Of a stretch of DNA of 64,000 nucleotides, positions 1-64,000 are shown in pieces (position 1 is the stretch's first letter; the number at the start of each line of letters is the position of its first letter). The notes beneath the pieces are model-generated. The model was not told the origin of the DNA and did no database searches. It saw only the letters and a list, made by a program, of their open reading frames with translations. The position numbers and the translations under genes were made by a program. Source of the DNA: Laspinema palackyanum D2a (lineage in GTDB: Bacteria; Cyanobacteriota; Cyanobacteriia; Cyanobacteriales; Laspinemataceae); NCBI GenBank assembly GCA_025370845.1, contig JAMXFF010000014.1:16082-80081 (forward strand), read 5' to 3'.

Positions 1-189
1 ATTGTCCCTGAATTATCTGCTGGGGGAATTGTCCCTGAATTATTTCCTGGGGGAATTGTCCCTGAATTATTTCCTGGTGGAATCGTCCCTGAATTATCTG
101 CTGGGGGAATTGTCCCGGAATTATCTGCTGGGGGAATTGTCCCTGAATTATTTCCTGGTGGAATCGTCCCTGAATTATCTGCTGGGGGA
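1..189. repeat. 27-bp in-frame tandem repeat, about 7 copies
   Basis: Copies start at 1, 28, 55, 82, 109, 136 and 163, each a variant of the unit beginning ATTGTCCCTGAATTAT. The period of 27 preserves the minus-strand reading frame and encodes a 9-residue NSGTIPP(A/G)(D/N) repeat in the DUF4347 protein. Two unit variants (CTGCTGGGGG and TTCCTGG[GT]GG) alternate irregularly, as expected from unequal crossover or slippage. The array may continue left of the window. Confidence 0.95.
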
Positions 190-3100
190 ATCTCTGCTGT
201 AACGATCGCCTCAACAATATGTCCTGCCTGGGTCACCGTACCATTAGCAGAGATAGGGATAGAGTTACCATTAGCCGCTACAATATTGCCACTATTCAGA
301 CCAACAGAGAGCGTAGAACCTACTTGTAACCCGTTCAAACCTCCGACGAGCAAATAATTGTGATCTCCTATGGGTACAGGAAAGGAACTCACTCGAATCC
401 CATCGGTAATATCCAGAGGCATTTCCATCGTTCCAACCTGCAAGTCTCCCGGATCATAAATGCCGTTATTATTAACATCGGAAATGAGCTGCAAATTGCT
501 AATATTGGTATTTCCAATCCCAGTGGCAGTAACTGCAAAAGTCAGATGATTGGTGATAATGGGTTCATGAACTGCACTCAGACGGAACCGATGCCAAACT
601 GTATTATCAGGGACGGAAGTAGAGGCAGGAGGAAACTGGTCTAATATTTGACTGACGGAATGTTCATTCAGGGTGAGTACCCCTTTCGGGTTGACGGTTA
701 TTGGGATATTCCCCGCAACTTCTAGGGGGCCTACTTTACCCGTATTGCCCAAATCATTCACCGTAATATTAATCGTATCCGCCCCGGAGTAATTCGCACC
801 ACTTTGATAAGTCAGGCTATTCAAAGCACTATTAACCTCTGCTAGAGTTCCGGTAAAACTCATCGCCTGATCTCCAGTCCCATCACCGTTGACAAAGGTC
901 AAATTGAGGAAATTATTTAAGGTGAGGAAACCATTGGTAGCCGATAAATTCACTCGCAGGGGTTGGGTCCCGGCATCCACATCAGCAACGCTAATTCCAG
1001 GAATCGATAAATTTATGCTTTGATTAACTGCTTGGTTAGTCGGTAGGGTCAAAACTGGGGCATCATTGACCGGATTTACAGTAATAGGGACGGTTTTCGT
1101 ATCGGTGAGTGCCCCACCAATACCGCTGTTACCACGATCATTGGCAATAACTGTGAGAGTATCACTGCCATTAAAATTAGGGAAACCCTGATAAATCAGA
1201 CCCGCTGCATCGGCTAGAACTTGATTAATTTGGCTGATTGTCCCGGTGAGGGTAACGTTATTTGTGCCATTAGCATTGATATTTGTCACTGCTAGACTCC
1301 CAGTTACTCCCGAATTGACTGTGAGAGTACCATAATTAACTGTTAGGGTGACGGCGATATCATTAGTTCCCGCATCTGCATCGGCAACAGTTCCTACATC
1401 TGCATCGGCGACGCTAATTCCTGGAATTACCACTGACGTATCTTCATCCACGGATAAAGTGGGTAAAGTGCTGCCGCTTGTTACAGACACTGCGGATAGA
1501 TTAAAGTTAGCGCTGGCACTGGGAGTATTGTCCCCAAAAAAGAGAAAGTTGGGTGTGGTGTAGGGATTTGCCGGGAGAAAACTTGGGAGAATAGCTTTAC
1601 TGTAGTCCCGCAGCTTGCCACTAATTACCGGGACTGGGTTGCCATTGGCGAGGAGTTGGTAGGTTTCCCCCAACACCTTTAACTGATAAACCGACGTGTT
1701 TGTCGTGGGAAAAGTGACGCTTTCGGCTGGGTTAAGCGTGTGGGTGAATAGAGTATAACTATCTAGGGGATGTTCCGGGTTAAGTGGGGGGGGAGGTTCG
1801 GCAGCACCTTCTTCCTGGACCCAGATTCTATCTTCCCAAAACCCGATTTCTATACCTTTTTTTACATCGCTGCTGATGGCGATTAGGCTGAAACCGGCGC
1901 GATCGGCCTTGTCATCGTTATTTTTCTTGGCGCTGGCAGGATTATGGTTTTCCGCCAGAATTTGGGCCGTAAAGTCGATGGTGTAGCCAGTATTTCTGTC
2001 TAGCAGGGGGATCCGGTCAGGTCGGGCAATATAACCAGCGTAATCCGAAACAATAGCAACACCTGCAACAATTTGGTTGGTGTTTAAATTGGCCCCGTTT
2101 TGGGTGGCGGCGATAGGACGATAAGGTAAGGTGCGGTACTCAAAACCTTGCTTATTTGGGGTGTCAGGGGTATTCGTGCTATCGTAAAGGGTGAAGGATG
2201 CACCGGGAACGGCAATAATGGGGGCATCGTTCGCCGTGTTTAAATTGATGGTTTTACTGGCGATACTACTGGATTGAAAGGCGTCAGTAAGTTGAAATTG
2301 GACGGTGCGCTCGCCCTGTAAAGGATTGTCCGAAATATTGCCATAAATGATTTTTCGCATCAAGGCCCTAACGGCGGCAGGCGTGGCAGAATTGCTATTG
2401 AATGTAATGGTGAGGGGTTGGCCTTGAGTACCGCCGGTGAAGGTGGCAATCTCTGCGTTATTGTACCGGATCTTGTTAAGTCCTGGAGAATCAATACCCA
2501 CCACAAGGGGACCAAAGAAACCTTGATTTTCAATCATCAAAATATCATCGGTTGGGCTAACCTGCGAGGTAAACTTAATCGTCAAGGTGCCGCCGTTGAA
2601 GTGAGTTGAGTTAGGATCAGTGGCAGTGGCGTCGGGGTCAAGAACTACAAAACCCCCGTTTTCGGTATAGTTGAGATTACCGCTGGGGAGGGTGATTTCG
2701 GGGGCGAGGACATTCCGGTAAGCGCCGATCGCCTCCGCAGAAAAAGGAATTTGCACTTCAATCGGACCTGTACGCGCTTCCAGTTCCCAGTCTCCCCCCA
2801 AAGCGGCGTTACCTGTCAGGTTATCACTGGCGGCAATATCAGCCCCGGTGATGGCAGCGAGGCGATTGACAAATCCTCCCCAGTCAGCGGCGAGATTGCA
2901 TCCGTAGAGTAAGATATCCGCATCAGGGGTGAGGGATTTTGCCCATTGGGAGATTTCGGCTTCCGGGAGCGTTTCGGTGGTTAAAACACTGTTACCCAGG
3001 TGTAACATCCCGGATTGGGCATGGGAGAGAATATGCAGCCCGTTGAGGGGTTGTTTTTGCTGGGAGAGAATCTCACTAATTTGGGCGATCGCATCGCGGT

Positions 3101-3257
3101 TGGGGTCTAACACCACGACTTGTAATTCGGCAGGGGTACTGGCGATGAGGGTTTCATATCCAGTCACGGTGGGGTCAGCAAACAGAATTTCTCGGGGGGA
3201 GGTGTCTTCCCAGACGGGAGAGAGGGGGCTTGTAGATTCTGACAGCAAAAAGGGCAT
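1..3257 (-). CDS. Giant DUF4347-type surface/adhesin-like protein (N-terminal part, runs off left edge)
   Basis: A minus-strand frame opens with ATG at 3257 and stays open to base 1 (about 1085 codons), so the C-terminus lies outside the window. Residues ~20-170 match the cyanobacterial DUF4347 pattern, with short motifs LHILSHAQSG, DADILLYGCN and TGADIAASDNLTGN, ending in LGGDWELE. After this come Ig/cadherin-like beta modules with repeated phrases such as NDAPVLTLP and ISVADADVG. Near the left edge the chain becomes a 9-residue tandem repeat (NSGTIPPAD/NSGTIPPGN). There is no classical signal peptide, which is usual for DUF4347 proteins; these large proteins are generally taken to be secreted or surface-exposed, often with C-terminal calcium-binding repeats. 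Export and adhesion are inferred. The DUF4347 assignment is firm, the rest is generic. Confidence 0.85.
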   Translation of the reverse strand, partial: MPFLLSESTSPLSPVWEDTSPREILFADPTVTGYETLIASTPAELQVVVLDPNRDAIAQISEILSQQKQPLNGLHILSHAQSGMLHLGNSVLTTETLPEAEISQWAKSLTPDADILLYGCNLAADWGGFVNRLAAITGADIAASDNLTGNAALGGDWELEARTGPIEVQIPFSAEAIGAYRNVLAPEITLPSGNLNYTENGGFVVLDPDATATDPNSTHFNGGTLTIKFTSQVSPTDDILMIENQGFFGPLVVGIDSPGLNKIRYNNAEIATFTGGTQGQPLTITFNSNSATPAAVRALMRKIIYGNISDNPLQGERTVQFQLTDAFQSSSIASKTINLNTANDAPIIAVPGASFTLYDSTNTPDTPNKQGFEYRTLPYRPIAATQNGANLNTNQIVAGVAIVSDYAGYIARPDRIPLLDRNTGYTIDFTAQILAENHNPASAKKNNDDKADRAGFSLIAISSDVKKGIEIGFWEDRIWVQEEGAAEPPPPLNPEHPLDSYTLFTHTLNPAESVTFPTTNTSVYQLKVLGETYQLLANGNPVPVISGKLRDYSKAILPSFLPANPYTTPNFLFFGDNTPSASANFNLSAVSVTSGSTLPTLSVDEDTSVVIPGISVADADVGTVADADAGTNDIAVTLTVNYGTLTVNSGVTGSLAVTNINANGTNNVTLTGTISQINQVLADAAGLIYQGFPNFNGSDTLTVIANDRGNSGIGGALTDTKTVPITVNPVNDAPVLTLPTNQAVNQSINLSIPGISVADVDAGTQPLRVNLSATNGFLTLNNFLNLTFVNGDGTGDQAMSFTGTLAEVNSALNSLTYQSGANYSGADTINITVNDLGNTGKVGPLEVAGNIPITVNPKGVLTLNEHSVSQILDQFPPASTSVPDNTVWHRFRLSAVHEPIITNHLTFAVTATGIGNTNISNLQLISDVNNNGIYDPGDLQVGTMEMPLDITDGIRVSSFPVPIGDHNYLLVGGLNGLQVGSTLSVGLNSGNIVAANGNSIPISANGTVTQAGHIVEAIVTAEIPPADNSGTIPPGNNSGTIPPADNSGTIPPADNSGTIPPGNNSGTIPPGNNSGTIPPADNSGT

Positions 3258-3463
3258 AGGTTATGGTTCGTGGATGAGAGTAGGTTAATCACATCTATAT
3301 AAGGTCGTGACCCGGAACGAGATACTACATATCAACTACCCGCTCATTCTCACGCCAAACATCGCATTTTGAGCAATGCTGTACCTCACCAGATTGAAAT
3401 GACTCTAATTTTAATATAGAGTGACCCGATTATTTATGAAGAGATTTTAAACTCCCCTGAACC

Positions 3464-3496
3464 ACACCAATCGGCTTCTGGGAGGCCGGTTGGTGT
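3464..3496. terminator. Hairpin 3' of the LD-carboxypeptidase gene
   Basis: ACACCAATCGGC (3464-3475) can pair with GCCGGTTGGTGT (3485-3496), giving 12 pairs with one G-U and a 9-nt loop. It lies 17 bp beyond the stop of the minus-strand S66 peptidase gene. The following T-tract is weak, so termination is likely but not certain. Confidence 0.5.
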
Positions 3497-3513
3497 TGCT
3501 ATGTTCACAGATT

Positions 3514-4440
3514 TTAACCCGCTAAAATACTTAAACTCCCTCGATCGCCATCTAACTCCACCGGGACTCCTACAGGCAAGGCAGCATTTTCGCCATCATG
3601 TCCGAAGGGTAAATCTGAAACAATGGGAATGTCTAAGTCTACCAGGCGATCGCGCAAGACTTCGCTCACGGTAAAAGTGGATTTGTGGGCTAGGGTATCA
3701 CATTGACTAAATCGGCCTAATGCAATTCCCCTCACTCCCCTGAATGCACCCATCATCCGCCATTGAGTCAGCATCCGATCAATGCGATAGGGGGCTTCTC
3801 CCACATCCTCAAAGGCTAAAATGGCTCCCTCTAATAAGGGTTGGGCGGGAGTGCCGAGTAAGTGGGTGGCAACAGTGAGATTCGCGGGGAGTAAATATCC
3901 CTTGGCGCTACCATTTCCCCATCCGTTGCCTTGCAGGGGGGGAATTGCCTTACCTTCGACTAAATCAAATAACCGGGAAATGGTCCAATCCGGTTCGCTG
4001 GCGATCGTGGTGAGGAGGGGACCATGCACTCCGACGATGCCGGTTTTACTTAGACTCCATAATAAACTCGTAATGTCGGAAAACCCGATTACCCATTTGG
4101 GCGGGGTGGTTTCTGGGGTCCAGGTCCAATCTTCTAAAATTCGGGCCCCACCATATCCGCCTCGGACGCAGAGGATGGCGCGACACTTAGGGTCCTGCCA
4201 TGCAGTTGCCAGTTGTTGACGCCGATCGCAGTCGGTGCCTGCTAAATATCCCCAACTGTTGTCATAACCGGCCGTCAGTTCCACGCGATACCCGCGCGAT
4301 CGCCAAATCTCTAGCCCCTTCTCAAACACCGACTGCTCTCGCAGAGCCCCACTAGGGGCAACTGCCCGCAACAAATCCCCCGGTTTTAATGCCGGGGGCA
4401 CCACTCGATTCAAATTTAACCCCGCGATTTCCGATGCCAT
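3514..4440 (-). CDS. Muramoyltetrapeptide LD-carboxypeptidase-like protein (peptidase S66)
   Basis: Predicted to remove the terminal D-alanine from muropeptide tetrapeptides during peptidoglycan recycling in the cytoplasm. The S66 Ser-Glu-His triad is visible: the nucleophile in GFSDIT (Ser121), Glu211 in AFEDVGE and His281 in LPFGHDGENAALP. The N-terminal half has the family motif RGGYGGARIL. The length of 308 residues is normal for S66. I start at ATG 4440 because GGAGGG lies 11 nt upstream; the GTG four codons earlier touches that Shine-Dalgarno sequence. The gene is monocistronic, with a hairpin after the stop. Some S66 members cleave microcin C7-like peptides instead, which the sequence cannot exclude. 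Confidence 0.9.
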   Translation of the reverse strand: MASEIAGLNLNRVVPPALKPGDLLRAVAPSGALREQSVFEKGLEIWRSRGYRVELTAGYDNSWGYLAGTDCDRRQQLATAWQDPKCRAILCVRGGYGGARILEDWTWTPETTPPKWVIGFSDITSLLWSLSKTGIVGVHGPLLTTIASEPDWTISRLFDLVEGKAIPPLQGNGWGNGSAKGYLLPANLTVATHLLGTPAQPLLEGAILAFEDVGEAPYRIDRMLTQWRMMGAFRGVRGIALGRFSQCDTLAHKSTFTVSEVLRDRLVDLDIPIVSDLPFGHDGENAALPVGVPVELDGDRGSLSILAG

Positions 4441-4680
4441 TGTGTTTTCCACCCTCCCTTATTTATTGATAATTTATCACCCCTAATGAGTGCAATTTCC
4501 CTATTGCACTCAACTCGGAAATCCGCAATATTTTACACCCTAAAAATATAATCTACCCTGTTTTTTAATCTTTCCTAGTTCGAGCATTGGGCTTGAGCCT
4601 CCTGGGAATTAAACCCTCAGACTCTCCCTGGAAAATCCACGGTTCATTTCCAGTTTCACCCCTTCCGATTTAGAGCCAAA

Positions 4681-5883
4681 CTAGGGAATATCTTCTGGAT
4701 AAGTTTCCGTTGGTGGAGACCAGTTTTGTAACGAAGAACGAGATTCAGAATTAGCCCCGGGACGAAGACGACTGAGTTGGGACAACGCCCACTGTGCCGC
4801 TTCTCTGACCTCGGGATCGGAATCTTCCGAAGCATGGCGCAGGAGTTGACTGGTTTGGGAGACCAAATCATAGATGCGGGTTAAATCCCGAATTGCATTT
4901 TTACGCACTTCCGGATTGCTATCTTGCAGGGAAAGAACCAAAGCGCGATTCATCGGTTGCAATGTCCGATTTCCGATTTCCGCCAAGGATGCCAGGATTA
5001 AACTGCGCTGCCGAGAATCGGAATCCATTAATAAAGTAACCAAGGGTTGCATCGCCCGAGAGTCCCCCTTTTGACCCAGTTCCCAAATCGCTTTGCGTCG
5101 TTGAGTCGGGACTCGACTTTGCAAATCTTCGATTAAGGTTTCGATCGCATCAATTTTGGCAAGCTGCGGGGGTTCACTCCGGGCTAACCCTTCTTCTGGA
5201 GGAGGGGGAGGGGGAGGATGGGGAATCGCTGCCGATGGAGGGAGTTTGGGGGAGGGTTCAATCGCCCTCTCGTTGTAGCCATTGCCGTGATGGGGTGGCA
5301 CTGGGGCCTGGTCAACGGGCTCCCGCTTCTCTAACACCGGAGATTCCAACTCGGGTTGGGGGCCCATTTCTGATTCGGAAAACTGATCCGGTGGGTCCTT
5401 GAAACCTTCAGGGCTCTCGGGTATTTCTTCCCCTTCTTCATCATCAACCTGTTCACCAGAATGGGTGAGTAAATAAAAGCCCCCCGCAAAGATTCCGGCA
5501 AAGGCAAGAGTCCCGAAACTCAGCAGTAACAGCCAGAAAAGGTCTTTTCGGCTAAAACGCTTTTTGGGAGTGCGTTCAGGCTGGGTGGCGGGTTCGGGTT
5601 GATTTTGGGCCAGTTCCAGGGGTTCCTGGGTTGCTCTAATCGGGGACTCCGGATGGGGGGATAGACTCCCAGAGGGGTCCGGAGTAGTCGGAGTTGGGGC
5701 GCGATCGCCAAGCGAGGGCAGATCCCCAGGGACTGGAGTCCGTGGAATCTGTCCCAGGGAGAGAGTTTGGGATGTAACCGGGGTTGGGATTTGATGAATC
5801 AAACTCCCACCTTCGGCACTGGGAAAATTTCCCAGGCCGGTTAAAGTAGTAATCAGTAATAAAACGGGATGGTAGGCGATCAT
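4681..5883 (-). CDS. Single-span membrane protein with C-terminal HEAT repeats
   Basis: 400 residues in three parts. The N-terminal ~110 residues are Pro/Ser/Thr-rich and low-complexity. One transmembrane segment follows at ~114-140, preceded by the basic stretch KKRFSRK. Then comes an acidic and proline-rich linker with a PPPPPPP run, and finally HEAT/PBS-type alpha repeats at ~245-375 (RRKAIWELGQKGD, RQRSLILASLAEIGN, VRKNAIRDLTRI, VREAAQWALSQL). The positive-inside rule suggests that the HEAT domain is outside the cytoplasm, but this is a guess. HEAT repeats normally act as protein-binding scaffolds, so no substrate can be named. The first 20 residues are hydrophobic and the start codon lacks a clear Shine-Dalgarno sequence, so the start is uncertain. 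Confidence 0.65.
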   Translation of the reverse strand: MIAYHPVLLLITTLTGLGNFPSAEGGSLIHQIPTPVTSQTLSLGQIPRTPVPGDLPSLGDRAPTPTTPDPSGSLSPHPESPIRATQEPLELAQNQPEPATQPERTPKKRFSRKDLFWLLLLSFGTLAFAGIFAGGFYLLTHSGEQVDDEEGEEIPESPEGFKDPPDQFSESEMGPQPELESPVLEKREPVDQAPVPPHHGNGYNERAIEPSPKLPPSAAIPHPPPPPPPEEGLARSEPPQLAKIDAIETLIEDLQSRVPTQRRKAIWELGQKGDSRAMQPLVTLLMDSDSRQRSLILASLAEIGNRTLQPMNRALVLSLQDSNPEVRKNAIRDLTRIYDLVSQTSQLLRHASEDSDPEVREAAQWALSQLSRLRPGANSESRSSLQNWSPPTETYPEDIP

Positions 5884-6053
5884 AATAGGGGTACAGATCC
5901 AACCAGTTGATCCAAAGAAAGCATGACACTAAGCTAACTTGCTTTCTGTTCCCAACGCGATGCGCTAAGAATACAATCCCTTTAATAGCACACCGGAATG
6001 ATCGCAATCTTCAGCTACCATGATTCCGCTAGAATCAGTCAACCGGGGACAGA

Positions 6054-7163
6054 TTAACCTTCTGAATCTGAAACTCGAAGTTGAATGGGAATTTCAACCG
6101 GGTGACTTTCCGACCCTTTCAAGACTGGGATCGGTTCCGATGAGGGATGTTCACTACTGGGGTTGTAGCGAGTGGATGCACGGGATGTTCTGAGTTTCTG
6201 GGTCAAAGTTGCGATCGCACCGGCAGGGAGTTGTTCGCGTTGATTAATCAGGTAGATGCTGATCAGAGTGAGGATAACACCACTCCACTGTAACCCAGAG
6301 AGGGTTTCGGATAAAAATAGATTCCCGAAGAGAATGGCAAAAACTGGGGTCATAAAGGTTAGGGAACTCAGACTGGTGAGGTTCCCCGTGGAAGCAAAGT
6401 AGAAAAATAAGCCATAGGCGATCGCCGATCCAAAGACGGTAGAGTAAGCCAATGCCATCCACCCATTCCAGTCTAAATGCACCCACTGCTCAGATTCCGT
6501 GAGTCCTGACAACATCCACAACGGCAAGCCCCCAATAATCATGTGCCAACCTGTAGCAACAACCGGGTCCACATAACGGCATACATATCGGACCATAATT
6601 GTCCCCGCTGCCATTGACAGGGCCGCCAACAGCATTAACCATTCGCCGCTCTGAAATAACCCGGAAAGTTGCAGGGGCGGTACCGTGAAGGAACCGTTAA
6701 ACAAGCCCCAAATCCAGGCATCGGGTAAACCAATCAGGCTAATCCCCAGAATACCCAGTCCCAACCCCAGAAAACCCCATCCACCAATGATTTCTCCAAA
6801 CAGCCATGCACTCAACAGGGCCACGGCGAGGGGTTGGGAGTCAATCATCACCGAACCCAAACCCGCGCCTGTTTTGACTAATCCTTCCGCGAGAAACCCT
6901 TGAAATAGGAACCCATCGACAGCGGCAAACAGGGAAATCCAGAGCCATGCTTGCCATCCCCGGGGTTGAGGACGTCCGGCGATCGCCCCTACTGCCAACA
7001 CCAACAGCCCCGCTGGAACCAACCGCACCCCCGCCATAAACAGGGGTGTGGTACTGGTGAGGGTGCCTTTCATCGCCACCATTGCCGTACCCCAGAGGAA
7101 AAATGGAGCAATCATTAATAGGGGCGTGAATGAGAATTTAGATTCTGTTAATTTGAGTTGCAT
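6054..7163 (-). CDS. EamA/DMT-family inner-membrane transporter
   Basis: About ten hydrophobic helices are arranged as two EamA repeats, as in the RhaT/YdcZ branch of the drug/metabolite transporter superfamily. Motifs include PFFLWGTAMVAMKG in helix 1, FQGFLAEGLVKTGAGLGSV, and the second-repeat signature YSTVFGSAIAYGLFFYF. Most EamA proteins export amino acids or other metabolites; the substrate cannot be read from the sequence. A hydrophilic C-terminal tail of ~55 residues (after YLINQREQLP) is longer than usual and Ser/Pro-rich. The gene is transcribed divergently from sppA across a 349-bp gap. The start is the ATG of MQLKL. Confidence 0.85.
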   Translation of the reverse strand: MQLKLTESKFSFTPLLMIAPFFLWGTAMVAMKGTLTSTTPLFMAGVRLVPAGLLVLAVGAIAGRPQPRGWQAWLWISLFAAVDGFLFQGFLAEGLVKTGAGLGSVMIDSQPLAVALLSAWLFGEIIGGWGFLGLGLGILGISLIGLPDAWIWGLFNGSFTVPPLQLSGLFQSGEWLMLLAALSMAAGTIMVRYVCRYVDPVVATGWHMIIGGLPLWMLSGLTESEQWVHLDWNGWMALAYSTVFGSAIAYGLFFYFASTGNLTSLSSLTFMTPVFAILFGNLFLSETLSGLQWSGVILTLISIYLINQREQLPAGAIATLTQKLRTSRASTRYNPSSEHPSSEPIPVLKGSESHPVEIPIQLRVSDSEG

Positions 7164-7512
7164 AAGCCTTTATATTTAGATGCCGTTCTTGCTCAGGGGA
7201 TCGCAGTATTGGGGGAAAAAATTACTTTTATAACAGGATTGTAGCAAATTATGTACTTTTGTTACAAACTTGAAACAAAGCCAGCCCCCAGTTCCAGGAG
7301 CAAGGCACAACCAGTCGGACCCGAGTGATTGCACAAGTCAGGTAAAATGTCAACCTAAAATGAAGAACTCAAAGATAAGGCAAACTATAAATTGAAGTGC
7401 CAAGACGACACAGAACCCTGACTAAAGACAGGCATCCTGAATTCTGACCGAACTCCCTTTGGCAGTTTATTTTCCCGCTCAACTGATTTATATTGCTTCG
7501 TGCTACTGAACT
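7164..7512. promoter_or_regulatory. Divergent intergenic region between the DMT gene and sppA
   Basis: 349 bp with no credible ORF. It is AT-rich near the DMT gene (around 7220-7280, GTAGCAAATTATGTAC followed by TTGTTACAAAC) and presumably carries promoters for both genes. I cannot assign -10 or -35 boxes with confidence and see no repeat of note. Confidence 0.4.
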
Positions 7513-8328
7513 ATGATTTGGCCTTTTCGGAAATTTCGCAAAAAAATTGCTCGTATTGAAATTAACGGTGCTATTAACGGGACAACCCGTAAAACGGTGC
7601 TTGCCGCCCTCAAAACCATAGAAGAGAGAAAATTTCCAGCCTTACTCTTACGGATTGATAGCCCTGGAGGGACCGTTGGGGACTCCCAGGAAATTTACAA
7701 AGCCCTGAAACGACTGAGCCAAACCGTCAAAATCGTCGCTAGTTTTGGGAATATTTCCGCATCCGGTGGGGTTTACATCGGCATGGGTGCGCCGCATATC
7801 GTCGCCAATCCGGGTACGATTACAGGAAGCATTGGGGTGATTCTCCGGGGAAATAACTTAGAACGACTCCTCGAAAAAGTCGGCGTTTCCTTCCAAGTGA
7901 TTAAATCGGGACCTTACAAAGACATTTTGAGTTTTGACCGGGAACTGACGCCACCGGAACAAGAAATACTCCAAGAGATGATCGATATCAGTTATCTCCA
8001 GTTCGTCCAAACTATTGCCGATGAACGCAATCTGACTGTAGAGCAGGTAAAAAGTTTTGCTGATGGGCGGATTTTTACGGGAGAACAAGCGGTGGAATTG
8101 GGAGTCGTAGACCGATTAGGGACCGAGGAAGATGCCCGAATCTGGGCCGCAGAACTCGCGGGACTTGACCCTAAAAAAACCGAGTGTTACACCTTGGAGG
8201 ACCGCAAACCGCTCTTAAATCGCTTGCTGGCAAGCACCCTGGGTTCGACGGGTGTCTTAGCCGGGATCGATTGGTGTGAATTTGAGCTTTCTCATAATGG
8301 ACAGCCCCTTTGGTTGTATCGACCATAA
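7513..8328 (+). CDS. sppA: Signal peptide peptidase SppA, short form (peptidase S49)
   Basis: S49 proteases degrade cleaved signal peptides in the membrane by a Ser/Lys dyad. The likely nucleophile is Ser84 in NISASGGVYIG and the base is Lys136 in SGPYKD. RIDSPGGTVGDSQEIY and GTITGSIGVI are further family signatures. At 271 residues it is the short bacterial/archaeal form with one catalytic domain, not the tandem ~600-residue E. coli form. The basic, non-hydrophobic N-terminus (IWPFRKFRKK) suggests a peripheral or cytoplasmic-face enzyme. aroH follows 102 bp downstream on the same strand, and short GACAAA-type repeats lie between them. Confidence 0.9.
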   Translation: MIWPFRKFRKKIARIEINGAINGTTRKTVLAALKTIEERKFPALLLRIDSPGGTVGDSQEIYKALKRLSQTVKIVASFGNISASGGVYIGMGAPHIVANPGTITGSIGVILRGNNLERLLEKVGVSFQVIKSGPYKDILSFDRELTPPEQEILQEMIDISYLQFVQTIADERNLTVEQVKSFADGRIFTGEQAVELGVVDRLGTEEDARIWAAELAGLDPKKTECYTLEDRKPLLNRLLASTLGSTGVLAGIDWCEFELSHNGQPLWLYRP

Positions 8329-8354
8329 GGGACTGATGTCTCATGTCGTTTTAC

Positions 8355-8405
8355 CAACACTCAAGGACAAACGACAAAGGACAAACGACAAACCACAAAT
8401 GACCC
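8355..8405. repeat. Short tandem heptamer-like repeats between sppA and aroH
   Basis: Repeated GGACAAACGACAAA-type units occur here. The style matches the GACAAAT/CATTGGT repeats at 33464-33590, 36950-37010, 42755-42795 and 63845-63930. Short tandem heptamers of this kind (STRR) are typical of filamentous cyanobacteria. Confidence 0.7.
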
Positions 8406-8430
8406 AAACTAGAAAAGGAGGATTTTTGGC

Positions 8431-8820
8431 GTGGAGTGGACAGTTAAGGCAATTCGTGGAGCAATTACAGCCTCGGACAATACGATTGAGGCGATTCGAG
8501 AGGCGGTGACTGAACTGCTTGACGAATTAGAAGCCCGAAATAAGCTGGATCCCGAGTTAATTATTAGTGCGACTTTTTCAGTGACGCGGGATTTGGATGC
8601 GATTTTCCCAGCAGCGATCGCCCGTCAACGACCCCACTGGGAAAATGTCCCGTTGTTGGATGTGCAGCATATGTACGTTCAGGGGGATTTAGAGCGATGT
8701 ATTCGATTTTTGATTCATGTCAACGTTGCCTCACCCCATACAGAGATTTATCATCCCTATCTGCGTCATGCGAAAAATCTTAGACCGGACTTGAGTTTTA
8801 CCTCCGTTGGGGAATGGTGA
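8431..8820 (+). CDS. aroH: Monofunctional chorismate mutase, AroH class
   Basis: Converts chorismate to prephenate at the branch to phenylalanine and tyrosine. The 129-residue length and the motifs VKAIRGAITASDNT, LISATFSVTRDLDAIFPA and RCIRFLIHVN match the trimeric AroH (B. subtilis-type) family. These segments carry the conserved active-site arginines of the class. The start is a GTG at 8431, supported by AAGGAGG just upstream; no ATG fits the family N-terminus. It may be co-transcribed with sppA, but the genes are functionally unrelated. Confidence 0.9.
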   Translation: MEWTVKAIRGAITASDNTIEAIREAVTELLDELEARNKLDPELIISATFSVTRDLDAIFPAAIARQRPHWENVPLLDVQHMYVQGDLERCIRFLIHVNVASPHTEIYHPYLRHAKNLRPDLSFTSVGEW

Positions 8821-9259
8821 GGGGGACCGATGGAAACTAGAGCGGGGGTCCAAGAGTAGAAGAAAAGCCTGTCCTTACAAGAGTAGGTTTTTTACTTCCG
8901 GTCCCCTCCCCTTAGCAAGGTCCGGGTTAGGGTGGGGTTCTTCTGAGGTGGCGATCGCCTCGTTACTCACTCTTTCCGGTTTAAGCGCCTGTATGGAGGC
9001 TGGGAAAACGTCTTTCTACGTGCAAGCGCGATCGCTCATGAAATCACCACCCCATCATTCATCTTGCCACGCGGTAAGCGGAGCTATCCCGTAGGGAATC
9101 GCGTGTCAAGATGACCCCACCCTAACCCTCCCCTTGCCAAGGGGAGGGGATCGGAAGTGTATTCAAATCTGAGGTAAATCCCCTTGAACGTAAAAAACCT
9201 ACACTGGTAAGGCCAAGAACAGCCCCTATCTCCTGGATCCGGTATGAGGGGCGATTGTT
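8821..9259. repeat. Gene-free stretch holding a ~100-bp inverted pair of dispersed repeats
   Basis: Two related elements face each other at about 8870-8940 and 9110-9210. They share GTAGGTTTTTTAC (inverted as GTAAAAAACCTAC) and a core that reads TCCCCTCCCCTT...GGTTAGGGTGGGG on one side and CCCCACCCTAACCCTCCCCTT on the other. The right copy also has its own CCCCTTGCCAAGGGG hairpin. This looks like a non-coding dispersed cyanobacterial repeat, possibly a MITE remnant. No ORF here looks real. Confidence 0.7.
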
Positions 9260-10165
9260 TTAAACTTTTTCGAGTTTGCGATCGCCACGATGACGGTGAT
9301 GAAAGCGAATCCCCAGAACCACATCGTACAGGAAACTCCAAAAATCCTTTCCCTGGAAAATTCCCAGACATAGAGGCGATCCTTTCGCTTCTAAAAGAGG
9401 TCGGGTTTCTCGATAAGCTCGCTGGTAATAGTACCAGGGAATCGAGGGCCATAGATGGTGAATCAGATGGTAATTCTGTCCCAAAATGAGGATATTGAGA
9501 ATCGGACTGGCATAAATCCGGGCATTTTTCCAGCGATCGCGTTCTGTAAAAGGGCGATGGGGCAGATAATCAAAAAACAATCCCAGGGCCAACCCCACCA
9601 CTAACGCTGGAGAAAACCAAAAATTGAGAATGTAGCCTAAACAGTCATATTGGCAAGCCACATAGACAATAGTTGCTACAAACAAGCGGCTCAAAAACCA
9701 TTCCAACAGCTCATATTTGCGCCACAGTCGCCGTTTAAAGAAAAAGATCTCGTGGTAAAAAAACCGCGCTGCAATCAGCCATAGGGGACCCCCGGTGGAA
9801 ACAAAGTGGTCCGGGTCATTCTCCGGGTCATTGACATTGGCATGATGCTGATGATGAACCCGAGTAAACACAGGGAAGGCAAATCCCAGCATCAAGGCGC
9901 TGCCATGACCTAAGATGGCATTCATGACGCGATCGCGATGAGCCACATTATGGGAAGCATCGTGAATCACCGTCCCTGCCAAATGCAGGGCCAGAACATT
10001 CGTACAAAAACAGCACCATTCGGGCCAGTCTAGCCGCCAGTATCCCAAGGTCGAGATCACGATCAAGGCGAGTGCGCCAAAAAACATCAGCAGGGTCGGG
10101 TTGAAGTCGCCGGGAGGTCCCAGTAACTCTTTCGGAACAGTTCGGGGCGGCATCGCCTCTGGCAT
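9260..10165 (-). CDS. crtR: Beta-carotene 3-hydroxylase (CrtR family, membrane di-iron)
   Basis: Hydroxylates beta-carotene or echinenone-type rings toward zeaxanthin and other xanthophylls in the membrane, using a di-iron centre. The histidine clusters of the fatty-acid-desaturase fold are present: HDASH (about residues 68-72), HHQHH (104-108) and HLIHH near the C-terminus. The motif NDPENDPDHFVSTGG is typical of CrtR. The starting frame could begin at a TTG seven codons earlier, but ATG 10165 has AAAGGAG 11 nt upstream and gives the usual length of 301 residues. Divergent from pyruvate kinase. Position and length fit a functional enzyme. Confidence 0.92.
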   Translation of the reverse strand: MPEAMPPRTVPKELLGPPGDFNPTLLMFFGALALIVISTLGYWRLDWPEWCCFCTNVLALHLAGTVIHDASHNVAHRDRVMNAILGHGSALMLGFAFPVFTRVHHQHHANVNDPENDPDHFVSTGGPLWLIAARFFYHEIFFFKRRLWRKYELLEWFLSRLFVATIVYVACQYDCLGYILNFWFSPALVVGLALGLFFDYLPHRPFTERDRWKNARIYASPILNILILGQNYHLIHHLWPSIPWYYYQRAYRETRPLLEAKGSPLCLGIFQGKDFWSFLYDVVLGIRFHHRHRGDRKLEKV

Positions 10166-10472
10166 CGTCGTCGTAACTCCTTTCAACAGATCCTCAAAAA
10201 ATGTATGATAAGCATTCTTAAATATAAAGTTTTGTGAATCCCTGAGTCTAATCTTCGGGATTTCTATAAAGATTATTTATAGGTACGAGACTCAATGGTT
10301 AATTAGCTGCAACTGTCTTTGAGGGTACAACCAAAAAGGCAGTCGATCTACGGACTGCTTTCATCTCTACCACTTTTTCGAGGATTATAGTAGGAGTCTT
10401 TAGCAGCTAATTTTTTGATGAAACACTACCCTCATCAGCTAGGGACGTACTTCTACCCCCCCTTGGACGTTC
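10166..10472. promoter_or_regulatory. Divergent region between crtR and pyk
   Basis: About 300 bp without an ORF. A 9-bp stem (AAGGCAGTC / GACTGCTTT, 10336-10362, 8-nt loop) sits in the middle, with no T-tract on either side. It must contain both promoters. The hairpin could be an RNA leader structure of pyk, but that is only a suggestion. Confidence 0.35.
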
Positions 10473-12254
10473 ATGCAATTCCGAAACTTTCTGCGTCGAA
10501 CCAAAATTGTCGCTACCATAGGCCCCGCTACCAGTCAGCCGGACATCCTCCGAGAACTGATTGAAGCCGGTGCAACCACCCTGCGACTCAATTTCTCCCA
10601 CGGGACTCACGAAGATCATCAGCGAAGCATTCGCCTGATTCGACAGACCTCGTTTGAACTCAATCAGCCCGTCGGAATTCTCCAAGACCTCCAGGGCCCT
10701 AAAATTCGCCTAGGCCAATTTGAGTCCGGGTCAATTTACCTGCAAAAAGGTGACCCGTTCATTTTGACCAGCAAATTCATGTCCTGCAACCAAGAAATGG
10801 CCTGCGTCACCTATCCACCCCTGGCCGATGAAATTCCCGAAGGGGCCACAATCCTCCTCGACGATGGTCGCGTCGAAATGCGAGTGGAAAAGGTGGACCG
10901 GGTGACTCGCCAACTCCACTGTCGCACCGTTGTCGGTGGGACCCTCTCCAACAACAAGGGGGTGAACTTCCCCGGGGTCTACCTGTCTATCAAGGCCCTC
11001 ACGGAAAAAGACCGAGAAGATTTACTCTTTGGTCTGGATCAAGGGGTAGATTGGGTGGCCCTGAGCTTTGTTCGCAATCCCCAGGACATTCTCGAAATCA
11101 AAGAACTGATCTCCGCTAGTGGCAAAAACGTGCCGGTGATTGCCAAAATTGAAAAGCACGAAGCGGTGGAACAAATGGAAGCCATTCTCCCCTTATGCGA
11201 TGGGATTATGGTGGCGCGGGGGGACCTGGGCGTAGAAATTCCCGCTGAGGAAGTCCCGATTGTTCAAAAACGCTTGATTGCCACCTGCAACCGTTTGGGG
11301 ATTCCGGTAATTACGGCGACCCAAATGTTGGACAGTATGGTGCATAGCCCCCGGGCGACTCGGGCGGAGATTTCTGACGTAGCCAATGCTATTCTCGATG
11401 GCACTGATGCGGTGATGCTCTCCAATGAAACGGCTGTCGGGAAACATCCCATTGAGGCGGTGGCAACGATGGCCCGAATTGCCTGTCGCATTGAACATGA
11501 TCAGACGATTGGTCAGGGTTCAGCTTACGATCGCAGTCGTTCGATTCCCAATGCCATTAGTCAAGCGGTGGTCAAAATTGCCCAACAACTCGATGCCGGG
11601 GCAATTATGACCTTGACCAAATCCGGGGCCACTGCCCGGAATGTCTCGAAGTTTCGGCCCCAAACCCCGATTCTGGCGGTGACCCCTCATGTGGATGTGG
11701 CCCGTCAGTTGCAATTGGTTTGGGGGGTTAAACCCTTGTTAGTTTTAGATTTACCTTCCACGGGACAAACGTTCCAAGCGGCGATTAATGTGGCCCTGGA
11801 AAAAGACCTGCTGCAAGAGGGGGATTTGGTGGTGATGACTGCCGGTACTCTCCAAGGGGTTTCGGGTTCCACGGACCTGGTTAAGGTGGAAGTGGTGACG
11901 GCGGTCCTCGGTAAGGGGATCGGTCTGGGTCAAGGTTCGGTGAGTGGTCGGGCGCGAGTGGCGCAGACGGCCCTAGATGTGGGCAATTTTGGTCCCGGGG
12001 AAATTCTCGTGGCCCCGCGCACCAATGCGGATTATATTGATGCGATTCGCAAAGCGTCGGGAATTGTCACGGAGGATGAGAGTTTGACTTCTCATGCGGC
12101 GGTGATCGGGTTGCGCTTAGGTGTTCCGGTAATTGTTGGGGTCAAGAATGCCACGCAGTTGATTCGCGAAGGGGCGATTCTAACGATGGATATGGAACGC
12201 GGGTTGGTTTACTCCGGTGCGATGTCTCAAACTGATACTGTGTTGACGACTTGA
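10473..12254 (+). CDS. pyk: Pyruvate kinase with extra C-terminal PEP-utiliser mobile domain
   Basis: Catalyses PEP + ADP to pyruvate + ATP. Residues ~8-350 form the catalytic barrel with RRTKIVATIGPA, LRLNFSHG, the metal/substrate region PVIAKIEKHEA and MVARGDLGVEIP, and the B-domain between. An alpha/beta C-domain follows (AVGKHPIEAV, SKFRPQTPI). Residues ~490-590 add a PPDK/phosphohistidine-swivel-like domain with TEDESLTSHAAVIGLRLGVP, as in the 590-residue cyanobacterial and Bacillus forms; the histidine in TSHAAV is the counterpart of the phosphorylated residue in PPDK. Whether it is phosphorylated here is unknown. Start at the ATG of MQFRNFLRR. Confidence 0.95.
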   Translation: MQFRNFLRRTKIVATIGPATSQPDILRELIEAGATTLRLNFSHGTHEDHQRSIRLIRQTSFELNQPVGILQDLQGPKIRLGQFESGSIYLQKGDPFILTSKFMSCNQEMACVTYPPLADEIPEGATILLDDGRVEMRVEKVDRVTRQLHCRTVVGGTLSNNKGVNFPGVYLSIKALTEKDREDLLFGLDQGVDWVALSFVRNPQDILEIKELISASGKNVPVIAKIEKHEAVEQMEAILPLCDGIMVARGDLGVEIPAEEVPIVQKRLIATCNRLGIPVITATQMLDSMVHSPRATRAEISDVANAILDGTDAVMLSNETAVGKHPIEAVATMARIACRIEHDQTIGQGSAYDRSRSIPNAISQAVVKIAQQLDAGAIMTLTKSGATARNVSKFRPQTPILAVTPHVDVARQLQLVWGVKPLLVLDLPSTGQTFQAAINVALEKDLLQEGDLVVMTAGTLQGVSGSTDLVKVEVVTAVLGKGIGLGQGSVSGRARVAQTALDVGNFGPGEILVAPRTNADYIDAIRKASGIVTEDESLTSHAAVIGLRLGVPVIVGVKNATQLIREGAILTMDMERGLVYSGAMSQTDTVLTT

Positions 12255-12709
12255 TGGAAGGGGGTCGAGGGACGGGTGGAAGTCTGAAGGATGAAGGGGG
12301 AAGGGTCGGCAGATCCCCCCCTTGATTTTTTTGCGGGTTCAAGTTTGCGGAGGAGTTCTTCGTGATTTGTCTCTATCTTTCAGATGGATGCCGCTTCAGA
12401 AGGTCCGATCGCCGGGATGATTTTTGGATGGAAGCGGCGGTTGGGATTGGGGGAACGGAGACGATCGCCCGGTTGTGATCAGGTACTGACTGACAACGGG
12501 ATCAAGATGTGTGATCGCCTCCGCACCCACTGCGGCCCGTCCTTGGATTGTTTGAGTTTCAAAACCCATTAAACTAGCGGCGATTGATAACGATAACTGA
12601 GGGTGATTTTTGCCAAAAAATCCTCAACAATTCGGACAGATATCCAGCAACTGCGCCAATATGAGGTATAGATAAATAAGCCTGCTAAAAATTAAATATC
12701 GACACAGCA
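12255..12709. other. 455-bp stretch with no recognisable gene
   Basis: Both strands were read. The longest frame (62 codons from 12384) has no family features and is rich in Arg/Gly/Cys, as expected of a shadow in GC-rich DNA with HIP1-like sites. No terminator-like hairpin with a T-tract follows pyk. Nothing supportable was found. Confidence 0.5.
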
Positions 12710-13125
12710 ATGCCCAAACAGCAGTTTAATCTCAATCTCTCAAGTAGCTTGATGAATGCTATGAGTCACAAGGCCAAAGCAGACGGGATTAGCGTAGAGG
12801 ACCTCGCGCTATCGGCTATTTCCGAGTATGTCGGCTATACCCCTTTAGCACCCAAAGCGGCTCTCGATAAGCGGTTGGTGGTGATGGAAACTCGGATTGC
12901 CAAGCTGGAGGCATCCTTGGGGGAATCAGTCGCCTGACTGGTGTTCCCACCAGTCAGGCACTCCCTCCCCTCACCCAACTGCAATTAGCTAGACGCTTTG
13001 GGATTAACCCCTCTAGTGTCTCTCGGCAAAAAAATAAGCCCAATTTCTGCGATTGGACTCGGGATAAAGATCCAGAAGGAGTCAGTTGGCTCCATAAGAA
13101 GGGTAAGTTTTACCCGCAAGTGTAA
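12710..13125 (+). pseudogene. Small RHH/HTH-type regulator split by a -1 frameshift at a G5 run
   Basis: The first part (12710-12937, 75 aa) starts MPKQQFNLNLSSSL, with a ribbon-helix-helix-like N-terminus and a short coiled coil (VVMETRIAKLEASL). Downstream in the -1 frame, the open frame continues to TAA at 13125. It encodes an HTH-like segment TQLQLARRFGINPSSVSRQK followed by FCDWTRDKDPEGVSW. From memory, cyanobacterial proteins combine these two parts in one chain, so I read this as one gene broken at GGGGG (12919-12923); one extra G restores the frame. It could be a sequencing indel, a genuine pseudogene or programmed frameshifting. The target is unknown. Confidence 0.6.
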
Positions 13126-13178
13126 AACAAGGTGAGAAGGAATTCAGGAGATCGGTTTGAGACTACTAATTAGGGCAA

Positions 13179-13208
13179 TAAAGGCGCGATTCCCATCGCG
13201 CTTTTATT
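13179..13208. terminator. Bidirectional intrinsic terminator between convergent genes
   Basis: AAAGGCGCGA and TCGCGCTTTT (loop TTCCCA) form a stem of about 10 bp followed by TTTTATTTT on +. On - the stem is followed by TTTATTG. It separates the frameshifted small gene (+) from the S15 hydrolase (-) and can serve both. Confidence 0.8.
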
Positions 13209-15144
13209 TTGGAGTCATCACTGGTAAGTCAATATGGGAAGGGTAGATGGCGTTCCGATACAGGGTTAGGGTGGCGTTTCCTTGGGTCGGGTATCGGGCA
13301 AAGGTGTCGGCATCATGACCGGCGATCGCCAAGCGCAGGCGATGTCCTTTCTGAATTAGCACTGAGGTGGGTAATAAGTCAAAGGATAGTTCCATGATTT
13401 CTCCGGGTACTTGAGGTTGTCCATCTTGTCGTGCAAAGGAATGGTACGGTCCAAAGACGGCATAAGGGGGGTTGTTTGGAGAAATCTGCCGATGCAGCGA
13501 TCGCAATTGTCCTTCGGTCACATAAATCACGTCTCCCTGTTCATCGATATCTTCTAAATATACATAAAATGCACCATCGTTAACGGTAGAACTCACATAG
13601 AATGTAACTACCGGATGCCCTGTAATTTCCATCGCTTCAGAAAGAGGGTTGCTTGTATAGGTGAGTAATTTTTGGTCTTCCCTGGCGCGGTTATTGTATA
13701 TCACATCTTTTCCTCCCGCTTTGGTATGCCAGCGATTATGGGTGCCGGTAGTGGCCTCGAAGTTCACCGCATATTCATCCCTCCCCGCTTCAGTTTGGGG
13801 TGCAGATTGGCTCAAACTGTTGTCCTCGCCAAAATACCAGGATTGGGAGACAATGCCTTGAGGCGGCCAAACGGGGGTGGTTTTCCATTGGTCTTCTACC
13901 ATTGTGTAATAGCGGATTTCCCGGGTAATCGGCGGGCGACTGCTATCATCTTTCAAATAGGTATCAAAAAACTCTAACAATTCTTCGATTTGTTCATACA
14001 GGGGCGGGTCCGGAGACAAGTCTGCGGGTTGATAGGGACTGGCATCTTCCGTCCCGCCATGATTCCAGGCCCCGATGACGACTTTCTGGGGATTCCTATA
14101 GGTGAGAAAACGACTGATTGCACCATTGGCGGTTCCGGCATCTAACCAACTCGCGATACTAAATATAGGAATTTGAGATTGGGAAATTTCCTCTTGGAAG
14201 CGGTAGGGGCTAAAGGCGGGGAGAGTTACGCCGGTTGTGCCATAGCGATCATCGCGATAGGTGATGGTTTGGGCGGCTTCATATACATCGAGGTTGGCGG
14301 TGCGATCGCGCAGGGCTTCTGCTTGTAGGGTCCCATCGCGATCGGCATCGACAGGTTTTGCCCCGGTAATCACCACTTTCATGGCGTCACAAATTGCCCC
14401 TTCCAGTTGTTCCATTAAACAAACAAAGTTGGCATCGTTGGCATCTAATTGTCGATTGTTTTCACTCCATCGACGGACAAACCATTCATTAAAAATACCG
14501 CCGGGAAAGGCGAGTTGAGTGTAAGGGTCAAAGTCATTAAATCGGGGTGCGATCGCTTGGACTGCGGGATGATTTAATCGCCCTAAAAATTCTGTGGCAT
14601 TCCCCGCATAAGAAGTGCCATAGCTGCCCACTTTGCCATTGGACCAAGGTTGGGCAATAATCCAATCAACGATTTCTCCATAGTCTTGAATTTCATCTGG
14701 GGACCAAGGATAGATTTGAGTTCCGAAGGAGGAACCCGTCCCTCTGGCATCCACTAAAACTAATGCATAACCGGCATTATTTGCCAGTTGCGCCTCGGGA
14801 TAGTTCGGGTCAAATTCGGGAAAATAACCCATAATTCCTAGCGATCGCCAGTAGCGGTCCATCCGCATCAGGGTGGGGATTTTTTCACCCGGGTTTAATT
14901 GTTTCGGCAACCAGATATCAATGGCAACTTTGACGCCATCGCGCATGGTTACATACAATGCTTGATTGGTGGGGTAACGGGATGAATCCAGGTTTTCTAC
15001 ACCGATGACCCCGGATAAGGGGGAGACTTTTGCCCAGGTTTCTCCACCGGGTTCCAGTCCAAAAATTAGGGTAAAAATTAGGGAGAGGATGAAGAGGAGG
15101 GGGCGATACCATCTGGGTTTACACCGTCTCCGGTGAGTGTTCAT
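13204..15144 (-). CDS. Secreted CocE/NonD-type hydrolase (peptidase S15-like)
   Basis: 646 residues with an N-terminal signal peptide or anchor (basic HRRRCKPRWYR, then a hydrophobic core ~14-30). The alpha/beta-hydrolase part carries the nucleophile Ser178 in GSYGTSYAG, Asp335 in SWLDAGTANG and His362 in GAWNHGG, with a helical cap between. The C-terminal ~230 residues are the jelly-roll X-Pro dipeptidyl-peptidase domain (QSWYFGEDN, MELSFDLLPTSVLIQKGHRLRL). Family members cleave acyl esters (cocaine esterase), beta-lactam acyl groups or X-Pro peptides; the substrate cannot be predicted. Likely acts in the periplasm. It ends at the shared terminator. Confidence 0.88.
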   Translation of the reverse strand: MNTHRRRCKPRWYRPLLFILSLIFTLIFGLEPGGETWAKVSPLSGVIGVENLDSSRYPTNQALYVTMRDGVKVAIDIWLPKQLNPGEKIPTLMRMDRYWRSLGIMGYFPEFDPNYPEAQLANNAGYALVLVDARGTGSSFGTQIYPWSPDEIQDYGEIVDWIIAQPWSNGKVGSYGTSYAGNATEFLGRLNHPAVQAIAPRFNDFDPYTQLAFPGGIFNEWFVRRWSENNRQLDANDANFVCLMEQLEGAICDAMKVVITGAKPVDADRDGTLQAEALRDRTANLDVYEAAQTITYRDDRYGTTGVTLPAFSPYRFQEEISQSQIPIFSIASWLDAGTANGAISRFLTYRNPQKVVIGAWNHGGTEDASPYQPADLSPDPPLYEQIEELLEFFDTYLKDDSSRPPITREIRYYTMVEDQWKTTPVWPPQGIVSQSWYFGEDNSLSQSAPQTEAGRDEYAVNFEATTGTHNRWHTKAGGKDVIYNNRAREDQKLLTYTSNPLSEAMEITGHPVVTFYVSSTVNDGAFYVYLEDIDEQGDVIYVTEGQLRSLHRQISPNNPPYAVFGPYHSFARQDGQPQVPGEIMELSFDLLPTSVLIQKGHRLRLAIAGHDADTFARYPTQGNATLTLYRNAIYPSHIDLPVMTPK

Positions 15145-15649
15145 AAAGGACTATGTTTATAGACTGCACTGTTTCTATTTTAAACGGGAGTTTTGATTCC
15201 GGTGAGGCGGCAGTTTTGGGGGGATTCAAGGGTCCAATTGAGCCAGGAGGGACTCGGAAACGGAATGTCTCGGACTGATGTCCTTTGGAGGCGATCGCCA
15301 CCGATGCAGGATGAGATTGATGGAGGATATTGGGGGATGGACAAGGTATCCCACCCCCAATATCCTCCATCATGCCTTTTCCCTGGGAAGCAGAATCAAC
15401 CGGGAGTCACTCTCCAGAAAAATTTGTCACTTTGTCCCAAGTCAGCTATAAACTAAATAACTTCACTTTTTAGGGCAGGGGTACAGTTTTAGATACCAGG
15501 GACAAGAAACCGGGTTTTTGCCCAGATTGGTTGCTAAACCGTAAAAAGTTTGTCAAAAAATCCGGTTTTTAACCTCTACAGTACCGAAGTCCTAAGAAGT
15601 GCTTTCCTCGGAATATCCCCATTGATCCTGAAATTACCTAGAACTCCCA
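15145..15649. other. 505-bp gene-free region between the S15 hydrolase and MFS genes, with a long inverted repeat
   Basis: Frames here (for example the minus frame from 15373) show no protein features and contain repeat sequence. The notable structure is a perfect 19-bp inverted repeat, listed separately. The region must also hold the divergent promoters. CGGTTTTT-type stretches around 15510-15565 (GAAACCGGGTTTTTGCC, AATCCGGTTTTTAACC) resemble a repeat also seen near 53745. Confidence 0.5.
15318..15372. repeat. Perfect 19-bp inverted repeat with 17-nt loop
   Basis: Left arm 15318-15336 (TGATGGAGGATATTGGGGG) is the exact reverse complement of right arm 15354-15372. No T-tract follows, so it is more likely a palindromic dispersed repeat or structured RNA than an intrinsic terminator. 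Confidence 0.9.
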
Positions 15650-16975
15650 ATGTTAAACAATAAAAAGCAAATATTCGGTTGGGTGATGTATGACTGGGCA
15701 AATTCTGCCTACGTTACCACGGTATTGGTTGCCCTTTTGCCACCTTACTTTGCCGCCGTCGTCGTTCCCCCGGAAGGAATAAATATAGGCGGGGCCTATT
15801 TTACCTCCGAGTCAATTTGGGCAGTGATGATTAGTTTTTCGGCCTTTGTTATGTTCGTTTTTGCCCCTATTTTAGGAGCAATTTCTGATTTTTCTGCGGC
15901 AAAAAAGCGCTTTCTTATGCTGTTTTGCTATGGGGGAAGTTTGGCAACGGTTGCCCTCGTTTTTTCGAGTTCGGGGGATATCTTGCAGACGATGATATTG
16001 TTTGTGATTGCTCAAATTTGTTTTGTGGGGTCGAATATTTTTTATGATGCCTTTCTGCCGCAAATTGCTTCAGATGACCAAATCGATTGGGTTTCGGGGA
16101 AAGGGTTTGCTTTTGGTTATGTGGGCGGGGGACTGCAACTCGCCCTGTCTTTGGGATTGGTTACGGGACATAATGTTATCGGGATTTCTCAGGAACTTGC
16201 CGTCAGACTGGCGATCGCAATGGCAGGGTTATGGTGGGGGGGATTTGCCATTATTACCTTTTTAAATGTGAAAGAAGAACCCCCAGGGGAATCCTTACCT
16301 GCCGCTTATCACCATCTGCCCAAATGGAGGGCTTATACTGAAGTCGGACTCATCAGAATTGTGGTTACCCTCCGTAAAGTTAAACAGTTTAAACACCTGT
16401 TATTATTTCTGATTGCCTATTTGCTCTACAATAATGGCATTCAAACAGTTATGGCAATGGCAACCATCTACGGACAGCAAGAAATCGGTCTAGGAACTAC
16501 AACTTTGATGGTGACGTTATTATTTATTCAATTTGTTAGTGTTTTTGGGGCATTAAGCTTTAGCAAATTGGCAGAAAAAATAACGGCTAAAAAAGCCTTG
16601 ATGGTGAGTTTGGTCGGCTGGTGTTTGGTGATTGTTTACGCCTATTTTTTGACCAATGCCACAGAATATTTTATTCTAGGCGGAATTGTCGGCATCGTGC
16701 AAGGGGGGTCTCAAGCGCTCAGTCGCTCGTTTTATGGGGCAATGATTCCTATTCATGCCTCAGCGGAGTTTTATGGATTTTACTCGGTTTTTACCAAAGG
16801 TTCAGCGATTTTAGGTCCGTTAACCTTTGCGGCGATCGGCTTAATTACCGGCAGCAACCGTTTGGCTATTTTAGGAGTAATTATCTTCTTCATTTCAGGG
16901 TTAATTTTGTTAGCTTGTGTGGATGTAGAACGAGCAAAAGAAGCTAGAAATTCGGTGGAATTTAGTCAGCATTAA
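15650..16975 (+). CDS. MFS transporter of the UMF1/Atg22-like family
   Basis: 441 residues, about 12 membrane helices. The N-terminal signature MYDWANSAYVTTV is diagnostic for the UMF1 (Atg22-like) branch of the major facilitator superfamily. Other matches are FAPILGAISDFSAAKKR in loop 2-3, FYDAFLPQIA, and GIVQGGSQALSRSFYGAMIP in helix 10. Fungal Atg22 exports amino acids from vacuoles; bacterial members have no settled substrate. The start ATG (MLNNKKQIFGWVMYDW) gives the usual N-terminus. The gene stands alone. Confidence 0.88.
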   Translation: MLNNKKQIFGWVMYDWANSAYVTTVLVALLPPYFAAVVVPPEGINIGGAYFTSESIWAVMISFSAFVMFVFAPILGAISDFSAAKKRFLMLFCYGGSLATVALVFSSSGDILQTMILFVIAQICFVGSNIFYDAFLPQIASDDQIDWVSGKGFAFGYVGGGLQLALSLGLVTGHNVIGISQELAVRLAIAMAGLWWGGFAIITFLNVKEEPPGESLPAAYHHLPKWRAYTEVGLIRIVVTLRKVKQFKHLLLFLIAYLLYNNGIQTVMAMATIYGQQEIGLGTTTLMVTLLFIQFVSVFGALSFSKLAEKITAKKALMVSLVGWCLVIVYAYFLTNATEYFILGGIVGIVQGGSQALSRSFYGAMIPIHASAEFYGFYSVFTKGSAILGPLTFAAIGLITGSNRLAILGVIIFFISGLILLACVDVERAKEARNSVEFSQH

Positions 16976-17384
16976 AATGGGGGAATGCCCGCCCCTTCAA
17001 GGGTGGGGCTATACGGACCCAGCCCGTGGTTCGACGGTGCTCACCAGAGCCCTGCGCGGGCTAAGCGAGAAACTGGATTTGGTATCAACAGGAGTTAGGC
17101 AATATTTAACATAAGGATATTGCAAAAAATAAATAATCCAAATGTTCGTAGTAACCCCTTCAGGGGTTTCTTTAAAGATGACTCAGTAACGGACTCACTA
17201 CGAACGTTTTGGCGGTTTTATTTTTTGGAGTTCCCTAACCCCCAAATGTAGAGGCGATTCGCGAATCGCCTCTACATTTTGAGGTTGCGGTTTAGAAATG
17301 CGGAAATCTTGCCTAAAATGCTATACTGACCCGGGTAAAACTCTCAAGTTTGATACCCCAGGAACCTTTAATAATTTCATCCCT
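16976..17384. repeat. Repeat-dense intergenic segment
   Basis: Three structures lie in about 400 bp. First, at 16980-17090, several nested stems (GCCCC/GGGGC, and AGCCCG/CGGGCT enclosing GGTGCTCACC). Second, an imperfect inverted repeat AATGTTCGTAGT / ACTACGAACGTT at 17141-17209, with CCCCTTCAGGGG inside; this core recurs at 32882-32932. Third, the palindrome at 17244-17279. The open frame at 17298-17384 is probably a 5' extension of the Rieske gene rather than coding. Confidence 0.7.
17244..17279. repeat. Perfect 36-bp palindrome centred on TTCGCGAA
   Basis: AAATGTAGAGGCGATTCG is followed directly by its reverse complement. GTAGAGGCGATTCGCGAATC-type palindromes are widely dispersed in cyanobacterial genomes. 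It could extrude as a cruciform or act as a terminator-like RNA hairpin. Confidence 0.9.
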
Positions 17385-18368
17385 ATGAACATTGACCCGA
17401 TTTTAAAGAATGATTGGCATCCGGTAGCGGCAGTGCGTGATTTACCCGATGAAACTATCACCCCGGTGCGCTTATTGGGAGAAGAATTGCTGCTGTGGCA
17501 GTCGGGCGATCGCATCATGGCATGGCAAGATATTTGTCCTCACCGAGGTGCAAGACTCTCTCTGGGCAAAGTTTGCGGAAATACCCTCGTTTGTCCCTAT
17601 CACGGACTCGCCTATAATCCCGAGGGTCAGTGCGTTTTGATTCCCGCCTATTCCACCCCCAAACCCCCTCCCAATATGCGGGTTAAAGCCTATTCCTGTG
17701 TCGAACGCTATGGTTTAGTTTGGGTGAATTTAGGGGAAACTGAAACAGCGCTATCCTCGGATAAAATTCCCCCATTTTTAGAGTGGGAGGATGCAAATTT
17801 TAGAAAATTTTTATGCGGTCCGTTCCGGTATCAATCCAGTGGGTTGCGGGCGATGGAAAATTTTATTGATGTCTCCCATTTCCCCTTTGTCCATGATGGA
17901 TTTCTCGGGGATGTCAATCATACCAAAGTATCAACCTATGAAGTAACAACCGATGCCGAAGGTATCAGTTTAAACAACCTCAAGGTTTGGCAACCGGACC
18001 CGGATGGGACTGGCATTGGGGGTGAAGTGACTTACAATTACCGGATATGGCGTCCGTTAACTGCATCCTTTGCTAAAGCAGCACAAGGGGGAAAATTAGG
18101 ATTATTTTTTACCATTACTCCCTTAGAGGAAGAGATGTGTCTAGGGTGGATGTGGATTGCTATGAATTACGGACAGGATATTCCCGAGGAAGATTTGCGG
18201 CAGTTTCAAGAAACCGTAGTTCAGCAGGATATCCCTATTGTAGAATCCCAACGTCCCAAACGGTTGCCTCTGGATTTAACAGCAGAGGTACATTTAGCTT
18301 GCGATCAATCGGCGATCGCCTACCGCAAATGGCTCAAACGCTTAGGCGTTACTTATGGTACTGTATAA
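17385..18368 (+). CDS. Rieske-type aromatic-ring oxygenase (VanA/PaO-like)
   Basis: A two-domain Rieske non-heme-iron oxygenase. From the ATG at 17385, the 2Fe-2S ligands are Cys51-x-His53 in CPHRGARL and Cys70-x2-His73 in CPYHGLAY. The mononuclear iron site is in ENFIDVSHFPFVHDGFLGD (an Asp/His-x4-His pattern), and the C-terminal helix-grip domain follows. The length of 327 residues matches VanA-like demethylases and cyanobacterial relatives of pheophorbide a oxygenase; the substrate is not predictable. A frame opens 29 codons earlier (17298), but those residues (CLKCYTDPGKTL) do not look like the family N-terminus. Confidence 0.85.
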   Translation: MNIDPILKNDWHPVAAVRDLPDETITPVRLLGEELLLWQSGDRIMAWQDICPHRGARLSLGKVCGNTLVCPYHGLAYNPEGQCVLIPAYSTPKPPPNMRVKAYSCVERYGLVWVNLGETETALSSDKIPPFLEWEDANFRKFLCGPFRYQSSGLRAMENFIDVSHFPFVHDGFLGDVNHTKVSTYEVTTDAEGISLNNLKVWQPDPDGTGIGGEVTYNYRIWRPLTASFAKAAQGGKLGLFFTITPLEEEMCLGWMWIAMNYGQDIPEEDLRQFQETVVQQDIPIVESQRPKRLPLDLTAEVHLACDQSAIAYRKWLKRLGVTYGTV

Positions 18369-18375
18369 ATTAGAA

Positions 18376-18402
18376 TCGGGATGCAGCAGTGCCGCATCCC
18401 GA
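18376..18402. terminator. Hairpin between convergent Rieske and SLH genes
   Basis: TCGGGATGC / GCATCCCGA forms a perfect 9-bp stem with a 9-nt loop, just past the Rieske stop and 47 bp from the SLH gene stop. The T-tract is missing, so efficiency is uncertain. Confidence 0.6.
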
Positions 18403-18448
18403 CTCTGGGGAAATTACAATCAAAGTGAGGGGACGACCCCCGCACCCA

Positions 18449-20050
18449 CTACGGAGTGGCAACTAAGTAAGGAGAGGGAATCGCTTCTGCTTTGCCCGCA
18501 TTCACCAACGCTTGATAGACAAAGGCAGCGACTTCCGCGCGGGTTGCTTGACGATTCGGATTGAACTGACCGATTTGGGGATAGTTTACCACCAATTGAT
18601 TTTCCGTCGCCCCGGCTACTGCTGTCAAGGCATAGTCCGGAATTTGTGCAGCATCGCTGTAGCGTGAGAGTGCGGCAGTATCATTGGTGCGTAATCCCAA
18701 TCCACTGACTAAGGCAACGATCGCCTGGACTTTAGGAATTTCTTGGTTAGGACGGAATACGCCTTCCGGATACCCTGCCAGGAATCCGCCTCGGTACGCC
18801 ACAGAAATCGCATCGGCACCCCAGAAACTGCTGGTTACATCCCGGAACGCCATTCCCTGCCGTTGTGCTGCTGGTGCAAATGCTTTGGTGACGATCGCCG
18901 CAAATTGGGCACGAGTCACAGGTTCGTTGGGTTTAAATGTGCCATCGGGGAATCCGGCAATAATCCCTTGTTTTGTCAACGCGCTGATATACGCTTGCGC
19001 CCAATGTCCTTCTACATCTTGAAACGCGATTTGAACATTGGCGGGAACAAAGTTAATCGAACCGATAATGCGATCGCGATCGATATCATTCCCCACCGCC
19101 TGAATCAATTCCGAGGACACACTATATAACGCATGGCGTCCATTATTGCGGATGCGGTTCTCTCCCTCACTGGATGCCGTCCCTAGGTCCGGACGCGCCG
19201 AAGAGATGACCACAATCCCATCCCGTTCATTCCCCTCGATCGCATTCTCCCGTATGACAGGTGTTGCAGAATTGGAAATCACCATCCCATCAATATTCTG
19301 GGAAATCGTATTCCCAATCACGAGAACCGAGGAAGTTCCCCCGATCGCCAGACCAAATCCTGTATTTTGGAACGTGTTTCCGCGAACTTCTCCCCCTACT
19401 TCCCGGGCGATGGAAATTCCGTTTGCCTCATTCTCAATAAACACGTTATTTTCAATTTTCGGTGAGGCATTGCCGGTGACGAAAATCCCATCCCGACGGC
19501 TATTTTTGAACGTGCTATTCCGAACCACCGCATTAGTCGATTCAATCCATAACCCAGTGCCACTGCCATTGGGGTTGGTAATCGTTACCCCTTCAATGAT
19601 ACTATTATTCGCAGCATTCACCGTTACATTTTGACTGGCAAAGGTGCGACTCAGATAAGTACCCCCGCCAATAATCAGCACCCCTTGTCCTTTGTTGCTG
19701 CTATTTCCCCGCAGGGTCACTCCAGATTTGGCGGGAAGAGGAAAGGATTCGCCGGTATCTTTGCTATAGGTTCCGGCAGCTAATTGAATCACCGTACCTG
19801 TTTGAGCTTTCTGCATCGCATAAGTGATGGTGCGATACGCTGCTGCTTCACTGGTTCCGGCATTGGTATCCCGTCCCAGTTGGGGATTGACATAGAGAAC
19901 ATTACTGGTGGCAGCAGCGATCGGAATCTCTCCAGTTCTCACTTGGGCGAGGATCGGGAGTACCGTTGCAGCACCTGTACAGAGTAATAAGGCAGCTAAA
20001 CTGGCGGGAAGAGAGGCGATAGCGCGACGAGATTTAGAGTTAGTGTTCAT
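18449..20050 (-). CDS. Secreted beta-helix protein with DUF1565 and three SLH domains
   Basis: A signal peptide (SRRAIASLPASLAALLLC...) is followed by DUF1565 (NVLYVNPQLGRDTNAGTS, TYAMQKAQTGTVIQLAAGTY), then a right-handed parallel beta-helix with N-rich turns (NNSIIEGVTITNPNGSG, NASPKIENNVFIENEANGI). The C-terminus has three S-layer-homology modules: VEGHWAQAYISALTKQGII with FPDGTFKPNEPVTRAQFA, SSFWGADAISVAYRGGFLAG with FRPNQEIPKVQA, and a third ending RATRAEVAAFVYQAL. SLH modules normally anchor proteins to the cell-wall polymer; in cyanobacteria they also occur in outer-membrane proteins. The ATG at 20050 is preferred over the one 13 codons upstream because it gives a cleaner signal peptide. 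Ligand unknown. Confidence 0.9.
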   Translation of the reverse strand: MNTNSKSRRAIASLPASLAALLLCTGAATVLPILAQVRTGEIPIAAATSNVLYVNPQLGRDTNAGTSEAAAYRTITYAMQKAQTGTVIQLAAGTYSKDTGESFPLPAKSGVTLRGNSSNKGQGVLIIGGGTYLSRTFASQNVTVNAANNSIIEGVTITNPNGSGTGLWIESTNAVVRNSTFKNSRRDGIFVTGNASPKIENNVFIENEANGISIAREVGGEVRGNTFQNTGFGLAIGGTSSVLVIGNTISQNIDGMVISNSATPVIRENAIEGNERDGIVVISSARPDLGTASSEGENRIRNNGRHALYSVSSELIQAVGNDIDRDRIIGSINFVPANVQIAFQDVEGHWAQAYISALTKQGIIAGFPDGTFKPNEPVTRAQFAAIVTKAFAPAAQRQGMAFRDVTSSFWGADAISVAYRGGFLAGYPEGVFRPNQEIPKVQAIVALVSGLGLRTNDTAALSRYSDAAQIPDYALTAVAGATENQLVVNYPQIGQFNPNRQATRAEVAAFVYQALVNAGKAEAIPSPYLVATP

Positions 20051-20420
20051 AACGGTAGAAGATTGAAAGGTAGAATATTGACGTTTCATCAGGGAGTGTT
20101 AATCCGAACGTCGATTTATTTTTCACACCCTCAATCTACTCACCCTCTCGCGGTACGGAAACCCGATTGGGTCACTCTTTTAACTGACTCCTATACTAAC
20201 AATTGCGCCAATTTCCCCAAAACGTGCAGACAGTCTGGGGATGCATCCCGGGGAGAATTTATATTTAGACAGAGAATAAAGGTAAACTGTAGGACAGTCC
20301 AGGAAGTGGTATAGCGATCGCCTGTAATCATGCCCTACAGGTTTCAGGGTATTACCCAAACCCTCCTCTGGACAAAATCCCCAAACTATGACATTTTAAT
20401 ACCCAATGCGCCAGAAGCAA
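20051..20420. other. 370-bp upstream region of the SLH gene, no gene seen
   Basis: Must contain the SLH gene promoter. A short CCTGTA/TACAGG stem (20321-20341) with a 9-nt loop lies 80 bp past the stop of the DUF1802 gene and could end its transcript. No credible ORF. Confidence 0.4.
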
Positions 20421-21032
20421 TCAGGAGCGATCGCCAGAGTCAGTATAAGTCAGCGTTGCCACAATTTCCCGGAGGCGATCGCGCAAATTGCTGTATGCCA
20501 CCTCATCCAACACTGGGAATGAGTCTGCGGTAGCGACTGCCTCGGTTAGCTGTATCCATGACTTGCATCCGCCATACGCCTCACTATAAGCAATTTCTCG
20601 CGGTTCAGGGAGACGATAGGTCCGCAACAGCAACAGATACAGCGGTTGGCGCGGTTTCCACTGGAGGCGATCGCCCACAAAGCGATTGTTCCAAATGTGA
20701 TACGGTTGCAACGCCGACTGCACCGATGCAGCAATTTCCTCCGTTTCCACGGCGATCGGCCACAAATCGGTAATGACAGCCCAACTGCCAATCCGCACCC
20801 GTTCTGGATGCCATCCCGACGCCACTGGGGTGACATTCGAGCCATAGTCCGACTTGAGCAACTCAGGTTTTTGATGCTCAAACGTTGGATACAGCAACAC
20901 CTTCGACTCCGGAACCTGGAAGCGACCCCCCACTTCCCGAATCCCGCCTTTGCGGAGTAACAGGATAGTCTCCCCTCGTTCTAACGCTTCCACTGCGATC
21001 GCCCATTCCTTCAAAGCAGCCGTTAAATCCAT
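20421..21032 (-). CDS. DUF1802 family protein
   Basis: About 203 residues from ATG 21032 (MDLTAALKEWAIAVEALERG). Family features are the N-terminal LKEWAIAVEAL, LLRKGGIREVGGRF, and LYPTFEHQKPE. No catalytic residues are known for the family; it is cytoplasmic by composition. The frame could start 15 codons earlier, but those residues are unlike the family. Its 5' end faces that of the aldo/keto reductase gene (83 bp), so the two are divergent. Function unknown. Confidence 0.85.
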   Translation of the reverse strand: MDLTAALKEWAIAVEALERGETILLLRKGGIREVGGRFQVPESKVLLYPTFEHQKPELLKSDYGSNVTPVASGWHPERVRIGSWAVITDLWPIAVETEEIAASVQSALQPYHIWNNRFVGDRLQWKPRQPLYLLLLRTYRLPEPREIAYSEAYGGCKSWIQLTEAVATADSFPVLDEVAYSNLRDRLREIVATLTYTDSGDRS

Positions 21033-21115
21033 GCAAACACCCCGGTTGAGACGAATCGTTAAAATAAGAAAGACCACTGTAAAAAGTCGTCTTCATTCTA
21101 GTTTAAGAGATCAAC

Positions 21116-22078
21116 ATGGAAACCAGAACATTAGGGAAATCTGCGCTAAAAATTACTCCGATCATTATGGGAACCTGGCAAGCAGGCAAAAAGATGTGGG
21201 TAGGTATCGAAGATAATGATATCATCCAAGCCCTCCGCGCTGCCTATCACGCCGGAATTACCACCTTTGATACAGCAGAAGTGTATGGAGATGGATATTC
21301 AGAACAAATCGTCGCCTCCGCCCTGTCCGATGTGCGAGGAAATGTCATTTATGCCACCAAAGTTTTCTCAAATCATCTGAAACCTGACCAAGTAATTGAA
21401 GCTTGCGATCGCTCCTTAAAAAACCTCAAAACCGACTATATCGACCTCTATCAAATTCACTGGCCCTCGGGAACCTGGGGAGGTGAAACCATCCCCATTT
21501 CCGAAACGATGGGAGCAATGGTCAAACTGAAAGAACAAGGTAAAATTCGCGCAGTCGGTGTCTCCAACTTTAACCGCGCCCAAATGGAAGAAGCCGCCCA
21601 ATATGGACAAATTGATAGTTTGCAACCCCCCTATTCCTTATTCTGGCGAAAAATCGAAACCGACCAAATGCCTTACTGCGTCGAAAACAACATTTCAATT
21701 ATAGCCTATTCTTCCCTCGCCCAGGGACTTTTAACCGGCAAATTTGGACCGGATCATCAATTTGCCGAAGGGGACCATCGCTCTAAAAATAAACTCTTTG
21801 CCGACCCGGAGAATTATGCGCGAGTTCAAGAAGCCTTAGAGAAACTTCGCCCCATTGCCGATCGCCATCATTGTACCCTAGCCCAACTCGCCTTAGCCTG
21901 GTTAATTGCTCAACCCCAAACCTGTGCCATTGTAGGCGCAAGAAACGAGCAACAAGCCACGGATAATGCCAAAGCAGGCGATGTTAAGTTATCCCCAGAA
22001 GAGGTCCAAGAAATTGATGCAATCGGGCGAATTGTTACCGACAACCTCGATGAGAATCAAGTGATGTGGAACTTCTAA
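21116..22078 (+). CDS. Aldo/keto reductase
   Basis: A 320-residue (beta/alpha)8 NADPH-dependent oxidoreductase. The catalytic tetrad is complete: Asp52 and Tyr57 in FDTAEVYGDG, Lys82 in YATKV and His115 in YQIHWP. The cofactor-binding end has VGARNEQQATDNA. It is close to the YhdN/general-stress AKR type found in cyanobacteria. The substrate, probably a small aldehyde or ketone, cannot be told. Start ATG 21116 with AGAGATCAAC before it. It is a single gene, divergent from DUF1802. Confidence 0.92.
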   Translation: METRTLGKSALKITPIIMGTWQAGKKMWVGIEDNDIIQALRAAYHAGITTFDTAEVYGDGYSEQIVASALSDVRGNVIYATKVFSNHLKPDQVIEACDRSLKNLKTDYIDLYQIHWPSGTWGGETIPISETMGAMVKLKEQGKIRAVGVSNFNRAQMEEAAQYGQIDSLQPPYSLFWRKIETDQMPYCVENNISIIAYSSLAQGLLTGKFGPDHQFAEGDHRSKNKLFADPENYARVQEALEKLRPIADRHHCTLAQLALAWLIAQPQTCAIVGARNEQQATDNAKAGDVKLSPEEVQEIDAIGRIVTDNLDENQVMWNF

Positions 22079-22497
22079 ACCCCGGGTTATAAACAGACCC
22101 CTGACCTAGGCGATCGGGTTGGGGGGATGACCCAGATTTGTTAAATTTAAAATATGCTAATTTTGGGGGGAATTCCGAGATTTAAAACCTGCAAAAAATA
22201 CCGGGATGTTTCCTAGATTTCCCCAACAAACATACAAGCTATACAAAATTTATCTTGAGCGCTTCAGGATTGAGGGTGATAATTTTATCTCATCAGGGCT
22301 TTGAAAAGCACCTCATGAGTCCGGGAACTGCTATAAAACTGCTTAAAGAAAAACCTGACCCCGTTTTATTGAGTCAGATTTGGACTGTACCTATCAGCCT
22401 TCCTCTGGGGTCGGTCCCCACTAAATTGGCGAAGGTATGGGTAAAATCATCAGATTTTTCTGGTCCCCCATCTCTCCGCCACTACGGTACTGAGGCC
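22079..22497. other. 419-bp convergent gap, nothing recognised
   Basis: A frame on + (22255-22764) enters the opposite gene and is a shadow of it. The rest is AT-rich without repeats or clear hairpins. Confidence 0.5.
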
Positions 22498-23400
22498 CTA
22501 GAGTTGCCAGGGACGAATCACATTAGGGGCGGCGACAGCGCGAAAATGAATGGCTTCTGCGGGTTGATATTGGACATCATAGACCCCAGACCAGGAGGCG
22601 AGCAGGCGATCGCCCAAGTGAAAGATTTGATCCGTTGGCAATGGACCCTGTTGCCCGGTCCAAGGAATGCCCGGAATGCTATTATAAGCCCCGGACAAAA
22701 TTCCCGTGATGACGGTCGTCACAGCGGATTGACTACCCGTGCGCGTGGCACGACTAATGGATAATCGAAAGTCTTCTAAGGTACTCAGAAGGCAGTAAAA
22801 TCCTAGGGCAAAGGGGAGGCTGGCGGTCCCCTCCGTGCGGGTCAATTGTTCTCGAACCCGTTCCAAACTGGCACCTTGAGCGAGGAGGGTTTCGACGGTT
22901 GCCAGTTGGGGAATCAGCGGGGATGGGGTTTCCTGGAGATAAGCAATAGTTTCTCCAATCAAACTGTGCCGGTTCAGCCGTTCCGTCAGACTGGCGGCGA
23001 TCGCATACCCCAGGGCCAAGAGTCCATCTCTTTCAGATAAGGGGATTGACAAACGGTCACTAATCTGATATAGAATTGTTCGCAAAAATTCTAATTGTTC
23101 GTGATAGAAGAGGAGAACCGGAAGCACAGCCATCAGGCGATCGGCCCCTAAGATTGCCGTCGATTCAATTCCCTCGGACCGTTGAGACACCGAGGCAACT
23201 GCCTCAAACCAACTTGAGGAGTCAAATCCGCCATTTTGGATTAAACTTTTCCCACTCGCCACCAGGTATTCATTTTCCCCGGGCCTCGGGCGCACCTCAA
23301 GCAGAGGTCCGCTCAAGGAAATCATCCCGCTTCCTATCCCGTAGCCTATATTAGCACCCAGTAAGGTTCCCTGAAACCGACTTAAAACTGAATATCGCAT
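22498..23400 (-). CDS. ADP-ribosylglycohydrolase-like protein, probably degenerate
   Basis: An all-helical protein of ~300 residues. It opens SVLSRFQGTLLGANIGYGIG, which resembles the N-terminal GxLLGxAIGDALG motif of the DraG/ADP-ribosylglycohydrolase fold, and it has LLALGYAIAASL and LPFALGFYCLLST helices as in that family. The Asp-rich magnesium ligands are not evident: GIGSGM replaces GDALG and I see no DD pair near the C-terminus. It may therefore be non-catalytic. ATG 23400 is chosen; a GTG three codons upstream is possible. Function uncertain. Confidence 0.6.
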   Translation of the reverse strand: MRYSVLSRFQGTLLGANIGYGIGSGMISLSGPLLEVRPRPGENEYLVASGKSLIQNGGFDSSSWFEAVASVSQRSEGIESTAILGADRLMAVLPVLLFYHEQLEFLRTILYQISDRLSIPLSERDGLLALGYAIAASLTERLNRHSLIGETIAYLQETPSPLIPQLATVETLLAQGASLERVREQLTRTEGTASLPFALGFYCLLSTLEDFRLSISRATRTGSQSAVTTVITGILSGAYNSIPGIPWTGQQGPLPTDQIFHLGDRLLASWSGVYDVQYQPAEAIHFRAVAAPNVIRPWQL

Positions 23401-23581
23401 TCCGATCACAATTGCCCGTGAATATTATATAGAGCGAGTCTAAATCAGTTTGTGATAGAAAATGCTGGCGATTCAGGCTCCGTGATCAACAGCAAGGCGA
23501 TCGCATTCCACCTCTGTCTAATAGCCAATGGGAAAACCTGGGGTAGACAATCATAACATTCGAGGCAACTTTGAGGCATCC

Positions 23582-24325
23582 ATGAAACAAATCCTACTGG
23601 CGATCGCCTTCTGGGTGACTAGCGCAATTCCCCTGCAAGCTGAGAACCCCCTGCACCTGCAACAACTCTTCAATACCCGAGACTGTCGCAACTGTGAACT
23701 GAGCGGCATCAACCTTAGCGGGGCGAACCTGAACGGCGTCAACCTCAGCGGGGCGAACCTGAACGGCGTCAACCTCAGCGGGGCCAATCTCAGTGGGGCC
23801 AATCTCAATGGAGCCTCTCTGCTCAATGCCAACCTGATGGGGGCCAATCTCAGCAGCGCCTCCTTAATCGTTACGAACCTGAGTGGTGCAATTTTGCATG
23901 AAGCGGACTTAAGGGAGGCGGATTTATATGGAGCGATCGCCCCTCATGCCGAATTCAACTTCGTCAACCTCGTGGGGGCCTCTCTCCCCAAAGCCAATCT
24001 CTATCTCTGCGATTTAACCGAAGCGGACCTCTCTACCGCCAACCTAGAAGGTGCCAACCTAGAACGCGCCGACTTAACCGATGCCAAACTCCGGAACACC
24101 ATCCTGATTGACGCCTCCCTCTGTCGCGCCATCATGCCTGATGGTTCGGTCTCGGAAATCGGTTGTCCCCCAGCCGAACCCGCACCTGAACCGGCACCCG
24201 AACCGGCACCTGAACCGGCACCCGAACCCGCACCTGAACCGGCACCTGAACCCGCACCTGAACCGGCACCCACACCGGCACCTCTTCCGCCACCGCCACC
24301 CCCGCCACCGCCAGTTACCCGGTAG
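23582..24325 (+). CDS. Secreted pentapeptide-repeat protein with a Pro-Glu-Pro-Ala tail
   Basis: A signal peptide (KQILLAIAFWVTSAIPLQA) precedes a short cysteine-containing cap (NTRDCRNCELSGINLSG) and ~25 pentapeptide repeats of the A(N/D)LxG type that should form a right-handed quadrilateral beta-helix. The C-terminal cap LCRAIMPDG is followed by a repeat of PAPE/PEPA units and a run of prolines. ATG 23582 is preferred over 23528 because TTGAGG lies 6 nt upstream and the signal peptide then starts the chain. The N-terminal cap and the IMP(D/N)G cap recur in the pentapeptide protein at 45603. Role unknown. Confidence 0.85.
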   Translation: MKQILLAIAFWVTSAIPLQAENPLHLQQLFNTRDCRNCELSGINLSGANLNGVNLSGANLNGVNLSGANLSGANLNGASLLNANLMGANLSSASLIVTNLSGAILHEADLREADLYGAIAPHAEFNFVNLVGASLPKANLYLCDLTEADLSTANLEGANLERADLTDAKLRNTILIDASLCRAIMPDGSVSEIGCPPAEPAPEPAPEPAPEPAPEPAPEPAPEPAPEPAPTPAPLPPPPPPPPPVTR

Positions 24326-24444
24326 CTATTGGGATAACTAGCCATAAGTCGAATGTGACTCTCCAACCGAGTCCCGTAAAATAGGTGGATTCCATCTCAG
24401 GCGATTGATGCGGTACCGCGCAACTCGCGGCAGGACGAGTCTTT

Positions 24445-25311
24445 ATGAAAAAAATCAGAACCCTAGTTCAGCGCAAAAGTCAGAAAAAATATCCTCAAGC
24501 CTCTACAGTAGAGGGTCAATTTGAGTCGCGTCCTTTCCCCTCACCCACCGAGGCATCCCCGGAACAGACCCCGGGGGTCCAAGCCGAATCCGAGGGGAAA
24601 AAGCGTCAGGGTTTCAACTTTGCCAATATTGATATCTTTCCACCGGAGGAATCAGAAACCTCGGGGGTCCAACCCACGATTCAGCGTCAGGGTGGCGATC
24701 GCCGCGAATCAGAGGCAGAGTTGATCAAGCCGGATGCAGAGGCAACCGCCACTCCCGAGACCCTGCAACTCAAGGAAGAGGAAGATCTCCCAACCCAGGC
24801 AACCGCCACTCCCGAGACCCTGCAACTCAAGGAAGAGGAAGAACTCCAAACCCAGGCAACTGCCACTCCCGAGGAGGAATTAACCGTCAATGCCGCACCG
24901 GAAACAGCCCTTCAGAGAAAAGGCAAAGACCGCCACGCGCCAGTAGACGATCGCCATAGTATCAGTGACCCCTACATCGAACCCACGCGCTGGTTAGAAA
25001 CCCTCAAACGGGAACGAGTCGCGGATTTATTCCGCACCCCTGGAGGATTAGACGGTCATGTTGAACAGATCCAAATCGAAATCAACCGGCTGATTTCAGA
25101 GCGCAATCGGCGCAAGTTAGAAGGTCAAACCGGGGAAGAAGTGGTGCAATATACAACCGCCTTGAATACCTTGCGAAATTCCCTGATTGCCAGTGCCCAA
25201 TCCGCAGAATTTGATTTTGCCAAATTTGGGATTACTTTTGCGCCCCTAGGCTCGGACCTTTATCTCGAATGTGACCAGGGTCAGGTCAAAGTTGATGGCA
25301 AGCCTGTCTAA
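24445..25311 (+). CDS. CIS-associated hypothetical protein with DUF4157-cargo-like linker but no DUF4157
   Basis: 288 residues. The N-terminal half is disordered and contains phrases typical of cyanobacterial DUF4157 cargo proteins (FNFANIDIFPPEE, VQPTIQRQ, LQRKGKDR). A 19-residue tandem repeat (ATATPETLQLKEEE...) occupies ~107-150. The C-terminal ~120 residues are a predicted alpha-helical module (RWLETLKRERVADLF, IQIEINRLISERNRR) ending in a small beta part (YLECDQGQVKVDGKPV). There is no HExxH motif. Being the first gene before the CIS block, with its own terminator, it could be a cargo or adaptor protein. I do not recognise the C-terminal domain. Confidence 0.6.
   Translation: MKKIRTLVQRKSQKKYPQASTVEGQFESRPFPSPTEASPEQTPGVQAESEGKKRQGFNFANIDIFPPEESETSGVQPTIQRQGGDRRESEAELIKPDAEATATPETLQLKEEEDLPTQATATPETLQLKEEEELQTQATATPEEELTVNAAPETALQRKGKDRHAPVDDRHSISDPYIEPTRWLETLKRERVADLFRTPGGLDGHVEQIQIEINRLISERNRRKLEGQTGEEVVQYTTALNTLRNSLIASAQSAEFDFAKFGITFAPLGSDLYLECDQGQVKVDGKPV
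24745..24875 (+). repeat. 57-bp in-frame tandem repeat
   Basis: Two and a half copies of a unit starting GCAACCGCCACTCCCGAG. They encode ATATPETLQLKEEE plus five residues each, inside the disordered part of the protein at 24445. Confidence 0.9.
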
Positions 25312-25314
25312 GCC

Positions 25315-25340
25315 AAGGCACGGCATGGCCGTGCCTTTTT
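25315..25340 (+). terminator. Strong intrinsic terminator
   Basis: AAGGCACGGC - ATG - GCCGTGCCTT forms a perfect 10-bp stem running into TTTTT, directly after the stop at 25311. It isolates the 24445 gene from the CIS genes downstream. Confidence 0.93.
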
Positions 25341-25347
25341 GTGGGGG

Positions 25348-25557
25348 TTAAATTCCCGGAATTTCCGATAATTTGGATTCTAATTCTTCTACCTTAAACT
25401 GAGTGGCTTCCATCCATTCCTCGGTTGTAAAATCATATCCATCTTGACGAGCCATCGCGACTAATTTATCTAAACTCGGAGCAGAATTATATTTTTCTTT
25501 AAGGGAAGGATCGGTTTGAACTGCTCTAAACAGTCGAACAACCTCGGGTAATGCCAT
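25348..25557 (-). CDS. Small Nif11-domain protein
   Basis: 69 residues from ATG 25557, which has GGAGG 8 nt upstream; the TTG five codons earlier overlaps that Shine-Dalgarno sequence. The sequence pattern LPEVVRLFRAVQTDPSLKEK followed by LVAMARQDGYDFTTEEW matches the Nif11 domain, found in cyanobacterial leader peptides of ribosomal natural products and in stand-alone small proteins. There is no Gly-Gly cleavage site or Cys-rich core after it, so a peptide-product precursor is unlikely. It lies antisense between two + strand genes of the CIS locus. Confidence 0.75.
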   Translation of the reverse strand: MALPEVVRLFRAVQTDPSLKEKYNSAPSLDKLVAMARQDGYDFTTEEWMEATQFKVEELESKLSEIPGI

Positions 25558-25644
25558 TTGAGATTCCTCCAAACATTCAATATCAGTCTATCAACTGAAA
25601 CATTCCCTTCAATTCTAAAACAACTTTAAAAAAACAACCAGGTT

Positions 25645-28146
25645 ATGTCTAAAGATATTGGCAAAAAATTAGCCCAAGAAGCCGGTAGCCGAGAACTCAG
25701 TCGAATCATCATGCGGGGTTCCTCCATGAAAATGGGGATGCAGAATCGCCTGTTCCGATTCGTCCCAGCGCGATTCCAATGGGTGATTCCCTTCGTGCAG
25801 CAAAACTTAAAGATTCAACCGCCCAAACTGGCCGAATTCAAATTCAATCTGCCAGGAGGATTTCGGAAAAGCCAAGACATCACCAAACAGTCAGAGCAAC
25901 TCGCCCCAGAAATTGAAATAGGGACGCTACCGGAAGTTTTTCAACCTGTTCAACCCCTGTATTCAAAGTATGATTGCCCCCGAGGGAATCCTTTAAGCTG
26001 CGAAGTGGCTCAAGAGACCCTGGAGGCAAAACCCCAAGCCAAATATTGCCGACAATGTGGGTTCCCGGTTCCTTTAGCACCGGAAACCAAAATCCGAGGC
26101 GATCGCGGAACTTACCAAATTGAAAGATTGCTGCGCCATCGGGGAATAGGACGACTATATGAAGCCATCCAACTCAGCGATCGCCAACCCGTCATCCTCA
26201 AAGAATATGTCTTACCCAAACGCTATTTTAACTCCGAAGAAATTCGCCAGCGCAAAGACTTATTTCGGTTAGTGGCTGGGATTAATTTAGCCGATGGTCG
26301 CATCCAGGACCAGCGGCTGATTTCCCCCTGGGAAGCAGTCGCCCCCTTACGCGAAGAACGCTGCTATCTCATCACAAAAGGACAAATCGACGCCTTCCCA
26401 ACCCTGTCCAGCTACCTCCTAGAAACAGGCCCCTTTACGAACCCCCAAGTTCGTCAAGTCCTCGACCAAGTATTACAAAGCTTAGAGTTTCTCCATGAGC
26501 AGAAATTTCGCCTGCGGTCCGGTGCACTGAAACAGGGAATTATTCATGGCAACCTCAGTTTAGATAGCCTAATTTTTGTTCCCAATACCCAAGGCTTCTT
26601 TATTTATTTATGTGATTTAGCCCTCTGGGAAAATTTGGGTCAACCCCTCTTATCCGACTCGGGCTATTCATCTCCCAAACTAGATTTAAAAGCGTTAGGA
26701 TATATCGCATTTTATTTATTAGTCGGACGGACATTTAACCCCAAAACTGAACAGGAACTCGACCCCAGGTTAGAGGACGATTGGCCATTGGGCATACATC
26801 CAGGACTGAAAGACTTTATTTTAAACTTAATTGGAGGGGGAACTAAAACATTTGAAACCGCTCAAATGGCGCGGCAAACTCTGCTCAAATTATCCGGTGA
26901 ATGGTGGCTTGGCGATGGCAGCGTGATTCCCTCGGGAATACCGGAAGCAGTCGTTATTGAAACCGTTGAAAAAAAACGCCGTCAACGCACCCGAATTGTA
27001 GCCTTTTTATTGGGAACTTTAGGTTTAATATTACTCGCCCTGTTAATTTGGTGGGCAATGGTGAATCGGCAGCAACAATCGGTGGCAAAAGACCCGGTTT
27101 GTTGTATTGACAAACTAGCCGGGATTCCCCTGGGAAACTTTACCTACACCGCATCAGTAAATGGCACTTGGAGTTATTTACTCCAGCAACCGAATTTAAT
27201 TGCTCCCAGCAGAACGTTAGAGCAAGAGTTACAACAACGCCTCCAACCAGAAGACCCCAGTGAACCGCCGAAATACACCTTTCGCTATGTACCTGAACCC
27301 ACGTCAACCGAGGCGATCGCCAAGGTTTTATCAGGAGAAACTGACTTTGCCATTACCAATTTGCTCAATGCTCGCACCGCCTACGATAATTTAATTCACA
27401 CTCAAATCGGCTATCGAGAATTTGCTTATGATGGCATTGTGGTGTTCGTTCCCTTCAGCTATTCTCGCCGAGAAAATGGACTCCCCCAACGGTTAAATGG
27501 AAGCATTACCTTCGACCAATTACGGCAACTTTATACGGGTAAAATTACCAATTGGCAAGAATTAGGGGGTCCCAATCTTCCCGTCAAACTGTATATTCCT
27601 AATGAAGAAGAAGCTTTGCGAATCTTTGAACAGCGCGTACTCAAAGATGAACGAGCGATCGCTGAATTTCAATCCCTGCTCAGATCCCCAACCGCTGCCG
27701 ATACCCTCGTCAGAATTCCAACCACAATTACCCCACTTTCTACCTTCAATATGCTGCGAACCGTTATCCGAGATTTTGAAGATAGAAATATCGGCGGTAT
27801 TGGATTTGCCCCCTTGAGTCAAGTCTTTGGACAATGTTCCGTTTATCCCCTCGCCTTAAGTGAGGGCAATCAACCTCCTGTCTCTCCCTTGGTTAGAAAT
27901 CTGGACAACCAACCGATTTCTCCCCTGACTGACTTATGTAACAATAAAGGCAGTTATAGCCCGAATGCGATCGCATTTTCCCAAAATCACTATCCCTTAG
28001 CCTATCCTTTGGTAGTGATTTATCCCCGGGATAACCGTCTCCCCTCCGTTGGAGAAAAATTTGCCGAAATTCTCAGGACCCTAGAAGTTCAAACCCTCCT
28101 CGATCGCACGGGACTGATTCCGATTTACCGACAATCTGAGCCCTAA
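25645..28146 (+). CDS. Zinc-ribbon / pseudokinase / TM / periplasmic-binding fusion protein
   Basis: 833 residues. A basic N-terminus is followed by a zinc ribbon (Cys111, Cys119, Cys135, Cys138) and a protein-kinase-like domain at ~155-420. The VAIK lysine seems kept (Lys186 in VILKEY), but the HRD motif reads HGN (301-303), losing the catalytic Asp, and DFG reads DLA (324-326). It is therefore probably a pseudokinase. One TM helix follows at ~450-472. The exterior half (~490-830) looks like a PstS-type phosphate/solute-binding domain (LAGIPLGNFTYTASVNGTWS, LSGETDFAITNLL, GKITNWQELGG). A transmembrane sensor is the obvious inference. It stands directly before the CIS tube gene. Confidence 0.8.
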   Translation: MSKDIGKKLAQEAGSRELSRIIMRGSSMKMGMQNRLFRFVPARFQWVIPFVQQNLKIQPPKLAEFKFNLPGGFRKSQDITKQSEQLAPEIEIGTLPEVFQPVQPLYSKYDCPRGNPLSCEVAQETLEAKPQAKYCRQCGFPVPLAPETKIRGDRGTYQIERLLRHRGIGRLYEAIQLSDRQPVILKEYVLPKRYFNSEEIRQRKDLFRLVAGINLADGRIQDQRLISPWEAVAPLREERCYLITKGQIDAFPTLSSYLLETGPFTNPQVRQVLDQVLQSLEFLHEQKFRLRSGALKQGIIHGNLSLDSLIFVPNTQGFFIYLCDLALWENLGQPLLSDSGYSSPKLDLKALGYIAFYLLVGRTFNPKTEQELDPRLEDDWPLGIHPGLKDFILNLIGGGTKTFETAQMARQTLLKLSGEWWLGDGSVIPSGIPEAVVIETVEKKRRQRTRIVAFLLGTLGLILLALLIWWAMVNRQQQSVAKDPVCCIDKLAGIPLGNFTYTASVNGTWSYLLQQPNLIAPSRTLEQELQQRLQPEDPSEPPKYTFRYVPEPTSTEAIAKVLSGETDFAITNLLNARTAYDNLIHTQIGYREFAYDGIVVFVPFSYSRRENGLPQRLNGSITFDQLRQLYTGKITNWQELGGPNLPVKLYIPNEEEALRIFEQRVLKDERAIAEFQSLLRSPTAADTLVRIPTTITPLSTFNMLRTVIRDFEDRNIGGIGFAPLSQVFGQCSVYPLALSEGNQPPVSPLVRNLDNQPISPLTDLCNNKGSYSPNAIAFSQNHYPLAYPLVVIYPRDNRLPSVGEKFAEILRTLEVQTLLDRTGLIPIYRQSEP

Positions 28147-28276
28147 TCCAAATCAGTCTAGGGAAAAGAGTGAAGTTCGACCTTTGTCTAGTATCCACAA
28201 CCATCCAACAAACTTAAACTGAGCTATAGTTTTGGGGGCTCAATGCGTCACCAAATCAAAGGGGAGTCGTTAATTC

Positions 28277-28843
28277 ATGACCAAACAAAATCAGCCGGAA
28301 AACCACGGACTCAATTACATCACTGCCAATCGCTTTTATGTGGAGATGCAGGAAACAAACTCCATCTCCGCTTGTTTTAGCGAATGTTCGGGTTTGAGCG
28401 TTACGGTTAACTATGACACCTATTTTGAAGGGGGAGTCAACAACCAACAGCGAATTATCCTGGGAAACACCCAATTTTCAGAAGTCACCCTCAAACGAGG
28501 GTTAACCAATGATGCCGCATTTTTGGGTTGGGCATCCCGAATGCTCACTAAAATCAGTCCGGATAATGCCGCTAGTCCCCAGCGTCGGAATATCAATATT
28601 TTACTATTTAATACAGCCGGAGAAACGATTCAGTGTTGGACCCTCATCGGGGCGGTTCCCGTTGCCTGGAGAGCACCGGCATTAAGGGCAGATGCCTCAA
28701 CCGTGGCGATCGAAGAGTTATCTTTGGCTTATGAAGGTTTAAGTGTTTCTGTGGATACTGACCCCGGTGGCGGTGGCAATGCTCTCGGTGGCGGTGCAAT
28801 TGTTCACGAGATTGTCAGGGCTGTCGGTGGGTTCTTTATTTAG
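28277..28843 (+). CDS. CIS inner tube protein (Afp1/gp19-like, phage tail region family)
   Basis: 188 residues. The pattern NRFYVEMQETNSISACFSEC, FEGGVNNQQRIILG, LKRGLTNDAAFLGW and NINILLFNTAGE is that of the T4 gp19/Afp1-type tube or tube-initiator family (conserved phage tail region proteins). Such hexameric rings stack to form the needle or adapt it to the baseplate. The C-terminus is Gly-rich (DPGGGGNALGGG) before a hydrophobic end, an unusual extension. As one tube-type gene without a neighbouring sheath gene, it may be the baseplate-proximal tube-initiator copy. It starts the tight run of CIS genes. Confidence 0.88.
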   Translation: MTKQNQPENHGLNYITANRFYVEMQETNSISACFSECSGLSVTVNYDTYFEGGVNNQQRIILGNTQFSEVTLKRGLTNDAAFLGWASRMLTKISPDNAASPQRRNINILLFNTAGETIQCWTLIGAVPVAWRAPALRADASTVAIEELSLAYEGLSVSVDTDPGGGGNALGGGAIVHEIVRAVGGFFI

Positions 28844-28853
28844 GGGTTAAATT

Positions 28854-29669
28854 ATGATAGAATCGGTAAAGAATTATGGGGAAGAACCGGGCGATCGCAG
28901 TCGCCTTGCTGGGTTGAAACCCTTGGGAATTCAAAACCCTTTTTTGCCCCATCAACCCCTGGGACAACAACCTTTTGAATCTCAATTTTTAGCCCCGATT
29001 GCCCGGGAATCTCTAACGAGTTTTGAGTTAGAACCGGCGATCGCACCCAGTCACGAGGAAACCGTTGAGGAACCGAAGCAATTTCAGGAGGAACGCCCAG
29101 GAGAGAGTCTGGAACTGACCGAAATTGCGATCGCCACCCGAGGGGGACAACCTCTGGGACAGTGGCATTCCATCGGCGATCGCTCAACCCAAGTTACCAT
29201 CTGTGCCAACCCCTCTTTTCAACTCCCCCTCACCCTCTCGGTAGAAGAGATTCCCGTGAATGTTTCGGAACTGTCGGCGTTAACCCCCTTCAATAGTCCT
29301 CCCCTGGATCTGGGAATCGCTGCTACAACCGACTCCATGCCAACCGCTTGGACGAATTTGGAAGACTTACTCACCCAAACCGCCCAAATCGATACCGACG
29401 GGGAATTTGTGTTAACCCCTTGGGGAGTACAACGAGACAGTCCCCCAGAACCCCGGCGCGATCGCTCCCCCGTCCCCGCCCAAAATCCCCCCGACTATCC
29501 CGACCCCAGAAGTCGAGAAGTCACCATCACCGCCCCGGGATATGGACCCACACCGGAACCGGAAAACTTAGAGATTTTAGCGCGAAAAGTTTACGATTTG
29601 ATTAAACAGCGCCTAACCATTGATCGCGAACGGAATGGGGGTCGCTATTCTCGGCGATCGCCCTGGTAA
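28854..29669 (+). CDS. CIS-locus protein with disordered body and conserved C-terminal motif
   Basis: 271 residues, 10 bp after the tube gene. The first ~225 residues are Pro/Glu-rich and look disordered. The last ~35 residues are different: ENLEILARKVYDLIKQRL, then IDRERNGG and a YSRRSPW end, a helix plus basic aromatic tail. I recall similar 'IL.R..Y.LI.QRL..ER.R.G' endings on hypothetical proteins in CIS operons, which suggests a peptide that docks on the tube or baseplate. No enzymatic motif is visible. Its placement between the tube and the Afp7-like gene argues for a structural or assembly role. Confidence 0.6.
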   Translation: MIESVKNYGEEPGDRSRLAGLKPLGIQNPFLPHQPLGQQPFESQFLAPIARESLTSFELEPAIAPSHEETVEEPKQFQEERPGESLELTEIAIATRGGQPLGQWHSIGDRSTQVTICANPSFQLPLTLSVEEIPVNVSELSALTPFNSPPLDLGIAATTDSMPTAWTNLEDLLTQTAQIDTDGEFVLTPWGVQRDSPPEPRRDRSPVPAQNPPDYPDPRSREVTITAPGYGPTPEPENLEILARKVYDLIKQRLTIDRERNGGRYSRRSPW

Positions 29670-29710
29670 ATACAGTATAAATGCACTATTAATCATGAGG
29701 AAAAACCCCC

Positions 29711-30184
29711 ATGCCTGGTAACAACATTGCATCCGGGAAACTGGAAAAAGCAAAACTAATTTCCCAAGAAAGCGACACCATCGAATTCATGTTCAACCCC
29801 ACCGAATTGGTATTCGACCAATCCGTTAGCGTCAATCCCAGTCGAGGTGCGCGGACCAGTTCCGGATTATCTAAAGTCAGCTTTGCCCATCCCGAACCCT
29901 GCACCCTCACCATTAGTAACATCATCTTTGATAGCTACGAAAGCGGCAAAAGCATCCTCCCCTCTATCAATCTGCTAAAACAAGCCGTCAGTTTTGCCAC
30001 CAAAGGAACTGCCGCAAAAAAACGTCCTCCCACCTATATTTTTGCATGGGGACAACAACAATATATGCGCTGTTTCGTTACCCGACTCAGCTATCGATTA
30101 ACCCGTTTTTTACCTGATGGAACTCCCGTGCAAGCGCGAGTAGATTTGACCCTGACTGAAGTGGATAAAGCAACTGGGAAGTAG
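29711..30184 (+). CDS. CIS baseplate-tube adaptor (Afp7-like, CIS_tube domain, no LysM)
   Basis: 157 residues. Motifs IEFMFNPTELVFDQSVSVNP, HPEPCTLTISNIIFDSYE, and PPTYIFAWGQQQYMRCFVT with LPDGTPVQARVDLTLTE are those of the Afp7/Pvc7/gp53-type tube-baseplate adaptor. Many relatives add a C-terminal LysM domain; this one stops right after the core (KATGK) and lacks it. It is next to the VgrG gene, as in other CIS loci. Start ATG with GAGG upstream. Confidence 0.85.
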   Translation: MPGNNIASGKLEKAKLISQESDTIEFMFNPTELVFDQSVSVNPSRGARTSSGLSKVSFAHPEPCTLTISNIIFDSYESGKSILPSINLLKQAVSFATKGTAAKKRPPTYIFAWGQQQYMRCFVTRLSYRLTRFLPDGTPVQARVDLTLTEVDKATGK

Positions 30185-30187
30185 GGA

Positions 30188-30238
30188 GATGGGGGAGATG
30201 GGGGAGATGGGGGAGATGGGGAGGATGGGGGAGATGGG
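30188..30238. repeat. 9-bp microsatellite-like repeat (GGGGGAGAT)
   Basis: About five to six copies of GGGGGAGAT, one with GGAGGAT, between the CIS adaptor and spike genes. Length changes here would alter the spacing within the operon. Confidence 0.9.
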
Positions 30239-30312
30239 TTGATTAGAACTGAATAGGGCTTTTCGTTGATTCATTATCATCAGAATTTTATAACAAATCT
30301 ACATTAAGAACC

Positions 30313-32472
30313 ATGACAGCAATCTCTTACTTAGCTCAACCTAGCTTAAAAATAGATGGAACCGAGGCATCGGAAAAATTAAGGGCAGATATTATAGAAA
30401 TCTCCGTAGAAGAAAGCATTCATCAGCCGGGAATGTTTACCCTGATGATTAACAATGACTACTTCCCGGGGACGGGAGAACCCTGGGGACATGAGAAATT
30501 ATTTGCCATTGGTAAACCCATCGAAATTGGGTTTAGTTCCAGTACCACCGAAGCCCCGGAATTTTCCAAAGGCAAAACCACCGCCAATCTATTTAAAGGA
30601 GAGATTACCTCCATTGAATGTAGCTTTACCGAAACCTCAGAAGCTACTATGCTGATTCGTGGCTATGATGTGGGACATCGCCTGCATCGCGGGAGATATA
30701 ATCGGTCCTTTCAAAATATGAGCGATACCGATATCCTGAAAAAAGTGATTGGGGAAGTGGGAATCACCAGTGGGACTATTGATTCCAGCGGTTCTCCCCA
30801 TGATTATGTGTTTCAAGAAAACCAAACTAACATGGAATTTCTCCGGGAACGAGCCACCCGCAATGGATTTGAACTGTTCGTTCAGGATGGAAAGCTTAAT
30901 TTTAGAAAACCCAAAGCAGGCAGCACCTTAGAATTAAAATGGTTGCGGGATATCCATAGTTTTCGCGTGCGAGTTTCCAGTACGGAACAGGTCAGTTCGG
31001 TGGAGGTACGGGGGTGGGATTACAAACAAAAAAAAGCAATTGTTTCTAAGGCAAATTCGGCCACGGTTTTAACGACAACCCAATATCAAGAAGGTAAAAA
31101 AACCAGTTCGGCTTTCAATGGTAAACCTTCCAAAGCCACGATGATAGTGGTGGATAAACCCGTTTTTAGTAATAAAGAAGCTGATACGATCGCCCAATCT
31201 TTGTGCAATGAATTAGGCGGAGAATTTGTCCAGGCTGATGCCGTTGCTGAAGGCAATCCCGACATTCGCACCGGCAAAGTAGTCCAATTTGCCGACATGG
31301 GAAAATATAGCGGCAAATACTATATTACCGAAGCTCGTCACCTTTATCAAGAGGGGACTTACACCACAGAATTTAGTGTGCGAGGGTTGCGGGCGGATGA
31401 TATTGCAACCACCGTCGCACCGGAAACGCGACTGGAACCGGGACAAACCATGATGGTAGGAGTGGTTTCTAATAATAACGACCCGGACGGATTAGGACGA
31501 GTGCGGGTGAAATTTCCCACCCTCACAGAAGAACATGAAAGTAATTGGGCGCGGGTGGTGGCGATCGGGGCTGGACCCGCTCGCGGATTTGACTGCTTGC
31601 CGGAAATCAATGATGAAGTATTGGTTGCCTTTGAACATGGAGATATTCATCGACCTTATATCATTGGGGGTGTATGGAATGGCAAAGATAAACCCCCGGA
31701 AAAAGTCGCCGAATCCGTCGCCGGTGGCAAAGTGCGGCTCAGAACGATTAAAACTCGTCTCGGGCATAAATTGCAATTTGTCGAAGAAGATAAAGGCAGC
31801 AGTAAAAAAGGGATTTATATTGAAACCGTTGATGGAGATAAACATAAACTGCATCTGAATGATACGGAGAAAAAGATAGAAATGAAAACCAGCGGGGCTC
31901 ATTACCTGCTGTTAGATGATAAAAAGAAAAAACTCGAAGCCAAAACCAATGGCGGTCATACCGTTTTAATGGATGATAATGGCAGCAAAAAGATAGATGT
32001 CACCTCCGTGGGGGACATGAACGTAAAAACCGGGAGTTCGGGAAAAACGCGCACCCTCAAAGTCGATGCGGGGGAAATTCAAGTCACCGGAATGACTAAA
32101 ATTGTGCTGAAAGTTGGCCCGAGTAGCATTGAAATATCCAATGGGGGCATTAAGATTAATAGCCCTAAAGTGGAAGTCGTCGGAAGCGCAGCAGTCGAGA
32201 TTAAATCCCCACTTAAAGTTGACATTAGTAGCGCAGCTCAAGTCAATGTCAGTTCAGCCGCGAAAGTTGCGATTCAAGCCGGAGCCGCTCTGGAGGCTAA
32301 AGCGGGGGGTAAATTGGATCTCCTAGCTGGCGGGACCTTAACTGGCTTGGCAGGGGGTTCGGTAAGTTTGACCGGTGGGGCTGGAGCGAATATTACCACC
32401 GGGGCCTCGTTCCAAGTGACGGCAGGTGTAACTGCGGGGATTGTAGCACCCCTGATTCGCCTCAACTGTTGA
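30313..32472 (+). CDS. CIS spike protein (VgrG/Afp8-like, gp27-gp5 fusion)
   Basis: 719 residues. Residues ~1-360 resemble the gp27/GpD hub (LKADIIEISVEES variant, ENQTNMEFLRERATRNGFEL, TEARHLYQEGTYTTEFSVRG). Residues ~375-465 are the OB-fold gp5 part (DPDGLGRVRVKFPTL, GFDCLPEINDEVLVAF, DIHRPYIIGGVWNG). The C-terminal ~230 residues are a repetitive beta-helix (KLHLNDTEKKIEMKT, IEISNGGIKINSP) that becomes Ala/Gly-rich, ending APLIRLNC. It forms the trimeric hub and membrane-piercing spike. The PAAR gene follows at 97 bp. Confidence 0.92.
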   Translation: MTAISYLAQPSLKIDGTEASEKLRADIIEISVEESIHQPGMFTLMINNDYFPGTGEPWGHEKLFAIGKPIEIGFSSSTTEAPEFSKGKTTANLFKGEITSIECSFTETSEATMLIRGYDVGHRLHRGRYNRSFQNMSDTDILKKVIGEVGITSGTIDSSGSPHDYVFQENQTNMEFLRERATRNGFELFVQDGKLNFRKPKAGSTLELKWLRDIHSFRVRVSSTEQVSSVEVRGWDYKQKKAIVSKANSATVLTTTQYQEGKKTSSAFNGKPSKATMIVVDKPVFSNKEADTIAQSLCNELGGEFVQADAVAEGNPDIRTGKVVQFADMGKYSGKYYITEARHLYQEGTYTTEFSVRGLRADDIATTVAPETRLEPGQTMMVGVVSNNNDPDGLGRVRVKFPTLTEEHESNWARVVAIGAGPARGFDCLPEINDEVLVAFEHGDIHRPYIIGGVWNGKDKPPEKVAESVAGGKVRLRTIKTRLGHKLQFVEEDKGSSKKGIYIETVDGDKHKLHLNDTEKKIEMKTSGAHYLLLDDKKKKLEAKTNGGHTVLMDDNGSKKIDVTSVGDMNVKTGSSGKTRTLKVDAGEIQVTGMTKIVLKVGPSSIEISNGGIKINSPKVEVVGSAAVEIKSPLKVDISSAAQVNVSSAAKVAIQAGAALEAKAGGKLDLLAGGTLTGLAGGSVSLTGGAGANITTGASFQVTAGVTAGIVAPLIRLNC

Positions 32473-32569
32473 AATACCGGAGAATGCGACTTATGGCTAA
32501 TGGTCAGTCCCCGGTGAGGCCGTTAAAAATGGGGACTAAATGATTCGAGCCCATAATTAGAGAAAAATC

Positions 32570-32869
32570 ATGTTTCCTGTAGCATTATTAGGAGATCTAG
32601 CCGGTGGGAGTCCCATTGTAGGACCCTGTGCACCCACGGTTTTAGTCATGGGACGGCCCATTGCTTGTATGGGGGATGCGGTTGCCGGAGCACCGATGGC
32701 AGCGGGGACCTTGGTGATGCCTGCTTCGGTGACGGTGTTGGCGATGGGACGTCCCGTAGCGCATACCATGACAATGGCTGTGGGGATGAGCGTCCCGGCA
32801 CCGGTGCCCGTTCCTTTGGCGTTACCTGTGGTTGGTACTGGGGTGACCGTGTTAGTTGGCCCTCCGTAA
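32570..32869 (+). CDS. PAAR-domain spike tip protein (Afp10-like)
   Basis: 99 residues composed almost entirely of short Gly/Pro/Ala/Val-rich strands (GSPIVGPCAPTVLVMGRPIA, VTVLAMGRPVAHTM), the pattern of PAAR cones that sharpen VgrG spikes. Cys and His residues (GPC, IACMG, VAHTM) could bind the structural metal ion. There is no extra effector domain. It is immediately downstream of the spike gene, as expected. Confidence 0.85.
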   Translation: MFPVALLGDLAGGSPIVGPCAPTVLVMGRPIACMGDAVAGAPMAAGTLVMPASVTVLAMGRPVAHTMTMAVGMSVPAPVPVPLALPVVGTGVTVLVGPP

Positions 32870-32881
32870 ATTAGGAACTCT

Positions 32882-32932
32882 GACCCCTGAAGGGGTCACT
32901 ACAAACGGTTCGTAGTGACCCCTTCAGGGGTC
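32882..32932. repeat. Perfect 21-bp inverted repeat between PAAR and gp25 genes
   Basis: Left arm 32882-32902 (GACCCCTGAAGGGGTCACTAC, 21 bp), loop AAACGGTTC, right arm 32912-32932 exact. Each arm also contains its own CCCCTGAAGGGG palindrome. Related to the element at 17141-17209. It may attenuate transcription between the spike-tip and wedge genes. Confidence 0.93.
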
Positions 32933-32989
32933 TTCCGGTCCCAGAGTGGCTACAATTCTTTTAGACTCGACTTTTGGCGAATATTCCTA

Positions 32990-33032
32990 AGCCCGTAGAC
33001 TTTAGTAAACTAGCGACTAAAGTCTGTGGGCT
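32990..33032. repeat. 17-bp imperfect inverted repeat before the gp25 gene
   Basis: AGCCCGTAGACTTTAGT (32990-33006) pairs with ACTAAAGTCTGTGGGCT (33016-33032) with two mismatches, ending only 9 bp before the gp25 start codon. ACTAAAGTCT sequences recur near 61515-61555, so it belongs to a dispersed family. In mRNA it could mask the ribosome-binding site of the wedge gene. Confidence 0.8.
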
Positions 33033-33041
33033 AACTGTTTC

Positions 33042-33458
33042 ATGGCAAACGATTACAACCCCCAACCGCCTCGGGATTACGTCGGAACGGGATGGTCATT
33101 CCCGTTACGGATCAATGTCCAGGGCAAAATGCAACTGAGTTCCGATGTTCGCAATGTGGAGGAAGCCATTCGGCTGATCCTCAATACCAAATTGGGGGAA
33201 CGGGTTTACCGCCCTAATTTTGGGTCGCGCCTGTCGGAGTTGGTGTTTGCACCGATGAATACTCAAACCCTCTTACTGATCCGAGTCTACATTGAAGAAG
33301 CTCTGGAATTGTGGGAACCGAGGATTCTAATCGAGGGAATTTACACCGAACCCGATCCGGTTCGAGGTCGGGTTGAGGTTCGGATTGAATATAGTCTCAG
33401 AGACAGTTACGAGTCTCGTAGCATGGTCTATCCGTTTTATTTAATGCCGTCATCTTAA
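33042..33458 (+). CDS. Baseplate wedge protein, gp25-like (Afp9-like)
   Basis: 138 residues with the gp25/GPW core: LSSDVRNVEEAIRLILNTKL, GERVYRPNFGSRLSELVFAP and GIYTEPDPVRGRVEVRIEYS. In T4, P2 and CIS particles gp25 sits between baseplate and sheath and starts sheath polymerisation. The EPR-like motif present in T4 gp25 is represented by WEPRI. Length typical. Confidence 0.92.
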   Translation: MANDYNPQPPRDYVGTGWSFPLRINVQGKMQLSSDVRNVEEAIRLILNTKLGERVYRPNFGSRLSELVFAPMNTQTLLLIRVYIEEALELWEPRILIEGIYTEPDPVRGRVEVRIEYSLRDSYESRSMVYPFYLMPSS

Positions 33459-33463
33459 AGGGG

Positions 33464-33590
33464 TCATTTGTCCTTTGTCCGTTGTCATTTGTCATTTGGA
33501 TTTCTGAATAATCAGGACATAAGACATAAGACCAACAACCAATGACCCATGACAAATGACCCATGACCCATGACAAATGACAAACAACCA
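33464..33590. repeat. STRR-like heptamer repeats in the CIS operon
   Basis: CATTTGTCCTTTGTCCGTTG-type units give way to complementary-sense units CCATGACAAATGAC after the middle, so the two halves can pair. Similar arrays separate other genes of this operon (36950-37010, 42755-42795). Confidence 0.88.
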
Positions 33591-33592
33591 TC

Positions 33593-35824
33593 ATGGACTT
33601 TGATTTTTTACCGAATTTACCTAAATCAGATTTAGACGATCGCAAGTTTCAGGACTTGGTGGATGAGTGCCTGCTGCGGATTCCTCGCTACTGTCCGGAA
33701 TGGACGAACTACAATCCCAGTGACCCTGGGGTAACCCTGGTGGAACTGTTCGCCTGGATGACGGACCAAATGTTGACCCGGTTTAATCAGGTGCCGCGTC
33801 GGAATTATGTGACGTTTTTAGAGTTGTTGGGGGTGCGCTTACGTCCACCAACTCCGGCTAAAACGGAGGTGACGTTTTATATGAGTGCCACCTTACCAGA
33901 AAATTACACCATTCCCATAGGGACGGAGGTGGCAACGGTACGGACGGAAGAGGAAGAGGCGATTGTCTTTAGTACCGATGCGCCAGTATCAGTGGGCAAA
34001 CCTCGGATCCGGCATTTGTTAACGGCACCCTCTGCGGAACAGGAACCCCAGATTTTGCGCGATCGCTTCATCGGGTCTTGGCGCATGGAACGCACCGGGG
34101 AATGGCAGGGGTTAGAGTTACCCTTTTTTGACGATACTCCAGAACCGGGCAATTGCTTTTACCTCGTCTTTGATTCAGAAGCGCTCATCGAAGGGAATGT
34201 CATCGCCCTCACCCTGAAAGGGGAAGCCGCCACCTCCACCGGCATTAACCCCGAGATGCCTCCGAGACGGTGGGAAGGGTGGAATGGGGAACGGTGGCAA
34301 CCTATCCTCCTCCATGAATCGGACGATAAAACCCAAGGGTTCAGTTTTAGCGAAATTGTCCGCGAAGGGGGCGACCCCCTCTCTGGGGCCGATGTGGTGC
34401 TGCATACGCCGAAAACTTGGCCGGTGACGAACTTTTTTACCTACCAAGGTCGGTGGATCCGCTGCGTTTATACCCAACCGGGGACTTATCAAGCGGGATA
34501 TACGCGATCGCCCCGCATTGTCGGGTTGAGCGCCCGGTCCATTGGCGGCAGTGTCACCGCTTCTCAAAGCACCCTGATTCGCAATGAAATCCTCGGGGAA
34601 AGCGATGGCAATCCCGGACAAACCTTTCAGATCCAGGGGGTGCCGGTACTGCCGCGACGAGAAGACGAATATATCCTGATCACCCCCATCGGCGGCTTAC
34701 CCCAAATCTGGCAAGAAGTCAATGATTTTTCCACCTCCGGGCCGGAAGACTTGCATTACACCCTGGATTCCCTCACGGGAAAAGTTCAGTTCGGACCCCT
34801 GATCCGCGAACCGACGCAATTGCGGGAAAAAATGGCTTGGCGGGCATCGGAACAAGGGGCGCGTCAGGGTTCCTTGACTTTAGCCAATGGACGCCAGGGC
34901 GATCGCCATGCCTTTGAACCGATGACCGCCACGGGAATCGAGTCGATGGAACGACAATATGGAGCAGTCCCCCCCCGAGGGGCAAATATTCAAATTGTCA
35001 GTTACCGCACCGGAGGCGGACTGCGAGGGAATGTCCAAGCCGGAACCATTTTAATTGTCAAATCCGCAGTGCCTTATGTTGCTGCGGTGATTAACCATCT
35101 GCCGGGACGAGGGGGGGCCGATAGCGAATCCCTGGATGAAGCGGTGATCCGGGCTCCGCGAATGCTCCGCACCCGCGATCGGGCCGTCACTGTAGAAGAC
35201 TTTGAAACCCTCACCCTGGAAGCAGGCGCCGGTGCCGTCGCTCGGACCCTCTGCTTACCCCCCACCCACAAATCCGAAGCAGGAACCGTGCGGATGCTCC
35301 TGGTTCCCAAACCGGACACCCTGAGCATTGAACGGGGGGAAGGCATTGACCCGGACTTGTTCAACCTCTCCCCAGTCCTGATCAATCGCGTCTTGACCTA
35401 TCTGGACGATCGCCGTTTACTGGGAGTTGCCGTGAAATGCAACCAACCCGACTATATGGGGGTATCGGTGCAAACCGAAGTGGCCCTCAAACCGGAATAT
35501 AAAAACCCCAGTGCCCAACAGCAAATCATCTTTTCCATGCAGGTGGCGCTGTATCGCTTTCTCAACCCCCTCACCGGGGGACCGGACAGGACCGGCTGGC
35601 CCTTTGGACGCCCGGTGTATCCCTCAGATATTGTCACCATCCTGCAAAATATTCCCGGGGTCCTCTACCTCGGTTCCGTCCAACTCTTTGAACTGCGGCT
35701 GCGTAACGGGGTTTGGGTGCGAAGTCTCCCCCGAGACCCCGTAATCAACCCCGGTCCCTTGGGGTTAGTCTGTTCCTGGCGCAATGATACCCTGCGATCG
35801 GGTCACACCATCAGTGTCATCTAA
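33593..35824 (+). CDS. Putative baseplate assembly protein, baseplate J-like (Afp11-like)
   Basis: 743 residues. The N-terminal hallmark is CPEWTNYNPSDPGVTLVELF with AWMTDQMLTRFNQVPRRNY, shared by CIS and actinobacterial phage-like J proteins. The C-terminal baseplate J core has RAPRMLRTRDRAVTVEDFE, PPTHKSEAGTVRMLLVP and RVLTYLDDRRLLGVAV. It forms the wedge ring with the gp25 and tail-I proteins. The length is in the usual range (650-950). Confidence 0.92.
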   Translation: MDFDFLPNLPKSDLDDRKFQDLVDECLLRIPRYCPEWTNYNPSDPGVTLVELFAWMTDQMLTRFNQVPRRNYVTFLELLGVRLRPPTPAKTEVTFYMSATLPENYTIPIGTEVATVRTEEEEAIVFSTDAPVSVGKPRIRHLLTAPSAEQEPQILRDRFIGSWRMERTGEWQGLELPFFDDTPEPGNCFYLVFDSEALIEGNVIALTLKGEAATSTGINPEMPPRRWEGWNGERWQPILLHESDDKTQGFSFSEIVREGGDPLSGADVVLHTPKTWPVTNFFTYQGRWIRCVYTQPGTYQAGYTRSPRIVGLSARSIGGSVTASQSTLIRNEILGESDGNPGQTFQIQGVPVLPRREDEYILITPIGGLPQIWQEVNDFSTSGPEDLHYTLDSLTGKVQFGPLIREPTQLREKMAWRASEQGARQGSLTLANGRQGDRHAFEPMTATGIESMERQYGAVPPRGANIQIVSYRTGGGLRGNVQAGTILIVKSAVPYVAAVINHLPGRGGADSESLDEAVIRAPRMLRTRDRAVTVEDFETLTLEAGAGAVARTLCLPPTHKSEAGTVRMLLVPKPDTLSIERGEGIDPDLFNLSPVLINRVLTYLDDRRLLGVAVKCNQPDYMGVSVQTEVALKPEYKNPSAQQQIIFSMQVALYRFLNPLTGGPDRTGWPFGRPVYPSDIVTILQNIPGVLYLGSVQLFELRLRNGVWVRSLPRDPVINPGPLGLVCSWRNDTLRSGHTISVI

Positions 35825-35860
35825 ACTCTGTGAAAATCCGTGCAATCCGTGGTTCAACCA
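35825..35860. repeat. Dispersed CTGTGAAAATCCGTGCAA-type repeat
   Basis: The segment directly before the tail-I start codon has a close copy at 53641-53672 and a partial one at 58140-58168. It explains an upstream GTG-opened frame (KIRAIRGST...) as non-coding. Confidence 0.8.
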
Positions 35861-35862
35861 TC

Positions 35863-36948
35863 ATGACTCAAGCCCGTGACACCCTCCCCTTAAGACTGCA
35901 ATTGGTGCCCATGCAAGTGCCAGAAGCACCGACTCAGCCGGTGGGACGGTGGCATGAAGCTTTGGAGATTGCCGAAGGGGTGCGATCGCCCACCGTCAAC
36001 GGCAGGAATCTCTTGCCACCCCCCAGAAATCGCTGTGACCTCGTGTTGCATCCAGGAGAACCCAGCGAAATCCTCGTCACACTGGAAAACATCGGCCTTC
36101 GCCCCCTTACCGTCAATGCCGCAGTGACGGGCAATTTTCCCCCAGAGTGGTGCCAGTTGGGAACCGAAGGTCACGAACTGCCTCCGGGAGGCACGATGGA
36201 AGCGGTCCTCTACTTCAACGTTCCCCCCAACTTCTTCGAGAGTCCAGAGATTATCAGTGCCAATCCTGCGCTTTTGGATTTTCAAGGCTACTTGAGCGTC
36301 TCCTGCACCGAGGAAAATCGCACCGGAGAACATCGGGATTCCGCTGCCTTCAACCTCTACCTCCGTCCCCGGAGTCTCTACCTGGAATTTTTACCGGAAC
36401 TCTACCAGGAAGTAGACTTCATCGGTCGATTGCTCTCTATTTTTGAGCAGAGTTTTGAACCGACGGTTCAGGCGATGGATGCAATCTGGGCTTACCTCGA
36501 CCCCTTGATGGCTCCAGAAAGCCTGTTACCCTTTTTGGCCTACTGGGTGGGTTGGGAAATCGACCCCCATCTGAGTCTGGCACAACAGCGCTATCTCATC
36601 CGCTATGCGATCGAACTCTACCGTTGGCGCGGCACTCGTCGGGGATTGCGTTTTTATCTGTATCTTTACACCAATTTGCCTCTGGATGAACATCTTCCCG
36701 AAGATGAAAAACATATCAGTATTCAAGAGGTTTTTACTCAGGGATTAGTTATGGGCAGGAGTCGTCTGGGGCAAGATACGATTATTGGAGGGGGACAACC
36801 CTATCATTTTATTGTCAAACTGCGACCGGACTATCCCAACCAAATTGATGAAAGATTAGTTAGAAAAATTATCGAACAAGAAAAACCGGCGTTTTGTACT
36901 TACGACCTTTATATCAATCCCGTTAATACCATCCAGCGTATTGAGTAA
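35863..36948 (+). CDS. Phage tail protein I / wedge protein (Afp12-like)
   Basis: 361 residues. The first ~160 form an Ig-like beta domain (LHPGEPSEILVTLENIGLRP, PPGGTMEAVLYFNVP). The C-terminal half is the conserved tail-I core: YLEFLPELYQEVDFIGRLLS, FEQSFEPTVQAMDAIW, PFLAYWVGWEI, and YRWRGTRRGLRFYLYLYTN. ATG 35863 is chosen because the preceding 35 bp are a dispersed intergenic repeat. Ig-like N-terminal extensions of this kind also appear in the membrane proteins downstream (40514, 42809), hinting that they share a partner. Confidence 0.88.
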   Translation: MTQARDTLPLRLQLVPMQVPEAPTQPVGRWHEALEIAEGVRSPTVNGRNLLPPPRNRCDLVLHPGEPSEILVTLENIGLRPLTVNAAVTGNFPPEWCQLGTEGHELPPGGTMEAVLYFNVPPNFFESPEIISANPALLDFQGYLSVSCTEENRTGEHRDSAAFNLYLRPRSLYLEFLPELYQEVDFIGRLLSIFEQSFEPTVQAMDAIWAYLDPLMAPESLLPFLAYWVGWEIDPHLSLAQQRYLIRYAIELYRWRGTRRGLRFYLYLYTNLPLDEHLPEDEKHISIQEVFTQGLVMGRSRLGQDTIIGGGQPYHFIVKLRPDYPNQIDERLVRKIIEQEKPAFCTYDLYINPVNTIQRIE

Positions 36949-36949
36949 A

Positions 36950-37012
36950 AGGTCATTGGTCATTGGTCATTTGCCCTTGAACAAATGACAAGTGACAAAT
37001 GACAAATACCCA
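36950..37012. repeat. STRR-like heptamer repeats
   Basis: GGTCATTGGTCATT units followed by ACAAATGACAAGTGACAAAT, self-complementary halves as at 33464-33590. Confidence 0.85.
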
Positions 37013-37047
37013 TTGATAACCCTCCCCCTAATTGGTAAATTCCTAAC

Positions 37048-38499
37048 ATGACACTACCTTGGCTCCCTCCTAATATCAAACCTTTAAATCGGCTGCACGT
37101 CAGTGATGGACTGTTAATTGATGCCGAACGATGGCGCTTGGCTCATGATTACCACCGCCATCGCCAAAATGCTCATTTTCAATCCTTGAATCAACCGGGA
37201 ATTGTCAGTGATATGGGGGTGCGGTTAATTGAACCCCCCAATGATATTCCCTCCCAATATCGGGATCAACGATGGGTGCAAATTCAGCCGGGAATTGCCA
37301 TTGATTTGTTTGGAAATTTGATTGTGATTCCGGAACCCATTGATTTTCGGATTAGTTCGGCGGCGCTGATGGGAAAACCCTTGATGGTTTATCTCGTGGT
37401 TAGTTATGTAGACCCCGATGGATTGGTGCGGGAGGAAAACGGGAATGGAGATATTGTTACCGAATCTTTTAGAATTGATGAAAAAAACAGTCCTCCGGCA
37501 GAGTGGGAGGTTGAAATTTGTAGAATTTTGCTGCAACCGGGAGAGGTAGAACTTTCTATCGCTTTAGATGCTTGGTTTCCTGGGGTGAATAATTTAGACT
37601 TGCGGTATCGACCCCAAGCGAATGCGCGAACCCAGGCGGTGGTTCGGTTGGCACAGGTGGTTAAAAATACCCCAGAAGATGCTCAAATTTATGCGAACTT
37701 GGCCTATTTGAGTCAGGCGATCGCCGGTCTTTATCCAGTCTGGCAAGGGTTCAATGAAATCGGGCAGTTTACGTTAAATTCCACCTCGGAGATTAATGAT
37801 TTAGTGACCTACGATGTCTTATATTTTAAAACCCAACCTTCTCTATCCCTCAGTCCTGGAGAATTTGACATTTTACAGCAGTATATAGATATGGGGGGAG
37901 TGCTGTTAGTGGAGGCATCGATTAAGGGGACTAAGGTTGACGAATTGATGGGATTACACCATCAATTGCAAGAGGCGATCGCCCGGATGGAGAACAGTTT
38001 AAATCTTCCCACCGAACCCAACGAAACCCCCGGTAAAACTGCGGCGGCTTCTCGTCATGAACAACGGATCAATCATTTAGAAATTCAAAAATCCCTAGAA
38101 GAAGAATTAATCTCTATCAAAAGCGCCTTGAGTGAAGAAATTAATGCCCTATCTTCTGCCTTTAAAAAGTTTGCCCGAGACTTAGGTATCCCCTTAGAAG
38201 ACCTCGATACCCTCAGCCGGAATCACCCCCTGAGAACTCAACCGTTTCTATTTTCAGCTTTACCGACTGTCAACGGACAAGCCTTAAAAATTTTAACCGG
38301 GGGAGGAATTATAATTTTTATCGGGAATTTATCCGCTGCTTGGGGATTAGATGAAAAGCTGTCGTTAGGGAGAGAAACGATTCGGACGGCACAGGAAATG
38401 GGCATTAATATTTTACATTATGCGCGCACTCGCCGGAAACTCACCCAATTACAAAAAGCCAAAGAATTTCCACCCAACCAAGTCCCCGATTCGATTTGA
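37048..38499 (+). CDS. CIS-locus protein with DUF4159-like C-terminal domain
   Basis: 483 residues. The N-terminus (IKPLNRLHVSDGLLIDAERW, QPGIAIDLFGNLIVIPEP) resembles proteins encoded beside CIS baseplates. The C-terminal part matches the DUF4159 style: FDILQQYIDMGGVLLVEASI and a final GGGIIIFIGNLSAAWGLDE, a Rossmann-like/ThuA-type fold. A charged helical stretch sits between (LEIQKSLEEELISIKSALSE). No catalytic residues can be claimed. It follows tail-I by 99 bp on the same strand and precedes the sensor protein, so it is probably a baseplate-associated or assembly factor. Confidence 0.7.
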   Translation: MTLPWLPPNIKPLNRLHVSDGLLIDAERWRLAHDYHRHRQNAHFQSLNQPGIVSDMGVRLIEPPNDIPSQYRDQRWVQIQPGIAIDLFGNLIVIPEPIDFRISSAALMGKPLMVYLVVSYVDPDGLVREENGNGDIVTESFRIDEKNSPPAEWEVEICRILLQPGEVELSIALDAWFPGVNNLDLRYRPQANARTQAVVRLAQVVKNTPEDAQIYANLAYLSQAIAGLYPVWQGFNEIGQFTLNSTSEINDLVTYDVLYFKTQPSLSLSPGEFDILQQYIDMGGVLLVEASIKGTKVDELMGLHHQLQEAIARMENSLNLPTEPNETPGKTAAASRHEQRINHLEIQKSLEEELISIKSALSEEINALSSAFKKFARDLGIPLEDLDTLSRNHPLRTQPFLFSALPTVNGQALKILTGGGIIIFIGNLSAAWGLDEKLSLGRETIRTAQEMGINILHYARTRRKLTQLQKAKEFPPNQVPDSI

Positions 38500-38563
38500 T
38501 ATTCCTGTTCGTATAGCCTGCCGGATACCGGGCTAATTTTAAGCTACATCATGGGGAAAAGAG

Positions 38564-40483
38564 ATGGTTTCAATCCGCAAAGTTATACCCGCACTGATCG
38601 TTTTGCCAATTTTTGTTGCCGTCGGAGTGACCGGATGGCTCTCCTTTCGGAGTGGACAGCAGTCGGTTGAGATGCTGGTTCGCAAGTTAAGTGAAGAAGT
38701 CAGCGATCGCATTGAGTCCGAAGTCGCCACCTATATGAAACAACCCCAGGTTTTTCATGAATTAACTTTAGCTGCCATTCGCAGTGGCAACTTAAATGTA
38801 GAAGACTTTGGAGAATTAGAACGCTACTTTTGGCATCAAATGCTTTGGGATGATTCCATCATTTATTCTTATTACGGAAATGAAGCCGGAGAGTTTATTG
38901 GAATTAACGTCATTGATGATGGCAAAAGAGTGCTGCGGATTCGTCAGCAGGAGTCGGGTTCTCCCCGTCAGACATACGAACTGGATAGTCAGGGAAATCG
39001 ACTGGGCGAAATCAGCGTCGGGGAATACGATCCGCGTGTGCGACCCTGGTATCAGAATGCTAAAAGCTTCGGTAAAATCACTTGGAGTCCTATCTATAAG
39101 TTTCAGTCCCAAGATGTCCTGGGAATTACAGCGGTTGCGCCAGTTTATCAGCCCGGTGGGACGCTACAAGGGGTCTTCGCTATTAATATTTCCTTGGGTC
39201 AATTGAGCGAGTTCTTAAACAGTTTAGAAATTTCTCCAGCCGGGGCGGCTTTTATTATAGAACGCTCAGGAACCATTGTGGCGAGTTCGGTGGTAGAGAA
39301 TCTGTTAGTTGAGGGTGAGGCCGGACAAACTGACTCGGCTGAAAATCCCAATCGATTGTTAGCGGTGGAAAGTATCAATCCAGCCATTCAAGGCACTGCA
39401 CGAGAATTATTTGCCCGGTATAACAATCTCGATAGTATTCAGACTGCAGAGAATTTTAAATTTTCCCTGGATGGAAAAATGCAACTGGTTGCGGTGACTC
39501 CAATCCAGGATGGTCGGGGTTTGGACTGGCTGATCGTGGCGATCGTTCCGGAATCAGATTTTATGGGATATATCTATGAAAATACTCGCAATACGGTTGT
39601 CCTGTCATTAGCTGCATTGGTTGTGGCGAGCATTCTGGGAATTGCGATCGCCAAGTGGTTAATTCAACCCATCTTGCGACTCAGTGCCACCGCTCAAGAT
39701 ATCGAACTCGGCAATTTTGACCCCAACAGTTTGACCGAGGTTACCAAACGTTCCGATGAAGTGGGTCAGTTGGCGCGGATCTTTCAAGATATGGCGAACA
39801 AAATCTATGCTCGTGAGCAAGGGTTTAAAAACCAGTTAAGCTTGCTGCAAAACGAGACGGATAAAGCCAAAAAAGCCATGTTGTTAACTCAAATGAGTGA
39901 CAGCAGTTACTTTCAACAGTTACTGATTAAATCTAAGCGCACTCGCAGTAAAGCCGAAGAATTTCAAAAAATTGATGTAGCTGAGCTGTTAAAAAAAGTC
40001 TCTTATTTCCACAGTTTCAGCGATGCCGAAATTCAGCAGTTAATTGAAATGGGGTATCGCAAAATATTATATCCTGGGGAATATGTTTGTCGGGAAGATG
40101 AGCCAGGAGATGCGTTTTATATTATCCTGGAAGGGTCGGTGGAAATTTTTGTGGAAAAAATTAATAAATTTCTCACCAATTTGGGCGTTGGCACCTTCTT
40201 TGGCGAACTTTCCTTATTGCTAGGAATTCCCCGAACGGCTACGGTGCGAACCCGAGAAGATACGGTTTTATTTGTGCTAGACCGCGAAGGGTTACAAAAA
40301 CTCTTAAGGAATTATAAAGATTTAGCTGAACAAATTGCCCAAGCTTTGCATGAACATAAAGCCGAATTAGAATCGAGAAAAGAACTGCTGCAAAAAATGG
40401 GTTTATTAGATGATGAAGAGGGGTTCAATCAAAACCCCTTGGGCTGGATCCGCAACCGCATGGCGACGTTATTTGGCTTGTAA
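38564..40483 (+). CDS. Cache-HAMP-cyclic-nucleotide-binding membrane protein without output domain
   Basis: 639 residues. TM1 at ~7-27, an extracytoplasmic double-Cache domain (YDPRVRPWYQNAKSFGKITW, LGITAVAPVYQPGG), TM2 at ~345-367, a HAMP linker, a short coiled coil, then a cNMP-binding domain at ~470-590. The phosphate-binding cassette is present as FFGELSLLLGIPRTATVRT, so cAMP or cGMP binding is plausible. No kinase, cyclase, methyl-accepting or HTH domain follows; the chain ends in a short helical tail. It may pass a signal by direct contact. Its place inside the CIS gene run suggests control of firing or assembly, an inference. Confidence 0.85.
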   Translation: MVSIRKVIPALIVLPIFVAVGVTGWLSFRSGQQSVEMLVRKLSEEVSDRIESEVATYMKQPQVFHELTLAAIRSGNLNVEDFGELERYFWHQMLWDDSIIYSYYGNEAGEFIGINVIDDGKRVLRIRQQESGSPRQTYELDSQGNRLGEISVGEYDPRVRPWYQNAKSFGKITWSPIYKFQSQDVLGITAVAPVYQPGGTLQGVFAINISLGQLSEFLNSLEISPAGAAFIIERSGTIVASSVVENLLVEGEAGQTDSAENPNRLLAVESINPAIQGTARELFARYNNLDSIQTAENFKFSLDGKMQLVAVTPIQDGRGLDWLIVAIVPESDFMGYIYENTRNTVVLSLAALVVASILGIAIAKWLIQPILRLSATAQDIELGNFDPNSLTEVTKRSDEVGQLARIFQDMANKIYAREQGFKNQLSLLQNETDKAKKAMLLTQMSDSSYFQQLLIKSKRTRSKAEEFQKIDVAELLKKVSYFHSFSDAEIQQLIEMGYRKILYPGEYVCREDEPGDAFYIILEGSVEIFVEKINKFLTNLGVGTFFGELSLLLGIPRTATVRTREDTVLFVLDREGLQKLLRNYKDLAEQIAQALHEHKAELESRKELLQKMGLLDDEEGFNQNPLGWIRNRMATLFGL

Positions 40484-40513
40484 TTTTAATAATTTAGATA
40501 CAAAAGCAATAGC

Positions 40514-42748
40514 ATGGCAACTACGGTAATTAATACAATTGTCTCAACGAAAGAACTCCATTTCCAACCGGGAGGAGTCCCAGCATCGTTTGAAGTCACG
40601 GTGGTGAATGGCAGCGATCGCTTTGCCAGTTTTCAAGTCGAACTCGTCGCTGCCGGTGCCGCGGCCGATCGCAATGGCGACTGGTACAGCATCTCCCCCA
40701 CCGCCAGCAGCAAAAAACCCCCCGGTGCCGCCACCCCGTTTCAAATCTCCATTCTCAATACCCCAGTCCCGGGATTTGTGGGCATGATGAACATCCGGGT
40801 GCGTGTTTTTTCGATGGAACTCCCGGATGAAACAAGGGAAATTCTCCGATTGGTGGTGGAACGGGGGACGGGATTAATTGCCCTGCAACTCGAACTCCCG
40901 GTCAAACAATTTCAAATCAATCCCGGGAGTCGCATCGAAGTTCCTGTGCGGATTTCTAACCCGGGTCAACTCCTGAGCAATGCCCTCCTCACCGAAGTGG
41001 CGATCGACCCCAGATGGCTGCCGCTTTCCGCAGAACGCCGCTTACAAGTGCCTCCGGGTAAATCGGTCGAAACCACCTTTACCTATCAAGCCCCCTTTGG
41101 TGCCACGGCCCCCAGTCAAGCCTACCCCTTCATCATTGAAGCCACCCATAATAATGGCCCAGCCTCTCAGGTCAGCGGCTCCCTAGAACTGATGCCAATG
41201 GGGTTTGTGGAGTTTACCTCCACCCCCAAGCAGCGCACCATTCCCAGTAAACTGGGCTGGAAATTTTGGCAGTCTGACCCGGTTACCTACAGTCTGGAAG
41301 CCAAAAATGCCAGTAATTTACCCCAGGAAGCAACCCTGGAAATGGCGGGAGAAAATTCCCCGGAATGTAACCTCACCCTCATCCCAGAAGCCAGTGCGAT
41401 CGCCCCGGAAGAAACTGTCGAATTCCTATTAACCGCCAGCAAAAAGCGGCCCTGGTTCGGCCGCAGCCGGAAACTCCTCCTAGATTTAACCGGGATTTGG
41501 TCCGATCCCCGGGTGGATACCCGCAATGAACGTCAAACCCTAGAATTAGTCGTTAAACCCGTCCTCCCCCTAGCCGTCCAACTCCTAGGCGGACTCTTCC
41601 TCCTCTATCTTCTGTGGTGGTTATCCTGGCTCAATTCTAATAATCCCTTTTTTGGGCATAATGAACCGGTCAACACTGTGAAATTTAATGGGGTCGGAGA
41701 AAGACTCATTAGCGGTTCCAATGACCAAACCATCATCGAATGGAACATCGCTGGCTTTTTTAATCCCATCGTCAACCAAGAAATGCGGAGATTCCCTAAC
41801 AAAGGAAATCGACTCGGGCAATGGCTGACTCGTCCCTTTCAAAACCGCACTAATTGTCAATCCCCAGGCTGTACCGACTCAGTTGCCACCAAAGCAGTGC
41901 GGGTGGTTCAGTATCGTCCGGTTAACAATAATTGGGTCGCAACGGGGTTAGAAAATGGGGAAATTCACTTCTGGAATTTGACCGAAAAACGACTGGACCC
42001 GTTTCACTCCTTTGTTTATCAAAGAGATGACCGGGTATTTGCCTTAGAATTTACCCAAGATTCTCGCTCTTTATTTAGCGGTCATGGGAGTGGAACAGTC
42101 TTACAATGGGACTTGAGAGACTTGGAACGGACTGATTCAACCTTGGGTGCAAAGGTGCCGAATCTCAAACAATTTAACTTTGCCGTTTATGCCCTGAAAT
42201 TTGTGGGCAATGACGATCGCACCTTAGCCGTGGCGGGACAGTTAAATCAGTTGATTCTCTGGAATTGGCAAACCCAGACTGAAACTGTTGTGCCGTACCG
42301 GGGAGGGGGAAAAGATGCCTATATTAACAGTCTGGATGCCGCCGAGTTCAACCCCAACCTGCTCGTCACTGCCGATAACCAAGGGTATATTACCGTATGG
42401 AATATGCAGCCCTGTTTGAACGGGGGCGCCGATTGCCAACGAATCCAACAATGGAATGACGGTCACAACGGCCAACCTGTGCGATCGGTCGCGTTGAGTG
42501 AAGATGGCTGTTACCTCGTCAGTGGCGGCGATGACGGCAGCGTGATGTTGTGGCCGCTCAACATCGATGGCAGTCGCGCTCAACCCCAGGGCGAGCAAAT
42601 TATTCGGGCCAAAAATAAAAACTTTAATAGCGTCGATATTAAAGAGGTGGGGGAGGATCTGCTGATCGCTGCCGGTAGTGATGATCAACAAGAGGTCCGG
42701 GTTGAATCCCACCCAAGATTACCGAACTTGGGGTGTGATGTGCCTTAA
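40514..42748 (+). CDS. Ig-like / TM / seven-bladed WD40 protein
   Basis: 744 residues. The exterior-like N-terminal half has Ig-like repeats (FQPGGVPASFEVTVVNGSD, INPGSRIEVPVRISNPGQ). One TM segment lies at ~350-375 (LLGGLFLLYLLWWLSWL). After it come seven WD40 blades, each ending in a W-D/N motif: IIEWNI, IHFWNL, VLQWDL, LILWNW, ITVWNM, VMLWPL and a last blade near VRVE. Seven blades close a propeller, a protein-protein docking platform probably in the cytoplasm. The part before the TM (KKRPWFGRSRKLLLDL) is related to that of the next gene. Could anchor the CIS baseplate to a membrane; inference. Confidence 0.85.
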   Translation: MATTVINTIVSTKELHFQPGGVPASFEVTVVNGSDRFASFQVELVAAGAAADRNGDWYSISPTASSKKPPGAATPFQISILNTPVPGFVGMMNIRVRVFSMELPDETREILRLVVERGTGLIALQLELPVKQFQINPGSRIEVPVRISNPGQLLSNALLTEVAIDPRWLPLSAERRLQVPPGKSVETTFTYQAPFGATAPSQAYPFIIEATHNNGPASQVSGSLELMPMGFVEFTSTPKQRTIPSKLGWKFWQSDPVTYSLEAKNASNLPQEATLEMAGENSPECNLTLIPEASAIAPEETVEFLLTASKKRPWFGRSRKLLLDLTGIWSDPRVDTRNERQTLELVVKPVLPLAVQLLGGLFLLYLLWWLSWLNSNNPFFGHNEPVNTVKFNGVGERLISGSNDQTIIEWNIAGFFNPIVNQEMRRFPNKGNRLGQWLTRPFQNRTNCQSPGCTDSVATKAVRVVQYRPVNNNWVATGLENGEIHFWNLTEKRLDPFHSFVYQRDDRVFALEFTQDSRSLFSGHGSGTVLQWDLRDLERTDSTLGAKVPNLKQFNFAVYALKFVGNDDRTLAVAGQLNQLILWNWQTQTETVVPYRGGGKDAYINSLDAAEFNPNLLVTADNQGYITVWNMQPCLNGGADCQRIQQWNDGHNGQPVRSVALSEDGCYLVSGGDDGSVMLWPLNIDGSRAQPQGEQIIRAKNKNFNSVDIKEVGEDLLIAAGSDDQQEVRVESHPRLPNLGCDVP

Positions 42749-42754
42749 GGGTTG

Positions 42755-42798
42755 ATTGGGTCATTGGTGGTTGGTCATTTGTGGTTGGTCATTCAAGG
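42755..42798. repeat. STRR-like heptamer repeats
   Basis: GGTCATTGGTGGTTGGTCAT units repeat between the two Ig-like/TM genes. Confidence 0.8.
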
Positions 42799-42808
42799 AG
42801 CAGAATGA

Positions 42809-45517
42809 ATGGTAATGCAGAGTTATAGTCCCAAATCGGGGCAGATAGTTAATGGATTTGAAGACAATAATGGCGATCGCCATAAGATTCGTCCGATTGG
42901 GATTATCCTCAATCCCGCAGGCGTTGCCTTAGTCACTGCTGGGGAGGTATTAGAACTCACCGCAACCATCACCAATCAAGGTTCCGTCAGTGCCATCATT
43001 GATGTTTTCATCGCCGAAACCTCCCAACCCGTTCATCAGTGGTTTGTCTCTCCTCGGGAACGACTCGCCTTAAGTCCGGGACAAGCCAGTGAAGTGGTGT
43101 TTCAGGTGCAGATTCCCGTGGATGCCATCCCTGGCACCTACGACTATACCCTGGTCATTGATGCGCCCCAACATTACCCCGAAGAAACCCCCATTGACCA
43201 GAAGGTGCGACTCCAGGTCATGCCCTTCATTCAAGAAGCGCGGACCGTTAGCGACCCCACCTTTACCCTCCAACCCCCCACCAGTTCCATCTCCCCCGCC
43301 CTCCTGCAACCGGGACAACCCCTGGAACTTCAGGTCACGGTTCATAACCGTTCGGACCGGGTAGACCGCTTTTTTCTGACCTGTCCGGACCTGGAATCTC
43401 GGTGGTTTACCATCATCTATCCCGAAGGGTTCCAGCAAGCAGGCATGGCGATCGCCTCGGATGGGCTCGAACTCAATCCCGGGGATGTCGGTCAAATCCT
43501 GCTCTTTATCAGCCCCCCTCCCGAGACTTGGGCCGGAGTTTATACCCCCACCATTCGGGTTTATTCCGCCAACCATCCGGACCTCGCCCTATTGGATGTC
43601 GTTTACTTCCAGATTGCTCCCATGCATCTGGTTACCGTCGAACTGCTCTCCCTCGTTGCCAAAATTAAGCGCGAGGCAGGACTGTTTGAACTGAAATTAT
43701 CCAATCACGGAAATGTCATCCGCGAGATTGCCATCCATACCAAAAGTACCGATGAAGATGACATCTGTACTTATACGATCGCCCCTCCCCTAGTGCGACT
43801 CTTACCCGGAACCTCCGTTATCGTCGGGGTTTCGGTCAAACCGACCAAGGGATGGCGGCCTTTCTTCGGGCGGATGATTAATTTCAGCATTGAACTCGAA
43901 GACCTCCAACAATACCCCTTAATTAACGATCGCTTTCAAGCTTCCTTATTCTGGGAACCGCGTCCCTGGTGGCAATTTTTGCCCATCGTCCTCCTCATGT
44001 CGGCCAGTGTTGCTGCCCTGATTTTTCTGATTTGGTGGCTGTTAACTCGTCCCCCAGTGCGCGCACAAGTCATGCAATTTTCCCCAGAAAGTAATTCTTA
44101 TCAAGAACTCAATAATGAAGCTATCCGCCTCAACTGGACCATTTCTAATCCCAATCACCTCAAAACTGTAACCGTAGTCGGGTTCTCTCCCGATGGACTG
44201 GTCCGGAGTGGACCGTTTATTTATGAATTTACCCCCGGATTGCCCAATGCTTTGGATCGGTTTTGTACCCAAGGGGAACAACTGATTTGCCGCAATGTTT
44301 GGACTGACGCCAGGGAGGCGGGGGATTATGTATTTGAACTGACTGCGATTCCCATTAATCCCAAGGCTGAAACCCAAACCATCCGCACCAATCCCATTCG
44401 GATTTCACCCCTTCCTGAACCTAAAATTGAGGAATTTTCCTCCACTCAACCTGTTTACCAAGAGCGCCTGTTGCTCCCGAATGCGCCCGCTAACCCCACA
44501 CAATCTACCCCCACGGCTACCCAACCCGCAACCCCGAGTAACCGGATTCTGTTAAATTGGGTGGTTTCTAATCCGGATCAGATTCAACAAATTAACTTGC
44601 TAGGGTTGGGTCCTGATGGCACGGTTAAAAGTGTGGAAAAGCGCTATAACTTTGCCGATGGAATTCCCGAAGAGTTGCGGGGATTTTGTGGAGAAAACCC
44701 CGCCAATCGCCAAGTGATTTGTGCCAATGTTCCCACCGATGCCATTCAACCCGGGGACTATATTTTTCACTTAACGGTTATCCCGAAAAAAGGACAACCG
44801 GAACAATTAGAAACCCGTAAAACCAATACGATTAAAATTCTGGCCCAAAAGATTCCTAGTCGGATTGTGGAGTTTACCTTTAATGGACAACCCGCACCCC
44901 CGAAACTGGTTAGACAAGCCAATCCCCAACAAAATTCCCTGATGATTTCCTGGAAGGTAGAAGGGGGGAACGGCATGAAAGTTGAACTCCTACCCGCCCC
45001 GGGAACAGTGCCTCGGGAAGGGAGAATGCCCTATCCGGTGAGTCAACAACCGGGCAGTGAAACGATTACTCTCTCTGTCACGGATGAAGAGGGCAACCAA
45101 CAACAGCGATCGGTGATTATTGAGACTTTAGCGCCCCCGCCACCCCCAGAAATCGTGGAAGTTCCACCCCCCCCGGCAGTCGAGCAAGCCCCCGCAATGG
45201 TGCCCACTCCTGGGGCCATTACCGGCGCAGAGGGTGACCCTGCTGCTGCCCCTGCTACTCCCCCCGCACCCGGGACTCCAGAGGCAGCTTTGGTCATTCC
45301 ACCACCCCCCAACCCGGGCGGCGAACCCGTGGGTCCACCCTCCCTAGAAATCCCTGTTCCTGGGGCAAATCTCCCTGGTGGCGTTGATGCAGCAGCCCCA
45401 GGGGCAACCCCCGATGGTGCTCCGGATGCAGCAGAGGAACCCGTCAAAGAACCGGGTCCCAAGTTCTTTGAGACTCAACCCCTTGCTCCAGCCGAACTGC
45501 CTCCCCAATTCAATTAA
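42809..45517 (+). CDS. Ig-like / TM protein with proline-rich tail (COG1470-like)
   Basis: 902 residues. It has three to four Ig-like modules (LNPAGVALVTAGEVLELTAT, LQPGQPLELQVTVHNRSD), the motif GWRPFFGRMINFSIEL, then a TM helix at ~390-412 (WQFLPIVLLMSASVAALIFL). After the TM are two paralogous modules (LNWTISNPNHLKTVTVVGFS and LNWVVSNPDQIQQINLLGLG) and a ~130-residue Pro/Ala/Gly-rich C-terminus. It is a sister of the protein at 40514, with the WD40 propeller replaced by these modules. A hairpin terminator follows. Function unknown; COG1470-type proteins are only loosely defined. Confidence 0.8.
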   Translation: MVMQSYSPKSGQIVNGFEDNNGDRHKIRPIGIILNPAGVALVTAGEVLELTATITNQGSVSAIIDVFIAETSQPVHQWFVSPRERLALSPGQASEVVFQVQIPVDAIPGTYDYTLVIDAPQHYPEETPIDQKVRLQVMPFIQEARTVSDPTFTLQPPTSSISPALLQPGQPLELQVTVHNRSDRVDRFFLTCPDLESRWFTIIYPEGFQQAGMAIASDGLELNPGDVGQILLFISPPPETWAGVYTPTIRVYSANHPDLALLDVVYFQIAPMHLVTVELLSLVAKIKREAGLFELKLSNHGNVIREIAIHTKSTDEDDICTYTIAPPLVRLLPGTSVIVGVSVKPTKGWRPFFGRMINFSIELEDLQQYPLINDRFQASLFWEPRPWWQFLPIVLLMSASVAALIFLIWWLLTRPPVRAQVMQFSPESNSYQELNNEAIRLNWTISNPNHLKTVTVVGFSPDGLVRSGPFIYEFTPGLPNALDRFCTQGEQLICRNVWTDAREAGDYVFELTAIPINPKAETQTIRTNPIRISPLPEPKIEEFSSTQPVYQERLLLPNAPANPTQSTPTATQPATPSNRILLNWVVSNPDQIQQINLLGLGPDGTVKSVEKRYNFADGIPEELRGFCGENPANRQVICANVPTDAIQPGDYIFHLTVIPKKGQPEQLETRKTNTIKILAQKIPSRIVEFTFNGQPAPPKLVRQANPQQNSLMISWKVEGGNGMKVELLPAPGTVPREGRMPYPVSQQPGSETITLSVTDEEGNQQQRSVIIETLAPPPPPEIVEVPPPPAVEQAPAMVPTPGAITGAEGDPAAAPATPPAPGTPEAALVIPPPPNPGGEPVGPPSLEIPVPGANLPGGVDAAAPGATPDGAPDAAEEPVKEPGPKFFETQPLAPAELPPQFN

Positions 45518-45521
45518 ACCG

Positions 45522-45548
45522 CCCCTGGGGGGAGAGCAGGGGGTTTTA
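45522..45548 (+). terminator. Probable intrinsic terminator after the Ig-like/TM gene
   Basis: CCCCTG (45522-45527) pairs with CAGGGG (45537-45542), followed by GTTTTAAAAAA. It lies 5 bp past the stop. A short stem, so moderate strength. Confidence 0.6.
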
Positions 45549-45602
45549 AAAAATATCTCTCTTGAGCGTAATAGTTATGTTTACCCCCAGAAAAACAGGT
45601 TA

Positions 45603-47171
45603 ATGAACATGAAAAAATCCAGCCCGCCCATTCCCATTGTTTGTCATCCAGGAACCCTATTCTGGACAAAAATTGGACTGCTTACCCTCACTGTCTTTTC
45701 CCTAATTTTCCTCCCGACTCCCGTCTTCGCCGCCAAGGGTTCAGACGTTACTAAATTGCAAGAAACGGGTCAATGTACGCGATGTAACCTTCAAGAAGCC
45801 AATTTAATGGGGGCGGAACTCCAAGGGGCAGATATGTCCGACTCTAACCTGAGATTGGCGAATCTTAGAGGCGCTAAACTCGATGGGGCGAACTTGTCGC
45901 GATCGCGAATGTGGGAAGCGGATTTAAGCAATGCCACCCTTGGCAGCGCCACCCTGGAACAAGCGCAGTTAGAAAAAGCAAAATTCAACGGAGCAACCTT
46001 ATTTAGAGCCAACCTCCATCAAGCCAATTTAGAAAAAGCCGAATTCTTAGGTGCTAATCTCAATTCCGCTAATTTAAAAGAAGCTAATTTAAAAGAAGCC
46101 AATTTAGAAAATGCCGACTTACAAGACGCCACCCTCCCTCTGGCTAATTTAGAAAAAGCCAACCTAAAAAATGCTAGTCTAAAAAATGCCGACTTATCCG
46201 GCGCTAATTTAAAAAAAGTTAATTTAGAAAATGCCAACCTAGAAGGTGCAAATCTCAGTAGTGCCAACTTAGAAGAAGCCAAACTATTTAGAACCAATCT
46301 CAAAGGCACTCTCCTGAATGGTGAAACCATTCTCGATAGTAAATGGCAGTTTATTTGGACTGTTGTTAATCAACCCTTAGCCGGTCAAACTCTTGCGGGA
46401 AGCGACTTATCCGGCGCCAATCTCGAAGCGATGAACTTAACCGGCATCAATCTGGAGGGAGCCAACTTGGAGGGCGCTTCCTTATTTATGTCTAACTTAG
46501 AACGGTCAAATTTAACGGGAGTCAATTTAACTCAGTCTTATCTCCATTATACGGATTTTACTTCAGCCAATCTCGTCGGAGCAAATCTGCAACGGGCTGA
46601 TTTACGTCATAGTATTTTATTAGGAACTGATTTAACCCGGGCTGATTTGAGTTATGCTAATTTCCAGGGAGCAAATCTTCGGGATAGTAATTTATTCGCC
46701 GCTAATTTAGAACAGGCTGATTTAGGCAACGTTAACCTATTTGGTGCAAACTTAGGGAATGCGAATCTGCGGGATATTAAAATTAATGAAGAAACAGCCA
46801 TAGAAAGTCAATGGCTGTTTATCTTAGACTTAATCAAACATGGGGCGGAAAACCAAGATTTAACCGATGCGAATCTGGTGGAAGCCAATTTAAGCGGGAT
46901 TAACTTAAAAGGGGCGAGACTGGCGAATGCCAATTTGCAGGGAGCCGATTTAAGTCTGGCGAATCTGGAATCTGCCCATTTATTCGGGGCAAACCTGCAA
47001 AATGCCAATTTAACTGGAGCGAATTTAACCGGAGCAAATCTGGGCGGGGCAAATTTGACCGGGGCAAATTTAGAAGGGGTGAATTTGAGTCAGGTTTATT
47101 TATGTAATGCGATTATGCCCAATGGTATCGAAAATCGCTGCAATTCCGAAGAAACCAATCCAAATCCATGA
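45603..47171 (+). CDS. Secreted long pentapeptide-repeat protein
   Basis: About 522 residues. The open frame begins inside the preceding gene, but the natural start is ATG 45603 (or 45609), where a signal peptide begins (hydrophobic core LLTLTVFSLIFLPTPVFA). Roughly 80 A(N/D)LxxA-type pentapeptides follow in three blocks. The blocks are separated by two related non-repeat inserts (NGETILDSKWQFIWTVVNQP and INEETAIESQWLFILDLIKH). The N-terminal QCTRCNL and C-terminal LCNAIMPNG caps match the protein at 23582. It should fold as stacked beta-helices in the periplasm or thylakoid lumen. Role unknown. Confidence 0.88.
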   Translation: MNMKKSSPPIPIVCHPGTLFWTKIGLLTLTVFSLIFLPTPVFAAKGSDVTKLQETGQCTRCNLQEANLMGAELQGADMSDSNLRLANLRGAKLDGANLSRSRMWEADLSNATLGSATLEQAQLEKAKFNGATLFRANLHQANLEKAEFLGANLNSANLKEANLKEANLENADLQDATLPLANLEKANLKNASLKNADLSGANLKKVNLENANLEGANLSSANLEEAKLFRTNLKGTLLNGETILDSKWQFIWTVVNQPLAGQTLAGSDLSGANLEAMNLTGINLEGANLEGASLFMSNLERSNLTGVNLTQSYLHYTDFTSANLVGANLQRADLRHSILLGTDLTRADLSYANFQGANLRDSNLFAANLEQADLGNVNLFGANLGNANLRDIKINEETAIESQWLFILDLIKHGAENQDLTDANLVEANLSGINLKGARLANANLQGADLSLANLESAHLFGANLQNANLTGANLTGANLGGANLTGANLEGVNLSQVYLCNAIMPNGIENRCNSEETNPNP

Positions 47172-47192
47172 TAACAAAAGCAGGAAAATCTT

Positions 47193-48887
47193 ATGAATAA
47201 ACAGCTTGTAAAAACCGGAAGCAATTCAGTAAAAATCGGGATATCCATTCTATTGATGATGGCTGGGATGGAGGTGGGAGGCGGCAACTCTCGGCTATTG
47301 GCACAGGAGGGGTTAGAGGATTTTTCCCATTGGGCGGGGTTATGTCGCACCTTGCTGCAACAAGGGCAATATGAGGAAGCAGTGGCCGCCTGTGATGCTG
47401 CGATCGCCTTAAATACCAATGACCCCATCGTTTGGAGCGATCGCGGAGATGCCTTATTTGCCTTGACCCAGTATGCCGAAGCCGTCGCCGCCTACAACCA
47501 AGCCATTGAACGCGACCCCAACAATTCCCTATTACTCACAAAACGCTGTTCTGGGTCAGTCGAACTGAGTCAATATGAAGAGGCAGTTGCCTCCTGTGAC
47601 ACTGCCTTACGCATGGATAACAACTGGGAAAACCAATCCCCTGCGGTTGCCTGGTATCATCGCGGGGTCGCCTTGAGTCGTTCCGGCCAAATTGAAGAAG
47701 CCCTCGCCTCCTACGAATGGGCGATTAAAATCAATCCCAATTATTCCATCGCCTTAGCGGGACGATGCGGCATTCTCTCGGAATTGGGACAAGGCGCAGA
47801 AGCGCTGACTGCTTGCGATCGCGCCTTGCAAGTCAATGAAAATTGGGGAACCCTCAACGAAGCCGTTGCCTGGGCGAACAAAGCCAGACTGCTCAAATCC
47901 CAAAGACGCTATGACGAAGCCCTCGCTGCCTACGATCGCGCCTTGGGATTGGAACCCAATGATGCTGCATCCTGGACGGAACAAGGCATTATCCTCGGCA
48001 TCCTCGGCAGACATCCGGAAGCACAACTCTCCTTCCAATGGGCGGTTAAAATTAATCCCCAATCTTCCTTTACCTTGCTGCATCAATGCGCCAACTTGAA
48101 CCGATTGGGCAGCTATGAACCGGCAAAAGCGGCTTGTGAAATGGCACTGCAGGAGGGAGATGGGAATTGGGGCGACTTGGGACCGGCTTATGCCTGGGTA
48201 CAGTTAGCCAATGCCTTGACGGGACTGACAAATTATGAAGAAGCCCTGGCTGCTTCTAATAAGGCGATCGGACTCAATCCGCAGTTAGCCGATGCTTGGA
48301 GTAATCGCAGCGTTCCCCTGTGGCATTTGAACCGAGAGCAAGAAGCCTTAGCCGCCACCGAACGGGCGATCGCAGTCGCCCCCGGGTCATCCTTAGCTTG
48401 GTTTAATCAAGGGCGAATTCTCACCGGATTAGGCCGATATGATGAAGCTGTGGATGCGTACAATCGCGCCTTGAGAGGGGATGCCAATGTAGGCGATCGG
48501 CCCACAATGGCGGATATTTGGGTGAATCAGAGTGCGGTCCTCTATCGCTTAGAACGCTATGCCGAGGCAGTCGCCTCCGCTGACAGCGCCCTAGGAATGT
48601 CCCCGGAATCCGCCCCCGCCCTCTACAATCGCGCCCTCGGACTAATGGCATTGCGCCGTTATGGGGAAGCGGTCACGACTTACGAACGCGCTATCCAAAT
48701 TAATGCTGAAAATGCTGACTTTTGGGCAGGCAAAGGCATCGCCCTAAGATTTTTAGAAGAATATGGGGATGCCTTAGCTGCGACGCAAAAAGCGTTGGAA
48801 CTGAATCCGACTCATTCTCAAGCTTTGATTAATCAAGAGATGATTCTGGAGGAGATGAGTCAGCCGAATCCGACTTCTCAGAATTAG
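47193..48887 (+). CDS. Secreted TPR-repeat protein
   Basis: 564 residues, 21 bp after the pentapeptide gene and likely co-transcribed. The N-terminus is hydrophobic (ISILLMMAGMEVGGGNSRLL), consistent with a signal peptide. About thirteen tetratricopeptide repeats follow with consensus phrases YEEAVAACDAAIALNTNDPI, YDEALAAYDRALGLEPNDAA and YGEAVTTYERAIQINAENAD. Several pairs alternate a cysteine-containing form with a normal one (KRCSGSVEL, GRCGILSEL, HQCANLNRL). TPRs bind partner proteins; no enzymatic domain is present. Confidence 0.88.
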   Translation: MNKQLVKTGSNSVKIGISILLMMAGMEVGGGNSRLLAQEGLEDFSHWAGLCRTLLQQGQYEEAVAACDAAIALNTNDPIVWSDRGDALFALTQYAEAVAAYNQAIERDPNNSLLLTKRCSGSVELSQYEEAVASCDTALRMDNNWENQSPAVAWYHRGVALSRSGQIEEALASYEWAIKINPNYSIALAGRCGILSELGQGAEALTACDRALQVNENWGTLNEAVAWANKARLLKSQRRYDEALAAYDRALGLEPNDAASWTEQGIILGILGRHPEAQLSFQWAVKINPQSSFTLLHQCANLNRLGSYEPAKAACEMALQEGDGNWGDLGPAYAWVQLANALTGLTNYEEALAASNKAIGLNPQLADAWSNRSVPLWHLNREQEALAATERAIAVAPGSSLAWFNQGRILTGLGRYDEAVDAYNRALRGDANVGDRPTMADIWVNQSAVLYRLERYAEAVASADSALGMSPESAPALYNRALGLMALRRYGEAVTTYERAIQINAENADFWAGKGIALRFLEEYGDALAATQKALELNPTHSQALINQEMILEEMSQPNPTSQN

Positions 48888-48976
48888 GGATGGGGAGGGG
48901 GATGAACCACTGATTTCACGGATTGTCACAGAGGGGGAGAAGGGCGATCGCTGAGGGTCCCAAATCGCTGCTAAAA

Positions 48977-48993
48977 GGCTAGACACCTTAGCC
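48977..48993. promoter_or_regulatory. Candidate operator upstream of HTH gene copy 1
   Basis: GGCTA-GACACCT-TAGCC, 5-bp arms, 46 bp before the start codon. A longer version (9-bp arms) stands at the equivalent place before copy 2 (53823-53853). The leader between here and the ATG is also conserved (GCAAAATAAACTATTA versus CCAAAATAAACTATTA). A site for autoregulation is the inference. Confidence 0.45.
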
Positions 48994-49039
48994 GGAAACT
49001 GGCAAAATAAACTATTATGCTGTTATTTTAATTGTTGCC

Positions 49040-49456
49040 ATGCTAGTTGGGACCAAAGAAGTCGCTCAGTTATTGGGAGTTTCCCGCGATCGCGTCCGAC
49101 GGTTGCTCTTGGATGGGAGGGTTCATGGAGCCTATAAAATTAGCAATGTTTGGGTGATTCCCCTGAAAGATGGAATGCCGGTGATTACCAAGGGGACGCG
49201 CGGCCCAAAGCCCACGTGGAAAGCCCGGGGCCGGGAGGTGATGACTTGCATTCATGTCAACCGGACTCGGATTAGCCAAAATTACAAGCAAGGGCTAAAT
49301 CTGCCGGTCCTCAGCGTTAAACACGGCAGCAGTAATCAATATGGCTATGAGGTAGAAGTGGCCGGGCCCTGCCGAGTGGTGTACCGACCGGATCAGCCGA
49401 AAGACTGTGGGGCGAAGGTGTGGATTGAGACCCTTTCGCCGGTATGGGTTGCTTAG
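49040..49456 (+). CDS. HTH DNA-binding protein, copy 1 of a cargo-flanking pair
   Basis: 138 residues. The N-terminal 60 form an excisionase/MerR-like HTH (TKEVAQLLGVSRDRVRRLLL, then GAYKISNVWVIP). The remaining ~75 residues are basic then beta-rich (RGPKPTWKARGREVMTCIHV, KHGSSNQYGYEVEVAGPCRV) and I do not recognise them. 122 of 138 positions are identical to the copy at 53897; differences concentrate in the HTH half and in a patch at ~100-108. The gene ends 17 bp from the convergent YbjN-like gene. Probably a local regulator of the cargo module; an excisionase-type role is an alternative, but no integrase is present. Confidence 0.8.
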   Translation: MLVGTKEVAQLLGVSRDRVRRLLLDGRVHGAYKISNVWVIPLKDGMPVITKGTRGPKPTWKARGREVMTCIHVNRTRISQNYKQGLNLPVLSVKHGSSNQYGYEVEVAGPCRVVYRPDQPKDCGAKVWIETLSPVWVA

Positions 49457-49473
49457 GCGATCGCCCCCTTGGG

Positions 49474-50511
49474 TTAGTTTTCGATAGCGGCAAGTGCCTC
49501 GACAGGGGAAAGTCCGTTCTCAATAATATTTCTAATCACGGGTAAGTAGCGATCCATCATAGTGACGTTGGCAATCGTCAACTGTCTGAATAGCTGTGTA
49601 CTGAGCCGATCGCCTTCTACGTCGATGCTGGTACGATAGCGAATTTCCCCATCGGCAAAGTCCATTTCAAAGTTGCCAACGGTGAGGATATAGTTGATGC
49701 GGGCTATAAACTCAGCGATCGCCATCCGTTTATTTTCAGGTGCATTGACTGGAGAAACCGAATAGAAACAACATAACCCATCCTCTTCCCTCGCATCCCC
49801 ATAACACTCCCACCTGCCATTTTTCCCTTCATGTTGCAGGTTAATCACCGTTTCTCCCTCCCGGCGAGAAACAATATAGCCATTGCTAGTCAGAAAATCC
49901 GTCATCACCCTCAGGATTGAGGAATCGAAGTAGGGGCTATTCTCATCCCAGGCAGGAACCTGTTCCTGTAAGCTTGGGGGGTCCGGTAGAGTAATCTCTT
50001 GTTTCTCCACCGTGGCTTCGTATGCTTTCGCCCAACGGGTGGTGTAAAGATTTTTCAGGATACCGAGTTCCGCCAAGTGGGCAGGGAGGGTCATTTCTTG
50101 CTTGAAATAGAACCCATACCAGCTATTTTCTTGTAGCAGGGGATGTTTCGGTTCAGTTTCCGGGAGGGTCTGATAATATGCCCCAATCTCTTCTGGGGTC
50201 GAGTGTTGAGTGAGTAAGGCTTGGAGAATGGACTGCTCTAACTGGGCTTCCATTTCAATGGGGCGATCGGTTTCAAAGTCTCGTTCCTCCGTTTCGATGA
50301 AAGCATCGGGGGTTATATGAAACCAGGATTGAGCTTCTAGTTGGTGATGCTGTTCCGGGCTGAGTACCGCGATTAACCGGCATTCTGTAATGACTCCATC
50401 TTCCAGGATGAAGGAGAGTTCCTCTGCTTGCAATGTCAAGACTTCCTTGTTCGGGGTATTAAAGGTTAAAACCCTATCCAGGGGATAATGTTTGATTTGC
50501 CGTTGTGTCAT
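49474..50511 (-). CDS. YbjN-like protein, candidate chaperone of the adjacent CIS cargo
   Basis: 345 residues. The C-terminal ~150 (ILRVMTDFLTSNGYIVSRRE, VINLQHEGKNGRWECYGDAR, FIARINYILTVGNFEMDFAD, ANVTMMDRYLPVIRNIIENG) follow the YbjN / type III secretion chaperone-like pattern. The N-terminal ~190 are acidic and unrecognised. It is downstream of the DUF4157 cargo gene on the same strand (330 bp gap), which suits a cognate chaperone. No immunity motif or signal peptide is seen. The chaperone role is inferred from fold and position. Confidence 0.65.
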   Translation of the reverse strand: MTQRQIKHYPLDRVLTFNTPNKEVLTLQAEELSFILEDGVITECRLIAVLSPEQHHQLEAQSWFHITPDAFIETEERDFETDRPIEMEAQLEQSILQALLTQHSTPEEIGAYYQTLPETEPKHPLLQENSWYGFYFKQEMTLPAHLAELGILKNLYTTRWAKAYEATVEKQEITLPDPPSLQEQVPAWDENSPYFDSSILRVMTDFLTSNGYIVSRREGETVINLQHEGKNGRWECYGDAREEDGLCCFYSVSPVNAPENKRMAIAEFIARINYILTVGNFEMDFADGEIRYRTSIDVEGDRLSTQLFRQLTIANVTMMDRYLPVIRNIIENGLSPVEALAAIEN

Positions 50512-50841
50512 GGATTCACTTTGAGCGTGTTATGTCCTAAGGAGCGGTTAAAAAGTTGGCGTCCATCAGTAGAGGCTACAACATTTTTGTTTGTAAAACT
50601 AGCCTGACTGGTATGGCATCCCGCTAGAAGGAAGACAATTTTAAGACTGGGTTAGATGTCTTTTATAGAACTCCCTCATGCCGAGTTTTTTTGAACAAGG
50701 AGAAGGTTCCCATCCTATTGATAGATGAGACGGCCTTCTCCTTGGGTAAACCTCAGAATTCCTATTTTTTTAATTACATCGGAAGAATCTGAAATTACCT
50801 TTAAAGCCATGTTCTGCAAGCGATGTAGCTTTTCAGCCCAT
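50512..50841. other. 330-bp gap between cargo and YbjN-like gene
   Basis: No credible gene. CAAGGAGAAGG (50696-50706) and CCTTCTCCTTG (50734-50744) form an 11-bp perfect inverted repeat with a 27-nt spacer just after the cargo stop. No T-tract follows on the minus strand. It may be a 3'-end processing or attenuation hairpin for the cargo mRNA. Confidence 0.5.
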
Positions 50842-53310
50842 TTAGAAGAATTCGGATTCCCACTTGCCGTTGTTATAAGTGAATTCGATGAGTCTACTTG
50901 CCTTCTCATATTCGGCAGACAATTCAGCCGGGTCATTTCCGTCTCCTTTTTCTTTTCCTTTTAGTCCCAATTCATACTTCTCCATTCGCATAACCTTTAT
51001 GCTTGCTTTGGTCATTTTAGGATGAACCGTAGAGATATTTTCGGTGAAACTGAGACTAAATTTAACAGATTGAGAGCTTTTCAAAACACTTGCCTCGGGA
51101 GGAAAAGCTGATTTTGATATTTGCTTAGCTGCTGTTCTTATGTTCCATAGGGACATAGCCACATCAGAAAATTTGGGTTCACCTTTGAGTTTATTAATAG
51201 AAGGCTCTAAAGAGTCTGCAAATGCTATTATTGCATTTATGACATTAGTGAATTTTCCAGTTTGAAAACTAATTTCACCTTCCCTTTCCTGGGCCTCTCG
51301 TGTGATTTTCAAGACAGCTTCTCCGATGCCTTTGAGTTTGAGTTTCGCTTCTATAATATGCCTTGAAGTAGATTGTCCTTGGTATGACGAGGTCGAATGT
51401 TTTCTGCCGTTAGTGTACTTATAACTTAATTCAAACCCTGCGTTATCATTCTTTGCACCTACCGTAGCTTTTACTAAATCTCCTGTGTCAACATAGCTAT
51501 CTTTTACCTTATCCAAAACTTCGCCTCGTAATTTGGCTTCCCAGGCATCAACAATCCATTTTGCTTTGCCTTCATCGTTTGTTTCACCAGACCAAATTGC
51601 ATAAGCTATTTTATTGGGAACCACCGAACTCTCAAGTGCTTTTCTATAGAACCCATAAGAAATCAGTTTAATAGCATTATAAGCATTATCTGCTTGAGCT
51701 TCTGAATAAAAACCTACAGATGCTTTAAACTCAAGGCCCCATAGCTTAACGCCCCCTTCTAAAACGGCTTCCACTCGGAGCTTAAATTGGTTTTCTTGGC
51801 GTTCAGCTTCTACTTCTAATCCAAGACCAACAAAAAACGGCGGCTTAAGCGGTATTTTTAGAGTAAATTTAAAAGTTGCACTGCCATTCATAGGGACAGC
51901 CAACTCAATAGCTGATGCCACCTGTGTAAGTAGTACAGAATTTATAGAAGTCTGAGTGGCTAGGTATTTAATCTCCGCTGAATCCGTTTGAGTATTGGTT
52001 AAAATCTGATAATGAGATTCAAATTGGGCAATTTGCCAGTTCATTTCCTTTCGAGTCTCCTCCAAAGCCCATCTGGAATTATCCCAATTATGCAAAAAAG
52101 TTGTGTATAGGGAACTTAATCCCCACCGATCCACAAGGTCATTAGCTGCATATAGATGTTTTAAAATATCTAATACATTAGTAGTTGCTATGTTAATTCC
52201 TTCGGATGTTGTAAGATCGGCGCGACAAATGGAGTCCCTAACACGCAAATAGAAATCTTTCGCACGCCATACCTCCGTTGGAATAATCTGGTCCGCATTA
52301 CGTCCCCGCGACCTATCACTAGTAATATCAGTTCTAGGCATATCCTTCTGGATGTTATTCCTAATCTCCCATCCCCACTTATGACCCTGATCCCCAAGAC
52401 TGCTATTCCTTATTCGTGCTTTAACGTCTGCTAAGTTTCCTGCTCGTATGTTTTGACGGATCGTTTCTAGTTGAGATGCTTGTTGAGATTGTCTATTGAC
52501 ATTATTGTTATTACTAGAACGCTGGATAACCGAACTACCGCTTTGTTGAATCGTATGAGTCAATTCATGAGCGGTCAAATGGTCATTGCCGGGAGATTTT
52601 CCCTCCCCATAATAGATATGATTGCCGTGGGTAAACGCTTGTGCGCCCAACTCTCGGTTCATTTGGACGGCAGGGGCATCTGTATGCACTCGCACACCGC
52701 TAAAATCTGCCCCAAAACGAGGTTCCATCTGGGCGCGAATTTGTGGGGATAAAGGACTCCCAGAATTCTTAGTTTGATTCAGTTGAGTTTCTAGGGAACT
52801 CGGCGCATCCAGATTACCATCCCCTGCAGCTTGCACTCTAATCCGGCGTTGAATCCGGCCTTTTTTAGCTTCCCCTTGTTCTTCTTCTATGGCTGACCCT
52901 AACGGTTCTAGCTGCATTTGAGCGATGGAGGCCACTGGAGTGATGGTAGCAGCAATCGGTTTGGCTTGGGCCAGAGGAGTTTGGGTTGTAGCATTTGTCA
53001 CAGGTGTGGGCGCAGAGACCGCAGGCATTCTCATGACTGTATCGGCAATGGTATCGGCTTCTCGCTCGAATTTATCCCCCGGTGCGCCAATGGTGAGTTT
53101 AGGTTGAATGAGTGGGGGTGCAGAAAAGTCTATGCGCGAGAGGCGGCTTCCCCCCATTTCCCCCGGTTCTACCTTCGTTTGCAGTTCCGGTGCCGTTGCT
53201 GCTTCGGGTTCGGCAGCCTGGGCAAAAGGACGGAGTTTAAACATCCCCGTGGCAGAAGTCGGTGTAGAGTTTGATGGTCCTTTTTTTTGAATCTGCCGTC
53301 CGCTTGCCAT
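50842..53310 (-). CDS. DUF4157 CIS cargo/effector protein with unknown C-terminal domain
   Basis: 822 residues. An N-terminal segment shared with the second cargo (GRQIQKKGPSN, ATGMFKLRPFA, LIQPKLTIGAPGDKFEREAD) leads to DUF4157 at ~180-260, with HELTH at 248-252, the HExxH zinc-metalloprotease motif, preceded by FGADFSGVRVHTDA. DUF4157 is a known marker of extracellular CIS cargo. After ~270 the chain is helical (VWRAKDFYLRVRDSICRADL) and then beta-rich around 480-700 (FKFTLKIPLKPPFFVGLGLE, GGVKLWGLEFKASVGFYSEA). I do not recognise this C-terminal region; a toxin domain is the usual expectation. Start ATG 53310. Confidence 0.85.
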   Translation of the reverse strand: MASGRQIQKKGPSNSTPTSATGMFKLRPFAQAAEPEAATAPELQTKVEPGEMGGSRLSRIDFSAPPLIQPKLTIGAPGDKFEREADTIADTVMRMPAVSAPTPVTNATTQTPLAQAKPIAATITPVASIAQMQLEPLGSAIEEEQGEAKKGRIQRRIRVQAAGDGNLDAPSSLETQLNQTKNSGSPLSPQIRAQMEPRFGADFSGVRVHTDAPAVQMNRELGAQAFTHGNHIYYGEGKSPGNDHLTAHELTHTIQQSGSSVIQRSSNNNNVNRQSQQASQLETIRQNIRAGNLADVKARIRNSSLGDQGHKWGWEIRNNIQKDMPRTDITSDRSRGRNADQIIPTEVWRAKDFYLRVRDSICRADLTTSEGINIATTNVLDILKHLYAANDLVDRWGLSSLYTTFLHNWDNSRWALEETRKEMNWQIAQFESHYQILTNTQTDSAEIKYLATQTSINSVLLTQVASAIELAVPMNGSATFKFTLKIPLKPPFFVGLGLEVEAERQENQFKLRVEAVLEGGVKLWGLEFKASVGFYSEAQADNAYNAIKLISYGFYRKALESSVVPNKIAYAIWSGETNDEGKAKWIVDAWEAKLRGEVLDKVKDSYVDTGDLVKATVGAKNDNAGFELSYKYTNGRKHSTSSYQGQSTSRHIIEAKLKLKGIGEAVLKITREAQEREGEISFQTGKFTNVINAIIAFADSLEPSINKLKGEPKFSDVAMSLWNIRTAAKQISKSAFPPEASVLKSSQSVKFSLSFTENISTVHPKMTKASIKVMRMEKYELGLKGKEKGDGNDPAELSAEYEKASRLIEFTYNNGKWESEFF

Positions 53311-53896
53311 AGTCTCACCTCACCAATTCCATTGATATAGTATTGTGTTTAGTATTCCCTGAAAAATTAACTCGGGTCTAGTCTACTAAGGTCTAAGATT
53401 CTTAACCCGTGATTACACTGATTTTCACTGATTTGGAGAGGGGCAAAGAGTCGGAGGGGTCAGTTGATGATGCGGTTAATTTTTAGGCTGACTTCACCAC
53501 TCCCAATGCCCTTCTTGGGCTGCACCAATAATCTTATAATTTTCCTTTTCAAAAAAATAAATCATCACGAATCCTTGCCTATAATCAGTGTCGAAAACTT
53601 AGACCACAGACTGCACAGATTTTCACAGATTTTCCTAACTTCTCTGTGAAAATCTGTGCAATCTGTGGTTCAAATCCAATCTGCTCGCGAACAAAAAACC
53701 AGGTTTCTGCCGTAATAGTTGTCCAGAAACCACAGAGGGGATGAAAAAACCCGGTTTTTGGACCCGATTGAGGGTGAGGGGACCTGGGTAGAAGAGGGCG
53801 ATCGCTTATAGACCCCAAAAATCCTGGCTAACCCCCTAGACAATTTAGCCAGGAACTGCCAAAATAAACTATTACGTTGTTGTTTTAATACTTGCC
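53311..53896. repeat. 586-bp repeat-rich spacer between divergent cargo modules
   Basis: 53596-53675 holds an inverted arrangement of CACAGATTTTCACAGA and TCTGTGAAAATCTGTGCA elements. The right-hand version has copies at 35825-35860 and 58140-58168. ACCAGGTTTCTGCCGT and AACCCGGTTTTTGG segments near 53700-53760 resemble 15510-15565. A 23-codon minus frame (53494-53565) is too short to call. The promoter of the minus-strand cargo gene must lie near 53311-53400. Confidence 0.75.
53823..53853. promoter_or_regulatory. Candidate operator upstream of HTH gene copy 2
   Basis: CCTGGCTAA (53823-53831) and TTAGCCAGG (53845-53853) are exact inverted 9-bp arms, 13-nt spacer, 43 bp before the start. A degenerate counterpart precedes copy 1. 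Confidence 0.5.
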
Positions 53897-54313
53897 ATGC
53901 TAGTCGGAACCAACGAAGCCGCAAAGTTATTGGGAATTTCCAGCCCCCGAGTCAGACGTTTGCTCCTGGATGGAAGAATTCAGGGAGCTTATAAAATTAG
54001 CAATGTTTGGGTGATTCCTCTAAAAGATGGAATGCCCGTACTCAGCAAGGGGAAGCGCGGCCCAAAGCCAACGTGGAAAGCCCGGGGCCGCGAGGTGATG
54101 ACTTGCATTCATGTCAATCGGACTCGGATTAGCCCAAATTACAAGCGTGGGGAAAATCAGCCGGTCCTCAGCGTTAAACACGGCAGCAGTAATCAATATG
54201 GGTACGAGGTGGAAGTGGCCGGGCCCTGCCGAGTGGTGTACCGACCGGAGCAGCCGAAAGACTGTGGGGCGAAGGTGTGGATTGAGACCCTTTCGCCGGT
54301 ATGGGTTGCTTAG
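53897..54313 (+). CDS. HTH DNA-binding protein, copy 2 of the cargo-flanking pair
   Basis: 138 residues, paralogue of 49040-49456. The recognition-helix region differs (KLLGISSPRVRRLLL versus QLLGVSRDRVRRLLL), while the last ~75 residues and the DNA encoding them are almost unchanged, including the GCGATCGC after the stop. It stands 100 bp before the annexin cargo gene on the same strand and may control it. The gradient of similarity suggests recent duplication or gene conversion of the 3' half with divergence of DNA specificity. Confidence 0.8.
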   Translation: MLVGTNEAAKLLGISSPRVRRLLLDGRIQGAYKISNVWVIPLKDGMPVLSKGKRGPKPTWKARGREVMTCIHVNRTRISPNYKRGENQPVLSVKHGSSNQYGYEVEVAGPCRVVYRPEQPKDCGAKVWIETLSPVWVA

Positions 54314-54413
54314 GCGATCGCACCGTACCTAGACTTTAGTCGAATGGACGCGATCGCACTTTTAGGAGAAAGTAGACAAAATACTCTATCAATGCGATCG
54401 GCGAGGCTAGACT

Positions 54414-57400
54414 ATGGCAACCGGACGGCACATCCAGAAAAAAGGACAATCGAATACTACACAGACTCCCGCCACTGGGATGCTCAAACCCCGTCCCTTT
54501 GCCGAACCCGCCCAAACCGAATCAGCAACAACACCAGAACTTCAAACACAGGTGGAATCGGGGCAGGTAGGGGGCGATCGCTTGTCTCGCCTCGACATTT
54601 CTGCACCCCCATCGATTCAACCCAAACTTACAATTGGGGCACCGGACGATAAATTTGAGCAAGAAGCCGACACCATTGCTCGCAAAGTGGTCAAGCAAAT
54701 TAGTGTACCCACACCCCCGGATGCGAAGGGCGAGGGTGGATCCGTGCAACGTCAAATGTTCTCTACACCCTCAATCATGAGACTGACGGTCCAATGCCAG
54801 GAAGCGATCAAAGGAGGAAAGGCTTCGTCAGATTTGGAAAGCAGCATCAGCCAAGCTAAAAGTGGCGGCTCTCCACTAGATAATGCCATTCGTCCCAAGA
54901 TGGAGAGCGCCTTTGGTACAGATTTTAGCAGCGTGCGGGTTCATACCGATGCAAATTCCGATAGCTTAAATCGTTCTATCAGCGCTCGTGCTTTTACCAC
55001 TGGGCAGCACATTTTCTTTAAGAAAGGGGAATATAATCCGAGCCATTCTGGGGGGCAGGAGTTGATTGCCCATGAGTTGACTCATGTGGTGCAGCAGAAT
55101 TCTAGTAAAGTGCAGCCGAAGTTGGATAGCACAAGCATTCAGCGCGCACCAACCGTGCAAAATGCTCCTGCTGTAGATCCGGGAAGAATTAACCAAGCCG
55201 CTGAGGATCTGCGTAAAGCAATGAAAGGATGGGGCACTAATGAAGCTCTCATTATGCGAACTCTGAATAATAAAACTGCAGCAGAACTAGCGGCAATTGA
55301 AGAAAAATACCTGGAAATGTATGGTCGCACCCTTGAGTATGATTTGCGGGATGAGCTATCTGGAAAAGACTTAAACCAAGCAATGGGGTATTTATCTAAA
55401 GCAAGAGAAGAAAATAAAGCAAAAGTCACTGCTGTTGAAAAGGAAACTGACACTCCAGAGACTAAAGAATTAGTGAACTCTCAGGAGATGCTACAATCTG
55501 CTGACGCTTTGTATAAAGCGATGGAAGGTTGGGGAACTGATGAAAAGACCATTATGAATACTTTAAGAGGGAAAAGTCTCCAACAAATTGAAGCAATTAA
55601 ACGAGTTTATTTAGATCACTATGGAAGATCATTAGAACATGATCTAAAAGATGAACTTTCAGGAAAAGATTTAAAAGAAGCTTTAGCCTATTTAAGAGCG
55701 GACGCAGCAGAATCGGCAGCTAAAGGGCTAGAGAATTCATTGTCATGGCTTAATGATGACGAAGAAAAAATAGAAGAGATTTTGATGTCACTCCCAGATG
55801 CAGAAATTGATCGCCTGCAGAAAAATCATCCCGAAACCATTCGGAAGCTTCTTTCTAGTCTGGGCGGATTTGATAAGATGGTAGTTCTAGCACTTTTAGC
55901 TAAGAAGAAGCCCTTGGCTATTGCTTATCGCTTACAAGACGCAATGAAAGGCTGGGGAACGGATGAAAAAGCCGTTCAAAAATATCTTCAGGAACATAAG
56001 ACAGAGCTACCTCAGATTAAGCTAGAATATAAGAAGCTTACGAAGAGGGAGCTAGAAACAGATATCGATAGTGAATTTTCTGATAACTGGTTAACAGGAG
56101 CAGAAAAGACACTCACTAAATCCCTCCTTGCAACTGATCCTTATACGCAGGCGGCTGCCCGCATTTATAACGCAGCGTATGGTGCCGGAACTAATGAAGC
56201 CGCAATTTACAACGAATTTAAAGGGAAGAGCAAAGAAGAATGCGAAAAAATTAAGGAAGCCTATGATAAGAATCATGGTGGGGAAGGTGCTTTCCAGAGA
56301 ATGATTCACGATGAGTTTAGTGACCTTGGCTGGGGTAAGGAACTGACCAAAGTCCAACAATATAGCACCGATGGAAAACTTGATCCAGTCTTTGCTCTAA
56401 AAGACGCAATGAGTGGGATTGGAACTAACGAAGAGCAAATCAAGGAAATTCTCGGTGATAAGACAAAACCAGAAATTCAAGCTATCAAAGCTAGGTACAA
56501 AAAAGAGATAGGGAAGGACTTAGAAAAAGAGCTAGAAAGTGAACTCGGCGGTCGGGATTGGCATGAAGTTAAGCTCATGCTAGGTGGAAAACCAGAAACT
56601 ATGTCTGAAAAATGGCTGGTCATTAAGGCCAGGTACGACTTTGAAATTGGGGGAGGATCTTGGGCCTTTTCTCGTTGGGTTATGTCTTCTGCTCAAGATT
56701 TAGGGTTTACAACGAGCAAATTACAACTAGAAAAGCAATATTCGCGGCTTCAGCAAATTTATGACGAAAAGACGGGTCTAAAAGAGGGCTACACAGAGCA
56801 AGATTTTGAGCGAGTCTATAACTATACCGAGACAGATGTAAAGAACTATGAAGAAGCTAAGAACGCTGTCACAGATGCTATCGTCACAGGTGTAAATATT
56901 GGAGCGGCAATTATAGCCACCTGCCTCACAGCAGGAGGTGCAGGTCCTTGGTTAGTAGTAGCTGTAACGGCTGCCGCTGGTGGAATAGGAATAGCAATCA
57001 AATACGGCATACAGGGTGATGCTTACGGTTTAGAGGACGTTGCAATTGATGCTGTGGTCGCAGCAGTAACTGCTGCTCTAGCTGGAGTAGCGGAAGCTAA
57101 AGGACTGGCAGACAAGCTCGATGAACTTGCTAAGGTGTTTGGAGACAAATTTGCTAATAGTGTGTTTAAGGGATTTATGGTTGGAGCTATTAAAGGTGGT
57201 GCTAATGATGCAATTATTAAGGGTTTAGAAACTGTCTTGAAGAGTGACAAGCTACGCGACAGTTTCCTGGATGCTTTGATGGAAATTGGTGATCAAGGAC
57301 TCATTGCAGGTTTTAAGGGATTGCTAAAAGCGGGTACAGCAGGTTTTGCTGATAGTGCCAGCGATGCCTGGAAAGTGATAGCTGCGGGAGTTACTGAGTC

Positions 57401-57461
57401 TTCCAATTCTACATATGATTATGCCTCTTCAAATACCAATTATTACGGCCAACCCGCTTAG
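54414..57461 (+). CDS. DUF4157-annexin CIS cargo protein with hydrophobic C-terminal region
   Basis: 1015 residues. Residues 1-~100 match the other cargo (GRHIQKKGQSN, ATGMLKPRPFA, PKLTIGAPDDKFEQEAD). DUF4157 is at ~147-230 with HELTH at 220-224. Five annexin-type repeats follow, with GxGT(N/D)E loops at 272-277, 372-377, 513-518, 590-595 and 668-673. Each has an acidic residue 38-41 positions after its Thr (D313/E314, D413/E414, E554, D633/E634, E710), the type II calcium-site spacing. Residues ~815-895 are Gly/Ala-rich and hydrophobic (VNIGAAIIATCLTAGGAG, AVTAAAGGIGIAIKYG), possibly membrane-inserting. Annexin repeats bind acidic lipid surfaces in a calcium-dependent way, so membrane targeting of an injected protein is a natural inference. 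Confidence 0.88.
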   Translation: MATGRHIQKKGQSNTTQTPATGMLKPRPFAEPAQTESATTPELQTQVESGQVGGDRLSRLDISAPPSIQPKLTIGAPDDKFEQEADTIARKVVKQISVPTPPDAKGEGGSVQRQMFSTPSIMRLTVQCQEAIKGGKASSDLESSISQAKSGGSPLDNAIRPKMESAFGTDFSSVRVHTDANSDSLNRSISARAFTTGQHIFFKKGEYNPSHSGGQELIAHELTHVVQQNSSKVQPKLDSTSIQRAPTVQNAPAVDPGRINQAAEDLRKAMKGWGTNEALIMRTLNNKTAAELAAIEEKYLEMYGRTLEYDLRDELSGKDLNQAMGYLSKAREENKAKVTAVEKETDTPETKELVNSQEMLQSADALYKAMEGWGTDEKTIMNTLRGKSLQQIEAIKRVYLDHYGRSLEHDLKDELSGKDLKEALAYLRADAAESAAKGLENSLSWLNDDEEKIEEILMSLPDAEIDRLQKNHPETIRKLLSSLGGFDKMVVLALLAKKKPLAIAYRLQDAMKGWGTDEKAVQKYLQEHKTELPQIKLEYKKLTKRELETDIDSEFSDNWLTGAEKTLTKSLLATDPYTQAAARIYNAAYGAGTNEAAIYNEFKGKSKEECEKIKEAYDKNHGGEGAFQRMIHDEFSDLGWGKELTKVQQYSTDGKLDPVFALKDAMSGIGTNEEQIKEILGDKTKPEIQAIKARYKKEIGKDLEKELESELGGRDWHEVKLMLGGKPETMSEKWLVIKARYDFEIGGGSWAFSRWVMSSAQDLGFTTSKLQLEKQYSRLQQIYDEKTGLKEGYTEQDFERVYNYTETDVKNYEEAKNAVTDAIVTGVNIGAAIIATCLTAGGAGPWLVVAVTAAAGGIGIAIKYGIQGDAYGLEDVAIDAVVAAVTAALAGVAEAKGLADKLDELAKVFGDKFANSVFKGFMVGAIKGGANDAIIKGLETVLKSDKLRDSFLDALMEIGDQGLIAGFKGLLKAGTAGFADSASDAWKVIAAGVTESSNSTYDYASSNTNYYGQPA

Positions 57462-57482
57462 AAATATTAGGTAATCAGAAAC

Positions 57483-57962
57483 ATGGAAACAAGTTCAACC
57501 TCCGACTACTTAAGAATTGAGGCTTCGGCAGTCAAGCTGCTTGCTGCTTTTGGGACAACGAGGGAAGGGGCAGTTTTAGGCGAAATTGCCCGGGACAGTT
57601 TGCAGCCCAGAGATGAAGATTATGCTCAGATTTTTGTGCCAGAAGCCGTGGAAATCGCCCAAAAAGGATATAAAGAACTTTGGGCAGAGTCTCCCGTTCC
57701 TCAACCTCAACCCGGTCAGACTGAAATTTTAATTGCTCTTGGGCGTGCTGAAGAACTCTCATCTGAATCAGGAATAGCAGAGGTCTTTCCCGGTGGGTAT
57801 CAAAGCATAGGCCATTACCTACTGCCCGACAAAGTTTGGTTGACTTGGAAATATGTTAAACCCGGAGAAACTAGCGGGATGACCTATGATGGTTTAGTTT
57901 GGTTAGAAGAGCGTTTCGCTTGGTTTCCCAAACCTTGGAAAGTGCTATCGCCGCTTTTATGA
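57483..57962 (+). CDS. Hypothetical protein encoded directly after the annexin cargo
   Basis: 159 residues, 21 bp after the cargo stop, so probably co-transcribed. The N-terminal half is helical (YLRIEASAVKLLAAFGTTRE, VPEAVEIAQKGYKELWAE); the C-terminal half is beta/aromatic (YLLPDKVWLTWKYVKPGE, GLVWLEERFAWFPKPW). No signal peptide or known motif is seen. By position it is the counterpart of the YbjN-like partner of the first cargo, so a chaperone or immunity role is possible, but no similarity between the two partners is evident. I do not recognise the family. Confidence 0.6.
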   Translation: METSSTSDYLRIEASAVKLLAAFGTTREGAVLGEIARDSLQPRDEDYAQIFVPEAVEIAQKGYKELWAESPVPQPQPGQTEILIALGRAEELSSESGIAEVFPGGYQSIGHYLLPDKVWLTWKYVKPGETSGMTYDGLVWLEERFAWFPKPWKVLSPLL

Positions 57963-58476
57963 GATTGTCAGTCACTAAAGATTATCTTCCACTTTGCTGA
58001 CCCCATCCTCCCACTGGCTTTACCCTATCAGGACTTACGCAGGGACACTAGATAGGGAGCATCCTCACTATGTAAATAAAGGGATGCCCTTATAATAATA
58101 GATAGGAATTGGAGCTTCTCGAATATAAGAAATATCTCGCTGCAAATCTGTGCAACCTGTCGTTCAAATCCACCCTTTAATTTCCATATCCGTCAAAGGT
58201 TTCTCCAATTTCATCTATTCACTTTTTGACGCTTCGAGGATATGTTTCATCAGGGTGAGTGGATTAACATCTGCAGCAAGATGGCAGGGGGTTCCCCGAT
58301 AACTTTAGATTTTCCAAGGTTGAGATCAGGTCATCCCTCCCGACCTCCCGAGGTGTTTCTCAACCGTTGGCGATGAGGATCGCGTCTAAATAACGCCATA
58401 GGACTGGATAAAAACACCACGCTTCATCCAGATGGATAGAAGCATGGCGCATTCACAAACTCAGAGGATATTTAAC
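57963..58476. other. Convergent gap with repeats and a pseudogene fragment
   Basis: Between the annexin-module hypothetical gene and the calpain-like gene. CAGGACTTACGCAGG near 58029 is a motif common at the ends of cyanobacterial repeats. 58140-58168 carries part of the CTGTGCAA...GGTTCAA repeat. 58164-58322 is an AAA+ gene remnant, listed separately. No intact gene. Confidence 0.7.
58164..58322 (-). pseudogene. 3' fragment of a second CIS-type AAA+ ATPase gene
   Basis: Read on the minus strand it gives LGKSKVIGEP, then after a deletion and frameshift LAADVNPLTLMKHILEASKS E, a TAG stop, then MKLEKPLTDMEIKGWI and TGA. The intact gene at 61602 ends LGKLNVAGGN...IAADANEPVMMKHILEASKS, EYMKLERPLTDMEVKGWV. 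The TAT codon of Tyr has become TAG, and about seven codons are missing. It shows that a paralogous ATPase gene once ended here and was mostly deleted. Confidence 0.88.
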
Positions 58477-61305
58477 TTAATTCGAGGGTAACGTTGCTGT
58501 AAACAGCCTCAGGGTAGCAAAGTTCTTCAAAAAGGCATCGAAGGTGATAGTAATAAACCCATCGTTAATGTTCTTGTTCGGATCTTCCCCTGCTATCTTG
58601 TTTGCCCCATTGTCTACCCCATGTGGGTTTCGCAGTAGGATTACTTGCTGATTCTGGGCATTAACATAGGCATTGTGGACACTATAGGCATGACCTTGAT
58701 AGAGTACCCCATCATATAAGGGCTTCTCGTCATCACCGCCCAGTGTCCCAGCCGCGACATAGCCACCGCTATCCAATGTAGTTTTAATGGTCTCAAAGAT
58801 TTCATTGGGATTCAGATTTTTTACAGCGTTGGGGTTGAAAGAGTAACTCCCTGTTTCCTCGTCGATAGTTGGAGAGGGGATTAGCTGGTATTCTGGTCCG
58901 GGGGAGTTGGGATCCCAACTAAGATAGTTCGGTGTTTTCCCCGTAATCTGTAAAAGGGCTGTCCCTGGATCACCGCCGTTTATCCGGTCGTAGCCCCCTC
59001 GCCACTTGGCATAAGCGCGCTCAAAAATGGAGGCCCAGATGGGTTGCCCTAACGATTGACTCACTGGGGCCCCATCTATAGGATTCCACTTCACCCCATA
59101 CAATGAATTACCGTCGGTGACTACCTGGTTGTCTACAGTGATATTGTTTGCTTGTCCTTGATTGTTGTAGAAGGTGATGGTGTAGTTGTTGCCATTGTCG
59201 GTAATGATATTTTGGATCGCGGCACTCTGTAGGTCGTTAGCATTGCTCAGATCTGCTGCGATTTTGCCGTAGGTGGCTGTCAGGGCTGCCAAAAAGAAGC
59301 AATTGCCGAAACTACCTTGGTTCACACCACTGATGAGCTTGGAATTAATCTGACCGCCATTCAGGGGCTTGTAGATTAACGGCTTATTCTCATATACAGG
59401 TGGCGGCCCTTCAGAATCCGATGCTAAATTCAGGGTTCGGGTCGCACCCACTGAGGAATCGGTGGTCCCCTCTAACTCAACGCTACTTCCTACACTTGCA
59501 CTCCTCAGAACAGTCTGCGTCCCCGGGGCGGTGACGGTGGTATTGAGGGTATATTCCCCGATACCCGGACTATCGATACTGGTGGCATAGACTACATATT
59601 GCCCCCCTTGCTCAGGGGTGAAACTGACTTGAGCATTGTAGTTGCCGCCCTCAAAATCGATGTCATCGTTTTCTGCAACGACTTCGCCGGTGATCAAGTC
59701 CATCACCCGCAGATAAGCATCGAAATCGCTGGATTCTTGCGTGATACTTACAGTGAACCCGGCCCCGAGTTCGGGCAAGAGATAGGGGTCGGCGTAGTTG
59801 TACGGATCCTCCGGATCGAAGGCATCGTTTTGGTTCAGGGTGCCGGTGGTGGGGATACCGGGGAAGAGTGAGCTATAGCTTTCAATGCCGACACGACTAC
59901 CGGGGGAGGTAATGGAACGAATTTCGTAGGGTGTGGCGGCACCCAGAGTGGTTACATTAACGTGATAGATTCCGGAGGCGATGATATCCAGTTCGATTTC
60001 ATTTGTCCCCTGAGCAATGACCTCATCGGCGTCCAACTGGTCGTTGCCGTTGCGATCGCGCCATAGGGTGAGGTTGAGATCGGCCTCCTGGTAAGCGGTA
60101 AAGAAATCTATATATCCCCCAGCAAATACCTCCAGGCGATAGGTATCCACGGGATCGCTGCCGCCAACATAGTCATGCAATTCTACAGCACCGTCTGCTT
60201 CCAGGTTGCGTGCGCTACTGGGCCGATCGCCTGCTAAATCTCGGGCTACAGTTCCGGCAACTCCGGCTAAACTAAGGATGTAACTGGTATCTCCCTCAAA
60301 TTGCTCTACCGCGATGAAATATTGACCCGGATCGAGGGTGACGTTTTCGATGCCTTCATGGGCATTGTCCGATCGCTCTGAGGAGGTAATAATTTCCTCT
60401 CCTCCCAGTTCCCCATCCTCATCCAAATCCTGATACAGCAGCAACTCCACATCGGCACTCAATCCGGTGAGACTGAAGTCAACTATGCTGGTTTCTGTGA
60501 CCTGGAATTGGAACAAGTCCATAAAATCCCGATCGCCGACTTCCCCCTGAATGCTCACTCTGCCAGGTATCAGCCCCAGATTCCTGGCCCCCGGTTCTGT
60601 GTCGTCCCGGGTGGCACGGACGGTGCTGAAAGTCCCTGCTAGTTCTTCGGCGCTGACTCCCTGAACCCGCGCCAGAAACTCTCCGTTCGCCTTGAGGGAA
60701 ATAAACGTATCGCTGCCAACGGTTTCTAGGGTAATATCCGCTTCTGTCAGGGCATCATTCGCTCCATCGGTGAGGGCAAATACATCCCCGTCATCGTTAC
60801 TAAAGTCGGTGATCAAATCAGCAAGGTTGCGATCGCTCGTGGTATGGCGGATATCTAGGACAAACGCATCGGAACCATCATCCCCAGTCAGCGTGTCTGT
60901 CCCGGCATCTCCTGATAGGAAGTCATCACCCTGACCGCCCATCAACATATCATCACCTTTACCGCTAAAGATGATATCATTGCCGCGTTCCCCCATAAGC
61001 AGGTCTGCTCCCTCGTTCCCGAACAGGAGATCCGCTCCCCGACCCCCGTGAATCGTGTCTGCTCCCTGGAGACCCGAGATAGTATCGGCTCCAATATTGC
61101 CCAAAATGAGATCAGGATTGCCTGAACCGTCAATCCTATCCGCCCCATCCAGACCGCGAATTGTAGTGCCAATGGGTATTTCGGCTCCTACTGTAAACAC
61201 ATTGGGAGCATTGTCTAAATCAAAAAAATTATCAGCCACGGGTAGCACTCCTGATGATGGAAAAACCCAGTCCCCTTGCTTGTTCTTCGCGATCGCTCGA
61301 CCCAA
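58477..61305 (-). CDS. RTX-repeat / PPC / calpain-like cysteine protease
   Basis: 942 residues. Residues ~55-145 are glycine/aspartate nonapeptides of the hemolysin type (GGRGADLLFGNEGADLL, GGQGDDFLSGDAGTD) that bind calcium. Residues ~240-590 contain three pre-peptidase C-terminal-like beta modules (GDRDFMDLFQFQVT, DPVDTYRLEVFAG, YNAQVSFTPEQGGQYVVY). Residues ~640-942 form a calpain C2 protease core: Cys669 in QGSFGNCFFLAAL, His872 in GHAYSVHNAY and Asn893 in LLRNPHG. Secretion by a type I route is likely, since RTX proteins lack signal peptides. The start is a TTG with GGAGGG before it, and may be wrong by a few codons. Confidence 0.88.
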   Translation of the reverse strand: MGRAIAKNKQGDWVFPSSGVLPVADNFFDLDNAPNVFTVGAEIPIGTTIRGLDGADRIDGSGNPDLILGNIGADTISGLQGADTIHGGRGADLLFGNEGADLLMGERGNDIIFSGKGDDMLMGGQGDDFLSGDAGTDTLTGDDGSDAFVLDIRHTTSDRNLADLITDFSNDDGDVFALTDGANDALTEADITLETVGSDTFISLKANGEFLARVQGVSAEELAGTFSTVRATRDDTEPGARNLGLIPGRVSIQGEVGDRDFMDLFQFQVTETSIVDFSLTGLSADVELLLYQDLDEDGELGGEEIITSSERSDNAHEGIENVTLDPGQYFIAVEQFEGDTSYILSLAGVAGTVARDLAGDRPSSARNLEADGAVELHDYVGGSDPVDTYRLEVFAGGYIDFFTAYQEADLNLTLWRDRNGNDQLDADEVIAQGTNEIELDIIASGIYHVNVTTLGAATPYEIRSITSPGSRVGIESYSSLFPGIPTTGTLNQNDAFDPEDPYNYADPYLLPELGAGFTVSITQESSDFDAYLRVMDLITGEVVAENDDIDFEGGNYNAQVSFTPEQGGQYVVYATSIDSPGIGEYTLNTTVTAPGTQTVLRSASVGSSVELEGTTDSSVGATRTLNLASDSEGPPPVYENKPLIYKPLNGGQINSKLISGVNQGSFGNCFFLAALTATYGKIAADLSNANDLQSAAIQNIITDNGNNYTITFYNNQGQANNITVDNQVVTDGNSLYGVKWNPIDGAPVSQSLGQPIWASIFERAYAKWRGGYDRINGGDPGTALLQITGKTPNYLSWDPNSPGPEYQLIPSPTIDEETGSYSFNPNAVKNLNPNEIFETIKTTLDSGGYVAAGTLGGDDEKPLYDGVLYQGHAYSVHNAYVNAQNQQVILLRNPHGVDNGANKIAGEDPNKNINDGFITITFDAFLKNFATLRLFTATLPSN

Positions 61306-61601
61306 TCTCCCTCCTGAATGTGAGGTGACAAACTCTGATAAATAGGGGAGCTAACAGTCCCTAGATTAGCGTTTGTTGAAAATTCAAGATCGAGAATGAG
61401 AACGAAGGCCAAAATCCGGAACGGTTTTGGCGATCGCCTCGGCTCACAATTCGGGAAAATCTGGTTTGATAGATTAGCCTGATCTACTCTCCCACAAACA
61501 CCCTAGTCTCTCCATCGACTAAAGTCTAAGTTAAAGAGCCCTCTCAGGATGACCAAAGTCTAAGTTCCTACATTCTCTCGTTATATCGATGCGATCGCCC
61601 A
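61306..61601. other. Spacer between AAA+ gene and calpain-like gene
   Basis: 296 bp without an ORF. GACTAAAGTCTAAGTT and CCAAAGTCTAAGTTCC (61516-61568) are related to the ACTAAAGTCT arms at 32990-33032. It contains the promoter of the calpain-like gene. Confidence 0.5.
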
Positions 61602-63614
61602 TCACACCCATCCCTTCACCTCCATATCTGTCAAAGGTCTTTCTAATTTCATATATTCACTTTTTGACGCTTCGAGGATATGTTTCATCATCACGGGTTC
61701 GTTAGCATCGGCGGCAATAAAGGCGGAGTTTAAAGCAATATTGCGGATGTTTCCTCCAGCGACGTTGAGTTTACCGAGTTTAGGATAGTTTAAGCCTTGG
61801 GTTGGGGTTTGTTTGGGGAAGATGCGTCGCCAAATTTCTTCCCGTTGATTGGCGTCGGGGAAGGGGAATTGAATGACGAAGCGGATGCGGCGAAGGAAGG
61901 CTTGGTCTAAGGAACTTTTGAGGTTGGTGGTGAGGATGGCTAATCCTCGATAGGCTTCCATCCGTTGCAGGAGGTAGGCGACTTCGATGTTGGCATGGCG
62001 ATCGTGGGAGTCTTTGACTTCGCTGCGTTTACCAAATAAGGCGTCGGCTTCGTCGAAGAGGAGGATGGACCCGCCTGCTTCGGCTGAGTCGAAGACTCGG
62101 CGCAGGTTTTTCTCGGTTTCGCCGATATATTTACTAATGATGGAACTAAGATCGATGCGATACAGATCCAGGTGCAGTTCTTGGGCGATAATATCGGCGG
62201 CCATTGTTTTACCTGTACCACTGGCACCGGCAAAGAGGGCGGTGATGCCTAATCCTCGGCCACTTTTGCCGCCAAATCCCCAAGTTTCGTAAACTTTGGC
62301 CCGTTGTCGCACATGGGCGATGATTTCTCGCAGGGTGTCTCGTTGGATGTCGGGGAGTACAAGGTCCTCCCACTCGCTACCGGATTCAATGCGTTGGGCG
62401 AGGTCTTCCATGCGCGATCGCGCCTGGATGCGGCAAGTCTCCCACAGTTGGCTGCCAAAGTCGTTGCCGTTGTCGGTGGCAATCTTGTTGGTTCCTTTGG
62501 TTTTGAGGCAGGCAGCACGGATGGCGGGGGCACTGAGGCTAAAATGGGAGACTAAGGTTTCAATGTGACCGTTTAACTGCGCTGCGGCTGGACCGAGAGT
62601 GTTGACCCAGAGTTCCCGTTGTTCCTGGGACGAGGGTTGTTCGACTTCAAAGGTGATTAAGGGACGTTGCCGGGGATGGCGGCGATCGCGGCTGGTAATC
62701 AGTAAAGGATTATCATAGTTTTCGATAATGCGGGCGATCGCACTTTCTCGCGCCACATCATTGCTATCCACTTCATCACAATCTAATAGCAAGGCACTGT
62801 TATTTAAAAATGCCTCTCTCTCCCATAACCGCATCAATTCGGTGATTTCCCCCAAGGCAATGGGAATGACATCCCCTGCCATGACGTGCAGATTCCAACC
62901 GATCGCACTACAAACAGCCGAGGCGATCGCCCGTTTACTGGCAACATCACTGCCACATAATTGGACAATGGGCACCTTCCCCAACTCTTCACTCACCAGC
63001 ATTCCCGCCACCTGTTCGGCTAACTGGCGATGGGACCCACATAAACGGTCCATTTCTCCAACCTGGATGGGGATGCGGGAGACTGCTGCCACCAACCGTT
63101 CATCGGGATGCTCTATCCCGACTAAATAATGTAACACCCGTTCATCAATTCTCAGGGGACTCTGGGTCAAAGCATTCCCCACTCCAATCTCAATTAATCG
63201 CCACCGACGCAATGCGCCTACCGGCGTCAGTGCCATCCAATTCGGTGAAGGTAAGACATCTAAAGCCAGAGTAAAGGTAGGATATTGAGCTTGAGCATCC
63301 CCTTGAGCAGTAGCACAGAGTGTACCCCAAGTGCCATCCAGTTCCATCCCAGCGCATAATAGCAGGATGTCACGTTCAAAACCAGATAATCCAAAACGAT
63401 CGCCCAGTTCGTCTAAACTCGGAGGCGTGTCCAAATGCCAACCCCTTGGCTGTTCCTTTCCCGACACGAATTCTGCGGTATCAAATTCCGCCTCTGGATT
63501 CAGGCGTTGGACGTGAATCTGTAAATAGGAACGAACCCGGGCGATCGCCGCCATCAAATACTCTTGATTGGCGATCGACCAAGTTTTAGTCGGACTCATG
63601 TTGACTCCAGACAT
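61602..63614 (-). CDS. CIS-associated AAA+ ATPase (Afp15-like)
   Basis: 670 residues. The N-terminal ~400 hold a winged-helix-like and a degenerate first ATPase region (IPIQVGEMDRLCGSHRQLAE, SALLLDCDEVD, DNPLLITSRDRRHPRQRP). The active AAA+ module is at ~440-640, with Walker A GASGTGKT (463-470), Walker B ILLFDEAD (517-524), sensor 1 LTTNLK and arginine finger region FLRRIRFVIQFP. Large AAA+ ATPases of this layout are part of the CIS core set and act in assembly or cargo loading. The start abuts the stop of the preceding small gene (ATG 63614; a second ATG 15 bp later has GGAG upstream). Confidence 0.9.
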   Translation of the reverse strand: MSGVNMSPTKTWSIANQEYLMAAIARVRSYLQIHVQRLNPEAEFDTAEFVSGKEQPRGWHLDTPPSLDELGDRFGLSGFERDILLLCAGMELDGTWGTLCATAQGDAQAQYPTFTLALDVLPSPNWMALTPVGALRRWRLIEIGVGNALTQSPLRIDERVLHYLVGIEHPDERLVAAVSRIPIQVGEMDRLCGSHRQLAEQVAGMLVSEELGKVPIVQLCGSDVASKRAIASAVCSAIGWNLHVMAGDVIPIALGEITELMRLWEREAFLNNSALLLDCDEVDSNDVARESAIARIIENYDNPLLITSRDRRHPRQRPLITFEVEQPSSQEQRELWVNTLGPAAAQLNGHIETLVSHFSLSAPAIRAACLKTKGTNKIATDNGNDFGSQLWETCRIQARSRMEDLAQRIESGSEWEDLVLPDIQRDTLREIIAHVRQRAKVYETWGFGGKSGRGLGITALFAGASGTGKTMAADIIAQELHLDLYRIDLSSIISKYIGETEKNLRRVFDSAEAGGSILLFDEADALFGKRSEVKDSHDRHANIEVAYLLQRMEAYRGLAILTTNLKSSLDQAFLRRIRFVIQFPFPDANQREEIWRRIFPKQTPTQGLNYPKLGKLNVAGGNIRNIALNSAFIAADANEPVMMKHILEASKSEYMKLERPLTDMEVKGWV

Positions 63615-63839
63615 TTATCCACCAATTTCTTTAATCAAACTTTCCAAGTAACTCTGAGCTTCCTGGGGAGTCATCATCAACGCTTCCCCTTTACGCAAAA
63701 TTTCATACTTCCCCCCCCGATATCCATGACCCACAATCAACCCCATCTTAACCGCTCGATTCCCCAACTCATTTAACTGATTGATACTCATCATATCAAC
63801 CTCTTGATTCAGCCGTTTTTTCAACTCTTCTTCATTCAT
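63615..63839 (-). CDS. Small helical protein coupled to the AAA+ gene
   Basis: 74 residues (NEEELKKRLNQEVDMMSINQ, AVKMGLIVGHGYRGGKYEIL). Its stop codon touches the ATPase start, so translational coupling is likely. It has a winged-helix-like pattern of helices followed by a short beta hairpin (YRGGKYEILRKGEALMMTP), but no family is recognised. Probably a CIS accessory protein, judged by position only. Confidence 0.7.
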   Translation of the reverse strand: MNEEELKKRLNQEVDMMSINQLNELGNRAVKMGLIVGHGYRGGKYEILRKGEALMMTPQEAQSYLESLIKEIGG

Positions 63840-63844
63840 GATTT

Positions 63845-63930
63845 TGTCCTTTGTTATAGGTCATTGGTCAATTGTCATTAGTCAATTCTCCAGTCTCCAT
63901 TCTCCCTTGTCAATTGTCAATTGTCAATTT
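63845..63930. repeat. STRR-like heptamer repeats
   Basis: GGTCATTGGTCAATTGTCAT and CAATTGTCAATTGTCAATTT units lie between the small AAA-partner gene and the gene at the right edge. Confidence 0.88.
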
Positions 63931-63935
63931 CACCC

Positions 63936-64000
63936 TTACCGAATTACCATCTTAGGCTCAGTATAACGATTAAAATTAGGACTGTTTGGATCCGAATCCA
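63936..64000 (-). CDS. C-terminal end of a gene running in from the right edge
   Basis: Twenty sense codons on the minus strand end in DSDPNSPNFNRYTEPKMVIR and TAA at 63936. It is in line with the AAA+ operon and likely another CIS or accessory gene, but too short to identify. Confidence 0.5.
   Translation of the reverse strand, partial: DSDPNSPNFNRYTEPKMVIR

Follow-up and report, generated by a model that had tools for sequence, protein, structure and literature searches.

We identified a gene encoding a 1015-aa protein that joins an array of annexin repeats to a DUF4157 (eCIS_core) domain within a contractile injection system (CIS) locus of Laspinema palackyanum D2a. The window, i.e. the whole stretch of DNA analysed, comprises 64,000 nucleotides. 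Our analysis supports the proposal of the initial annotation that annexin repeats with type II signatures are fused to a DUF4157 cargo domain, and places the fusion inside such a locus. The downstream partner gene, the exchange of C-termini and the resemblance of the machine to a cytoplasmic CIS, all described below, go beyond that annotation. Based on homology, ligand residues, gene context and co-occurrence, we tentatively favour a CIS-loaded effector that would dock on acidic membrane at high calcium and then insert its hydrophobic C-terminus. The reading frame is open and starts with ATG; the gene and its parts are the following:

54414..57461, + strand, DUF4157-annexin CIS cargo gene (ORF list; Pfam)
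54414..54752, + strand, N-terminal leader, residues 1–113
54873..55103, + strand, eCIS_core/DUF4157 domain, residues 154–230 (Pfam PF13699, E 2.3e-33)
55182..55385, + strand, annexin repeat R1, residues 257–324 (calcium loop 272, acid E314)
55482..55685, + strand, annexin repeat R2, residues 357–424 (calcium loop 372, acid E414)
55689..55913, + strand, degenerate annexin repeat R3', residues ~426–500 (no GxGT loop; hhalign)
55905..56114, + strand, annexin repeat R4, residues 498–567 (calcium loop 513, acid E554)
56136..56345, + strand, annexin repeat R5, residues 575–644 (calcium loop 590, acid E634; weak singly, 16.1 bits)
56370..56579, + strand, annexin repeat R6, residues 653–722 (calcium loop 668, acid E710)
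56592..57458, + strand, C-terminal region, residues 727–1015, Gly/Ala-rich (hydropathy; order-sample search)

The search with annexin (PF00191) and DUF4157 profiles that the initial annotation had suggested assigned both families to this single protein. Annexin was detected above the curated cut-off (199.2 bits against 25, E 8.6e-60), and eCIS_core (E 2.3e-33) contained the HExxH motif already noticed in the sequence, as HELTH at residues 220–224 (motif search). PF00191 gave five stretches at E <=1, four of which reach the cut-off when scored singly (all but R5). The five repeats with GxGT(N/D)E and a distant acid that had been described were also recovered: the motif lies at residues 272, 372, 513, 590 and 668, five occurrences against a shuffle mean of 0.0021 (20,000 shuffles of residues 245–760, maximum one motif per shuffle), with E314, E414, E554, E634 and E710 as the respective acids. 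The latter are 41–44 residues past the first Gly of the motif, rather than the 38–41 positions first given. The type II calcium-site signature (GxGT-(D/N)-E plus D/E-turn acid) was thus present in five out of six repeats, R3' being without it. Myb and other sub-cut-off Pfam matches of the protein were taken as chance, and its weak whole-protein PHROGs matches were set aside.

Loop-to-loop spacings in the array were 100, 141, 77 and 78 residues, and the first two agree with those reported initially (~100 and ~141). The suggestion of a new or rare architecture on account of this spacing was not supported as formulated. The 141 residues separating loops two and three are not a novel spacer, since the degenerate repeat R3' lies there, and the larger loop spacing is partly explained by this loop-less sixth repeat. 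The DUF4157-annexin fusion as such is not novel either, since it had been described in 2012 (PMC3482391) and 2014 (PMC3894181), and annexin appears in an eCIS list of 2021 (PMC8213781). R3' was recognised as an annexin repeat by hhalign (E 1.5e-5); in each of five relatives, 0 out of 400 own shuffles did so, and E was 0.21–0.84 for 11 slices that lack both intact repeats and R3'. R1 and R2 are joined by a linker of ~32 residues.

A structure prediction (AF2, residues 249–1015) showed the helical annexin repeat fold, with pLDDT blocks mostly of 60–89 up to about residue 728. Annexin VI was the best match both of this model in Foldseek (1avc, E 1.1e-11) and of the cargo sequence in the PDB (E 2.5e-48). 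R1–R4 align in order to four-repeat cores, with rmsd >20 Å in the full-span rows; the model has a pTM of 0.31, too low to fix how the repeats pack. Annexins, annexin A2 fusion constructs and giardins were among the matches in the VIA list. The repeats are supported as genuine annexin repeats that bear type II signatures.

The cargo gene is flanked on both sides by CIS genes, in two blocks that share its contig. The window contains the genes for tube, spike and baseplate, and ~15 kb downstream the contig also carries the sheath block, with the only sheath match of the genome. The CIS-related genes of the window, including a second cargo gene, are the following:

28277..28843, + strand, CIS tube protein, Phage_T4_gp19 (profile match)
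29711..30184, + strand, CIS_tube family protein (profile match)
30313..32472, + strand, VgrG-like spike (profile and structure-database match)
33593..35824, + strand, baseplate J-like protein (profile and structure-database match)
35830..36948, + strand, Tail_P2_I baseplate protein (profile and structure-database match)
50842..53310, - strand, second eCIS_core cargo protein, 822 aa, with a different C-terminus (Pfam)
61602..63614, - strand, AAA ATPase of the CIS locus, possible cargo loader (Pfam)

A loader role has been given to the AAA ATPase Pvc15 (PMC11495950), and the AAA ATPase of this locus possibly acts likewise. Among solved CIS, the sheath, baseplate J and spike were nearest to Streptomyces coelicolor 9GTP/9GTR (E 4.5e-108, 4.4e-118 and 7.2e-55, respectively), and the Tail_P2_I protein matched only 9gtp (E 1.3e-6), while the Anabaena CIS was more distant (sheath E 4e-47, spike E 3.1e-29). 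In Streptomyces coelicolor, the CIS resides in the cytoplasm and has been tied to regulated cell death (PMC12237407), so the Laspinema machine could be self-directed: a cytoplasmic CIS would act on membranes of its own or sister cells under stress, and the annexin cargo would bind as calcium floods in, aiding regulated cell death (or sealing). We consider this rather unlikely. The argument is one of machine-part similarity only, and the tube protein at 28277 ranks 9rce (E 7e-11) and Anabaena (2.2e-10) ahead of 9gtp (2.8e-9). Moreover, a dedicated partner and exchanged C-termini, both described below, suit conflict with others at least equally.

In the effector reading that we favour, the 1015-aa protein would be a cargo of the surrounding CIS, and its leader and DUF4157 part would direct loading into the tube. 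The leader contains the motif IQPKLTIGAPDDKFEQEAD at residues 68–86 (54615–54671, + strand) and resembles the N-termini of other cargo in the genus. Once the machine has fired, the six-repeat array, judging from the conserved ligand residues, may use its calcium-loaded type II sites to attach the protein to acidic phospholipid in places of high calcium, such as beside a punctured membrane. Docking would bring the hydrophobic C-terminal region onto the bilayer and, as the least certain step, this region might insert and either permeabilise the membrane or carry the tail across.

The Gly/Ala-rich hydrophobic stretch of the initial annotation was confirmed, with hydrophobic windows within residues 819–893 (56868–57092). 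No recognised toxin domain was detected in the C-terminus above cut-off in Pfam and NCBIfam, and none in PADLOC or PHROGs; the NCBIfam matches to the geobacillin-26 family (18 bits against a cut-off of 40) and TIGR04388 (16.2 bits against 45) were set aside. AF2 pLDDT of the C-terminus was mostly <40. Since there is neither a profile match above cut-off nor a confident model here, it is hydropathy that suggests membrane insertion. The C-terminal region occurred in 5 out of 282 genomes, which are also the five that carry the annexin cargo, and in the order sample only together with the annexin array.

Directly downstream of the cargo gene, after a gap of 21 bases, we found a putative partner gene:

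57483..57962, + strand, partner gene, 159 aa, orphan family

This gene adjoins the cargo gene in all five cargo-bearing genomes (own included) and is absent from all the others of the 291 genomes of the order; its family had no match in Pfam or PDB. Its product may be a partner dedicated to the annexin cargo, either a chaperone or an immunity protein. Identity to the nearest relative's sequences is 96% for the partner versus 81% for the cargo C-terminus, unlike a co-diversifying toxin-immunity pair. The predicted structure of the partner (pLDDT <50 at all 159 residues) was discarded.

The nearest named relative of the cargo comes from Laspinema, where two of the eight genomes examined carry the annexin cargo. 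Congeners join a similar N-terminus to other C-termini; this is the constant N-terminus with exchangeable C-termini of polymorphic toxins, here without a recognised C-terminal toxin domain. The DUF4157 core is missing in one of the four proteins from other genomes (L009), which nevertheless retains the IQPKLTIGAPDDKFEQEAD motif. In the most distant relative (L010, 40–43% identity), loop and acid persist in R4 and, with S in place of T, in R2, whereas R5 and R6 retain the GTDE part and the acid, and R1 has neither loop nor acid. CIS genes were present in the 20 kb around L010, and none of the window type in the ~20 kb stretches around L008 and L009. The annexin array had no match at E 1e-3 in plasmid and phage collections. 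One locus in viral contigs matches cargo residues 25–310, and the Bacteroidota locus L037, which matches residues 19–249 only, was set aside.

Two giant proteins, from two genomes of the class (L094 and L095), contain a related module: pieces of R2–R3', R5–R6 and the hydrophobic C-terminal region are matched in collinear order, and >1300 residues extend beyond these parts before an adjoining Imm49 gene. Annexin remains below the Pfam cut-off in both (18.4 bits in one, no match in the other), there is no DUF4157, and most calcium loops are lost, so the module does not depend on calcium in every case. Proximity to Imm49 genes, the polymorphic layout and the proposal of Zhang in 2012 that annexin domains help PVC toxins to breach membranes as accessory parts (PMC3482391) are consistent with the array and hydrophobic region serving for delivery only, the last ~110 residues being a compact toxin and the 159-aa neighbour its immunity protein. 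Residues 816–1015 also evolve fastest (dN/dS 0.55, compared with 0.29 in the array and 0.09 in the core; simple counting in one sequence pair). However, none of the four collections searched yielded a toxin domain and the partner family had no match in Pfam or the PDB, and in L095 a gapped 23% alignment extends to residue 1013 of the cargo, so that the tail possibly belongs to the module itself instead of being a tip added to it; we regard this explanation as unlikely. It is very improbable that the protein is a structural part of the producer whose annexin repeats tether particles to the membrane by calcium with no injection, since its N-terminus is common to other DUF4157 proteins of the genus and only two of eight genomes carry it, unlike a structural part, even though thylakoid-anchored CIS occur in cyanobacteria (PMC8894136).

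A further reading, which we consider quite improbable, is a two-gene calcium-gated effector: a cytoplasmic, cell-death-type CIS would fire a calcium-sensing annexin array at a breached membrane, the hydrophobic tail would insert, and the partner would keep the cargo inert in the producer. If true, an injected or suicide protein would have annexin as its calcium trigger, and annexin machinery would enter cyanobacterial regulated cell death; to our knowledge, there is no shown case of either. Five calcium-site signatures, an injection-machine locus and a dedicated partner make the Laspinema protein a directly testable case of a bacterial annexin. It would tie annexin membrane binding, known mostly from eukaryotic studies, to injected proteins meeting membranes, and perhaps to cyanobacterial cell death.

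Among known systems, the fusions of 2012 carried one annexin domain each, with an enzymatic toxin domain after it in every case, and were assigned to PVC-type delivery (PMC3482391), while two annexin domains were reported in Haliangium ochraceum in 2014, in a survey of bacterial annexins that offers function hypotheses only (PMC3894181). The 2021 list includes PF00191 among domains predicted as anti-eukaryotic eCIS effectors; its main text mentions annexin once and describes no such protein (PMC8213781). We found no description of a cyanobacterial annexin cargo in the literature searched (listings and main-text passages, mostly of open-access papers). The Streptomyces coelicolor and Anabaena CIS are both homologous in sheath and spike, and at the cut-off used only the former in baseplate J; the consulted parts of their accounts mention no annexin cargo (PMC12237407, PMC8894136), though Anabaena, with its thylakoid-anchored CIS, likewise encodes DUF4157 putative cargo. 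Annexin VI (1avc, 1m9i) shares the type II signature, the helical repeat and more than four repeats per chain. Unlike eukaryotic annexins, the Laspinema protein has six repeats (one loop-less), the ~32-residue linker between R1 and R2, and DUF4157 and hydrophobic ends; a compact core is putative at most. The Haliangium ochraceum proteins likewise combine DUF4157 (PVC-metallopeptidase) and annexin in one chain, with a toxin, whereas here six repeats, a hydrophobic C-terminus and a dedicated partner are found in a cyanobacterium. The six-repeat annexin array in a DUF4157 cargo looks new, as do the hydrophobic C-terminus without a recognised toxin domain and the orphan 159-aa gene that adjoins the cargo gene in all five genomes.

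We examined the open reading frame at 54414–57461 (+), which encodes 1015 amino acids and which the initial annotation had read as annexin repeats built into a DUF4157 contractile injection system (CIS) cargo. Pfam recovered both profiles in this one protein, and the features of the cargo and its surroundings are:

Residues 154–230 of the annexin cargo: eCIS_core (DUF4157), Pfam E 2.3e-33
Five stretches of the annexin cargo: Annexin, Pfam E 8.6e-60
57483–57962 (+): partner open reading frame, 159 amino acids
28277–36948: tube protein, CIS_tube protein, VgrG-like spike, baseplate J, Tail_P2_I
50842–53310: second eCIS_core protein
61602–63614: AAA ATPase

As had been described, the DUF4157 core bears an HExxH motif (HELTH, residues 220–224), and five GxGT(N/D)E loops (starts 272, 372, 513, 590 and 668) are each accompanied by a distant acidic residue (E314, E414, E554, E634 and E710), against a mean of 0.0021 loops expected in shuffled sequence. 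The spacings of 100 and 141 residues between loops 1–2 and 2–3 were also as first given, and the linker between the first two intact repeats (R1 and R2) spans ~32 residues by the repeat edges of the profile search. Scored singly, 4 out of the 5 annexin stretches were above the Pfam cut-off, and R5 reached 16.1 bits. The annexin cargo is real and well preserved, and we infer its mode of action.

A profile built on the intact repeats of five related proteins gave a weak match between the second and third loop, at the same place in all five (R3', residues 426–500 here), and these matches were singly not significant (E 0.016 to 0.52). Aligned together against ten intact repeats with hhalign, the five R3' segments reached probability 79 and E 1.5e-5. 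When the five-protein alignment was cut into 17 overlapping slices of 75 residues, the five slices on intact repeats all gave E 3.8e-28 or better and the R3' slice E 5.3e-5, the remaining eleven falling at E 0.21–0.84. For every one of the five proteins, the real R3' (5.7 to 10.9 bits) scored higher than all 400 shuffled versions of itself (1912 out of the 2000 shuffles received any score). The weakest R3', at 5.7 bits in the relative at locus L009, scored less than the top shuffles from other proteins did (up to 7.7). On these profiles, we take the array to be six annexin repeats, one without a calcium loop.

The nearest named relative, from the cyanobacterium Laspinema olomoucense D3b, matched residues 1–1015 (88% identity in the best segment). 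With the whole protein as query, matches of E 1e-20 or better came from 101 out of 291 genomes searched in the order and, among the matches listed, all were confined to the N-terminal 355 residues outside five annexin-cargo genomes: the window's own, G156 (89% identity), G115 (67%), G230 (71%) and G147 (43%). The C-terminus alone was found in the same five (of 282 genomes). The G230 protein keeps the leader motif (residues 68–86 in the window's cargo) and the DUF4157 core is absent from it. Among 8 genomes of the genus, two had the annexin cargo, one had no match and five had a similar N-terminus (best match 65–73% identity). Ten DUF4157 frames were taken from the loci of the latter five and one more locus of the window's genome; none of the 8 frames scanned had an annexin match at E 0.01. 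Relatives of the window's AAA or HTH genes adjoin some of these frames. In one congener, two DUF4157 cargo proteins (L071:3579–5309 and 7082–8614) matched Aspzincin M35 peptidase at the C-terminus, scoring 27.6 and 33.2 bits against a cut-off of 30. At E 1e-3, PF00191 matched 23 out of the 386 genomes in the phylum sample, 12 of them above the Pfam cut-off; these matches did not include G156, G115, G230 or G147. One family of small genomes accounted for 19 of the 23, with 9 above the cut-off. In that family (loci L038–L063), a 687-aa frame at L038 had four annexin matches over the cut-off, preceded by an EF-hand-like stretch seen by eye.

Simple counting on one pair, the window and locus L036, gave dN/dS of 0.09 in both the DUF4157 core (few changes over its 83 codons) and residues 724–815, 0.29 in the annexin array, 0.30 in residues 1–150 and 0.55 in residues 816–1015.

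The partner gene begins 21 bases past the annexin gene, and a member of its family immediately follows the cargo gene in every one of the five annexin-cargo genomes (50–96% identity). The family was found in no other of the order's 291 genomes, and a phylum draw of 292 genomes returned it only in the window's own. Searches of Pfam, PHROGs, PADLOC, NCBIfam and PDB gave nothing worth naming for the partner, and the stop reported in the G147 copy fits a natural end of the frame at residue 154. A predicted structure of the 159-aa protein was discarded as unusable. Between the window and L036, the partner changes more slowly than the cargo C-terminus (96% vs 81% identical), a mild argument for its being a chaperone rather than an immunity protein.

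Searching the C-terminus against 388 genomes of the class returned the own genome and two weak matches (E 5.9e-6 and 3.1e-5) in giant frames of 2909 and 2757 aa (L094:5025–13712 (-) and L095:5035–13221 (-), the latter giant extending to the edge of its sequence stretch). Pieces of the annexin cargo aligned to the giants in order: first 375–511 (R2, R3' and the start of R4), then 660–1013 in one giant (R6 to the end; 23% identity, many gaps) and 583–733 in the other (R5, R6). Through the relatives at L008 and L009, the second piece begins at 583, 604 or 660 in the window cargo's numbering. Annexin was under the Pfam cut-off in one giant (18.4 bits) and had no match in the other; one or two GxG(T/S) motifs are left in their degenerate annexin-like arrays. 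Both lack DUF4157 and HExxH, and the next downstream gene carries Imm49 in both (E 6.4e-22 and 4.8e-22). The giants have a polymorphic-toxin layout with the annexin-cargo module in the middle, which suggests that the module serves in delivery or anchoring. This layout with Imm49 neighbours raises the interest of the cargo's partner gene.

Beyond the window, the same contig holds a Pvc16-like gene, a sheath and three more tube genes; the genome's sole sheath match starts ~15 kb after the annexin gene, and the whole genome has four eCIS_core matches. Between the CIS parts and the cargo, genes at 37048–48887 encode DUF4159, Cache/HAMP/cNMP, WD40, NEW3, pentapeptide and TPR proteins, several with close relatives beside cargo in congeners. 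Near the annexin gene, 58477–61305 (-) encodes 942 aa with a calpain-family cysteine protease domain, RTX calcium-binding repeats and PPC domains; its relatives adjoin other cargo at L067 and L070, so the protein is not specific to the annexin cargo.

Among solved structures, the sheath (E 4.5e-108), baseplate J (E 4.4e-118) and VgrG-like spike (E 7.2e-55) were closest to the Streptomyces coelicolor CIS, whose paper provides 9GTP and 9GTR, whereas the Anabaena CIS was more distant (sheath E 4e-47, spike E 3.1e-29). The tube protein at 28277 departs from this pattern, with 9rce best (E 7e-11), 7adz and Anabaena next, and 9gtp at E 2.8e-9. As for the cargo, the PVC-delivered toxins described by Zhang et al. 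2012 (PMC3482391) have one annexin domain, in every case with an enzymatic toxin after it, and the authors propose that this domain acts as an accessory in breaching membranes. Kodavali et al. 2014 (PMC3894181) report proteins from Haliangium that join DUF4157 to annexin, and a Corallococcus protein with five annexin domains; the string 'cyanobact' is absent from that paper's main text. Geller et al. 2021 (PMC8213781) list annexin among eCIS domains. Unlike the toxins of Zhang et al., the window's cargo has six repeats and no recognised toxin domain; what is unusual in it is the six-repeat array with five calcium-site signatures, that lack of a toxin domain and the faithful partner gene. To judge from these three papers, annexin eCIS cargo is thus a known kind, and the window's form a new variant of it.
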